A DNA stretch of 44,470 bases from Deferrivibrio essentukiensis (GTDB lineage Bacteria > Chrysiogenota > Deferribacteres > Deferribacterales > Deferrivibrionaceae): NCBI RefSeq assembly GCF_020480685.1, contig NZ_JAJAFU010000021.1, forward strand, positions 1 to 44,470, in the 5' to 3' direction. The position numbers and the translations under genes are program-made. This document shows positions 1 to 44,470 of the stretch, one piece after another; the first letter of the stretch is position 1, and every line of letters starts with the position of its first letter. A model generated the notes under the pieces. That model saw nothing but the letters and a program-made list of their open reading frames with translations. It had not been told where the DNA came from and made no database searches.

Positions 1-19
1 CTTATTAAAAGAACATTTT

Positions 20-48
20 TTGTGGCAATTTTCTGACAAATTTAATAT
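20..48 (+). promoter_or_regulatory. Weak candidate promoter of the calp operon
   Basis: TTGTGG (20-25) and TAATAT (43-48) are separated by 17 nt. Both match the sigma-70 consensus only partly. The first ATG of the operon lies at 57, so a transcript from here would have almost no 5' leader, and no Shine-Dalgarno is visible before that ATG. The true promoter may lie outside the window. Confidence 0.25.
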
Positions 49-56
49 AAATTGAT

Positions 57-608
57 ATGCAGTTAGGAAAACTTGTTAATTTTAAAAATATTTCGAGGGA
101 ACATTTTTTAAAAAAAGGTGATTTTGTTTTAATTAATGTCTGTGTTTGGAAAGAAATATCAGGTGAGTTTTTAGCCAACGATTCCGCTTTACTTATTAAC
201 AATAAGAATAAAAGAAGGCCATTAGTAATACTGGAAGTAAAGGGAGATAGTGCGTATTATATTGCATTATCAACTGATAAAAAAGTAGATAGAAAAATTA
301 ACTTAGTTTTTGATTTAAGCAAGTGCAAGATTAATGAAAGATGCGAAGACTTTAAGTTTAAGAAAAAAGCGTATATTTTTACAAAGGAAAAAACTCTTAG
401 AAGAAAAAAGAACACATCTGCTGTAAAAATTAAACTTACAGCTGATTTACACAAAATATTTTACCTCATTGATGATGAGGAAACCCAAAAAAGGGTATTA
501 AGACTCTGTGGTCAAGAAATTAAGACTTGCTATGATGTATTTACCTTTTGTTCAAACTGTGACAAAACATATATGGAAGAGATTAGTATAAGGGTTAATA
601 ATGGATAG
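57..608 (+). CDS. Small protein with PemK/MazF-like N-terminal segment, first gene of calp operon
   Basis: A 183-residue protein I do not firmly recognise. Residues 21-75 read GDFVLINV, then RRPLVILEV, then YYIALSTD, which resembles the SH3-like barrel of PemK/MazF toxins (GDxV..., RRPxLV...). The middle is lysine-rich and basic. The C-terminal third carries five cysteines, including FCSNC, possibly a small metal-binding knuckle. It overlaps the sigma factor gene by 8 nt, so the two are translationally coupled, and it leads the CalpS-CalpT-CalpL operon. The MazF-like reading is interesting because the CalpT fragment of the characterised system is also reported to be MazF-like. It may be a toxin, a paralogous partner or a regulator. 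The ATG at 57 has no visible Shine-Dalgarno, so the start is uncertain. Confidence 0.6.
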   Translation: MQLGKLVNFKNISREHFLKKGDFVLINVCVWKEISGEFLANDSALLINNKNKRRPLVILEVKGDSAYYIALSTDKKVDRKINLVFDLSKCKINERCEDFKFKKKAYIFTKEKTLRRKKNTSAVKIKLTADLHKIFYLIDDEETQKRVLRLCGQEIKTCYDVFTFCSNCDKTYMEEISIRVNNG

Positions 609-1239
609 TATTATAAATTTTTTAAAATATCCTGAACAGAATAATGAGGAAGGGTATAACAAACTTTATGGATTTTTTTGTAAAGTAGCTTCAAAATTTG
701 AGATTCAAGATATTTTGGATGAATATCATACTTTTTTATCTAAAAAAATTTTTAGCAACAACGCCTTAAAGAGGTTTATCGATAAAAATGAAAAAGAGCA
801 AGTGGTTTATGGTTACATTAAAAGAATGATTAATAACTATTTCTATAATGAGTATCGTAACGACTTAGCAACTATACCTATAGATAACCCTATTTCTGAA
901 GATGGCGAGCTTACAATAGGGGATACTATAAAAGATGAATTTTTGGCAGATGAAATTATTTTTGAAGCTTACAGTTTACTAAAGTTAATTGATAATGATT
1001 TTTCAGAAAAAAAGAAGAAAATATTGTGTCAGTATTTATATGCAGGTGAGTATATTTTTATTAATGATATGAAGCAAGATGCTTTTTATAAATCGGTCGA
1101 AAGGCTCAAAAAAGAGCTGACAGAGATATGTATTTCAAATAAATTTTCAGAAGAGGCTGTTACTTTTTTTATTCAAAATATTTATTTGTCAGAAATATGT
1201 GAAAAATATCGTCTAATAGGTAGAGGTCAAAATGAGTAA
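601..1239 (+). CDS. calpS: CalpS-like ECF sigma factor of the CRISPR-associated Lon protease system
   Basis: A 212-residue protein with the layout of a small extracytoplasmic-function sigma factor. Residues 60-95 are a basic, aromatic sigma region-2-like helix (YIKRMINNYFYNEYRN), followed by an acidic linker. Residues 135-185 form a helical region-4-like segment containing YKSVERLKKEL. It overlaps its neighbours at both ends (8 nt each), and the next two genes are CalpT and the SAVED-Lon protease. In the described CalpL-CalpT-CalpS system, the sigma factor is held by CalpT and freed after CalpL cuts CalpT in response to cyclic tetra-adenylate. That role is inferred here from gene order and fold. 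The regulon cannot be read from this window. Region 4 is weak by eye, which is common in divergent ECF factors. Confidence 0.75.
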   Translation: MDSIINFLKYPEQNNEEGYNKLYGFFCKVASKFEIQDILDEYHTFLSKKIFSNNALKRFIDKNEKEQVVYGYIKRMINNYFYNEYRNDLATIPIDNPISEDGELTIGDTIKDEFLADEIIFEAYSLLKLIDNDFSEKKKKILCQYLYAGEYIFINDMKQDAFYKSVERLKKELTEICISNKFSEEAVTFFIQNIYLSEICEKYRLIGRGQNE

Positions 1240-2098
1240 AAGGTTAGAGGCGCTATACACAAGGTATTTGGAAATAAAAAAAATGACAAAAAGTGATTTT
1301 GTTGAAAAGAAAGGTGATTATAAAATGTTTTTAGAAAATTTAGAAAATATTAAAAATGAACCAGATATAGTTCAGCCTGAGTATGAAATAGGCGAGTTGT
1401 TCTTGGTGGACGACTTTTTATTCTTGCTCGTAGGCGAAGTAGATGATTTTTATACAGGTTATAAAGTATCTGAGTGGGTAGATTTTGCTACCCATAAAGA
1501 TTTTATTTTTGAGTATGAAGGGGATAAATACTTCGCAATATTGGAGCATGAATTATATATCCCTAAAGATAAGGTTGTGCATCATGTCGGCACAATTTCG
1601 GACAAATATATTGACGTACTTTACGAATACGAAAGCACCGGTGAGCCAATCCCTGACAGTTATACGGGGCTAACCATCCCTTATGACCCCTCATACCCTC
1701 AAATCAAATTTAGGCAAGAAGAAATGAAAGAAGTGAGACATTACATAGCTAATCAATTTTTAATCTTTGAGGAAGAATCAAATATATTGGACTTAAAAAG
1801 TTTTAAACAAAAATTTGTTGATAAGCTTAAAAAATTAAATTATCCAAAAGCGGCGTCTTCAGCCACATCCACAGCTCAAGGTGAAAATTTTATTTTAAAG
1901 TACGATAAAGCAAAAGGTATTTTAACAATATTATTGCCTATTGAAAGTAAAGATACTGGCATTATAAAGGTAATTATTGAAGACGATGAATTTTTATGTA
2001 AGGTTGAAGAAGATGTCATCAATTTTGATATTCTCGAAGATTTTATAAATATTGACTATTTAGTGGGTAGAATCAAGATAATCCTTTTAAATGACTAA
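1232..2098 (+). CDS. calpT: CalpT-like substrate/anti-sigma protein
   Basis: A 288-residue protein lying between the sigma factor and the SAVED-Lon protease, overlapping both. The N-terminal part (about 1-205) has an acidic core around YEIGELFLVDD and a helical end. Residues 207-218 (AASSATSTAQGE) are a low-complexity Ala/Ser/Thr linker. The last 70 residues form a separate small domain. This two-part plan fits CalpT of the characterised system, which CalpL cuts into pieces of about 23 and 10 kDa: cutting at the linker here would give roughly 24 and 9 kDa. Identification rests on gene order, size and that layout, as I have no alignment. The expected role is to sequester CalpS until it is cleaved. 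Confidence 0.7.
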   Translation: MSKRLEALYTRYLEIKKMTKSDFVEKKGDYKMFLENLENIKNEPDIVQPEYEIGELFLVDDFLFLLVGEVDDFYTGYKVSEWVDFATHKDFIFEYEGDKYFAILEHELYIPKDKVVHHVGTISDKYIDVLYEYESTGEPIPDSYTGLTIPYDPSYPQIKFRQEEMKEVRHYIANQFLIFEEESNILDLKSFKQKFVDKLKKLNYPKAASSATSTAQGENFILKYDKAKGILTILLPIESKDTGIIKVIIEDDEFLCKVEEDVINFDILEDFINIDYLVGRIKIILLND

Positions 2099-3599
2099 GC
2101 TGGCAAAATATATTACTGATAGTGAAAAATATGATATTTTATTAAGTGCTATCAATGATGGAAATTTCTTGCCTGGCAGCAGTTTAAAAGATTATTATAA
2201 CATATTTATTGATAGTAATTTTACTGAAAAGGAAGAATTAAAAGCTGCTTTATTTTTTGCAATAAAAAGGTATGAAAAGTTTCAGGATTTTTCTTTACTT
2301 TCCTCTTTACTTAACATTAGTGAAGATTCGTTAACTAATCTATTGAAATCAAATTATAAAAAAGCGACATTTCCTATTTCAGATAACAATGAAGCGGAAT
2401 TAGTAAGCCTTTATTTGATAGAAGTTGAAGATGAAATACCTGTAAGCTTTCCAAATACGGAAGCTTTGAGATTAAATAGCATTCAAAATATAAAGAAAAC
2501 TTTAAACAAAAACTTTTTTGTATTCTTTGATAAATGTTTTAGTGGCAGGTCATTTGGACTGGCTGTCGCTTCTTGTTTTTATGTCTCTGATGAAATAAGA
2601 GAAAGATTTATTTTTACAGGTGAAGTAAGGGCTGATGGCGGAGTATATGATGTTGATGGGTTAGAGTTAAAATTCAAAGTAGCACATCAAAATAATAAAT
2701 ATTTGGTGAGTAGCAGATGTATTACTCATATTTCTGAACTGAAGCATATTAATAGTAACGAGCTTAATGTACCATTTGTACAGCTTTTTGGCAAAAGTAA
2801 GAGTGAGCTTGATAAAAACTTTAAAAAATTAAAAGGGTATATTCCTGAGAGTGCTGTTCTACTTAATATTTTTGGGTTTAGTCAAGAGGATTTATCAGTT
2901 TTTACCGAAGATTATTTAAATAATGAAATTAATGATTATGCCATATTTTTGAATGAGTTTTATAAGAAGGTAAAAAAACTTTACGATACTAATATAGGTA
3001 TAAATCTTCATATTACGGGCAGTCTTTCTTCGTTTGCATTTTTAATGGGGCTTGTTTTAGGTGCAAAGAAAAAATTTGCAATTTATCATTATCAGGATGG
3101 AGAGATTTACAAAATATATGATTTTATTAATCAAAGTGCTAGAAAACTTAAAGGCAAAAAAAATAACTTTTCACATATTCAGTACAAAACTAAAGTTATT
3201 AACGCAAACTCTACTGATTTGTTGGTTTCAATATATTTGGCAAGTCACAGTCCTAAAAATGATGCATCTAAATTTGCTTCTCAAACTTTAAAATGTAATA
3301 TTGTTGAGATTGAGCTAAAAAATCATCAAGGCAATTTGCCCATAGATAATCAAGAATTGTGGATAGAAATTGTTAGAGAGATTTATAGTGCTTTAGATAA
3401 TTTTTCCGAAGAGTTAGGCAACAATGTAGAGAGATACCATATTATTCTTAGCACTCCTGTCCCTATTGCTATTGCTTTGGGAATGGCTATAGGTGATTAT
3501 AAAAAGGTATCAGTTTATAATTTTGATAAGAAAATCATTGGCTATAAAAAAGTTTTTGATTCAGATTTTGCTGAAGGTACTTTTTTAAATAGCTTTTAA
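2091..3599 (+). CDS. calpL: CalpL: SAVED-domain CRISPR-associated Lon protease
   Basis: A 502-residue soluble effector. Residues about 105-235 are a Lon (S16) peptidase domain: GRSFG contains the nucleophile Ser154. FTGEVRADGG and VDGLELKFKVAH align with the Lon strand-loop that carries the catalytic lysine, placing Lys194 in the active site. The C-terminal half (about 265-502) reads as a SAVED nucleotide-sensor domain, with two repeats ending in LHITGSLSSFAFLMGLVLG and STPVPIAIALGMAIGDYK. CalpL of the known system binds cyclic tetra-adenylate through SAVED, oligomerises and cuts CalpT to free the sigma factor CalpS. Ser and Lys are at nearly the positions I recall for the characterised protein (152/193). 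It is the last gene of its operon, overlaps calpT by 8 nt and ends at a strong hairpin. Confidence 0.88.
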   Translation: MTKLAKYITDSEKYDILLSAINDGNFLPGSSLKDYYNIFIDSNFTEKEELKAALFFAIKRYEKFQDFSLLSSLLNISEDSLTNLLKSNYKKATFPISDNNEAELVSLYLIEVEDEIPVSFPNTEALRLNSIQNIKKTLNKNFFVFFDKCFSGRSFGLAVASCFYVSDEIRERFIFTGEVRADGGVYDVDGLELKFKVAHQNNKYLVSSRCITHISELKHINSNELNVPFVQLFGKSKSELDKNFKKLKGYIPESAVLLNIFGFSQEDLSVFTEDYLNNEINDYAIFLNEFYKKVKKLYDTNIGINLHITGSLSSFAFLMGLVLGAKKKFAIYHYQDGEIYKIYDFINQSARKLKGKKNNFSHIQYKTKVINANSTDLLVSIYLASHSPKNDASKFASQTLKCNIVEIELKNHQGNLPIDNQELWIEIVREIYSALDNFSEELGNNVERYHIILSTPVPIAIALGMAIGDYKKVSVYNFDKKIIGYKKVFDSDFAEGTFLNSF

Positions 3600-3600
3600 A

Positions 3601-3616
3601 GGGAGGTTGCCCTCCC
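3601..3616. terminator. Hairpin between convergent genes, probable bidirectional terminator
   Basis: GGGAGG (3601-3606), loop TTGC, CCTCCC (3611-3616) form a perfect 6-bp GC stem. It lies in the 19-nt gap between the calpL stop and the stop of the outer-membrane gene on the other strand. Short A/T runs flank it on both sides, which suits termination in both directions. Confidence 0.6.
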
Positions 3617-3618
3617 CG

Positions 3619-4194
3619 TTAAAATTTAAATCCAGCTTCTATATTAGTTTTATACCCCCCTAATTGAAGAGTTTCTGAAGTATATTCAATTTCTTGATTG
3701 TTCGTAAAAATTTTAAAGTTTCCACCAATATAAAAATTATTTGTAATATCAAATAATAAGCCCGCTTGTATGACTACTCCAAGAGCAGTTCCTGTATCGC
3801 TATAGACCTCATCCCCATCAAGTGATATTTTTATTTCATTAACATAAGAACCAAAACCCAACCCTACATAAGGAGTAAATCTTTGATAGGTATTTTGTAA
3901 AATAACAGATGTTTCAAAAGCTGTAGTATTTATTTCATCTTTGGCATCATATCCATAAACAGAGTAATTATATTCAGTATTATGCCCTGAAATTTCGAAT
4001 CTTAATCCAAGAAAATCAGAAAACTTTCTTTGGTAATAAATGCCAAAATTAGTACCGGTATCATATTCTGATATATCACCGGCAGGGTTAAAGATTCCTA
4101 AATTGGCTCCAATATAGTTTTTTTTCAAATCGGCGCCAGATGCTGCAATAACCATTAGAAAAAGGATTAGTGTAACTAAATTCAGTTTTTTCAT
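3619..4194 (-). CDS. Outer-membrane beta-barrel protein (OmpW/opacity-like)
   Basis: A 191-residue protein with a clear Sec signal peptide (MKK, a hydrophobic stretch to about residue 17, cleavage near ASG-AD). It then has alternating short beta strands such as NFGIYYQRKF, FTPYVGLGFGSY and FYIGGNFKIF, and ends in a C-terminal Phe, the usual barrel-assembly signal. The length and pattern fit the 8-stranded porin-like outer-membrane superfamily. A good Shine-Dalgarno (GGAGG) precedes the ATG. It is unrelated to defence and sits convergent to calpL and divergent from cas6, so the CRISPR modules seem to have settled around a housekeeping gene. No specific ligand can be assigned. Confidence 0.8.
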   Translation of the reverse strand: MKKLNLVTLILFLMVIAASGADLKKNYIGANLGIFNPAGDISEYDTGTNFGIYYQRKFSDFLGLRFEISGHNTEYNYSVYGYDAKDEINTTAFETSVILQNTYQRFTPYVGLGFGSYVNEIKISLDGDEVYSDTGTALGVVIQAGLLFDITNNFYIGGNFKIFTNNQEIEYTSETLQLGGYKTNIEAGFKF

Positions 4195-4218
4195 ATTACC
4201 TCCAATTTAAATTTATTA

Positions 4219-4232
4219 GCTTTGCGCAAAGC
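4219..4232. promoter_or_regulatory. Perfect 14-bp palindrome in divergent promoter region
   Basis: GCTTTGCGCAAAGC is a perfect palindrome in the 138-bp gap between the divergent outer-membrane gene and cas6. It lies 25 nt upstream of the outer-membrane start codon and 54 nt upstream of the proposed cas6 -35 box. Size and symmetry suit a dimeric repressor or activator site. Which gene it controls is unknown. Confidence 0.4.
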
Positions 4233-4285
4233 ATACAACAAAAAACAATAAAATTTTTAATTTCTGACATTTTTTTTAACTTTAT

Positions 4286-4313
4286 TTGAAATTTCAAAAA
4301 AACATGATAAAAT
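4286..4313 (+). promoter_or_regulatory. Candidate sigma-70 promoter of the cas6-cmr operon
   Basis: TTGAAA (4286-4291), a 16-nt spacer and TAAAAT (4308-4313) preceded by TG at 4305-4306 (extended -10) form a good housekeeping promoter. Initiation near 4320 would leave a very short leader before the G-rich ribosome site (4323-4327) and the cas6 ATG at 4333. The genes to 16409 are nearly contiguous, so this may drive the whole 12-kb operon. Confidence 0.5.
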
Positions 4314-4332
4314 TTATACGTGCGGGGGTAGT

Positions 4333-5247
4333 ATGGGTATGATAATTAATTATGATTCTTTTAACTTTCTTCTAAAACTTGAAAAAAATATTTTTACAAG
4401 TACTTATCCGGCTTTTGTTTTAAGGTCTATCTTAGGTAAAGAATTAAAAAGATTTGCTTGTATTTTGAGGCATAAGAAATGTGAAGAGTGCCCATTAAAG
4501 TTTCAGTGTGCATATTCTTATATTTTTGAAACACCGATTAAAAAAGATACAGAATTTTTAGTAGGAAGAGATAAAGCTTCTCATCCTTTTACATTGTATT
4601 CAAATATAGATGAAAATCAGCACACTGATAAAATAGATTTTACTATTTCATTATTTGGTAAGGGTATAGAATATTTTCCATACATATTTTTTGGATTTTT
4701 AAAAGGTGGAGAAAACGGTATATATAGAGAAAGAACAAAATATACTATCGAAAAAGTTACTTGTAATGACTTTTTAGTAAATGATGGCACTAATGATTCG
4801 ATTGAATTATCTGAACCTAAAACATTTCAGTTAGATGAAGATAAAACAACTCTTATTGAAAAATCTTACAGTATAAAATTTATTACTCCTGTAAGATTAA
4901 AGGTTGGTGGCAACTACACGGCCAATATCTCATACTCAGATATAATTTTTTCTGCATTTAGAAGGTTAGAAGTACTTGGTAATATGTATGGCAAGATTAG
5001 TCCAGAGTTAAAAAATATAAATTCATTGTCAGAAAAAGAAGAGAAGAAGTGTCTAAGGTGGAAAGAGTATAACAGATATTCCGCCAGACAAAAATCAGCA
5101 ATGAAGCTTGGTGGAGCTGTTGGAGTGATAGACGTCAAAGGGAAGTTTACTCCTTTTGAAATATCACTTTTGGAATTTGCGTCTATATTTGGACTTGGCA
5201 AAAACACAGGCTTTGGTTTTGGAAAAGTAGAAGTGGAGGAAGTTTGA
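4333..5247 (+). CDS. cas6: Cas6 CRISPR repeat endoribonuclease
   Basis: A 304-residue Cas6 of the double-RAMP type. The N-terminal ferredoxin-like half holds the cysteine-rich segment KKCEECPLKFQCAYSYIFE (about 49-68), typical of the bacterial Cas6 family (PF10040). The C-terminus ends in the glycine-rich RAMP loop FGLGKNTGFGFGKVEVEE. Cas6 cuts the repeat in the array transcript. With this array the expected crRNA handle is the last 8 nt of the repeat, ATTACGAC. A catalytic His cannot be pinned down by eye. The stop codon overlaps the next ATG (TGATG), so cas6 leads the operon with can2 and cmr1-6. The start at 4333 is favoured by the G-rich site at 4323-4327; the Met at codon 3 is an alternative. 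Confidence 0.88.
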   Translation: MGMIINYDSFNFLLKLEKNIFTSTYPAFVLRSILGKELKRFACILRHKKCEECPLKFQCAYSYIFETPIKKDTEFLVGRDKASHPFTLYSNIDENQHTDKIDFTISLFGKGIEYFPYIFFGFLKGGENGIYRERTKYTIEKVTCNDFLVNDGTNDSIELSEPKTFQLDEDKTTLIEKSYSIKFITPVRLKVGGNYTANISYSDIIFSAFRRLEVLGNMYGKISPELKNINSLSEKEEKKCLRWKEYNRYSARQKSAMKLGGAVGVIDVKGKFTPFEISLLEFASIFGLGKNTGFGFGKVEVEEV

Positions 5248-6416
5248 TGGGAAGAAGGGTGCTGATGTCGTTAGTGAGTGCACAGACCGTACCAAATATA
5301 TTATTTATTAATGAGTTTAAAGAAAAATACGAGTTTAACTATTTTATCTTTGTGACAACAGATAAGATGGAAAAAGAGCGTAGAAGTGATGCTATTATTA
5401 ATACTTGCGACTTGAATATAAAAGAATGTGAAAAACTTATCGTTAGTGAAGACCATTTTCAAGATATTATCAGTAAATTGCTTAAAATATATAATGAAAG
5501 TGATGAGTATTACTTTAATTTGACCGGTGGCACTAAAATAATGTCTTTGGGGTTGTACGAGTTTGCCAAAGAGATAAAACAAACCGATAACCTATTTTAT
5601 ATCCCTAATGGTAAAAATTCTGTTGCAAATATTATATTTGATAATACAGAAGAGATAAAGTATCGTCTAAACATCAAAGAGTATTTTTCTTCTTACAATG
5701 TAAACATTAAAAATTTAAATAAGCTGCCGGGGGCATTGGAATGTGCAAAAAAGAGAGAGCAATATACTTATAAGCTTTGGGAATACTTTAATGAAAATAT
5801 GGACTCTTTTAAGCAGACGTCTGAAGATATAAGGGCTTACTGGAATTCTGAAAAAGTTAATACCAATGAAAAGAAAATAGAAGTGACTGAGCTAATAAAC
5901 ATAGGGAAAGCTTTTTTTGAAAGGCTAAATTTAGATATTAGCGGTGAATCAAAAAAACGCTTAAAGCATTGGATTAAATACTTAACGGGCGGGTGGTTTG
6001 AAGAGTTAATTTATTTTGAGACAAAGAAATTTTTATGTCTTGATGATGAATATATCTCATTGGGTATTGAAATTGACAAAGGTGGGGATAATGAGCTGGA
6101 TGTTGTTTTAACTTATGATAACAGACTTTATTATTTTGAATGTAAAACAGGGCTTGGGGCTAAGGAAAGCGACGTACTAAAAGAAACCTTTTATAAATTA
6201 TCCCATTTAAAAAGTCAGGAAAGTTTTGGTCTTGGGATGAATAATATCCTAATTTCTTTAGATGACCGAGTCTTATATGATAATAAAACCGGTGAACTGA
6301 AAGATAGGTATAAGTTAGCTAAAGATTATTACAGATTAATATTTTATGGTCTGAAAGATTTTAAAGAAAAAGGGATAGATGGCATTTTGAGAGAAATATT
6401 TAGAAAGGGGGCATAG
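5247..6416 (+). CDS. can2: Can2/Card1-type CARF nuclease activated by cyclic oligoadenylate
   Basis: A 389-residue CARF effector. The N-terminal Rossmann-like CARF half (about 1-150) contains LTGGTKIMSLGLYEFAK, matching the CARF ligand-loop pattern. The C-terminal half (about 215-389) is a PD-(D/E)xK nuclease: GGWFEEL (Glu253), NELDVVL (Asp285) and YYFECKTG (Glu298, Lys300). Size and order match Card1/Can2 (formerly DUF1887), metal-dependent nucleases that nick DNA and/or cut RNA when cyclic tetra-adenylate binds. The start is ATG at 5247, overlapping the cas6 stop and 6 nt after GGAGGA. A TTG one codon earlier is less likely. The nuclease residues look intact. Substrate preference (DNA or RNA) cannot be inferred. 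Confidence 0.88.
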   Translation: MGRRVLMSLVSAQTVPNILFINEFKEKYEFNYFIFVTTDKMEKERRSDAIINTCDLNIKECEKLIVSEDHFQDIISKLLKIYNESDEYYFNLTGGTKIMSLGLYEFAKEIKQTDNLFYIPNGKNSVANIIFDNTEEIKYRLNIKEYFSSYNVNIKNLNKLPGALECAKKREQYTYKLWEYFNENMDSFKQTSEDIRAYWNSEKVNTNEKKIEVTELINIGKAFFERLNLDISGESKKRLKHWIKYLTGGWFEELIYFETKKFLCLDDEYISLGIEIDKGGDNELDVVLTYDNRLYYFECKTGLGAKESDVLKETFYKLSHLKSQESFGLGMNNILISLDDRVLYDNKTGELKDRYKLAKDYYRLIFYGLKDFKEKGIDGILREIFRKGA

Positions 6417-7325
6417 ATGGCGTTTTATGTAGGTAGGTATAAAAATATTGAGAAAGTAACTTATAATATTGAAGTTGTGACTCCAATGTTTATCGGCGGG
6501 GCTGATCCAAAAAGTGCTGAGTTAAGAGTACCGCCAATAAAAGGGATGTTAAGATATTGGTGGAGAGCGATAAATTATAGTAAAGTAATAAATAATGATT
6601 TTTCAACACTTTTTAAGGATGAAAGCAAACTTTTTGGAGATAGTGATAAGTTTGGCCGTAGTAAAACAATTATAGAAATTATAAGTGATAAATATGGTAT
6701 AATCAGTGTTAATCCATTACCTCATAAAAATAGTAATTTTAGGTTCAATGCTGTCTCTCCTAAACACAATTTTATGGTTAAACTATGTGCACCAAAGGTT
6801 GTTCATAATTTATTTAAATTTTCATCAATTGTTGGTGGAGTTGGCAAAAGAGCAAGGAGAGGGTTTGGCGCATTTAATATTTTAAACTTACAGGAATATA
6901 ATGATGATATATCAGTTTTTCTGCTAAACTTGTTAGAATCTATAGTTCCAGGCAGTTACGATATTAGCAACAGAAATATCCTTGCGAAAAACTTCACTAA
7001 TGCTGAATATCCTTATCTAAAAAAAATTATTTTTGGGAAAAAGGATAAAAATGTTGATAATTTACTCGCTGAGATAGGTAAATCATCCCATAAAAATAAT
7101 TCAGATGGTACTGGCTATGCGAAAAAAGTTGGCAATAAAACGTATAGATTAGCTTCACCTGTTTATACTAGTATAACAAAGTCTAGTGAAGAATACTGTA
7201 TAATTGTTTCCAAATTAAATTTGGTTTCTAATATCAGAGTTGAAAATGATAATAGTAAGGAATTTATCAATGACTTGATAGATATAAAGTCTGAAGCCAA
7301 TAGAACTAACTCAAGGGGGAAATAA
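6417..7325 (+). CDS. cmr1: Cmr1 (Cas7-like) subunit of type III-B effector
   Basis: A 302-residue RAMP protein with the Cmr1 signature TPMFIGGADPKSAELRVPP followed by IKGMLRYWWRAI (about 21-54), and the glycine-rich loop GVGKRARRGFGAF near 140-155. Cmr1 caps the Cmr complex at the 3' end of the crRNA and helps bind target RNA. The ATG at 6417 directly follows the can2 stop, and cmr2 follows with no gap. At 302 residues it is somewhat short for the family, and the C-terminal half is weakly conserved by eye. Confidence 0.88.
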   Translation: MAFYVGRYKNIEKVTYNIEVVTPMFIGGADPKSAELRVPPIKGMLRYWWRAINYSKVINNDFSTLFKDESKLFGDSDKFGRSKTIIEIISDKYGIISVNPLPHKNSNFRFNAVSPKHNFMVKLCAPKVVHNLFKFSSIVGGVGKRARRGFGAFNILNLQEYNDDISVFLLNLLESIVPGSYDISNRNILAKNFTNAEYPYLKKIIFGKKDKNVDNLLAEIGKSSHKNNSDGTGYAKKVGNKTYRLASPVYTSITKSSEEYCIIVSKLNLVSNIRVENDNSKEFINDLIDIKSEANRTNSRGK

Positions 7326-10013
7326 ATGGCAATAAAACTACCTAAAAACTATTGGAATAATAAATTTTGGGCTTATATGCACGACCCTTTTGATAAGGCT
7401 CTTGATGTCAAAACACATATATCAAGGGCTAATCAATTAGTTGAAATATATACAGGTCTTTCTCAGCCAAATGAAGAGTTTTGGAAAAAAGCTGATGCTA
7501 TTGCGTCAGGTTTTGAGAGGGGGCAGATTACAAGTTATGATAAAAATGAAGAAAAGAGCGGTGCAGTTGATTTTCTGAAAGAGCCGATTATTACTCACCC
7601 TACCGGTGAAAGTTCACCTTTAAGAATAAATTTACCTCAGAAAATTGAAGCATCTGCGGTTTGGGAAGATTTGAAAGAGTTCATAAAAAAGGAGATAGGT
7701 ACAAAAGCTGGTTCTGGTGGGTATTCAGACAATTTTAAAGGGGATGAAGATAAATTTTCTATAGCAAGGTTTTTATACACTCACCTTGTTTTAAGGTTTA
7801 GGCTTGCTGAAGAAAATGTTGGTGGGCTTGGAGCTTTATGGCATAGATTGCCTGCCGACACAAGATTTCCTGATCATTCTATATGGCAACATAACGCTCT
7901 TGTGTCAGCAATCCAATCTTGTTTTGATATTGGGGGTAAAGATGATTTAGGAATGCTTGTTTTTAGTATTACTCCTGTACAAGGTTTTATAGCAAAAGCA
8001 AGAAAATTGAGGGATTATTGGACTGGCTCTATTTTACTTTCATGGTTAGCTTTTGAAGGTATAAAATGGGTAGTAGAAAATCTCGGACCTGACCATATTT
8101 TGTATCCTTCCCTTATTGACCAATATCTGGTAAATGAATATCTGGATAAAAATTGGAGTGTTAATAAAAGTTATTTTTTAAATAATCAAGCAACTATTGC
8201 ATCTTTTCCAAATAAGTTTTTACTTCTCATTCCATTTAGCAAATCAACAGAAATCGCTAACGAAATTCAAAAACATATTTTAAATGAATGGAACAATATT
8301 ATTAATTTAACTCAAAGTCAAATTGCCAAAGTTTTGAACTTGGATGAGAATAAGAGTGAGTATATAAAAGAGCTTTTTAATAGGCAGACTAAAAATTTTT
8401 GGGAATTTCAATGGGCTTCGGTTAGCATGCTAAAAAAGGAAAATGAAGAAGAAATTAAAAATCTTCTAAATGGAAAAAATTACAAAAGTCAATTTGAGTT
8501 ACTTAATAGTTTTATTAAAATGGTAGAAGGCAAAGGTTTTGATGAGTCTGGAATTGGAACACTATATTCAGTATCTCATGCTCTTTGTCAATCTTCTTTA
8601 GCTGCTACAAAGGCTAAAAAACAAATATTACGTCAGGAAGAACCCGGAGAAAAATGTCATCTTTGTGGGGAGTTCGAGGTGTTGCATACTGAAAAATATG
8701 ATAACAATATGTCTGCTAATGAATATAATGAAAAAATTAAAAAATTTTGGAATGACTTTATATCATCTTGGAATCCAGATTCAGATTTTAAAGAAAATGA
8801 AAAGCTTTGCTCGATTTGCACAACAAAAAGAATTGCCTATAGAGTATTAAAAAATGAAAAAAAGCATATTTTAAATTCTACATTTAAGCAGTCTGAAAAC
8901 TTCCCATCTACCACTTATATGGCACTTTATAACTATTATTTAAGAGAAAATATAGTTGATGAAGACAATAAAATTGAGTGTGCCAATAGAATTCATGAAA
9001 AAACAGATGATACAAAAGTAAAGGATAGATACTATGCAATATTAATGATGGATGGGGATAAAATGGGTGATTTGGTAAATGGTATTTCTATGGCTTCTAC
9101 CTGGCAATCTATAATGCATCCTTCAATTTATAAAAAGCTTAATGGCGGGACTATAGAAGAAAAATATTCTAAAAATTGGCAAAATATTTTTAAAAATTTG
9201 CCTAAAAGAAATCTCACTCCTGCTATTCATGCGGCTATTTCAGAGTCATTGGGAGATTTTGCAGTGTATGGTGTTTCAAGTATAATTAAAAATTATGGAG
9301 GTAGACTGATATATGCAGGTGGGGATGATGTTTGTGCTGTGATGCCAGTAAGCACTGCGTTAGATGCAGCTGAAGAGATAAGTGAATATTATAAGTCCTA
9401 TTACAAGCTTATTTATAAAGGAAGCTCTAATGATATAAAAGTAATAGATATTGAAAACAGTTTTGATATTGAAATAGGCAAGCTGTCCATTAATCTTGGT
9501 AAGGGTGAGAAAATTTCAATTTCTGCAGGTATTTTAATTTGTCACCATAAGGCGGACTTATCTTTTATGATCAAAGAAGCCCATACACTTTTGGATAAGA
9601 AAGCTAAAATTGATGGTGGCAGAGATGCTGTTGCAATTCAATTAAAAAAGAGGAGTGGTGGTGATAGATTTTTTATAAGTAAGTTTAATGATGAAAGATT
9701 GCAAGCATTTAAATATTTGTCTGCATGTATGGGAGAAGAGATGTCACGATCTCTAGCTTATAGATTAGCTAGTTTTAAAGATGGTATAGAGGCAATTTTA
9801 AATAATAAAGATATTCAAGAAGCAGAAAGATTAGAATATTTAAGAACATTTATAAAATCTCAATTGGCGAAGTCAGGAAAAAGTGGAATCAGCCATGATG
9901 ATATGTCAGAAAATATAACAAAAGTTGTTTTAGATAACAAAGGATGTTTTACCAATGAAGCATTAATTATTGCTGGCTTTTTAAAACAGTATAAGGAGGT
10001 GAAAGGTGAATAG
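7326..10013 (+). CDS. cmr2: Cmr2/Cas10, type III-B signature subunit and cyclic oligoadenylate synthase
   Basis: An 895-residue Cas10. The N-terminus has the Cmr2 HD-like motif YMHDPFDKA (His19-Asp20) and later PADTRFPDHSIW. A zinc ribbon is formed by CHLCG (Cys444, Cys447) and CSIC (Cys495, Cys498). The first palm motif is MMDGDKMGD (Asp576, Asp578). The catalytic GGDD lies at 665-668 in YAGGDDVCAVMP. An intact GGDD means the complex should convert ATP to cyclic oligoadenylate when target RNA is bound, the signal for the CARF and SAVED effectors nearby. Whether the HD site cuts DNA is uncertain, since only the first HD pair is clear and this domain is often degenerate in Cmr2. It sits between cmr1 and cmr3 (8-nt overlap). 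Confidence 0.93.
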   Translation: MAIKLPKNYWNNKFWAYMHDPFDKALDVKTHISRANQLVEIYTGLSQPNEEFWKKADAIASGFERGQITSYDKNEEKSGAVDFLKEPIITHPTGESSPLRINLPQKIEASAVWEDLKEFIKKEIGTKAGSGGYSDNFKGDEDKFSIARFLYTHLVLRFRLAEENVGGLGALWHRLPADTRFPDHSIWQHNALVSAIQSCFDIGGKDDLGMLVFSITPVQGFIAKARKLRDYWTGSILLSWLAFEGIKWVVENLGPDHILYPSLIDQYLVNEYLDKNWSVNKSYFLNNQATIASFPNKFLLLIPFSKSTEIANEIQKHILNEWNNIINLTQSQIAKVLNLDENKSEYIKELFNRQTKNFWEFQWASVSMLKKENEEEIKNLLNGKNYKSQFELLNSFIKMVEGKGFDESGIGTLYSVSHALCQSSLAATKAKKQILRQEEPGEKCHLCGEFEVLHTEKYDNNMSANEYNEKIKKFWNDFISSWNPDSDFKENEKLCSICTTKRIAYRVLKNEKKHILNSTFKQSENFPSTTYMALYNYYLRENIVDEDNKIECANRIHEKTDDTKVKDRYYAILMMDGDKMGDLVNGISMASTWQSIMHPSIYKKLNGGTIEEKYSKNWQNIFKNLPKRNLTPAIHAAISESLGDFAVYGVSSIIKNYGGRLIYAGGDDVCAVMPVSTALDAAEEISEYYKSYYKLIYKGSSNDIKVIDIENSFDIEIGKLSINLGKGEKISISAGILICHHKADLSFMIKEAHTLLDKKAKIDGGRDAVAIQLKKRSGGDRFFISKFNDERLQAFKYLSACMGEEMSRSLAYRLASFKDGIEAILNNKDIQEAERLEYLRTFIKSQLAKSGKSGISHDDMSENITKVVLDNKGCFTNEALIIAGFLKQYKEVKGE

Positions 10014-10920
10014 TTGGTACACATTTGAGCCTGTTGATACATTATTTTTTAGAGGATCAGAGCCTATGATTATGGGTGAAAATCACACGTCAAATTTCAA
10101 TTTTCCACCACCTGCACACACTATTGAAGGGGCAATAAGGACATATTTTTATCATCTGGATAAAAAAGGGTATTCTGAAATAATTAGGTTGGGAGAAAAA
10201 AAGGGGTCTTTTAATGTAATAGGTCCTTTTTTCAAAGAGGATGGCAAGATATTTGTTCCTGCACCTTACAGCTGGTTTATAGAAAAGCAAGAAGAAAAAA
10301 CAGATACTGAAAATGAAAGTAAAGTTACAAAAGTTATAAAATCTTATAAGGTTTCGACTAATCTTATTCAGACATCAAATAATGAAACTTATTGGGTTAA
10401 ACCATCTGAAAAAGACGTAGAGACATTAGGAGGGAGATGGCTTTTATTGAGCGACTTAATTAGTAATAAAGAAAAAGTTGAAGTAAGAAATAGCTCTGAT
10501 TTTTTTGTACAGGAGTATAGGACTGGAATTGCTCTTGAAAAAAATAGAAAGGTTAGAGAAGGCCACATATATGCGTTTGTACATGCAAGGTTAAAAGAGA
10601 AAGTTTCTATAGTATTTGGTATCGATAAAGATTTGCCGCTGGAACATAGCGTTACAATTACACTTGGTGCTGAACAGAGATTTGGGAAATTAAAAAGAAT
10701 AGCTAATAATATCAATTTTGAGAATGATGGCTCTATGTACATGAATTTGTCTATTTTTGAGGCTAATGATGAGGCAAACAAACACATAGTGGCAACAGGA
10801 AAGCCTTTATACCTTGGCGGATGGGACTTAGCTAAAGGATTTCATAAGCCAATGAGAGGTTTTTTTCCGGCCGGTTCAGTTTTTACCAAAAAGTTAGATA
10901 ATAATTTTATAAATATTTAA
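10006..10920 (+). CDS. cmr3: Cmr3 (Cas5-like) subunit of type III-B effector
   Basis: A 304-residue protein starting with the Cmr3 signature EPVDTLFFRGSEPM (about 8-21), then FPPPAHTIEGAIRTY. It ends with the glycine-rich segments LGGWDLAKGFHKPMRG and FFPAGSVF. Cmr3 binds Cas10 and holds the 5' handle of the crRNA at the foot of the complex. It starts with GTG 8 nt inside cmr2, with a strong Shine-Dalgarno (AAGGAGG) just upstream. It is slightly short for the family but has both ends. Confidence 0.88.
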   Translation: MNSWYTFEPVDTLFFRGSEPMIMGENHTSNFNFPPPAHTIEGAIRTYFYHLDKKGYSEIIRLGEKKGSFNVIGPFFKEDGKIFVPAPYSWFIEKQEEKTDTENESKVTKVIKSYKVSTNLIQTSNNETYWVKPSEKDVETLGGRWLLLSDLISNKEKVEVRNSSDFFVQEYRTGIALEKNRKVREGHIYAFVHARLKEKVSIVFGIDKDLPLEHSVTITLGAEQRFGKLKRIANNINFENDGSMYMNLSIFEANDEANKHIVATGKPLYLGGWDLAKGFHKPMRGFFPAGSVFTKKLDNNFINI

Positions 10921-10932
10921 ATGGAGGCTATG

Positions 10933-11799
10933 ATGATCAAGAGAGAATTGAGTTCTATTCTTACTTTTTATGCTGTTTCACCTATCCATGCAGGTAGCGG
11001 AGCATCAGTGGCTACTGTGGACTTACCTATACAAAGGGAGCGACACACAGGTTATCCACATATTCAGGCTTCAGGGGTAAAAGGTAGCTTGAGGGATCAT
11101 TTTAGAAAATTTAATGAGACGAATGATGAAAAGTTGATAAATTTTATTTTTGGATCTGACACACAGGATGGATGGAGTAAATATGATGATTCTCAACCTG
11201 GTGCGATTTCTGTTTCAGATGCCAAATTATTATTCTTTCCGATGAGGTCAAATGTAGCACCATTTGTGTGGGTTACCTGCCCTACTGTTATGAATAGGCT
11301 CAAAAGAGATCTGGAGTATGCGGGTATATCAATGGAAGAAACATTTGAGGTTAAAGATGATGGGGCACAAGTATTGAAAGGTGATTTTAAAGGAGTTGCA
11401 AAAATAGTATTGGAGGATGCATTAGTAGTTGTTTCTAAAGAAGAACCCATTGAAGTAGATTTCATAAATAATAATTTTTCTGAAGTAGATAAATTATTAC
11501 TAATTTCGGATAAGATGTTTGATTATTGTGTTTCTTCCTGCACAGAAATCCAAACAAACATAAAAATTGATTCCAAAACAGGGACAGCCGAAGATGGATC
11601 TTTAAGGTATCAAGAATTTTTACCAGCTGACTCTATTTTGTATTCTATAATATATTACAGTGCATCATCTCAAGAACTTCAGGCTGTAAATATAAAAAAT
11701 TATCTCCAAACAACTATAAATAGTTTTTTACAAATAGGTGGTGATGTTACTCTCGGTAAAGGTGTTTGTAAAATTAAATGGATTGACGGGGGTAAATAA
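10933..11799 (+). CDS. cmr4: Cmr4 (Cas7-like) backbone subunit and target-RNA nuclease
   Basis: A 288-residue Cas7-like RAMP. The motif SPIHAGSGASVATVDLPIQ (about 16-34) carries the Asp (Asp30 from this start) expected to cut target RNA at 6-nt steps. HIQASGVKGSLRDHF follows, and the C-terminus has the loop GGDVTLGKGVCKIKW. Several copies form the backbone of the Cmr complex. I chose the ATG at 10933 because GGAGG at 10923-10927 sits the right distance upstream. An in-frame ATG at 10921 would overlap that ribosome site, and 10930 is also possible. Its stop overlaps the cmr5 start (TAATG). Confidence 0.88.
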   Translation: MIKRELSSILTFYAVSPIHAGSGASVATVDLPIQRERHTGYPHIQASGVKGSLRDHFRKFNETNDEKLINFIFGSDTQDGWSKYDDSQPGAISVSDAKLLFFPMRSNVAPFVWVTCPTVMNRLKRDLEYAGISMEETFEVKDDGAQVLKGDFKGVAKIVLEDALVVVSKEEPIEVDFINNNFSEVDKLLLISDKMFDYCVSSCTEIQTNIKIDSKTGTAEDGSLRYQEFLPADSILYSIIYYSASSQELQAVNIKNYLQTTINSFLQIGGDVTLGKGVCKIKWIDGGK

Positions 11800-12170
11800 T
11801 GAGAACTCTTGGACAAAAAAGGGCAGAATATGCTTTAGATAAAATTCTTAAACTGGAATGTGATAGAAAAGAGTTTAAATCTTTTTCAGCTGGCGTGCCT
11901 ACAATGATTTTACAAAATGGATTTGGTCAGACAATGGCTTTTTTTATAGCTAAAGGAACAGACAAAGACTTAAAAATAAACCAAAAAGACAAACATATTA
12001 TTCTCTTAAATATAATAAGGGAATGGGTTAAAGATATTATTCCTTCTATAGATGAAAAAACGTTTATAAATAATTTAAACATAGCTACTCAAGAGCAATA
12101 TCTTGAGGCTCAAAAAGAGGCATTAAAACTATTAGAATGGATTAAAAGATATGCAAATGCAGGTTTCTAA
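11799..12170 (+). CDS. cmr5: Cmr5 small subunit of type III-B effector
   Basis: A 123-residue, mostly helical protein of the usual Cmr5 size and position between cmr4 and cmr6. Typical Cmr5 features are the N-terminal GQKRAEYALDKI, the central FSAGVPTMILQNGFGQTMAF and the C-terminal EALKLLEWIKRYANAGF. Cmr5 forms the minor filament that stacks along the crRNA-target duplex. It overlaps the cmr4 stop by 1 nt. Confidence 0.88.
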   Translation: MRTLGQKRAEYALDKILKLECDRKEFKSFSAGVPTMILQNGFGQTMAFFIAKGTDKDLKINQKDKHIILLNIIREWVKDIIPSIDEKTFINNLNIATQEQYLEAQKEALKLLEWIKRYANAGF

Positions 12171-12182
12171 AAAGGGGAAGCT

Positions 12183-13346
12183 ATGATACCTATATATAAA
12201 GAAATAAGTGATATTGTAGGAAAAAATTATAATAAAGGTAATTTCGGACTTTGGTTTAATAAGTTTGTTGATATTGATGTTACTAAATTCAAGCCTGATG
12301 ATAAAAGCGTAAATAAATACAAAACAAAATATGATAATATTAAAGATGAGACTGAATCTTTTTTAGGAAAAAAACATTTACAGCAATATTGGTTTTGCAA
12401 AGCATATGAAAAAAAATACGACATATTGACAGTCCATGCTCATTTGTCTTCTCCAATGATTACTGGTATTGGTCAAACTCATCCAGGTGAGATCGGAATG
12501 ACTTTTGATCATACTATTGGTGTCCCTTATATCCCTGCTTCTTCAGTAAAAGGAATTGTAAGGTTTGCACATATTCTTAATATGATAGAAGATCCAGAAA
12601 ATGAAAATAGAATATTGAATAAAGAAGAAATTGATGATGAAGAAGATTGGACATTTGTGAAACATCTTTTTGGTAAAGGAGGGGATAAGGGAAATGTTGG
12701 TGATGTTATTTTTTTGGATGCCTATCCGGTCAAATCACCTGAGTTAGCCATAGATATTATTAATCCGCATTACCAAAAATATTATGATGAAAAAGGCAAA
12801 ACTCCCCCGGGAGATTATTTAGAGCCAGTACCAATAAAGTTTTTGACTGTTAAAACCGGTAATCAGTTTATTTTTAGGATACTGATTAAAAGAGATATCA
12901 AACTAGAAAATGGAGTTACACTTACAGAATTAGTAAAAAAAGCCTTGGATAGAGTTTTAACTATTGAGGGAGTTGGTGCAAAAACAGCTGTTGGATATGG
13001 GAGATTTAATATAATTTCTTATAATGAGTATGAAAAAATAAAGTCTTTAGCTCAAAAAGAAATTGAGAAAACAAAAAGAGCTATAGAAGAAAAACAAATT
13101 GAGAAAAAAATGAACTCTATGTCAGAAATAGAAAAAGTAATTTTTAATTTGAAAAGCAGTAAAGATGAAAATTTTTCTATGGAAATATATCAAAATATAG
13201 ATGCTTATTCAGGTGAAGATAAGAAAAAAATTGCGAACGCACTTAAAGAAAAATGGATAGAACTTAAAAAATGGGATAAAAAAGATATTAGTAAAAAACA
13301 GAAAGAAAAAGTTGAAAAAATCAAACAAATTTTAGGAGAAAACTAA
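12183..13346 (+). CDS. cmr6: Cmr6 (Cas7-like) subunit with long charged C-terminal extension
   Basis: A 387-residue RAMP protein. Residues about 80-275 hold the Cmr6 core: SPMITGIGQTHPGEIG, then YIPASSVKGIVRFAH, VPIKFLTVKTGNQF and the final loop GVGAKTAVGYGRF. After this the protein continues for about 110 residues of lysine/glutamate-rich helix (KKMNSMSEIEKVIF, then KKDISKKQKEKVEKIKQ), well beyond the usual end. Cmr6 sits near the 3' end of the crRNA next to Cmr1. The extension looks like a coiled coil plus a basic tail and could bind RNA or a partner; that is inference. A good ribosome site (AAAGGGG) precedes the ATG. Confidence 0.88.
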   Translation: MIPIYKEISDIVGKNYNKGNFGLWFNKFVDIDVTKFKPDDKSVNKYKTKYDNIKDETESFLGKKHLQQYWFCKAYEKKYDILTVHAHLSSPMITGIGQTHPGEIGMTFDHTIGVPYIPASSVKGIVRFAHILNMIEDPENENRILNKEEIDDEEDWTFVKHLFGKGGDKGNVGDVIFLDAYPVKSPELAIDIINPHYQKYYDEKGKTPPGDYLEPVPIKFLTVKTGNQFIFRILIKRDIKLENGVTLTELVKKALDRVLTIEGVGAKTAVGYGRFNIISYNEYEKIKSLAQKEIEKTKRAIEEKQIEKKMNSMSEIEKVIFNLKSSKDENFSMEIYQNIDAYSGEDKKKIANALKEKWIELKKWDKKDISKKQKEKVEKIKQILGEN

Positions 13347-13358
13347 AATAATAGTGAT

Positions 13359-15443
13359 ATGTTTATGCATCCTAACATACTGATTACCACGCTTGGGCAT
13401 TCTTGGCAGTTAATTCCTGAACTTTTAGGGTTTACTAACCCTGATGATTTTGGGTTTTATGACGAGCACCCCGATGAAGAAAAGATAAATGCTTTAAGGC
13501 GTTTAAGCAGTATAAGGTCAATTAATGAAGTATGGGTTATTTCAACTGATAACAAAGTAGCACTTGATTCTATTAAAAAATCAAGAGATTGGCTAAATAG
13601 CCAGTTTCTTGATATTACGTTAAGAGCTTTTATCCTCAAAGGTGTTCCCGATTTGATTAGTGTTGAACATTGTAGGCAAATGAGTAATTTGATTTACTCA
13701 GTAGTTTTGGCAGGGAAAAAGTATGCGAGTAATGGGCAGCTAATTTTATCTTTAAGCGGTGGTCGTAAAACCATGAGTGCAGATATGCAAGAAGCTGGAA
13801 ACATTTTTGGTTTTGATGCCATGATTCATATTATAGATGATGGTAAAATACCCACAGAGTTTAGAAATTCTAATGATATTGATGCTAAATATTGTAAACA
13901 TTTTATGCCAATTGTTGCTTTTGGTAAAAAAGAAGCCAGTAAGATTGTTTATTTAGAGCCGAATATATTAAATATTAAACAATATGAGATTGATATTGAT
14001 GATACTCAATTTTTAAAGCCTGATACATGTCTCTATGAAGAAATAGAGGAAAGGCGTAAAAAATCAAGAAATATAGCTTTTAATTTTTATCAAAAAATTT
14101 ATCAAAGCGAGCCATCATCAAACTTTTATTCTCTTTATTTTTTAGAGCCTGATAAAATTGAGACTTTAAAAGATAAAAAAATAGATAATTTTGACTACAG
14201 TTTAATAAAAAAACTACCAAAAGCTGAACTACATTGTCACTTAGGCGGAATAGCTAATGCTGAGGAAATTATTGAAATAGCTCATTCAAATATAGAAAAA
14301 ATAAATTATTTTCGAAAAACAAATACAGAATATGACAAATGGTTAGATTTGATTAAAGAATACATAGTAAGTGGCGAACTAACACCTCTTGAGGATTTGG
14401 TTAAAAATTCTAAACAAAAATTATTTAAATATTTTGACGCTATTCCAGAGCCATATAATCTGGCTGGCTTTCTTATTCAATTTAGAGGTTATGAAGATAT
14501 TTTAGATAAACTTATATATGGTAAATATTTACAAAGTGAAAAATTTACAAATATTGGAATAGAAGAATATTCAAGTTTGGGAGACTTACAAGGTTCAGGC
14601 CTATTGCAAACTAAGGAATCACTGATTACTGCTTGTAATATCTTAAAAAGAAAGGCAATAGAACATAATGTAAAATATCTTGAGCTGCGATGCTCCCCAA
14701 ATAATTACACTAAATGTGATTTAAGTGTTAGTGATGTAGTAAATACTCTCATTGAAAACTTAAAATCAGAAGATACGATATTTAAACTTATTTTTATTGC
14801 AACAAGACATAAAAAAATGAGTGAAATCTATCAAATTATAGAGTTTGTTTTAGAACATATTGATAATAAAAACAATGATTTTGCTGAAATGTTTGTTGGT
14901 TTTGATTTAGCCGGTAATGAAGAACTTAGAAAGCCAGTAGAGTTAAGAAATGCTTTTTTACCAATTTTAGAAAAATGTCTAAAAATTACTATACACGCAG
15001 GTGAAACTGCAGAAGCTGAAAGTATATGGGAAGCTATTTATCATTTGAGTGCCGATAGAATAGGGCATGGATTAAAATTATTAGAAAAAAAAGATTTGAT
15101 AGGAAAAATAAAGGAAAGAAAAATATCTATAGAGTTGTGTCCTTCCAGTAATAAACAGATATTAGATTTTACTATAAAAGAATATCCTATAAAAAAATAT
15201 TTAAACGAAGGGCTTAGAGTCACAATTAATACTGACAATATTGGTATTTCAAGGACTGATTTCACTAATGAATACATAGTTGCCTCTAATTTAATAAATA
15301 ACAATTTAAACTTTTGGGAAGTTTTACAATTGATTAAAAATTCATTTATATCTGCTTTTTGCAAAGCAGATGTTAGAAAAGATTTAGTTTTGCAAGCTGA
15401 AAGAGAAGTGTTGGAGATAATTAATGAAGAATTCTTTAAATGA
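13359..15443 (+). CDS. cad1: Cad1: CARF-fused adenosine deaminase effector
   Basis: A 694-residue fusion. Residues 1-200 are a CARF domain (ILITTLGHSWQLIPELLGF; ligand loop ILSLSGGRKTMSADMQEAG at 129-147). After a linker, residues about 280-690 are an adenosine deaminase (metallo-dependent hydrolase) domain with the zinc and catalytic set: AELHCHLGG (His292, His294), IHAGET (His546, Glu549), DRIGHG (His570), ELCPSSN and NTDN (Asp626). This is the plan of Cad1, which deaminates ATP to ITP on cyclic oligoadenylate binding. The residue after the zinc Asp is Asn627, where classic deaminases have Asp. It follows cmr6 by 12 nt and overlaps the Nudix gene by 20 nt. The ribosome site is weak; the Met at codon 3 is an alternative start. 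Confidence 0.9.
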   Translation: MFMHPNILITTLGHSWQLIPELLGFTNPDDFGFYDEHPDEEKINALRRLSSIRSINEVWVISTDNKVALDSIKKSRDWLNSQFLDITLRAFILKGVPDLISVEHCRQMSNLIYSVVLAGKKYASNGQLILSLSGGRKTMSADMQEAGNIFGFDAMIHIIDDGKIPTEFRNSNDIDAKYCKHFMPIVAFGKKEASKIVYLEPNILNIKQYEIDIDDTQFLKPDTCLYEEIEERRKKSRNIAFNFYQKIYQSEPSSNFYSLYFLEPDKIETLKDKKIDNFDYSLIKKLPKAELHCHLGGIANAEEIIEIAHSNIEKINYFRKTNTEYDKWLDLIKEYIVSGELTPLEDLVKNSKQKLFKYFDAIPEPYNLAGFLIQFRGYEDILDKLIYGKYLQSEKFTNIGIEEYSSLGDLQGSGLLQTKESLITACNILKRKAIEHNVKYLELRCSPNNYTKCDLSVSDVVNTLIENLKSEDTIFKLIFIATRHKKMSEIYQIIEFVLEHIDNKNNDFAEMFVGFDLAGNEELRKPVELRNAFLPILEKCLKITIHAGETAEAESIWEAIYHLSADRIGHGLKLLEKKDLIGKIKERKISIELCPSSNKQILDFTIKEYPIKKYLNEGLRVTINTDNIGISRTDFTNEYIVASNLINNNLNFWEVLQLIKNSFISAFCKADVRKDLVLQAEREVLEIINEEFFK

Positions 15444-16011
15444 TATACTTGTTTTTAAAAGAAAAGATATAAAGAAAAAGTATTTAAAAGAAAAAACTGT
15501 AATTGAAATAACAGAAAAACAACTTATTAAAGATTTTAAACCGGAGTCGATTAATTTTATTGAACGGGATAAATGCGAATATAATGTAGAATATAAACAA
15601 ATTATCCCCTATGTACTTGTGACTTATCTTAACAAAATGGCGTGTTATCAGAGAAATGGCAGTGAGAATAGATTGCATGGAAAATATTCGGTAGGTATTG
15701 GCGGGCATGTAGAGAAACAAGATTATGTTTATCAGGCATTAATACCGACAATACATAATGCAATTTATAGAGAGCTTTCTGAAGAGTTTTTGGACTTTAA
15801 TTTTTATAAGACAAGTTTAGCTTTTTTAGGAGTTATTAATGAAGAGCTTACAGAGGTAGGTCATACTCACATTGGATTTGTTTATTTATTAAATACAGCA
15901 AAACAGTTTGCTCCGGGTAAAGAATTAGATAATCTTGAATGGTTAGACATTGCAGACATTTATGAAAAAGACTTAGAGCTTTGGAGTAAACTCGCACTGG
16001 AGCTAATGTAG
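15424..16011 (+). CDS. Nudix-family hydrolase coupled to Cad1
   Basis: A 195-residue protein with a Nudix box: GIGGHVE (91-97) followed by YRELSEE (115-121). The Arg-Glu and Glu-Glu pair that binds Mg2+ is intact, with extra residues between the two halves. Further features are FLGVINEE and HTHIGFVYLL. Nudix enzymes split nucleoside diphosphates linked to a second group, and several act on (d)ITP or other non-canonical NTPs. The gene starts inside the 3' end of cad1 and ends in the start of csx20, so it is co-translated with an enzyme expected to make ITP. My inference is that it acts on the Cad1 product (ITP to IMP) or otherwise tunes that arm. The substrate is not shown by the sequence. Confidence 0.82.
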   Translation: MKNSLNDILVFKRKDIKKKYLKEKTVIEITEKQLIKDFKPESINFIERDKCEYNVEYKQIIPYVLVTYLNKMACYQRNGSENRLHGKYSVGIGGHVEKQDYVYQALIPTIHNAIYRELSEEFLDFNFYKTSLAFLGVINEELTEVGHTHIGFVYLLNTAKQFAPGKELDNLEWLDIADIYEKDLELWSKLALELM

Positions 16012-16409
16012 TGACAAAGCTATTTCTACTATTTAGCCATAAACTAACTGATAAACAAATAACGGATGCAAAAGAGAGTCTGGGTGTAGAGAAATTTGTA
16101 TATTTGCCTGATGATTTACAAGTTATTTGGAGTCAGGTTTCACCATATAGTGAATTGCCATTAATTGAGCTTAACAGGATTGTAGACTGGCTAAAATTTG
16201 AAGCTAATAAAGGAGATTATATTTTAGTGCAGGGTGATTTTGGAGCTACTTTTTATGTCGTGGACTTTTGTTTAAAAAATAACTTAATACCTGTTTATTC
16301 CACAAGCAGAAGAATCTCAGTGGAAAAAAACGGCAATAATGGTAAAATAGTAAAAACTAATATTTTTGAACATGTAACCTTTAGAAAATACAGATATTTT
16401 GCGTTTTAG
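16011..16409 (+). CDS. csx20: Csx20-like protein, ring-nuclease family
   Basis: A 132-residue protein with a GTG start that overlaps the Nudix stop (TAGTG). Characteristic segments are KLFLLFSHKLTDKQ, EKFVYLPDDLQ, the core GDYILVQGDFGATFYVVDF and IPVYSTSRR. I recognise these as Csx20, a small type III accessory protein reported to belong to the ring nucleases, which cleave cyclic oligoadenylate and switch the response off. It is the last gene of the cas operon, directly before the CRISPR leader. If it acts on the species used here, it would reset CalpL, Can2 and Cad1 together. I assigned the family from remembered motifs, without an alignment. Confidence 0.78.
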   Translation: MTKLFLLFSHKLTDKQITDAKESLGVEKFVYLPDDLQVIWSQVSPYSELPLIELNRIVDWLKFEANKGDYILVQGDFGATFYVVDFCLKNNLIPVYSTSRRISVEKNGNNGKIVKTNIFEHVTFRKYRYFAF

Positions 16410-16709
16410 TTTGCAGTTTGAAAATTGAATAAGTGTCGAGTGATAAGTAAAACATGTTGCGAAAATTGTTTTATTATGGTTGCAAAATTTCAAGTTGATT
16501 TTGGATTTTTGCTGTTTTTAACGGTTATTCTTAAATACCAGTAAGTTATGAGAAAAGTTAGATTAGTAGAACACGAATTTTTTAGTTCTTATTTATCAAT
16601 AATTTACAAAATAGGGTATCAAAATTTACAAAGTAGAAAAATTGATACCCCCCCTTCTTTAAATTTAACCTTGCAAGTATCTGAAAATATGGTATTAAAA
16701 AGGGGTACT
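16410..16709 (+). promoter_or_regulatory. CRISPR leader region
   Basis: About 300 nt of very AT-rich, apparently non-coding DNA between csx20 and the first repeat. It holds two similar direct segments, GTTGCGAAAATTG (near 16456) and GTTGCAAAATTT (near 16480), and a 9-bp inverted repeat (16614-16650). An ORF starting at 16548 runs into repeat 1 and is not convincing. Leader assignment follows from array orientation: the spacers are antisense to apparent mRNAs when read left to right, the opposite end is decayed, and the repeat end GGGATTACGAC resembles the usual 3' handle side. Confidence 0.6.
16614..16650. repeat. 9-bp inverted repeat in CRISPR leader
   Basis: GGGTATCAA (16614-16622) and TTGATACCC (16642-16650) are perfect reverse complements separated by 19 nt, about 60 nt before repeat 1. 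It could be a protein-binding site for leader transcription or spacer acquisition, or a weak hairpin at the end of the cas operon transcript. No T-tract follows, so a terminator is unlikely. Confidence 0.5.
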
Positions 16710-19700
16710 ATTGGAATCATTGACCTGACTTGAAGGGATTACGACTTTTTCCTTTTCTATTCTTTTTGTAAAATACAGTTTTTATTGGAATCATTGACCT
16801 GACTTGAAGGGATTACGACTATGATTTGCAACAAAGGAGTTACGGCAACTCCTTCTAATTGGAATCATTGACCTGACTTGAAGGGATTACGACATTTTAT
16901 TAATAACGGTTGGCAATTAGTCCGCCAACAATTGGAATCATTGACCTGACTTGAAGGGATTACGACGGATTAGAGGTTTGTCTTTAAGACAAGTCTCTAA
17001 TAATATTGGAATCATTGACCTGACTTGAAGGGATTACGACATATATTTTTTTGCCATCTGAGTTAAATATCTCTATTAGATTGGAATCATTGACCTGACT
17101 TGAAGGGATTACGACGTCCCAGTAGTTTTTCCAAACAGAGGTTGCTCTCAGCATTGGAATCATTGACCTGACTTGAAGGGATTACGACTTGCTATCAGTA
17201 AAAAAATCCCATAACTCAATCCTTGAAAATTGGAATCATTGACCTGACTTGAAGGGATTACGACCATAAGAGCCTCCTATAAATTATATTATTTGTACTA
17301 AATTGGAATCATTGACCTGACTTGAAGGGATTACGACTTTATAGCCACCAGTAACACCTATTTGCTTTCAATAAATTGGAATCATTGACCTGACTTGAAG
17401 GGATTACGACTAGACTACTCAATAATTCCTCAATTGCCTTTTTAGCCTTATTGGAATTTATGACCTGACTTGAAGGGATTACGACCTATTGCGACGTAAT
17501 CACTTCTCATAAAACACCTCAATATTGGAATTTATGACCTGACTTGAAGGGATTACGACGTTAAAGGGATTCGGAGTATTAAACTCCCTTGACCAACAAT
17601 TGGAATTTATGACCTGACTTGAAGGGATTACGACACTTTTTTTGACTAACATAATACACTCCTTTTATTATATTGGAATTTATGACCTGACTTGAAGGGA
17701 TTACGACCTTAAAAGGGCTGTTAAAATAGCCTCAAGCTCGAGCCTTGCATTGGAATTTATGACCTGACTTGAAGGGATTACGACATTAGAGAACGTAATA
17801 TCTCTTTCTTTGCGGTATTCAATATTGGAATTTATGACCTGACTTGAAGGGATTACGACCTTCAGGCGATAATGTTGCCAATAGTTCCTTTAAATTATTG
17901 GAATTTATGACCTGACTTGAAGGGATTACGACCTCTTATCCATCTTCTTAAAGTATGCCTCCATCTGTTTTATTGGAATTTATGACCTGACTTGAAGGGA
18001 TTACGACCCTACTGGCTTATCAATAAAGAGCCCGTATATGTCGTCATTGGAATTTATGACCTGACTTGAAGGGATTACGACCTTAAATCTGAGTTCATTA
18101 TACCAACGAGCGGCGTCATTGGAATTTATGACCTGACTTGAAGGGATTACGACTGTTTCCCAAGCCTCTTTATACGATAATGTCTTTTCTTTATTGGAAT
18201 TTATGACCTGACTTGAAGGGATTACGACTCACAATACGCGAATTCAGCGCTGCTGTAATACCTCACTATTGGAATTTATGACCTGACTTGAAGGGATTAC
18301 GACTACTGCTCCCAATTCAACATTTTTTCATTGGTGCTATATTGGAATTTATGACCTGACTTGAAGGGATTACGACCGTCTATCACCTTTACTTTCTGAG
18401 AGCCTAAGCCACTAAATTGGAATTTATGACCTGACTTGAAGGGATTACGACACCAACACCAATAGCACAAGGCTTTTTACCTGTCATAAATTGGAATCAT
18501 TGACCTGACTTGAAGGGATTACGACCAAATACGTAACCTCTTATAGCCATCCAATGAGCAACAGATTGGAATCATTGACCTGACTTGAAGGGATTACGAC
18601 TTGCACTCATAGTCCTTTTGGACTATGTTGTTGCCATATTGGAATCATTGACCTGACTTGAAGGGATTACGACAAACTCCTCCCCAACCCTGTCTCCTGT
18701 GTGGTCATTTCCCATTGGAATCATTGACCTGACTTGAAGGGATTACGACTATACTTAGCCCCCAACTTATTTCTTCTTTAGTATTTATTGGAATCATTGA
18801 CCTGACTTGAAGGGATTACGACATTACTTAACATATCCTCTACATATTCCTCTTTTAGAAATATTGGAATCATTGACCTGACTTGAAGGGATTACGACTA
18901 AGCACAACCAGACATAAGCAAACTGATGCCCGTGATTGGAATCATTGACCTGACTTGAAGGGATTACGACTAAAACTCAGCGAAGGCACGGCACATTTCC
19001 TCGTAGCTATTGGAATCATTGACCTGACTTGAAGGGATTACGACATTTTATCCAATTCAACCCACGGAGTTCCTTTTTCGATTGGAATCATTGACCTGAC
19101 TTGAAGGGATTACGACTACTGCTTGAATGTTTTTCACTTTCCAGTTGCCATTGTTATTGGAATCATTGACCTGACTTGAAGGGATTACGACATTCGCCGT
19201 CCGAAAGCTTGCGTTTTTAGTTAACGGTATTATTGGGATCATTGACCTGACTTGAAGGGATTACGACATTCGCCGTCCGAAAGCTTGCGTTTTTAGTTAA
19301 CGGTATTATTGGAATCATTGACCTGACTTGAAGGGATTACGACGATATTATCCCTGATATGTTTACAGGTGATAATACCATATTGGAATCATTGACCTGA
19401 CTTGAAGGGATTACGACATCTATTAAATATAAAATTGAAAGCAGGGCTGCCAATAGATTGGAATCATTGACCTGACTTGAAGGGATTACGACGCAGTTCT
19501 TCTTTTCTTATAAACAACACTTCCATGTTGCACATTGGAATCATTGACCTGACTTGAAGGGATTACGACTATAAAAGTATCAACAGCTACCATATTACAC
19601 CTCTCCTTATTGGAATCATTGACCTGACTTGAAGGGATTACGACTTTATAATTTCTATTGTTAAATTATCCATATATAAACCCATTGGAATCATTGACCT

Positions 19701-20000
19701 GACTTGAAGGGATTACGACAAGTTCTGTAGACCACAATAGCCAATTTTGATAATATTATTGGAATCATTGACCTGACTTGAAGGGATTACGACTATAAAC
19801 TCTGCTACTCTCATTTTATACCCTCCATTTTATTGGAATCATTGACCTGACTTGAAGGGATTACGACTTCAATAGTGAAAACTTTCATACTCTTTCCTCC
19901 TTTTTTATTGGAATCATTGACCTGACTTGAAGGGATTACGACACTACAATCTGGACATAAGTATTTGTTGTCGCTATATGATTGGAATCATTGACCTGAC

Positions 20001-20050
20001 TTCCAGCAAGCTTGGTGCAGAAACATCGGGAGTTAACTATGCCCGATGTT
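20001..20050. mobile_element. 50-bp hairpin element inserted in CRISPR repeat 45 (copy 1)
   Basis: The repeat is intact on both sides of this 50-nt block: 19981-20000 and 20051-20066 join to make a normal 36-nt repeat. The block starts TTCCAGCAAGCTTGG and contains a perfect 10-bp stem, AAACATCGGG (20021-20030) with CCCGATGTTT (20042-20051), around an 11-nt loop. TT is present at both junctions and could be a 2-bp target duplication. It has no coding capacity. It may be a non-autonomous palindromic (MITE- or REP-like) element or a terminator-like hairpin. Confidence 0.75.
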
Positions 20051-20126
20051 TTGAAGGGATTACGACTCAATAAGCTTGAAAATTGCGATACAAGCCCTTG
20101 AATTGTATTGGAATCATTGACCTGAC

Positions 20127-20176
20127 TTCCAGCAAGCTTGGTGCAGAAACATCGGGGGCTAACTGTGCCCGATGTT
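20127..20176. mobile_element. 50-bp hairpin element in CRISPR repeat 46 (copy 2)
   Basis: Same length and same insertion point as copy 1. It differs at three positions, all in the loop (GGGAGTTAACTATGCCC becomes GGGGGCTAACTGTGCCC), while the 10-bp stem is unchanged. The flanking repeat is complete on the left but breaks off after TTGAAGGGATT on the right (20187), marking the end of the array. Confidence 0.75.
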
Positions 20177-20187
20177 TTGAAGGGATT

Positions 20188-20799
20188 GATTTAAAAATTT
20201 TGAATTTTGAATTTTGAATTTTGAATTATGAATTATGAATTATTTGTTTTACATTTTTGTTGTATTTAGCTTAATACAAATACTAATTTTGAGCATTGAA
20301 CATTGAACTTCTTAGTACTTAATGTTTAATTCTTAACACTATTTTCTGACCTGACTTCCAGCAAGCTTGGTGTAGAAACATCGGGAGTTAATTATGCCCG
20401 ATGTTTTTTAGCAAGCTTGGAATAGAAACATCAGGATTAATATGCCTGATGTTTTGAAGGGATTTAATTTTGAATGTTGAAGTATGGATTATGAATTATG
20501 AATTTTTTTATAAAGGTTTTAGAGACATAGTACTTAACACTTAACACTTAATACTTAATACTTAAGGCTTAATTCTTAACGCTTATTTCTGACCTTACTT
20601 TGTATAAGTAACGTTAGAAAGTTGAAACGTAGAACGTAGAACCTTGAACATTGAACCTTGAACCTTGAACATTGAACATTGAACTTCTTAATACTTAACA
20701 CTTAGAACTAAATTCGAACATAGAACGCTTAACTTTTTCATGACTTAAGTTGATTACATTAAAACTAAAATTGCAAATGTTTGTGAAAATATCTGTTGA
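20188..20799. repeat. Decayed array end with period-7 simple repeats, no gene
   Basis: About 600 nt without a credible gene. It holds runs of 7-nt units: GAATTTT/GAATTAT at about 20200-20245, TTAACAC/TTAATAC at about 20534-20583, and GAACCTT/GAACATT at about 20640-20690, plus the relic repeat with two hairpin elements (20347-20464). CTGACCTTACTTTG near 20586 may be another eroded CRISPR repeat. The same heptamer family appears inside the C-terminal pglX gene. It looks like eroded trailer DNA expanded by slippage. Confidence 0.7.
20356..20453. mobile_element. Tandem pair of the hairpin element in a relic CRISPR repeat (copies 3 and 4)
   Basis: Copy 3 (20356-20405) closely matches copy 1. Copy 4 (20406-20453) is diverged: its stem is AAACATCAGG (20426-20435) with CCTGATGTTT (20445-20454), a G-to-A change matched by a C-to-T change on the other arm, so pairing is kept. 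The pair is bracketed by TGACCTGAC (20347-20355) and TTGAAGGGATT (20454-20464), the two halves of the CRISPR repeat. This is therefore a relic repeat beyond the current array that was invaded at the same point. Confidence 0.75.
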
Positions 20800-22074
20800 T
20801 TAAGCTATTTTTATTCTTACTGCATTTTTAACAGGTTTATTTTTTTTCGGGTCATAGGAATCTTCTAAATAAAAAGTTACTTTACTGCCAATGTTAAATT
20901 CTGCTTTTTTGCCAAGCATTTCTGATGTTTTAAAATAATAAGATTGCTTATCAGTTTTAATAAAACCAGCTTTATTATTTGGTAAATAGCCACTGATTAC
21001 ACCTTGGTATTGTGTTTTGTTAGAAAAATAGATATCACTCCAAAGATTTTTTAGTTCTTTTAAAACATCTAATTTGTTGGAGCGTAAATTTCCATACTTG
21101 TTGATTAGCTTTTGTGGCAAGTTTATATTCCAATTATTTTCATTAATTATTTCATTAGCCAAAATAAAATGCAGCTTTGCTTCATAATCCATTTGTTTAG
21201 CTTCTAAAATTTCTGCTAATAAAATTATAAGGTGTATTTTTTTGTCAATATCTCCAAAATTCATAACTGATTGTAATGCAAACGATAAGGCTTTATCAAA
21301 ATTTTTAAGTATGAAATAAATTTCAGCGATTTCTTTTTGAATAAACCAATCTTTTTTTATTTTTACTATTTGTTGAAGATAATTTAATGATGAGTCGTAT
21401 TTTTGCAACTCTTTATAGCAAAGAGCAATTCGCCACTTAAACCATATATCATTATTGTAATGGAAGTTATTGATGGTTTTTAAAGCTAAATTACAGGATT
21501 CGATACATTTTTCATATAATTTAATTTTGTATAAAGCTTTTGTTTTGTGCATGAAGTATTGTTCATATTCTGATGCTAATTCGACTTTCTTCCCATCTTT
21601 TTCAAAAGTGTATGAAGTTTGGTTTAATTTATTGAGTTCTAGTTTATTAAGCAACTCTAAGATATAGTTGGCATCATATGTGTTTTGTTCTTTTAATTTA
21701 TTTAAGCATTTAAATACTGCTTTTTTGTAAATAATATCATCTTGTGAACTATAATTGAGAATTTTTTCTACACAAAGCAAAAATTTTTCTAAAGGCAGTA
21801 AATCACCTTTTGCTGATAAATAGTCATATAGGGACCAAACATAGATGTTTTTAATATAATCAAACTCAGGATTTTCTTTTATTATCTGTTCAGAAACTTT
21901 AATTGCGTATTCATAATTTCCTAATTTTCTAAGACAAAATGCGTACCCCCATCCATCCCACTTTTCATTTTTCCCCTCTTCCCATAGCTTTTTAAAAAGT
22001 GGCAATGCTTCAGAAAATTTTTGACTTTGTCTTAAAGAAGATGCCTGTTTTCTTATCTCTTCCAAACTTTCCAT
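20800..22074 (-). CDS. TPR-repeat protein with C-terminal OB/cold-shock-like domain
   Basis: A 424-residue soluble protein. From residue about 10 to 310 it is built of helical repeats of TPR type (FSEALPLFKKLWEEG, GNYEYAIKVSEQIIKENPE, YDSSLNYLQQIVKIKKDW, FDKALSFALQSVMNFG). The last 75 residues read as a small beta barrel: YQGVISGYLPNNKAGFI, then IGSKVTFYLEDSYDPKKNKP and NAVRIKIA, similar in pattern to a cold-shock/S1-like OB fold. A TPR scaffold with a nucleic-acid-binding tail suggests a regulator or adaptor; no specific function is known to me. It points towards the trailer end of the array and has a good ribosome site (TAGGAG). It may be chromosomal background or an undescribed defence-associated gene. 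Confidence 0.75.
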   Translation of the reverse strand: MESLEEIRKQASSLRQSQKFSEALPLFKKLWEEGKNEKWDGWGYAFCLRKLGNYEYAIKVSEQIIKENPEFDYIKNIYVWSLYDYLSAKGDLLPLEKFLLCVEKILNYSSQDDIIYKKAVFKCLNKLKEQNTYDANYILELLNKLELNKLNQTSYTFEKDGKKVELASEYEQYFMHKTKALYKIKLYEKCIESCNLALKTINNFHYNNDIWFKWRIALCYKELQKYDSSLNYLQQIVKIKKDWFIQKEIAEIYFILKNFDKALSFALQSVMNFGDIDKKIHLIILLAEILEAKQMDYEAKLHFILANEIINENNWNINLPQKLINKYGNLRSNKLDVLKELKNLWSDIYFSNKTQYQGVISGYLPNNKAGFIKTDKQSYYFKTSEMLGKKAEFNIGSKVTFYLEDSYDPKKNKPVKNAVRIKIA

Positions 22075-22377
22075 AAAATCTCCTACTTAAGAAAGTAAAC
22101 AAATTAATGGACTATTTTCTGACAATATTTTTAAAACAGTTAATGGTTTAATAATTTTTATTGTTTATCTTTTACAAAATAATCGTATGCAGGTTGATTT
22201 ATTTTTTCATTTCATTTTGCGTAAGGTTGTGTAAAGCGATTTACATCCATTATGTTGATAATAAGAAAGAATGGAGTAGTGTTACTATTCAATAAATTTT
22301 TTGACTAATAGTTCTTCCATTTAAAAATTGTAAAAGTTGCCAAGTTTGTTAACAATTGAGGCTTACGTAACATTATG
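22075..22377. other. Intergenic region with one small inverted repeat
   Basis: About 300 nt without a gene, between two leftward genes. The only clear structure is TGTAAA (22230-22235), GCGA, TTTACA (22240-22245), a perfect 6-bp inverted repeat about 155 nt upstream of the TPR gene start. It could be an operator or a hairpin at the end of the ADP-ribosylglycohydrolase transcript. I see no convincing -35/-10 pair. Confidence 0.4.
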
Positions 22378-23514
22378 TCAGTGATTGGTAATTTTGTCGT
22401 TAAGCCTTTCTGCTAAATTTTCTATATCTCTATATCTTGCAATTTGTCGCAGCCATTTTTTAGGAATGTTGTCAAATCCGTAGTATAGTCCTGCAAGCCC
22501 ACCTGTTACTGCGCCTGTTGTGTCTGTGTCGTCACCCAAGTTCACTGCTTTCAAAACAGCTTCTTTGTAATTGTCTGTTGTCATCAAACTCCAAATACTT
22601 GCTTCAAGTGTATGCAAAACATAACCACTACTTTGAATATCGCTTTCATCAATTTTGAAAATGTTACCTTTTAACAATCTGTCAAAATTTGCAATTTCTG
22701 TTGGATTGATTCCAAGCTTTGCCAAGTAATTTGAAATTTCTGTCTGCAAGTTTTTATAAATTTCAAATATATCTTTTCCTTCTAAAATTTGCTTTGCAAA
22801 TTCAAGATAGTAGAAGCAAGCAATGACTGAACGAATATGCCCGTGTGTAATTGACGAAACTTTTCTTGTAATGTCAAAACGTTCGTTGATTGGTTTATCG
22901 AGTAAATAAAAAACTAAAGGTAAAATTCGCATAAGCGAACCATTGCCGTTGTCATTTTCTTTAAATCCACCTGCTAACTCTGGTTTTTCACCTTTTGCAA
23001 GCCTTGAAATTGCTTGGCTTGTGGCAATGCCAATATCAAAAACATCTCCATGTGGTGTCCAATAATTTTCGTATGCCCATTTTACAAAATTTTGTCCTAT
23101 TACATTCAAATCAAAATCTTGTGTCAAGGCTTCGGCAAGACAAAATGTTAGCGAACTGTCATCAGACCAGGTTCCAGGTGGTAAATTGTATGTTCCATAA
23201 CCGATCTTATCTGTTACGGGATTTTTGCGAAGTGTCTCTCGAGTCTTAAACTCAACTGGAACACCTAAAGCATCACCAACTGCGACACCAATAAGTGCTG
23301 ATTTTATTGCTTTGAAATAATCAACATTCTGAATCTTAAAAAGCATACTTCCGAAGTTGCTCCAACTTTTTATCGTGTCTGTTTCAGATTTGATATTTTT
23401 TCTTAGATAAATGTCGCGTACATCTATTTCTAAAAGGCCTCTTGCAATTAAAAATAAAAAGGTTTCAATGTCTGCATTATCTTCTTCATTATTATTTTTC
23501 TTTGTTTCTTTCAA
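22378..23514 (-). CDS. ADP-ribosylglycohydrolase (DraG/ARH family)
   Basis: A 378-residue protein. The family core starts at about residue 68 with AIKSALIGVAVGDALGVPVEF. It has the metal-site motifs GTWSDDSSLTFCLAEAL (near 118-134), NDNGNGSLMRILPL and, near the C-terminus, NLGDDTDTTGAVTGGLAG. All the acidic pairs for the two Mg2+ ions are present, so it should be active in removing ADP-ribose from proteins or other targets. The first 65 residues are an extra acidic/helical segment. The only in-frame start near the 5' end is TTG at 23514, inside the tail of a small frameshifted gene, suggesting coupled translation; a later Met would remove the extension. It may act as an antidote to ADP-ribosylating toxins or phage effectors, which is inference. 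Confidence 0.85.
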   Translation of the reverse strand: MKETKKNNNEEDNADIETFLFLIARGLLEIDVRDIYLRKNIKSETDTIKSWSNFGSMLFKIQNVDYFKAIKSALIGVAVGDALGVPVEFKTRETLRKNPVTDKIGYGTYNLPPGTWSDDSSLTFCLAEALTQDFDLNVIGQNFVKWAYENYWTPHGDVFDIGIATSQAISRLAKGEKPELAGGFKENDNGNGSLMRILPLVFYLLDKPINERFDITRKVSSITHGHIRSVIACFYYLEFAKQILEGKDIFEIYKNLQTEISNYLAKLGINPTEIANFDRLLKGNIFKIDESDIQSSGYVLHTLEASIWSLMTTDNYKEAVLKAVNLGDDTDTTGAVTGGLAGLYYGFDNIPKKWLRQIARYRDIENLAERLNDKITNH

Positions 23515-23772
23515 CCCAAAACTCTCTTATGATGTAGCCGTCAGTTACTTTGTCAATTTTTGCTTTATAAATTCCGTAGCCTGTCCAAGAGCGGTGAAAG
23601 TAAAGCCATTCGTTTTCATAATAAATGAACCGCTTATCCTCCATTTCTTGAGGAATAAGTCCATTTTTCAGTTTAGAAAACTGTTTATCTGTTAAAAATA
23701 AGTCTATTTCAATTTTTTGGGATTATCAATAGGAATGTTTTTCCAACTTTCTTTTGTAGCTATTTCTTTCAT
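23492..23772 (-). pseudogene. Frameshifted small gene upstream of the ADP-ribosylglycohydrolase
   Basis: On the minus strand an ATG at 23772 opens MKEIATKESWKNIPIDNPKK. It then meets an A6 run (23713-23718) after which the frame hits a stop. One extra A would continue into IEIDLFLTDKQFSKLKNG and then EWLYFHRSWTGYGIYKAKI and EFWVERNKEK, ending at 23492 just inside the next gene. The downstream part looks like a real conserved protein (aromatic-rich, WLYFHRSWTGYGIY) of about 90 residues in total. Causes could be a real loss of one base, phase variation or programmed slippage in the homopolymer, or a sequencing error. Function is unknown; it is coupled to the glycohydrolase. Confidence 0.65.
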
Positions 23773-23808
23773 TTTTGCACCAACATTTATTAAATCACAT
23801 TTGTTTCA

Positions 23809-23817
23809 ATTATACCA
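23809..23817 (-). promoter_or_regulatory. Extended -10 promoter element before the frameshifted gene
   Basis: On the minus strand TGG is followed directly by a perfect TATAAT (23814 down to 23809), an extended -10 element. No clear -35 is found at the usual distance. Initiation near 23802 would give a leader of about 30 nt before the ATG at 23772. Confidence 0.4.
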
Positions 23818-24025
23818 ACTTTCCTGGTATTGTTTATACATAATATTAGCTGGTTATTATTCAGTTTTCCATATATATTTAATTGGATATCATAAACTCT
23901 CAAAAGTGAGATAATGCCATGTGTATCATATTATGTTTATATCATTATTTGCTGAATATTATTTTCATAAGTACGCCTCTTTTTTGGTAAGATTATAATA
24001 TAACTTAAATTAATCATAACATTCC

Positions 24026-24412
24026 TTAAAGAGCATTTGCTAGGGCAGTTAGCTCTTTGACGATAAGACCATAGTCTTCAGTTGGAACAATGTGCCCCCA
24101 ATCTGTTTCTATTAAATCTTCTTTATTTATTTTTAGAGTGCTAAGTATTATATCATTATTTACAACTTCATCATTTTTACTGATTATAATGGTTCTTTTT
24201 GGGTTTGCCCCATCATCTTTTTTTATCAAATCTTGTAATTGTATTTCAGATTTTTTATACGATTCAAGAATGCTAAGGTCAGTTACCCCTTTTCTTTTGA
24301 GTGTATTAAATGGAGTAATAGAGGGATTTATTAACATAAAAGGGATTTTATGCTTTAATCCGAAATAAAGTGCAGGAAATGCCCCAATAATTGAAGAATC
24401 AATGAGGTTGTA
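24026..24412 (-). pseudogene. Truncated YqiA/UPF0227-like esterase remnant
   Basis: The frame on the minus strand is open only from about 24412. It gives SSIIGAFPALYFGLKHKIPF, then FMLINPSITPF, KRTIIISKNDEVV and TDWGHIVPTEDYG. This is the back half of a small alpha/beta-hydrolase of the YqiA type: the region after the nucleophile elbow, an Asp (NDEVV) and the catalytic His (WGHIVP). The expected N-terminal part with the HGF motif and the GxSxG-like elbow is missing, and a stop lies at 24413-24415. The first in-frame ATG (24337) would give only 103 residues without a nucleophile. I read it as a dead fragment left by a deletion at the island edge. Confidence 0.65.
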
Positions 24413-24546
24413 CTAAAAAAGGAACCGGACAATCCACCAATATTTAATTTGTCTATTGGTACAGAGTAGATTGAGTTAGAGCTTTTGGTTACACAGTAAA
24501 TTTAATGAGCTATACTTTTATTAAAAAATCTTGGACAAGGTAAGGT

Positions 24547-24574
24547 TTTACAAGTAAATAATTTGTGCTAAAAT
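24547..24574 (+). promoter_or_regulatory. Candidate promoter of mcrBC
   Basis: TTTACA (24547-24552) and TAAAAT (24569-24574) are separated by 16 nt, with TG at 24566-24567 making an extended -10. The mcrB start lies about 60 nt downstream behind AAGGAG. Confidence 0.5.
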
Positions 24575-24634
24575 ATTGCAAGCTTAGTATGTTGATTATA
24601 AAAAATCTTTGTACAAATTTAAGGAGAGAGTGAA

Positions 24635-26926
24635 GTGGCCAAACTAGATTTAGATGAAATCAAAAGTTATATTTTAGAAAGAGGAAAGGAGTATAGAAAA
24701 AATATTCTACTTTATTTAAAGTGGGTATTAGAAGATTTTGAAAACAGAAAAAGCTCTTCAAACAAAATAGTTAGAGAGGCATTTAATTGTGACCCTTTTT
24801 ATGTTGAAGGAATAAAAACACGAAATGAATGGGATAGAATTAATAAACGGGGAAAACATAATTATTTAATTGAACATAAAACTTTAGGTAAAAATGAATG
24901 GCTTATTGTTTCGAGATTAAATTATGATGAATTATCTAATTTTATTAATAAATTCGAACCCAAAGATATTCCAGAGAAAGTTATTACTTGGGAATATAAA
25001 ATGCCAACTAAAGAAAACTTCTTACAAGCAACAAAAGAATATAAAGAATCAGAATGGGTAAAATCAAAAATAAAAATAAAAATAATTGTTGAAGAAAATG
25101 AATATCCATTAAAAGCCTTAAGTATTATTGCTATAGGAATAGCTAATGGTTTGGACGGACCTGCAAATTTTTATATGTTTACGACAGATCAATTAAAAAG
25201 ATATATCAAAGATAATTTAGAAGACTTTCAAATCATTGAAACTCCTAAACAAACTGATGATGAGGAAGAAGATGAAGATGAATACTATGGAGAAGAAGTT
25301 ATGTCAAATTATGCAAAACAACCCTTAAACCAAATTCTCTATGGTCCCCCTGGAACAGGAAAAACGTATAATACGATCAATAAGGCTTTGGAAATTATTT
25401 TAGAGGCAGAACGTGATGATGAAATTCAAAAGCTTTTAGAAAAAAATACTCATACAATCGAAGAACGAAAGATATTAAAAGACAAATTTGATGAATATAA
25501 ACAATCTGGTCAAATAGAATTTGTAACCTTTCATCAAAGCTATGGATATGAAGAGTTTGTTGAGGGAATAAACGCTGAAGTTGAAAATGGCAATTTGATC
25601 TATAAGGTTACTGAGGGAATATTTAAAAAATTATCGAACAATGCAAAGCCAATTGAATCACAAAGCACAACTTTAAATTTTGATTGGGATAAAGGAAATA
25701 TTTTTAAAATGTCTTTGGGTGGTAAAAATGAACCTGAAATATTAGACTGGTGTTTAGATAACGACTATATAAGTATGGGATGGGGAAATGATATTGATTT
25801 TACTCCAATTTCAGCAAAAGATTGGGAATCCTTTAGGGATGCGGTAAAATCACTATTTAAAGATAAAGAAATAGATCGATTTACGATTCAGGCAATTTAT
25901 GCTTTTAAGGAGTGGATGAAAAAAGAAGATTTAGTATTTGTGTCATTTGGTAATTCAAAAATTGTCGCTATTGGTCAAGTTATTGGTGAATATGAGTATA
26001 AAGATTCTATAGATGAAATAAGATATTCTCAATTTAGAAAAGTTAGGTGGCTTTTTAAAGATAAAGCAGGTGGTATTCCTGCAGAAAAAATATTAAATAA
26101 AAAAATATCTCAACAAACAATTTATAAACTTGATAAATCTTATATAAAAAAAGATTTTTTAGATTCTCTTTTTAGTGTGGAAAAAAGACCTAATGATAAA
26201 AATTACATCCTCATCATAGATGAAATCAACCGTGGAAATATCTCAAAAATATTTGGAGAGCTTATAACCCTTATTGAGCCAAGCAAACGCATAGGGGCAG
26301 AAGAAGCTCTGCAAGTGAGACTTCCATATTCTAATGAGCTTTTTGGTATACCTCAAAATCTTTATATCATTGGCACTATGAACACTGCAGATAGAAGTAT
26401 CGCACTTATGGACACAGCACTACGCCGGAGATTTCATTTTGAAGAGATGAGGCCTCGTCCCGATTTGTTAGAAGATGTTTCGATTGAAGGTGTCAATGTC
26501 AAATCACTTTTAGAAACAATGAACAAACGAATTGAATATCTTTATGATCGTGACCATACTATTGGACATGCTTATTTTATGAGTCTAATAGACAAAAGTG
26601 GTGATGAAGCAAAAGCGGAGTTAGATAATATATTCAGAAATAAAATCATCCCTTTACTTCAAGAGTATTTTTATGATGATTGGGAAAAAATACAAATTGT
26701 TTTAGGAGATCATCCTGAACAATTTAAAAAGAAAAACATAAAAGAAGATTTTCAAAAATATCAATTTATACAAAGTCAAGAGGTCAAAGAAAGTGATATA
26801 TTAGGTTTTGATCATCCTGACATAGAAAATGAAGCTGTGGAATACAAAGTAAATAGCCACTTTTCTTTAGAAATGTACCAAAAAATATATGGTGATTACT
26901 CTTTAATAAATATGTCTGAAGAATAG
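24635..26926 (+). CDS. mcrB: McrB-like restriction NTPase with large insertion in the AAA+ domain
   Basis: A 763-residue protein. Residues 1-200 are an uncharacterised N-terminal domain that probably recognises DNA. A short very acidic linker follows, then the AAA+ module: Walker A GPPGTGKT (237-244), FVTFHQSYGYEEFVEG, Walker B IIDEINRGNISKIFGEL (Asp529-Glu530) and the McrB signature GTMNTADRSIALMDTALRRR. Between Walker A and B are about 285 residues, some 200 more than in E. coli McrB. The extra block (about 345-515; GGKNEPEILDWCLDNDYI, SMGWGNDIDF, VFVSFGNSKIVAIGQVIG) resembles an EVE/YTH-like base-reading domain. McrB translocates on modified DNA and recruits McrC for cleavage. It starts with GTG after AAGGAG. 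Confidence 0.9.
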   Translation: MAKLDLDEIKSYILERGKEYRKNILLYLKWVLEDFENRKSSSNKIVREAFNCDPFYVEGIKTRNEWDRINKRGKHNYLIEHKTLGKNEWLIVSRLNYDELSNFINKFEPKDIPEKVITWEYKMPTKENFLQATKEYKESEWVKSKIKIKIIVEENEYPLKALSIIAIGIANGLDGPANFYMFTTDQLKRYIKDNLEDFQIIETPKQTDDEEEDEDEYYGEEVMSNYAKQPLNQILYGPPGTGKTYNTINKALEIILEAERDDEIQKLLEKNTHTIEERKILKDKFDEYKQSGQIEFVTFHQSYGYEEFVEGINAEVENGNLIYKVTEGIFKKLSNNAKPIESQSTTLNFDWDKGNIFKMSLGGKNEPEILDWCLDNDYISMGWGNDIDFTPISAKDWESFRDAVKSLFKDKEIDRFTIQAIYAFKEWMKKEDLVFVSFGNSKIVAIGQVIGEYEYKDSIDEIRYSQFRKVRWLFKDKAGGIPAEKILNKKISQQTIYKLDKSYIKKDFLDSLFSVEKRPNDKNYILIIDEINRGNISKIFGELITLIEPSKRIGAEEALQVRLPYSNELFGIPQNLYIIGTMNTADRSIALMDTALRRRFHFEEMRPRPDLLEDVSIEGVNVKSLLETMNKRIEYLYDRDHTIGHAYFMSLIDKSGDEAKAELDNIFRNKIIPLLQEYFYDDWEKIQIVLGDHPEQFKKKNIKEDFQKYQFIQSQEVKESDILGFDHPDIENEAVEYKVNSHFSLEMYQKIYGDYSLINMSEE

Positions 26927-26937
26927 GGAGATAATAA

Positions 26938-28254
26938 TTGATTTTAAAAGAGTTTGAATATCTCCAATATAAAAGAGAAGATGCAAACAACTATATTAAA
27001 CCAGAAACTTTTGAAGCTTTAGAAAAGTTTGTTTTAGATAATGAAGAAACAGCACTGTATCTGAAAATCACTACTAAAAAAGGGTACGGTAAAATTCTAC
27101 AAGCCCAAAATTATGTTGGTGTCATCCAAACAAGAGATGGGACAACCATAGAAATATTACCAAAAATTTACAATGCAAGTGAAGAAGAAGCAAAAAAGAT
27201 TCTCCTTCGGATGTTAAAAACTCTCAAAAATTCTCCTTTTAAAAATTTCAATATGGCACATTTGAAAAATGCAAAAATACCGCTTTTGGAAATTTTTATT
27301 ACTATGTTTTTGGATGAACTTTCAAAACTTATCAAAAAAGGGATAAAAAGTGATTATATTACAAAAGAGGAAAATCTCAGATTTTTAAAAGGTAAATTGC
27401 TTATTGGGCAACAAATCAAAAAAAATACAATCCATCAAGAACGGTTTTTTGTAGAATATCAAGAGTATTTAAGCGATAGGGTGGAAAATCGTCTAATTAA
27501 AACTACACTGGAATATCTTTATAAAAAATCAAAATCAAATCGAAATCAACAACGAATACGAGAATTCTTGTTTATTTTTGATGGAATATCTCCATGTAAA
27601 GATATAAAATTAGGATTTAGCAAAGTAAAACTTGATAGACAAATGAAGGATTATGAGAAGGTTCTTTTATGGTGTAAAACATTTTTACTCGAAAATTCAT
27701 TTAGTCCTTATAAGGGCAATGACGTAGCTTTTGCGTTATTATTTGATATGAATTTACTTTTTGAAAGCTATATTGGTCATTATTTTAAAATGAATTGTAC
27801 AAATGTTACATTGCAAGACAAAACACATCACCTTGCATACTGTGAAGGCAATGGGGCATTTCAACTAAGACCAGATATTGTTATAGATGATGGAAAAATT
27901 ATTGCTGATACTAAATGGAAACTCCTAAGTGAAGATAAAATACATCAAGGGATTTCCCAATCAGATGTGTATCAGCTTTATGCCTATGGCACTAAATATC
28001 ATTCGTGTAAATCGATGTATCTAATATATCCCTATAGTGGACAAAATATATCAAATCTTTACCATTATTTCCGTGAAGGTGAGATAGGTTATAAAAAAGA
28101 TGAGCAATGGTATGAAAAGGGAAACCTTGAGTTATACATAGTTTTTGCTGATGTAACTCAAGAAAGACTGAAATTTATTACTTTTAACGATAAAAACTAT
28201 ACACAAAATGTGTTAAAAATCCCTTGTGAAAAAAACACAGATAGAAACATATAA
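26938..28254 (+). CDS. mcrC: McrC-like endonuclease subunit
   Basis: A 438-residue McrC. The N-terminal half (TTKKGYGKILQAQNYVGVIQ, EILPKIYN) contacts McrB. The C-terminal half is a PD-(D/E)xK nuclease with QLRPDIVIDDG (Asp313) and ADTKWK (Asp324, Lys326), then a conserved YQLYAYGTKY segment. All catalytic residues are present. The start is TTG at 26938 behind GGGAG, 11 nt after the mcrB stop. With McrB it forms a modification-dependent restriction system that would cut DNA carrying methylated or hypermodified bases. The BREX methylation made by the neighbouring operon must not fall within its recognition range, an inferred compatibility constraint. Confidence 0.9.
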   Translation: MILKEFEYLQYKREDANNYIKPETFEALEKFVLDNEETALYLKITTKKGYGKILQAQNYVGVIQTRDGTTIEILPKIYNASEEEAKKILLRMLKTLKNSPFKNFNMAHLKNAKIPLLEIFITMFLDELSKLIKKGIKSDYITKEENLRFLKGKLLIGQQIKKNTIHQERFFVEYQEYLSDRVENRLIKTTLEYLYKKSKSNRNQQRIREFLFIFDGISPCKDIKLGFSKVKLDRQMKDYEKVLLWCKTFLLENSFSPYKGNDVAFALLFDMNLLFESYIGHYFKMNCTNVTLQDKTHHLAYCEGNGAFQLRPDIVIDDGKIIADTKWKLLSEDKIHQGISQSDVYQLYAYGTKYHSCKSMYLIYPYSGQNISNLYHYFREGEIGYKKDEQWYEKGNLELYIVFADVTQERLKFITFNDKNYTQNVLKIPCEKNTDRNI

Positions 28255-28654
28255 ATATTTTATTAAAATTATTTCATTACCCTAACATAATCGAATATGA
28301 TAGACTCTATTAGTCATTTTACGTCTCCCTTACGGCTTATAATATATATTGAGTCCTTTCTCAGGTTAATGTATTTGGTTCTTCTATATGTTTTTCCTGA
28401 CTAATTGAGTTAGTTTAGATAAAAAATAACAAGTGAGATTTTGAGGTGAAGTAATGTAAAAAAAGTGTTAATTTTATATTGGTAATCTTGTTATTTTTTT
28501 ATTGACATTAACAGTAGGTAACGTTTGTAAAAAATAGCATAAATTTTAATTTTTTCTTGACAATAAGGAGCATTATTTAAGACAGTTAAGATTATATTGA
28601 AAAGAGCTTTTTGTTAATTTTTGTATTACATAAATTTGATATAGGAGGTGTATC
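28255..28654 (+). other. 400-nt intergenic region upstream of BREX
   Basis: No gene. It must contain the BREX operon promoter. TTGACA occurs twice (28502-28507 and 28557-28562). The first has TTGTAA 17 nt downstream, a poor -10, and the second has no clear -10 at the usual distance. The stretch is extremely AT-rich. I see no strong operator or terminator. Confidence 0.35.
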
Positions 28655-28657
28655 ATT
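28644..28657 (+). promoter_or_regulatory. Strong Shine-Dalgarno with ATT start codon for brxA
   Basis: GGAGG (28644-28648) is followed after 6 nt by an in-frame ATT (28655). The codons from ATT read ISTQEKTYWISTALS and run without a stop into the first ATG at 28700. Nothing resembling a ribosome site precedes that ATG. BrxA proteins begin with this kind of YWISTALS-like segment, so initiation at ATT is the best reading. Confidence 0.6.
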
Positions 28658-29269
28658 AGTACTCAAGAGAAAACTTATTGGATATCTACGGCATTATCTA
28701 TGCCGGTATTAGAAACTTTAAAACTTATTGAGCTGAAAAAGAAAGGCTTATCAGATAAAGAGATCGAAACAGAGGTTTTAGTTAACAACTATCTTCAAAA
28801 AAATAGACTATCAACGGTAAAAAGAATGTTTGTAGAGTTTAAGAGAAGATTAAACTATATGGACAGCAATTTTACTGAACTAATAACTGAGCTGCCATTT
28901 GACAGTAAAAAGCATTTACTATTTGCTAATATTATGGAAACTTATCCTATGATGCTTGAATTTATGATTGAAACTGTATTACCTAAGTTACAATTGCTTG
29001 ACTTTAGCTTACATGACAGTGATTTTTTTAAATTTTTGTATATTAAAGAAGAAAAAGCTACGAAGACATTAACAGATAATACTCGAAAAAAATTAAAACA
29101 AGTTACTTTTAAGATATTAGAGCAGGCAGGCTTAATAGATAATGGTAAAAATAAAAAAATAATGAAACCTATATTGAACTATGGTATAATACTCTATTAT
29201 GCCAACAACACTGACATTTTAAAAGGTCTTTTGATGAGTGACAAAGAAATTATAACAAATATTAGGTGA
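28655..29269 (+). CDS. brxA: BrxA (DUF1819 family)
   Basis: A protein of 204 residues if started at the rare codon ATT (28655), or 189 from the first ATG (28700). The longer form adds TYWISTALSMPVLETLKL, the conserved N-terminus of BrxA, and has the only good ribosome site. The rest is helical with the family pattern KKGLSDKEIETEVLVNNYLQ and RRLNYMD. BrxA is a small NusB-like helical protein of type 1 BREX, reported to bind DNA and needed for full activity. It is the first gene of the operon, 4 nt before brxB. A rare start would keep BrxA levels low and possibly dependent on IF3. Confidence 0.85.
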   Translation: MSTQEKTYWISTALSMPVLETLKLIELKKKGLSDKEIETEVLVNNYLQKNRLSTVKRMFVEFKRRLNYMDSNFTELITELPFDSKKHLLFANIMETYPMMLEFMIETVLPKLQLLDFSLHDSDFFKFLYIKEEKATKTLTDNTRKKLKQVTFKILEQAGLIDNGKNKKIMKPILNYGIILYYANNTDILKGLLMSDKEIITNIR

Positions 29270-29273
29270 TAAA

Positions 29274-29864
29274 ATGAATGAAAGTCTTACAAGTAAGTTA
29301 AACTGTCTTATAAATATCTTAAAAGATGAAAACTACTTTAAGCGAGAAAATATTGCTAATGAAGTTCCCTTTTATATTTTCGATTATAATCCTGAAGATG
29401 AATTAGAAGTAAGAAAAACTATAAACCAGATATCTGAATCTAAACAAATTAAGTACAATGTAGAAATATTAAATCTTTATGATATTGCAATAAATTACCT
29501 ACAAGAGAATAATTTATTGGAAAAAACTTTTGAAATAGAAAAAAAGTTCACTCCTGAAAAATTTTTTACTAGATTAAAGTCTATTATAGATCCTGAATTA
29601 ATTCTTAATAAAATAGTGAAAATAAGTGTAACCAAAGAACCAGATATTTTGATTTTAACAGGTATTGGAAACATTTACCCTATATTAAGAGCTCATTTAA
29701 TTATTAATAAATTGCAAGAAAAAATATATAACAAAACTGTCATACTTATGTATCCGGGAACTTTTGAAATAATCGACACAGAGGGGCAACTGCTATTATT
29801 TAATAAACTTGAGAGTAAAGCTTTTTACAGAGCGTTTAAAATTTGCGGGGGTGGTGTAAGATGA
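29274..29864 (+). CDS. brxB: BrxB (DUF1788 family)
   Basis: A 196-residue protein of usual BrxB length and order. Family segments are VPFYIFDYNPEDELEVRK near residues 25-45 and, towards the C-terminus, ILTGIGNIYPILRAHLIINK followed by TVILMYPGTFE. BrxB is essential in studied type 1 BREX systems, but its biochemical role is unsettled; it is thought to help assemble the PglX/PglZ/BrxC complex. Its TGA stop overlaps the brxC start (ATGA). Confidence 0.9.
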   Translation: MNESLTSKLNCLINILKDENYFKRENIANEVPFYIFDYNPEDELEVRKTINQISESKQIKYNVEILNLYDIAINYLQENNLLEKTFEIEKKFTPEKFFTRLKSIIDPELILNKIVKISVTKEPDILILTGIGNIYPILRAHLIINKLQEKIYNKTVILMYPGTFEIIDTEGQLLLFNKLESKAFYRAFKICGGGVR

Positions 29865-32800
29865 TTATAAAAAATATTTTTGAAAAAGATATTGAAAGAC
29901 CTATAAATGGTGTAGTTAAGGTTGGTCAAGATGATTTGGGTATTCTTAAAAGTGAGATAGAAGAATATATCATAACCCATGAAGTAAAAAAATATTTAGA
30001 TAATTTTTTCAGTCATTACGTTGATACTTTAGGCACACAAACTGATAAAATAGGTATTTGGATTTCAGGTTTTTTTGGTTCGGGTAAATCTCATTTATTA
30101 AAAATGCTCGCATATACTATAGAAAACCGTGCTATTGGTGATATAAGTGCTGGAGAAATAATAAGAGATAAAATTAAAACTGATGCGTTATTATCTGCCA
30201 ATATTAAAAGAGCTTATCAAAACTCAGCCGATATTATCCTTTTTAATATTGATAGCATGAGTGATAGCAGCAATCTTGGAAATAAAGAAACAATTCTTAA
30301 TGTTTTTCGTAGAGTATTCTATGACAAATTGGGATATTTAGGGAGGGTTCCCTTTATCGCTGAAATTGAAAGAGATTTGGACAATAATGGACTTTATGAA
30401 AAGTTTAAAAATAAATTTGAAGAATTAGCAGGGAAGAATTGGGTAGAAGAAAGACATAATTTTGCTTTTTACGAAGAAGAAATTTTTGAGGCTCTTGCCT
30501 TTTGCTACGATGTAACAGTAGAAAAAGCTGAAAATTTTTATAAATCTAAAGAAGACTATTTTAGCTCTGTAAGTATTTCTGATTTTGCTGATAATGTTAA
30601 AGAGTTTATAGATAAAAAAAATAAAGAATTAAATACAAACAATTATAGACTTTTGTTTATGGTTGATGAAGTTGGGCAGTTTATAGCCCAAGATACTAAT
30701 AAGATGTTAAATCTTCAGACAATAGTTGAAGAGTTGGGTGTTAAATGTAAAGGTTCTGCTTGGGTGGTCGTTACTTCTCAGGAAGATGTGGAGTCAATAA
30801 TTGGTGATTTACCAAGAACTAGTAAAAATGAATTTTCGAAAATTTTGGGAAGATTTATAAGATTCTCACTTTCTGGCTCAAACACTGATGAGGTTATTAA
30901 AAAGAGAATCTTGTCAAAAAATGTTGAAGCAGCGGATGAATTAAAAAACCTTTACGAAAATAATATAAATATCTTAAAAAATCAGTTTAGTTTTACAGCC
31001 GATACCGCTACTTTTCAGAAATATAAGGATGAAAATGACTTTATAAACTCATATCCTTTTGTACCGTACCAGTTTACATTGTTACAAAAAGTTTTTGAAG
31101 CAATTCGCACAATGGGAATTTCAGGTAAGCATTTATCACATGGTGAAAGAAGTATGTTAAATGCTTTTCAGCAAGCTTGTCTTATGATTAAAAACAAGGA
31201 AATAGGCTACATATCACCATTTTATTTATTTTACGATACAATAGAAGGTTTTATGGATTCCCATGTATTACTAACAATTAAACATGCTGAAAAAAATGAA
31301 AGCCTAGATATTTTTGATGTAAATTTGCTAAAACTATTGTTTTTGATTCGATATATTGGGCAGATAAAGCCAAATATTGATAACATTGTAATTCTAATGT
31401 TAGAGGTAATAGACCAAGATAAGCAAGCATTAAAAGATAAAGTTAAAAATAGCCTATTAAAGTTGGAACATGAAGTACTTATTAATAAAAGTGGTGACAA
31501 CTATTATTTTCTAACTAACGAAGAAAGAGATATAAAGCAAGAAATCAAGAAAATAGCAGTAGATTCAGCTACTAAATCAAATTTTATTTATGAAATAATT
31601 TTTCATGAGTTATATCCAGAAACCAAACATAAATATACTAATTATAGCAATGACTATGAAATAACTAGGACTGTTGATAATATTTCGAAAGGCAACGGCA
31701 AATTAGAAATCAAAATTGCTACCCAATATGACTCTTTCGATACGAGTGACCCATATCTGACAATGCAAAGTCAGCAAAGAAAATTATTGATTAGATTAAA
31801 TAACAGTAATGAGTTGGAAAAAGAATTAAAATCTTTTCTTCAAACAAATGAATATATAAGGAAACATCAAGGTTCAACTAAAGATTCATTTTCTAAAGTT
31901 ATTTTAGAGATACAAAAAGAAAATGATGAAAGAAGAAAAAGGTTAAAGAAAATAATTGATGAGCTACTGGCAAATGCTGACTATTTTTCTTTGGGCACCA
32001 AGCTTCATTTCCCAAAGCCGGTAAACTATCAAAATCTTATAAAACAACAGTTAGATGAAATAATAGGGCATATATACAATAAAATGTATCTTATTGTGCC
32101 AAATACGATTAAGGCTTCAAATGAGATAAAAGAAGCATTAAGTAAAAATAGAAGTATAATTGGTGACGTTAATACAAGCGAATCAGTTGAAAATGAGATA
32201 ATTAACTTTATTAGGGATATTAGCCACATAGAAAATAGTGTTACACTGAAGAAAATTTATGACAGGTTTAAAGAAGAACCCTTCGGATGGAAGCTATTAG
32301 ATATACAATATATTATTGCAATTTTGGTTGCTAATGAAAAAATACATTTAGAATACCAAACTCAAAAAGTATCCAGTGCTTTTCACTCAAAACTTGAAGA
32401 ATTAATTACTAAAGCATCTTACCAGTCTGTAGTTTATGTTAAATTGCCACAGGTTGCTGATGAAGGTGAAATAAATAAGGCTAAACAAATTTTTCAAGAT
32501 GTAAGTGATAATATCCCTGAGGAAAAACCAGATGATTTCACTAAACAGTTTAAAAAGTTTATCACTGAGTTTATAGAGGATATTAAAAGTAACCTGCATC
32601 TTTTGTCTTCAAATTTTCGTCCAAAATTTACTGCTGAGGAATATTTAGATGGGTTGACAAGAATCGCTAAATTAAGTGAACAGGCAGATGTTATTAAAGA
32701 AATTATAAAACAAGAAGAAAAGTTACACACTTGGATAGAATATCTTGGAAAGTTTAGAAACTTTATTACTAATCAACTACCTCGACATAAAGATATAATA

Positions 32801-33367
32801 GAGTTTATAAATACATATAAAGATGGGATAGAGCATTATGATTACAAGCCAGGGGAAGAAGTATTGGAAAAATGCGAACAATACATGAATAGTGAATCTC
32901 CGTTTCATTTAACTATACCTTTGGCAAATGAAATAGATGATATTAGTCAGACATTAAAAGAAAAGTTAGGCTCCTTAAAAAATAAATATATAGATGAAAT
33001 AACAAAAAAATATGAACATATTTTAGAAGTATCTAAAGGTGAAAACATAGATATATCAGGAAAAATAGATTCTTTAGATCAAATGGCTGACCTCATAAGA
33101 AATGAAATAAAAATTGAAAATGTTATTGCAAGACGTGCTACATTTATAAGGAAGATAAGCTCATTAGAAGAAGATATTAATAGAGAAATAAATAGAAAAT
33201 ATGCCGAAAATAATGAAAAACCACCGAAGAAAATTAAAATATCTAAATTAGTTTATCCTAAAATTATTAGCACTAAAGAAGATATTGATAATTTTACGGA
33301 TGAATTAAAGGAAAGACTCTATCAAGAGCTACAAGATAATAAAAAAATTGAGATTTCTGGAGAGTAA
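29861..33367 (+). CDS. brxC: BrxC, large BREX ATPase
   Basis: A 1168-residue P-loop ATPase. Walker A is GFFGSGKSHLLKML (about 70-83) and the Walker B segment is RLLFMVDEVGQFIA (near 268-281). HGERSMLNAFQQAC is a conserved middle motif, and the rest is long and helical with coiled-coil stretches. BrxC (PglY-like) is an ORC/STAND-like ATPase at the core of BREX. I chose the ATG at 29861 (MIIKNIFEKDI), which overlaps the brxB stop and matches the usual BrxC N-terminus. An in-frame ATG at 29843 would add six residues. It is 2 nt from the pglX gene. Confidence 0.93.
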   Translation: MIIKNIFEKDIERPINGVVKVGQDDLGILKSEIEEYIITHEVKKYLDNFFSHYVDTLGTQTDKIGIWISGFFGSGKSHLLKMLAYTIENRAIGDISAGEIIRDKIKTDALLSANIKRAYQNSADIILFNIDSMSDSSNLGNKETILNVFRRVFYDKLGYLGRVPFIAEIERDLDNNGLYEKFKNKFEELAGKNWVEERHNFAFYEEEIFEALAFCYDVTVEKAENFYKSKEDYFSSVSISDFADNVKEFIDKKNKELNTNNYRLLFMVDEVGQFIAQDTNKMLNLQTIVEELGVKCKGSAWVVVTSQEDVESIIGDLPRTSKNEFSKILGRFIRFSLSGSNTDEVIKKRILSKNVEAADELKNLYENNINILKNQFSFTADTATFQKYKDENDFINSYPFVPYQFTLLQKVFEAIRTMGISGKHLSHGERSMLNAFQQACLMIKNKEIGYISPFYLFYDTIEGFMDSHVLLTIKHAEKNESLDIFDVNLLKLLFLIRYIGQIKPNIDNIVILMLEVIDQDKQALKDKVKNSLLKLEHEVLINKSGDNYYFLTNEERDIKQEIKKIAVDSATKSNFIYEIIFHELYPETKHKYTNYSNDYEITRTVDNISKGNGKLEIKIATQYDSFDTSDPYLTMQSQQRKLLIRLNNSNELEKELKSFLQTNEYIRKHQGSTKDSFSKVILEIQKENDERRKRLKKIIDELLANADYFSLGTKLHFPKPVNYQNLIKQQLDEIIGHIYNKMYLIVPNTIKASNEIKEALSKNRSIIGDVNTSESVENEIINFIRDISHIENSVTLKKIYDRFKEEPFGWKLLDIQYIIAILVANEKIHLEYQTQKVSSAFHSKLEELITKASYQSVVYVKLPQVADEGEINKAKQIFQDVSDNIPEEKPDDFTKQFKKFITEFIEDIKSNLHLLSSNFRPKFTAEEYLDGLTRIAKLSEQADVIKEIIKQEEKLHTWIEYLGKFRNFITNQLPRHKDIIEFINTYKDGIEHYDYKPGEEVLEKCEQYMNSESPFHLTIPLANEIDDISQTLKEKLGSLKNKYIDEITKKYEHILEVSKGENIDISGKIDSLDQMADLIRNEIKIENVIARRATFIRKISSLEEDINREINRKYAENNEKPPKKIKISKLVYPKIISTKEDIDNFTDELKERLYQELQDNKKIEISGE

Positions 33368-33369
33368 TT

Positions 33370-35100
33370 ATGAATACAGGTGAAGTAAAAAAATTTGCTG
33401 TTAGGGCAAGACAGCTATTTATTGAGCAAGTAAAAGCAAAAGCTGCCTTGCTGGGCTTTAGTGAAAAAGGGGTAGCAGAACATAAAGAAGTTAAGACCGA
33501 AGTAATTGTTAACGAAAGTGTATATCCTAAAAAGCAATGGAAAGAAATCGCTAAAGTAGTAAAAAAAGGTAAAAGTGATTATTTAAGTCTAATAGATGAA
33601 GTAGCTTATACATGGTTTAACAGATTTGTAGCTCTAAAGTTTATGGAAGAGAATGGATATATAAATCATCGGTTTGTAAAGTCATCTTCAGATAAATGGT
33701 ATCCTGATGTTTTAAGTGCTCCTGAAGAGACAAATTTACTTGATAAAAATGAAGTAATACAATTAAAACTAAGCAACGAATATGAAAAATTGTACAAAAA
33801 ACTTTTGATTGCTCATTGTAATAATCTTCATAAAGCTATGCCTTTTATATTTGAAGAAATTGAAGATTATACAGAGTTATTGCTTCCGGATCTCCTTTTA
33901 GCAGCAAATTCAATAATAGCCTACATCGACAAAGGACTTCCATCTGATTTTTGGAAAGATGTTGAAATTATTGGGTGGCTTTATCAGTTTTATATTTCAG
34001 AAAAAAAAGATGAAGTAATTGGAAGTAAAAAAGCATATAAAAAAGAAGATATCCCAGCAGCTACACAGCTTTTTACACCGAGATGGATTGTGGATTATTT
34101 GGTGCAAAATTCGACTGGACGTATTTGGCTTGAGTCATATCCTAAATCTGTCTTGAAAGAAAGGATGAAATATTATGTAGAATCAGATGTGGATGTTGAA
34201 AAGAAGTTTTATTCAAATGTAAATCCTGAAGAGTTAAAAATAATAGACCCTGCTTGCGGATCAGGCCATATTTTGATTAGAGTATTTGACACTTTAATGA
34301 ACATATACAGAGAGATGGGTTATTCTGACCTTGACGCTGTTAAAAATATAGTTGAAAAAAATCTTTATGGTTTGGATATAGATAAAAGAGCAGCACAGTT
34401 AGCTTGTTTTGCTGTAATGATGAAAGCAAGAGAATACGCCGGGTCAAGAATATTTAGACAAAAGTTAGATTTAAATATCTATGAAATACAAGAAGTAGAT
34501 AAAAATCTTGTAGATTCCACCGAATTTATAAAAGGATTATCTAAAGAAGAAGATGAACAGCTACAAGAAATATTATCAGTTTTTTTAGAAGCCAAAAATA
34601 TTGGTTCATTGATTACAATACCTGAAACATACTTAGATAAAATAGATTATTTCTTAGAAATATTAGAAAATCAATTAAATGATGATTTTGAGCTTACCAA
34701 GAAATATGCTTCGCAATATTATCATATTTTAAAAGTAGCTAAGGTTTTAGGTCAAAAATATGATGCTATGATTGCTAATCCACCATATATGGGAAATAAA
34801 GCTCATAATGAAATTTTGAAGCAATTTTTGCAGAAAAATTATCCTGATTCAAAATCAGATTTATTTGCTGCTTTTATTGAGCGAGGCTTTGAGTTTTTAA
34901 AAGATGGTGGATTCGAAGCTATGATTACTATGCAAAGTTGGATGTTTTTAAGTAGTTATGAAAAATTGAGAAATAAAATCTTAAAAAATTATCAGATAGT
35001 AAATATGGTTGATATGGGTTGGCATGCATTTGGCAATCCATCTTATCCAAGTACTGCTTTTGTGATAAGGAAATGTAAGCCTGGAGATACACTTGGGTAA
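33370..35100 (+). CDS. pglX: PglX N-terminal half: BREX adenine methyltransferase domain
   Basis: A 576-residue protein covering the N-terminal half of PglX/BrxX. It has the AdoMet motif IIDPACGSGHILIRVFD (Asp293 to Gly299), LYGLDIDKRAAQLACFA and the catalytic NPPY (470-473). It continues through GWHAFGNPSYPSTAFVIRK and stops at 35098-35100 just after KPGDTLG. In intact PglX that point continues directly into TFIRLxxxN, which here starts the protein at 35591. The domain that makes N6-methyladenine is therefore complete, but target recognition lies on a second polypeptide. Deleting the 499 nt at 35098-35596 would join the two halves in frame. Methylation marks self and, with PglZ and BrxC, is needed for phage exclusion. 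Confidence 0.9.
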   Translation: MNTGEVKKFAVRARQLFIEQVKAKAALLGFSEKGVAEHKEVKTEVIVNESVYPKKQWKEIAKVVKKGKSDYLSLIDEVAYTWFNRFVALKFMEENGYINHRFVKSSSDKWYPDVLSAPEETNLLDKNEVIQLKLSNEYEKLYKKLLIAHCNNLHKAMPFIFEEIEDYTELLLPDLLLAANSIIAYIDKGLPSDFWKDVEIIGWLYQFYISEKKDEVIGSKKAYKKEDIPAATQLFTPRWIVDYLVQNSTGRIWLESYPKSVLKERMKYYVESDVDVEKKFYSNVNPEELKIIDPACGSGHILIRVFDTLMNIYREMGYSDLDAVKNIVEKNLYGLDIDKRAAQLACFAVMMKAREYAGSRIFRQKLDLNIYEIQEVDKNLVDSTEFIKGLSKEEDEQLQEILSVFLEAKNIGSLITIPETYLDKIDYFLEILENQLNDDFELTKKYASQYYHILKVAKVLGQKYDAMIANPPYMGNKAHNEILKQFLQKNYPDSKSDLFAAFIERGFEFLKDGGFEAMITMQSWMFLSSYEKLRNKILKNYQIVNMVDMGWHAFGNPSYPSTAFVIRKCKPGDTLG

Positions 35101-35587
35101 TTTTAAAGAAGTATTTGAACAAGCTAAATTAGAACTACCAGTATTTGAAGAAAACAAAAAATTAATATGTGAGGAAGTGTTACCTGTTATTTTTATCGCT
35201 CAGATAAATAATTTTGAAGTTGATAATATTAAATTAAAAGGTAAAAATTCTAATAAAAAATTTTTTAAGGAAATAGCGAACTTAGAAAAAAAACATAAAG
35301 TAAAATTTATTGTAGCTAAATCATCAGACGCAATTACTATGTCAGTAAATAATATAACAAATACAATTATTTTTACTTCTTGTAGTAATGTTAAATATCA
35401 ATCATTGCTCAAAAGGTTGAGAAATGCTTTTTTTCATAACAATTTTAGTATTCAAAATAATTTTATTTACTTAAAAGATATAAATATAAGAAATAAGCGT
35501 AAACCAACGATGCTTGGAAAAATGAAATTGAACACATTTGTAGAGCTTATTGAAATTTTATTAAAATATATAAATAATCAGGAGTAA
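35093..35587 (+). CDS. HEPN-like small protein inserted within pglX
   Basis: A 164-residue protein between the two halves of pglX. The C-terminal part contains LKRLRNAFFHNNF, in which Arg110-Asn111 and His115 form the RN-x3-H (Rx4H) motif of HEPN RNases and related helical proteins, followed by KMKLNTFVELIEILLKYI. The N-terminal half is amphipathic with KGKNSNKKFFKEIANLEKKH. It starts with TTG at 35093, overlapping the PglX-N stop by 8 nt, with GGAG 6 nt upstream, and ends 3 nt before the second half's ATG. All three should be co-translated. By homology of the motif it could be an RNase toxin or a non-catalytic HEPN partner. Its place between the two parts of a BREX methyltransferase is, to my knowledge, not described. 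Confidence 0.75.
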   Translation: MGNFKEVFEQAKLELPVFEENKKLICEEVLPVIFIAQINNFEVDNIKLKGKNSNKKFFKEIANLEKKHKVKFIVAKSSDAITMSVNNITNTIIFTSCSNVKYQSLLKRLRNAFFHNNFSIQNNFIYLKDINIRNKRKPTMLGKMKLNTFVELIEILLKYINNQE

Positions 35588-35590
35588 CCT

Positions 35591-37399
35591 ATGCCTACAT
35601 TTATCAGATTGACATATTACAACAGCAGTGAAGAAAAAGAGAAAGGTTTTTTTGAACCTAAAAATAGGTATGTGGCAAAACAGGAAGATTTTGAGAAGAT
35701 TCCAGGGAATCCTATTGCATATTGGATAAGTAATAGGATTAAAAAGATTTTTGAGAAAAGTGAAAAATTAAAAAATTTATCTGTTTTAAAAAGTGGAAAA
35801 TCTACTAATGGTAAAAATGAAGAATTTTTCAGATATTGGTTTGAATGTAATTTTAATAATATTTTTTTTCATGCAACCAAATATGGTGAAAATTATATTG
35901 AAAACTTTATTCCATTAAATAAAGGTGGATCTTTTAGAAAATGGTATGGAAACAATGAATATGTAACAAATAAAAAATTTGCTTATAATGATTCTTTTCT
36001 ATTTAAAAAAGGATTGACTTGGAGTGATGTAACATCAGGTAAATTTAGTGCAAGATTAAAACAACATGGGATTGTTTCTAATAATGTTGGAAAGATGTTA
36101 TATGTTATTAAAGAAACACAAGAGAATAGCATATTAGGATTATTAAACACAAACATTATTAATGAATTATTAAAAATAATCATACCTACAATGCATTTCG
36201 ATGTAGGATATGTATCAGAACTTCCAGTCATATTTCCAAAAGAAGAATCAGAAAAACAAATTATCGATAAATTAACCCAAGAATGCATAGACATCTCAAA
36301 AGAAGATTGGGACAGCAGAGAAACATCTTGGGACTTCCGAACCAATGAGTTGGTTCGAATTATGAATTATGAATTTTTAATGTTGAATGAAAGCAAGAAA
36401 AATAATTCAAAATCCAAGATTCAAAATTTAACATTAGAAACGATTTATAATCGTTATTGCGATTATTGGAAAGAAAAGTTTTTTAAACTTCATTCAAATG
36501 AAGAAGAGTTAAATAGACTATTTATAGAAATATATGAGCTTCAAGATGAGCTTACTCCGGATGTGCCCCTTGAAGATATTACAATTTTAAAGCAAGAAAC
36601 AAAGATTGTAGATGGAAAGCTTATCTTTAACACTGATGAAATTGTTAAACAGTTTATCTCTTATGCTGTTGGCTGTATGTTTGGTAGATATTCACTGGAT
36701 CACGAAGGTTTACATATCGCCGATATCGAAGTAAGCATAGAAGAAGCAAATTCAAAATTCAACATTCAACATTCAACATTTACTATAGATGATGATAACA
36801 TTATACCTGCATTTGAATTTGATTTTTTTGAAGATGATATTTTTAAAAGATTTAAAGAGTTTTTAAAGATTACTTTTTCAGAAGAAACATTATATGAAAA
36901 TCTATCATTTATAGCAAATGCACTTGGTAAAAAATCAAATGAATCAGATGAAGATGTTATTAGAAGATATTTCCATAAAGAATTTTATAGTGATCATGTG
37001 AGTAGGTATAATAAAAGACCTATTTACTGGATGTTTAGCTCCAATCCAAAGGGTGCCGGTGCTTTTAATGTATTAATTTATATGCATAGATATTATCCTG
37101 GTATTGTTGCTAAAATAAGGACAGATTATCTTCACCCTTACATGGAAAAACTTGAATCAGAGAAAAATAGACTTCAGCAATCAATCGATAACAATGTATT
37201 AAGCGGGCAAACATTAAAAAAAGCACAAAATACGATAGATAAGATAGAAAAATATTTAATTGAGCTAAGAGAATACGATGTAAGACTAAAACATTATGCA
37301 GACAAGATGATAAAAATTGACTTGGATGATGGTGTAAAAGTAAACTATTGTAAATTTCAAGATATATTAGTTGTGTTTGATAATAAATTATGCAAGTAA
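35591..37399 (+). CDS. pglX: PglX C-terminal half: target-recognition part
   Basis: A 602-residue protein equal to the C-terminal half of PglX. It begins TFIRLTYYNSSEEKEKGF and has the family segments GNPIAYWISNRIKKIF, GKSTNGKNEEFFRYWFEC, FIPLNKGGSFRKWYGN, ETSWDFRTNE, ELQDELTPDVPLEDIT and RPIYWMFSSNPKGAGAFNVL. It has its own ATG with CAGGAG 6 nt upstream, so it is made as a separate chain that must pair with the methyltransferase half. Together the two halves (576 + 602) equal a normal PglX of about 1,180 residues, so nothing was lost at the split. Two stretches (about 254-278 and 387-397) are encoded by period-7 simple repeats and are probably loop expansions. Confidence 0.88.
   Translation: MPTFIRLTYYNSSEEKEKGFFEPKNRYVAKQEDFEKIPGNPIAYWISNRIKKIFEKSEKLKNLSVLKSGKSTNGKNEEFFRYWFECNFNNIFFHATKYGENYIENFIPLNKGGSFRKWYGNNEYVTNKKFAYNDSFLFKKGLTWSDVTSGKFSARLKQHGIVSNNVGKMLYVIKETQENSILGLLNTNIINELLKIIIPTMHFDVGYVSELPVIFPKEESEKQIIDKLTQECIDISKEDWDSRETSWDFRTNELVRIMNYEFLMLNESKKNNSKSKIQNLTLETIYNRYCDYWKEKFFKLHSNEEELNRLFIEIYELQDELTPDVPLEDITILKQETKIVDGKLIFNTDEIVKQFISYAVGCMFGRYSLDHEGLHIADIEVSIEEANSKFNIQHSTFTIDDDNIIPAFEFDFFEDDIFKRFKEFLKITFSEETLYENLSFIANALGKKSNESDEDVIRRYFHKEFYSDHVSRYNKRPIYWMFSSNPKGAGAFNVLIYMHRYYPGIVAKIRTDYLHPYMEKLESEKNRLQQSIDNNVLSGQTLKKAQNTIDKIEKYLIELREYDVRLKHYADKMIKIDLDDGVKVNYCKFQDILVVFDNKLCK
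36338..36430. repeat. Hairpin and heptamer repeat expansion inside pglX coding sequence
   Basis: CGAACCAA (36338-36345), TGAG, TTGGTTCG (36350-36357) is a perfect 8-bp hairpin. It is followed by heptamers ATTATGA/ATTTTTA/ATGTTGA and, on the other strand sense, ATTCAAA. The stretch encodes the low-complexity run RIMNYEFLMLNES to SKSKIQNL, which breaks the usual PglX sequence after ETSWDF. Confidence 0.65.
36748..36783. repeat. Second heptamer repeat inside pglX coding sequence
   Basis: One ATTCAAA unit then three ATTCAAC units in tandem, encoding NSKFNIQHSTF. The unit is the reverse complement of the GAATTTT/GAATGTT heptamers found beyond the CRISPR array at 20200-20245. The frame survives, although a 7-nt unit keeps frame only in multiples of three. 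Confidence 0.65.
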
Positions 37400-37421
37400 C
37401 AAAAATCAGAGGGTTAGTTTA

Positions 37422-39923
37422 ATGGATATAAGAGAGAAGCTGTTAGATAAATTTTCACGAAGTCGTATTGTTTTTTGGTTTGATGAAGAAGGTAATTTTA
37501 AAGATGATATTGAAAATTTAAATTTAGAAGATGTTAATATTTGTAAAGTAGAAAACAATGAATTTTATTTGAAATATTTAATTGAAAAAGAAAAACCTTT
37601 AGATAAATTTTTGCTTTATTATAATTCAGCTCAGCCACCTATAGAAAAAAACTGGTTAGCTGATATTTTGCTTTATTCCGATGTATTTTTTGCTGACCAC
37701 AAATCTTTAATTAAAGATGAATTAAATGTTAGATTTGCAGAATTTGATTATTTATATAATGATTATAGGACATTTTTTAATAATAAAAAACGCCTTAGTA
37801 AATTAAAATCATATCTTTCTGAAGAACCTAATTATAAGGAATTATCATTAGGAATGATTGCTACTGTAATAAACGCTGCAAAAAATGATTTGGAAGCTGT
37901 ATTATTTAAAATTTTTGAAAACGGATTGGATGAAGAAGACAATGAAGCATTAGAGCAGTTGGCAAAATATAATCTTGACTTAATGCTTTATAAAATTATC
38001 AAAGAGCATTTTAAAATTAAAAGTGAAGAAATAACACTTATAAAATTTGCATTATTGTTAGTTTGCTCTCATATTTTGCTTACAGCACCTCAACTTGTGA
38101 AACAAAATTTATTTAATGAGTATATTGAATCTTTTGAAGGAAAAGGTCTGCAGGTTGCCGGGCATTTTGTTGAAGAATGGCTATATAACTCTAAACATAA
38201 TCACTTATATTCTGAAATTTCACAATATGTTGATAATAAAGCAAACCTATCTCAAAAACTGGTAAATTTAAATCTTGGTGATTTAGCTGATGTTTACTCT
38301 CTGGAAAATATTGAAAATATTATCTTAGATAAAATGGCAAAAGAGGATATAGAAGATAATATTGAGTATTATTTAGATATAATAGAAAAAAGAAAGCAAA
38401 GTTTTTGGTGGGAAATTTATCAAAATACTTACTTATCTATAGAGTATTATTTGAAATTTGAAAAATCTCTCATTGCTATGCATCCTGATGCTGATAAAAT
38501 TGAAAATTTAGTATCGTCTTATACTACAAAGTTACATTCAATAGATATAAATTATAGAAAGTTTATTTATTACTATAAAAACGGAAACAATGATTTACTA
38601 TTAGATTATTACAAGAAACTTGAAAATAAGTATTATAATTTTATTAACTTACTAAATTCAAAATGGGATAATTTATTAACATATGATTTTATAAATGATA
38701 ATTCACATAATCAAGTCAGTTTTTACAAAAAATTTATAGAAGAACGAATAGAAAAAAGTGAGAGAGTTTGTGTTATAATATCTGATGCTTTAAGGTATGA
38801 AATTGGTTGTGAGCTGGTTGATGCTCTCTCCTTAAATGCAGATAGATTGAAGGTTGATTTAGACTACTTAGTTGCTAACATTCCAACAATCACAACAGTT
38901 GGTATGGCCTCTCTGCTTCCCCATAATAAAATTGAAATAAAAGACGATGGGTCTGTGTTGGTAGATGATAAACCCGCAACAAATACAAAAATGAGGAATG
39001 ATTTATTAGTAACATTTAATAACAATTCATTAGCTATAACAGAAGAAGATGTAAATTCTCTTACAACATCACAACTAAAAGATTTGTTTAAAGGGAAAAA
39101 TCTTATTTTTATTTATCAGAATATTATTGATAAAATTGGAGATGATAATGTTTCTGAAGGCAACGTTTTTAATGCGGTAGAGCAATGCTTAGGTTCACTG
39201 GAAAAAATCATTAAAAAACTTGGAAGCTCAAATATAACTAATATTATTATTACATCTGATCATGGATTTATTTATATAGATTCAAAGATTGAAGAACATT
39301 TAAAAATAGATTTTCCTTTTGACAAGTCAAAGATATCATTAAATCCAAGATACGTTTTAGGAGACAATATACAGCCTATAGCAAATAGTCATTATTTTGA
39401 AAAAATTGATAATGGTGAAATAAAAAGGAACAATATCTTGATTCCTAAGAATATGTTAAGATTTAAATCTACTAATGGTGCAAGTAAAAGATTTTTGCAT
39501 GGTGGAGTTAGCTTACAAGAATTAATCCTACCTTTGATAAAAATAAGGCATACAAAAAAGCAGTCTAAAAGAAGTGTTGATTTTGAAATGATATCCCCTA
39601 CAAAAAATATTATTACTTCAAACAACCCTAAATTTAAGTTTTTACAATCTGAACCTATAAGTAAAGATGTATTACCTTTGAAAATTAAGGTGGGTGTTTA
39701 TGATAGTAATAATAATCTGTTATCAAGTGTTGGATTAGTGAACTTTGATGCAAATTCTGAAGATATAAATGATAGAACAAAAGTTTTGACTCTTAAGCTA
39801 AAGCCAATTAGCTTTGACAAAGATAAAACATATAGGTTAAAATTCTATGACGAGGATAATGAAGTTTTAATTAAAGAGTATGATTTTAAAATTAATATTC
39901 TTATATCAAATGATTTTTTTTGA
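37422..39923 (+). CDS. pglZ: PglZ (BrxZ), alkaline-phosphatase-superfamily BREX protein
   Basis: An 833-residue PglZ. The N-terminus (MDIREKLLDKFSRSRIVFWFD) is typical. The PglZ domain starts near residue 445 with RVCVIISDALRYEIGCEL, where Asp is a metal ligand, and continues through PTITTVGMASLLPH to IIITSDHGFIYID and FLHGGVSLQELILPLIKIR. These are the metal-site segments of the alkaline phosphatase superfamily. PglZ is indispensable in BREX and contacts PglX and BrxB. I chose the ATG at 37422; an upstream in-frame start at 37371 lies inside the pglX reading frame and lacks a ribosome site. A BREX-type C-terminal Ig-like beta domain seems present. Confidence 0.92.
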   Translation: MDIREKLLDKFSRSRIVFWFDEEGNFKDDIENLNLEDVNICKVENNEFYLKYLIEKEKPLDKFLLYYNSAQPPIEKNWLADILLYSDVFFADHKSLIKDELNVRFAEFDYLYNDYRTFFNNKKRLSKLKSYLSEEPNYKELSLGMIATVINAAKNDLEAVLFKIFENGLDEEDNEALEQLAKYNLDLMLYKIIKEHFKIKSEEITLIKFALLLVCSHILLTAPQLVKQNLFNEYIESFEGKGLQVAGHFVEEWLYNSKHNHLYSEISQYVDNKANLSQKLVNLNLGDLADVYSLENIENIILDKMAKEDIEDNIEYYLDIIEKRKQSFWWEIYQNTYLSIEYYLKFEKSLIAMHPDADKIENLVSSYTTKLHSIDINYRKFIYYYKNGNNDLLLDYYKKLENKYYNFINLLNSKWDNLLTYDFINDNSHNQVSFYKKFIEERIEKSERVCVIISDALRYEIGCELVDALSLNADRLKVDLDYLVANIPTITTVGMASLLPHNKIEIKDDGSVLVDDKPATNTKMRNDLLVTFNNNSLAITEEDVNSLTTSQLKDLFKGKNLIFIYQNIIDKIGDDNVSEGNVFNAVEQCLGSLEKIIKKLGSSNITNIIITSDHGFIYIDSKIEEHLKIDFPFDKSKISLNPRYVLGDNIQPIANSHYFEKIDNGEIKRNNILIPKNMLRFKSTNGASKRFLHGGVSLQELILPLIKIRHTKKQSKRSVDFEMISPTKNIITSNNPKFKFLQSEPISKDVLPLKIKVGVYDSNNNLLSSVGLVNFDANSEDINDRTKVLTLKLKPISFDKDKTYRLKFYDEDNEVLIKEYDFKINILISNDFF

Positions 39924-39934
39924 AGGAGTAATTT

Positions 39935-41548
39935 ATGGACAGACTTGACAATAAAATAATCGAGCTATTCCCAGGTAAAATTGTTAATAAAGAATTAGGG
40001 CAAAAATTAAAAACAGGATATAATGCCCCAAGCTTTGTAATAGAATATCTTGTTGGGATGTATTGTGCTACAAATGATGAAGAACAAATAAAAGATGGAA
40101 TGCAAACTGTTAAAGATATATTAACGAAGCATTATGTAAGAGCAGATGAAATAGAAAAGATTAAATATCTAATGAGAGAGGAGGGTTCTTATAAAGTAAT
40201 TGATAAAGCAGAAGTTTATTTAGACGAAAAAGAAGATAACTATTTTATGAAACTTCAAACATTGCAAATTGATAAAATACAATTAATACCCGATTTTATA
40301 GAAAAAAATCCACGTTTATTAACAACTGGTGTATGGGGGATAATAACACTATCTTATGTAAGATTGAAAAATCTTATAGAGGAAGAAATAGATATACAAA
40401 GACCGCTTGATGGCCAAGATTGTATGATTTGGCTTTCTGAAAAAAATGCTAAGGTTATTAAAGCTGTTCAGGATGAATACTCTGAAAATAAAAAACATAA
40501 AAGTAGAGCAGATGCTTTACCAGTACCTTATTTATTAAAAGACTTTAAGCCTATACAAGTACCGAAAGTGGATTTAGAGGAACTCTTTGAAAATAGGAAA
40601 AAATTTACATTGGAAGAATGGATAGATTTTATAATGAGAAGTTGTGGTCTTGAACCGAGCTATTTTAATGAAAGACAAAAATTTCTTTTCTTGTATAGAC
40701 TTATACCTTTTGTGGAAAATAACTATAATTTAATCGAACTTGGACCAAGGGGTACAGGTAAGTCTTTTATTTATAAAGAAATTTCACCTAATGCGACTCT
40801 TATTTCCGGTGGTAAGACTACTGTAGCTCAGCTTTTTGAATGGGCTGGTGTTATAATGAGGCAGAATGTTTTGGGTTTGGTAAATTTATGGGATGTAGTT
40901 GGCTTTGATGAAATCTCATATAATGTTTTTAAAAACAAGGAAAGTATACAAATATTAAAAGATTATATGGAGTCTGGTTCTTATTCAAGAGGTAAGAATA
41001 CCAGATTTGCAGATGCTTCTATGGTATTTGTCGGGAATATAGATGAGGCTATAGAGAATATAATTAAAGACAAGAATAAAAATTTATTTCAATGGATAGC
41101 TCAAGAAATGCAGGATACAGCGTTTTTAGAAAGGATTCACTGCTTTATACCTGGATGGGAGTTTCCTAAAATGAGGCCAGAATTTATTACAAAAAAATCT
41201 GGATTTATTGTTGATTACTTCGCTGAATTTATGAGAAGTATGAGAAAATATAATTATACAGATAAATATGAAAAATATTTTAAGCTTAATAATGCTACTC
41301 AGAGAGATAGTATGGCAATTAAAAGGACTTTTAGTGGGTTAGCAAAGTTACTCTTTCCTGAAAATGAAGTAACAAAAGAGGATACAAAAAAATTATTAGA
41401 GTATGCCTGCGAATGTAGAAAAAGAGTAAAGTATAATTTGCGTAGGATGTTGCCACATGAATATCCAACTGACAGTTTGGGTTATGTAGATTTAGAAACT
41501 GGGGAAGAGGTTGAAGTCTTTGCTAAAGAAGAGATACAAGGAAATTGA
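39935..41548 (+). CDS. brxL: BrxL-like AAA+ protein lacking the C-terminal Lon domain
   Basis: A 537-residue BrxL. It has the N-terminal DNA-binding half (LGQKLKTGYNAPSFVIEYLVG, TGVWGIITLSYV) and the AAA+ core: Walker A GPRGTGKS (270-277), SGGKTTVAQLF, Walker B VGFDEIS (Asp325-Glu326), the Arg-rich SYSRGKNTRFADASMVFVGN and RIHCFIPGWEFPKMRPEF. Type 1 BrxL usually runs on for another 130-150 residues as a Lon-like C-terminal domain after a YIDLETGEEV segment. Here it stops about 20 residues after YVDLETGEEVEV, and no Lon-like sequence follows in any frame. As BrxL is a DNA-loading ATPase, it may still act without that tail. A good ribosome site (GAAGGAG) precedes the ATG. The next gene overlaps its 3' end. 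Confidence 0.88.
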   Translation: MDRLDNKIIELFPGKIVNKELGQKLKTGYNAPSFVIEYLVGMYCATNDEEQIKDGMQTVKDILTKHYVRADEIEKIKYLMREEGSYKVIDKAEVYLDEKEDNYFMKLQTLQIDKIQLIPDFIEKNPRLLTTGVWGIITLSYVRLKNLIEEEIDIQRPLDGQDCMIWLSEKNAKVIKAVQDEYSENKKHKSRADALPVPYLLKDFKPIQVPKVDLEELFENRKKFTLEEWIDFIMRSCGLEPSYFNERQKFLFLYRLIPFVENNYNLIELGPRGTGKSFIYKEISPNATLISGGKTTVAQLFEWAGVIMRQNVLGLVNLWDVVGFDEISYNVFKNKESIQILKDYMESGSYSRGKNTRFADASMVFVGNIDEAIENIIKDKNKNLFQWIAQEMQDTAFLERIHCFIPGWEFPKMRPEFITKKSGFIVDYFAEFMRSMRKYNYTDKYEKYFKLNNATQRDSMAIKRTFSGLAKLLFPENEVTKEDTKKLLEYACECRKRVKYNLRRMLPHEYPTDSLGYVDLETGEEVEVFAKEEIQGN

Positions 41549-41993
41549 AACTTTAAGTGAAAAACTTGAGGTATTAGTAAATAGAGTTAAAGCAGTTGAA
41601 GAAAACGAAGAAACAGTCACTATTGATTTATTAGCTTATATTATCAAACTTACTCTTGATAGTTATCAATTTATAAGAGAAAGCTACAAGGATATCGAAT
41701 TGTATAAACAATATTTAGGAGAAGTATTTATTGATAAATATATTTATATGTTTAACTCAATTGAAAAGGAAGGGAAACAGTTAATTGATGAAATGTCAGA
41801 CATGGAAGAAAAATTATCGTCTGAAGATTTTATTTTATTCTGTTTAAAATGGCTGTCAGATATTGTGAAACTTTTAAAAATAAATTTAGAAATTATTCGT
41901 TTTATATATAAAATTGATTCATTTGCTAAAACTAAAATTATGGATGATATGACTTATATACTAACTTTAATTGACGATTTAGATTATGGTTAG
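41511..41993 (+). CDS. Uncharacterised helical protein after brxL
   Basis: A 160-residue, almost wholly helical protein that I do not recognise. The first 30 residues (KKRYKEIETLSEKLEVLVNR) look like a coiled coil. The rest is amphipathic helices rich in Ile, Leu, Lys and Tyr (AYIIKLTLDSYQFIRESY, FILFCLKWLSDIVKLLK) with no signal peptide and no clear enzyme motif. It overlaps the brxL 3' end in another frame. TTG codons at 41511 and 41520 are the possible starts; the second is better spaced from GAAGAGG. It lies 42 nt before the SNF2 helicase gene and probably works with it. Confidence 0.65.
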   Translation: MKSLLKKRYKEIETLSEKLEVLVNRVKAVEENEETVTIDLLAYIIKLTLDSYQFIRESYKDIELYKQYLGEVFIDKYIYMFNSIEKEGKQLIDEMSDMEEKLSSEDFILFCLKWLSDIVKLLKINLEIIRFIYKIDSFAKTKIMDDMTYILTLIDDLDYG

Positions 41994-42035
41994 ATTTATA
42001 GTTTTAATTTTTTAAGATAAGGTGATTAAATATAA

Positions 42036-44180
42036 ATGGTTAGACCTTTTGCATTTAAAGATGTTAGAAAATTAATAAGTGAATATAAATATATAAATTA
42101 TAAACTAAAAGAAATTGTTTCTGCACTTAAAACCTATAAAGATAAAATAAAAAATGCTGTAAATGAATTAGCAGCTGTAGAGGCTCTAAGCGTACTTCAA
42201 GAAGTACCAATTCAAGAAATTAATAGACATAAAAGCGGTTTTAGGTTACGACCTCTAATTAATTGCGGATTTACTTCAATTAAGGATGTTGTTTTAGCCT
42301 CAGAATATACTCTTGCAAGTATTAGAGGGATAAGTAGTAATACAGCTCGTGAGATTAAAAATATTGCAAATAAATTGTTAATAGACACTTTAAGAGAACT
42401 AAAAATTAGTATAAGCGCAGATAATAAAACTAAAGAAGCAGCAAAACTTATAGTTGCTATTTCAAAATATAAAAATTCTGTTTCTTGTGCAAATTCTAGT
42501 TCTGAATTCTTACAACTTTTTGAAAAACAATTAGATCATGACTTAAAAGATATAAAGCCTGCCAAGAATGTTATAAGATGGTTTTTCGCGTCAAAAGATA
42601 AAAGATCAAAAGCTGTAGAAAAATACAATAAATTATATTTATTTTATGAGAATGAATTTAAGGATAATACTAAAGCGTTAATTTCAGAATATGATAAAAT
42701 TAAGAATTTTACGGAGAATTATGCTTGGAGTGATTTTGAAAAAGACTCAATTAAATATTATAATATATTGGAAGAAATTGCACCTGAATTTTTTGATTCT
42801 AAAGATTCTGTATATGGCTTGCCAGAAGAAATAGCTTCAAAAATTTCTACCCAAGATTTTTCTAAAGAAGGGCTTTTATGTGAATTGCGGAGATATCAAG
42901 AATGGGGTGTCAGGTATATTTTAAACCAAAAAAGAGTTTTGCTTGGTGATGAAATGGGTTTAGGTAAAACTGTTCAAGCTATAGCTACAATGGTTGCTTT
43001 GAAAAATAAAAACTCTACTCATTTTGTTGTTGTTTGTCCTGCAAGTGTAATAGAAAATTGGTGCAGAGAAATAAATAAACATAGTAGACTCAATGTAAAA
43101 AAAGTTCACGGGAATAGTAGAAAGAGATCATTAGAAGCGTGGATAGATAACGGTGGAGTTGCCGTTACAACTTATGAAACAACAGGGTATTTTAAATTGG
43201 AAGCAATACCTAAAATTAATCTTATAGTTGTAGATGAAGCTCACTATATTAAAAATCCTAATGCAAAAAGAACTATTAATACTAAAAATCTTTGTAGTAA
43301 AGCCGAACAAATATTATTTATGACAGGTACACCACTAGAGAATAAAGTAGATGAAATGATTTCTTTGATTAGTATATTGCAACCTAGAGTAGCTAATTCC
43401 ATTATGGGGATGGAATCATTGGTCCATGCTCCACATTTTAGGAAAAAAATTGCTCCCGTTTATTATAGAAGAAAAAGAGAAGATGTATTAGGAGAGTTGC
43501 CAAAACTTATAGAGACTAGAGAATGGTGTACATTAGGTATTGAAGAAAGAATCGCATATGAAAAGGCAGTTCTCAGTCGAAATTTTATGGATATTAGGCG
43601 TGTTTCATGGAGTATAGATAACTTACGTAATTCTTCTAAAGCAAAAAGAATGCTTGAGCTTATTAATGAAGCCAAAGAAAATGGGAGAAAGATATTAATA
43701 TTTTCTTTTTTCTTAGATACCATAAAAAAAATTAAGTTGATGTTGGGTAATATGTGTTTAGATCCAATAAGTGGAAAAGTTTCTCCTGAAAATAGACAAA
43801 AAATAATTGATGATTTTAATGAATCTCCTGCAGGGACAGTACTAGTAGCACAAATTCAATCTGGTGGAATCGGCCTTAATATTCAGTCAGCTAGTGTCGT
43901 AATTATATGTGAGCCACAATTAAAACCCTCAATAGAAAATCAAGCTATTTCAAGAGCTTATCGTATGGGTCAGCCTCGAGATGTGTTAGTGTATAGGCTT
44001 TTATGCAAAGATACAATTGATGAAAGAATCATTGATTTGCTTGAAAATAAAGAACAAATTTTTAATGCATTTGCGGATAAATCTGAAGCTGCTTATGAAG
44101 ACTTTTATATTAAAGAGGAGAAAATTAGCGAGCTAATTGATGAAGAAATTAAGCGTATAAAAAATCAAAAAAATAGGTAG
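42036..44180 (+). CDS. SNF2-family helicase with N-terminal helix-hairpin-helix domain
   Basis: A 714-residue protein. Residues about 60-115 (FRLRPLINCGFTSIKDVV, YTLASIRGISSNTAREIK) form a helix-hairpin-helix DNA-binding unit. A helical middle follows, then the SNF2 ATPase from about 280: LRRYQEWGVRYIL, Walker A GDEMGLGKTVQAIATM (304-319), VVCPASVIENWCREI, DEAH (400-403), MTGTPLENKVDE, and in the second lobe ILIFSFFLDTI, QSGGIGLNIQSA and ISRAYRMGQPRDVLVYRL. All SF2 motifs look intact. SNF2 ATPases translocate on duplex DNA without unwinding it and occur in several defence systems (DrmD of DISARM, for example), but not in the core type 1 BREX set. It is the last gene of the operon, in line with brxL and the helical protein. 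Confidence 0.9.
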   Translation: MVRPFAFKDVRKLISEYKYINYKLKEIVSALKTYKDKIKNAVNELAAVEALSVLQEVPIQEINRHKSGFRLRPLINCGFTSIKDVVLASEYTLASIRGISSNTAREIKNIANKLLIDTLRELKISISADNKTKEAAKLIVAISKYKNSVSCANSSSEFLQLFEKQLDHDLKDIKPAKNVIRWFFASKDKRSKAVEKYNKLYLFYENEFKDNTKALISEYDKIKNFTENYAWSDFEKDSIKYYNILEEIAPEFFDSKDSVYGLPEEIASKISTQDFSKEGLLCELRRYQEWGVRYILNQKRVLLGDEMGLGKTVQAIATMVALKNKNSTHFVVVCPASVIENWCREINKHSRLNVKKVHGNSRKRSLEAWIDNGGVAVTTYETTGYFKLEAIPKINLIVVDEAHYIKNPNAKRTINTKNLCSKAEQILFMTGTPLENKVDEMISLISILQPRVANSIMGMESLVHAPHFRKKIAPVYYRRKREDVLGELPKLIETREWCTLGIEERIAYEKAVLSRNFMDIRRVSWSIDNLRNSSKAKRMLELINEAKENGRKILIFSFFLDTIKKIKLMLGNMCLDPISGKVSPENRQKIIDDFNESPAGTVLVAQIQSGGIGLNIQSASVVIICEPQLKPSIENQAISRAYRMGQPRDVLVYRLLCKDTIDERIIDLLENKEQIFNAFADKSEAAYEDFYIKEEKISELIDEEIKRIKNQKNR

Positions 44181-44187
44181 TTTAAAC

Positions 44188-44206
44188 CTACCTACTTTAT
44201 AGGTAG
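44188..44206 (+). terminator. Hairpin after the SNF2 helicase gene
   Basis: CTACCTA (44188-44194), loop CTTTA, TAGGTAG (44200-44206) is a perfect 7-bp stem starting 8 nt after the stop codon. No long T-tract follows, so it is a weak terminator or an insertion-sequence end rather than a textbook one. Confidence 0.4.
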
Positions 44207-44229
44207 TGTTCATAATTCCGTGTCACTTT

Positions 44230-44439
44230 AGTAGATCTATTGGCAACATTACAGTTAAGAGATTCTTTCGCTCCTTGAAATATTAAGATATCTACCTGAA
44301 TAACTATTCTTTTATCAGTAAATTAAGAGCTGGTATTGCAAAATGTATGGACTTTTATAATTGCAATAGGTTTCATTCAGCATTGGGATATCAGAAACCT
44401 ATGAATGTTTATCGGCAGGAATTAAAAATTGCAGTATAA
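44230..44439 (+). pseudogene. Decayed C-terminal fragment of an IS3-family transposase
   Basis: Frame 1 reads RSIGNITVKRFFRSLKY, then a stop (44284-44286), then DIYLNNYSFISKLRAGIAK and CMDFYNCNRFHSALGY, ending QKPMNVYRQELKIAV at 44439. This is the end of the IS3 OrfB integrase (ERFWRSLKYExxYL, then HSALGYxxPxxVY), of which only about 70 residues remain. The premature stop and missing catalytic DDE residues show it is dead. It marks the right edge of the BREX block as a former insertion site. Confidence 0.8.
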
Positions 44440-44470
44440 AGGGATTAAGAATTCAGAAAAAACTGTATTG

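Follow-up and report, generated by a model that had tools for sequence, protein, structure and literature searches.

A dispersed hairpin repeat of the Deferribacterales found at one fixed point within terminal CRISPR repeats

The window analyzed here is the whole of a 44,470-base contig from the 64-contig draft genome of Deferrivibrio essentukiensis (G000). It holds a type III-B locus with a CRISPR array, and the features relevant to this study are listed in Table 1. The type III-B operon (positions 2091-16409) also encodes a SAVED protein, Card1/Can2, a CARF-adenosine deaminase, and Csx20, so that three accessory proteins of the cyclic-nucleotide type (SAVED, Card1/Can2, and CARF-adenosine deaminase) are found together in one type III-B operon. 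Cas1 genes are present in the genome. On the other side of the array, positions 22378-44180 contain genes resembling defence functions, among them an ADP-ribosylglycohydrolase, a McrBC-like pair, a BREX BrxC, and an SNF2 helicase. The leader is placed at the left of the array, because the same leader precedes the C16 array of this genome and three arrays of Deferrivibrio metallireducens (G001; PMC11896075), a member of the same genus. The repeat of the array is ATTGGAATCATTGACCTGACTTGAAGGGATTACGAC, and its variants follow one another in blocks, that is, 10 repeats of the ATTGGAATCATT type (CATT), 14 of the ATTGGAATTTAT type (TTAT), and 22 again of the ATTGGAATCATT type (CATT). This mosaic is a sign of array fusion. 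At positions 19192-19307 the same 40-nt spacer (ATTCGCCGTCC...GGTATT) occurs in two successive units, with an intervening repeat carrying a G (ATTGGGATC); this is a unit duplication.

Table 1. Features of the type III-B locus and of the CRISPR array end in the window (positions in nucleotides of the window)
Feature	Position	Strand	Remarks
Cas6	4333..5247	+	PF10040, E 9.5e-15
Type III-B effector genes	6417..13346	+	Cmr1, Cas10/Cmr2, Cmr3, Cmr4, 123-aa gene, Cmr6
CRISPR array, 46 repeats	16710..20187	+	leader on left; beside type III-B locus
Module copy 1, 50 nt	20003..20052	+	splits penultimate repeat (19981-20002 / 20053-20066)
Module copy 2, 50 nt	20129..20178	+	splits terminal repeat (20107-20128 / 20179-20187, the latter a truncated 3' half, GAAGGGATT)
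AT-rich trailer, 7-bp (heptad) repeats	20188..20347	+	close match to trailer of C33 array, whose terminal repeat is without module
Module copy 3, 50 nt	20358..20407	+	in trailer, after fossil half-repeat GACCTGACTT (20348-20357)
Module copy 4, 48 nt	20408..20455	+	in tandem with copy 3; fossil half-repeat GAAGGGATT downstream (20456-20464)

The last two repeats of the array are split at one and the same point (ATTGGAATCATTGACCTGACTT - 50 nt - GAAGGGATT) and are separated by an ordinary 40-nt spacer. The interrupting module lies between GACCTGACTT and GAAGGGATT in both. An earlier note on this DNA had described four copies of 48-50 bp, three of them at the same point of a CRISPR repeat and the fourth in tandem. 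All four are present in this arrangement, with two corrections: copies 3 and 4 form a single tandem insert within one vestigial repeat, and the boundary of the insert is ambiguous by 2 nt due to shared T's, since CCAGC...GATGTTTT between TT and GAAGGG reads equally well. Copies 1, 2, and 3 vary from each other in a few loop and linker bases, while the stem of copy 4 contains the compensated G-C to A-T change that had been pointed out in the same note (CATCAGG/CCTGATG versus CATCGGG/CCCGATG). When scored with a covariance model that was built from related modules, these copies included, the window copies reach E values of 1e-15 to 1e-17 per genome; from these scores, together with independent copies in other families, the copies are considered to be beyond chance.

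Across genomes, the module measures 48-52 bases and, following a T-run, is composed of a mini-palindrome, usually YGGNNCAGAAAC, a stem-loop, and GTTTT. The linker box between mini-palindrome and stem can be written YGG-NNCAGAAAC. Judged by eye, the mini-palindromes differ by copy, with AGC-AA-GCT, GGC-TA-GCC, AAC-GA-GTT, and GAC-AA-GTC as versions. The stem, as defined from 23 copies, comprises 10 bp, namely AAAC and six variable pairs, closed by GTTT. In these 23 copies 97.8% of the stem cells are paired, two-sided changes number 46 versus 14 in shuffles, and pairing falls to about 50% or less once the partner is shifted by 1-3 columns. Stem sequences thus diverge widely among copies yet remain complementary, and the reading of the earlier note that the hairpin is maintained is supported. 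The variable stem of 66 distinct copies (330 cells) contains 313 Watson-Crick, 4 G-U, and 13 mismatched cells. RNA-only selection acting on one-sided transitions would leave G-U pairs; their rarity therefore suggests that the palindrome is kept at the DNA level, whether through selection or because one arm is copied by template switching.

With the covariance model R2, matches are obtained in 18 of 45 Deferribacterales genomes at E<=0.01. At E<=0.001, 15 of these 45 genomes are positive (G000, G003, G004, G007, G008, G011, G014, G020, G027, G029, G030, G032, G034, G036, and G038) versus 1 of 92 others, 137 genomes in all; the sole outsider, G112, contributes a single weak match. The number of matches per genome goes up to 33 at E<=0.001 and to 49 at E<=0.01, reverse-strand echoes counted. 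Scanning the GTDB contig collection with a near-core pattern gave 12 records from Deferribacterales/Deferribacteraceae/Seleniivibrio and one unrelated MAG, the match of which has no hairpin. Viral carriage was not seen, three IMG/VR pattern matches and one MAG match being devoid of hairpins and attributable to chance. A repeat family whose stems change in sequence while staying complementary is thereby documented across a whole bacterial order. Most of its copies are intergenic, overlap with a mechanical ORF being limited to 15 of 74 distinct contexts. They are found in many unrelated surroundings, some of them in tandem or mosaic and with no consistent downstream gene; 19 distinct contexts, the four window copies included, lie between convergent genes. 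In the window genome, Calditerrivibrio nitroreducens (G003; PMC3072091), and Flexistipes sinusarabici (G011; PMC3236037), all strong R2 matches are CRISPR-linked or trailer fossils, while dispersed copies occur in other families.

The insertion behaviour of the module is best seen outside CRISPR. In the genus including G014 and G036, it stands right after the loop T-run of a CCYCY-type palindrome in 14 of 68 distinct contexts. The empty palindrome CCYCYTTT-NNN-AAARGRGG occurs 57 times in G014 and 62 times in G036, with 0 occurrences of a reversed-pattern control, and G014 holds both the empty form CCTCCTTTGACAAAGGAGG and the filled form CCTCCTTT[CCGGCTAG...GTTTT]GACAAAGGAGG. As empty palindromes are common alongside filled ones, the module is an insertion there. 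The CRISPR site has the same form, CCTGACTT[CCAGC...GTTTT]GAAGG. When flanks are joined after removal of the module, they are palindromic in 15 of 68 contexts compared to 5% with swapped flanks. General targeting of palindrome loops was nevertheless rejected, because most of this signal stems from the CCYCY family; loop placement is real and clear for the CCYCY palindrome and the CRISPR repeat, the latter folding weakly when taken alone, and for one or two single cases, while elsewhere the module merely follows a T-run. Copies outside CRISPR are often located at T-runs beside or inside other palindromes. A clear target duplication is not visible; the junction T's are shared at both ends and could represent a duplication of 2-4 nt, such duplications being a hallmark of MITEs together with terminal inverted repeats of a known transposase. 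The conjecture that a palindromic element targets this particular repeat is accordingly correct in so far as the point is fixed in three families, but the preference is not repeat-specific, most copies being located elsewhere in the order. The earlier note had counted copies in unrelated flanks without any preferred site as evidence against its reading, which applies by half: the flanks are indeed unrelated, but the preference for T-runs and loops remains.

At the ends of CRISPR arrays, the module occupies the same internal repeat point in three families, represented by the window, Calditerrivibrio, and Flexistipes, by which a fixed insertion point within CRISPR repeats is documented. In C. 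nitroreducens, the terminal repeat of two arrays is interrupted at that point, and in F. sinusarabici this applies to all six array or sub-array ends seen. The modules of both organisms are confined to terminal repeats or trailer fossils, and the penultimate repeat of the window is the single exception to this limitation. In Flexistipes, two module versions with two different trailers are found at the same repeat point. One module-trailer unit is situated behind two different variants of the 5' repeat half, from which it would follow that the unit has been exchanged by recombination inside the repeat. Two other arrays of the window genome, C33 and C16, have the same repeat with uninterrupted terminal repeats, and carry modules in trailer fossil repeats. 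The C33 trailer following the empty terminal repeat closely matches the window trailer following the filled one (GAAGGGATTGATTTAAAAATTTTGAATT), and the terminal repeat and trailer of C16 match the window sequence after copy 4; hence, the same place exists both empty and filled within one genome. Three arrays of D. metallireducens possess the same leader and repeat and do without a module, which is therefore dispensable. As a separate observation, a Flexistipes locus (L154, G011:C1:1708700-1711750) consists of consecutive sub-arrays, each ending in an interrupted repeat plus trailer and restarting without a leader, with trailers of about 220 bp in three of them; the genome paper of this organism lists 0 CRISPR repeats (PMC3236037).

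From this scenario it is probable, though short of certain, that a non-autonomous, REP/BIME-like hairpin repeat of the Deferribacterales entered a terminal CRISPR repeat and was subsequently spread, and precisely lost, by recombination between repeats. The module would insert behind a T-run, and at least two of its sites would be loops of palindromes already present; its place in CRISPR loci would be the apical loop of the terminal repeat farthest from the leader. In the CRISPR case, too, the direction would be insertion rather than loss. The module-plus-trailer unit would then have been moved between arrays, duplicated, and cleanly lost via ordinary recombination of interrupted with normal repeats. 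A crossover between an interrupted terminal repeat and a normal one anywhere in the shared 3' half would remove the module exactly, and recombination of the interrupted end of one array with the penultimate repeat of another would yield two interrupted repeats around one spacer. By splitting the terminal repeat and acting like a terminator, the hairpin would help to end the transcript and prevent the formation of extraneous crRNA from the last repeat.

The two adjacent interrupted repeats around an ordinary 40-nt spacer, along with the Cas1 genes of the genome, would also fit the proposal that an interrupted repeat of 86 nt originally lay next to the leader and was duplicated in full by Cas1-Cas2, with the insert being lost from later repeats. 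This is very unlikely, since it needs a precise reversion in the next leader-proximal repeat, and no array of any relative displays a run of interrupted repeats. The proposal is also unnecessary, as the array joins blocks of different repeat variants and both repeat states occur on matching trailers, which recombination explains at no cost. An assembly or sequencing artefact, for which the draft state of the genome might speak, has a negligible chance of being the cause because the same arrangement is present in the finished genomes of F. sinusarabici (PMC3236037) and C. nitroreducens (PMC3072091). Regarding the means of movement, the earlier suggestion of an IS200/IS605- or REP-associated transposase did not hold: the presence of Y1 (PF01797) does not track module number, and the Y1/RAYT domain is absent from the module-rich genomes G008, G036, G014, G020, G029, G027, and G038. 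G016, by comparison, has 17 Y1 genes with identical scores on one strand of one replicon (G016:C2) and no module. The search for a mobilizer, conducted with Y1 (PF01797), yielded no transposase or other candidate. A bolder version of the insertion model, in which a loop-targeting mobile hairpin is moved by an enzyme acting on single-stranded or cruciform DNA and has on several independent occasions become a portable cap that ends the array transcript and silences the last repeat, is rather improbable; the placement of modules may still provide a lead to a mobilizer with a preference for palindrome loops.

As to function, an array-ending role or one in blocking extraneous crRNA is plausible but unproven. 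In most systems, and in Class 1 too, extraneous crRNA originates from the last repeat, and disruption of terminal repeats is frequent (PMC13187072, PMC6610086). Against this background the module could be a selected cap, kept in the last repeat since it terminates the pre-crRNA and destroys the repeat, by which extraneous crRNA derived from the trailer would be prevented. Consistent with this are the terminal position in three families, the preservation of the hairpin through compensated changes, and an intact 3' handle of the terminal repeat in the G003 arrays read and in one trailer type of G011, where the module is the main disruption. Yet such selection is doubtful. Three G001 arrays lack the module, a genuine spacer would be silenced by the split in the window's penultimate repeat, and the 3' end of the terminal repeat is defective anyway in the window, C33, and C16. 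The T-run is short, too, with a 10-bp stem being followed by only four T's that partly pair with A's, and a terminator scan flagged only copy 3, and that weakly. Moreover, the module is retained at non-CRISPR sites as well, so that conservation of the stem is not CRISPR-specific. These arrays may in any event serve as a natural case for testing the inactivation of terminal CRISPR repeats in type III systems. The conserved linker box and the covarying stem would likewise fit a structured RNA gene or a riboswitch-like element, but this is most improbable given that an Rfam scan of the window at gathering thresholds gave no match, that G-U cells are fewer than true mismatches, which favours DNA-level selection or copying, and that the copies occur in tandem and in unrelated intergenic contexts in front of no consistent gene.

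The REP/BIME-like insertion model draws on several resemblances. As with REP and BIME elements, short and mostly extragenic hairpin modules are present in multiple copies within one lineage, as single units, tandem copies, or mosaics that include other palindromes. In contrast to REP elements, module-rich genomes are without a Y1/RAYT transposase, the stem is hypervariable whereas the REP stem is conserved, and copy number is lower, with a maximum of 33 at E<=0.001 as opposed to usually >100 REP copies per genome (PMC2817692). REP elements of the GTAG/CGTC superfamilies carry a tetranucleotide tag at one end of the hairpin (PMC3733652); the module has no such tag, its hairpin base being AGAAAC...GTTTT. 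Site-specific insertion into a repeated palindrome is shared with ISPpu9, ISPpu10, ISPa11, and other ISs that insert into REP palindromes (PMC1525189), but here the inserted entity is the gene-less 50-nt hairpin itself. Likewise, alteration of the last repeat at the array end opposite the leader is in line with the disrupted terminal repeats treated in PMC6610086 and PMC13187072. The devices against extraneous crRNA described in the available parts of these two papers are point mutations, leader-repeat hairpins, an upstream terminator, and a hairpin trapping the ecrRNA spacer, while the present case involves a genome-dispersed hairpin repeat that interrupts the CRISPR repeat at a single point. 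An element with such a habit was not found in the literature searched.

Some further loci deserve mention. In three genomes of one genus, the module is contained in each copy of a longer dispersed repeat of about 100 bp or more (...TTCGACAAATAGTTTAAAGTGGACTC-module-CAGCCTTCGGCTAGTGCTC...; loci L116-L121, L123, L129, and L133). Loci L134-L148 of G008 are intergenic hairpin chains with variable stems and two alternating linkers, CTGTCCACCAA and AGAGCAAGCTCGGAACAGAAA. Finally, a divergent module at L131 (G038:C3:215801-217057) has a different repeat array about 250 bp away, with a repeat containing GTTCACTGCCGCATAGGC and a spacing of 60.
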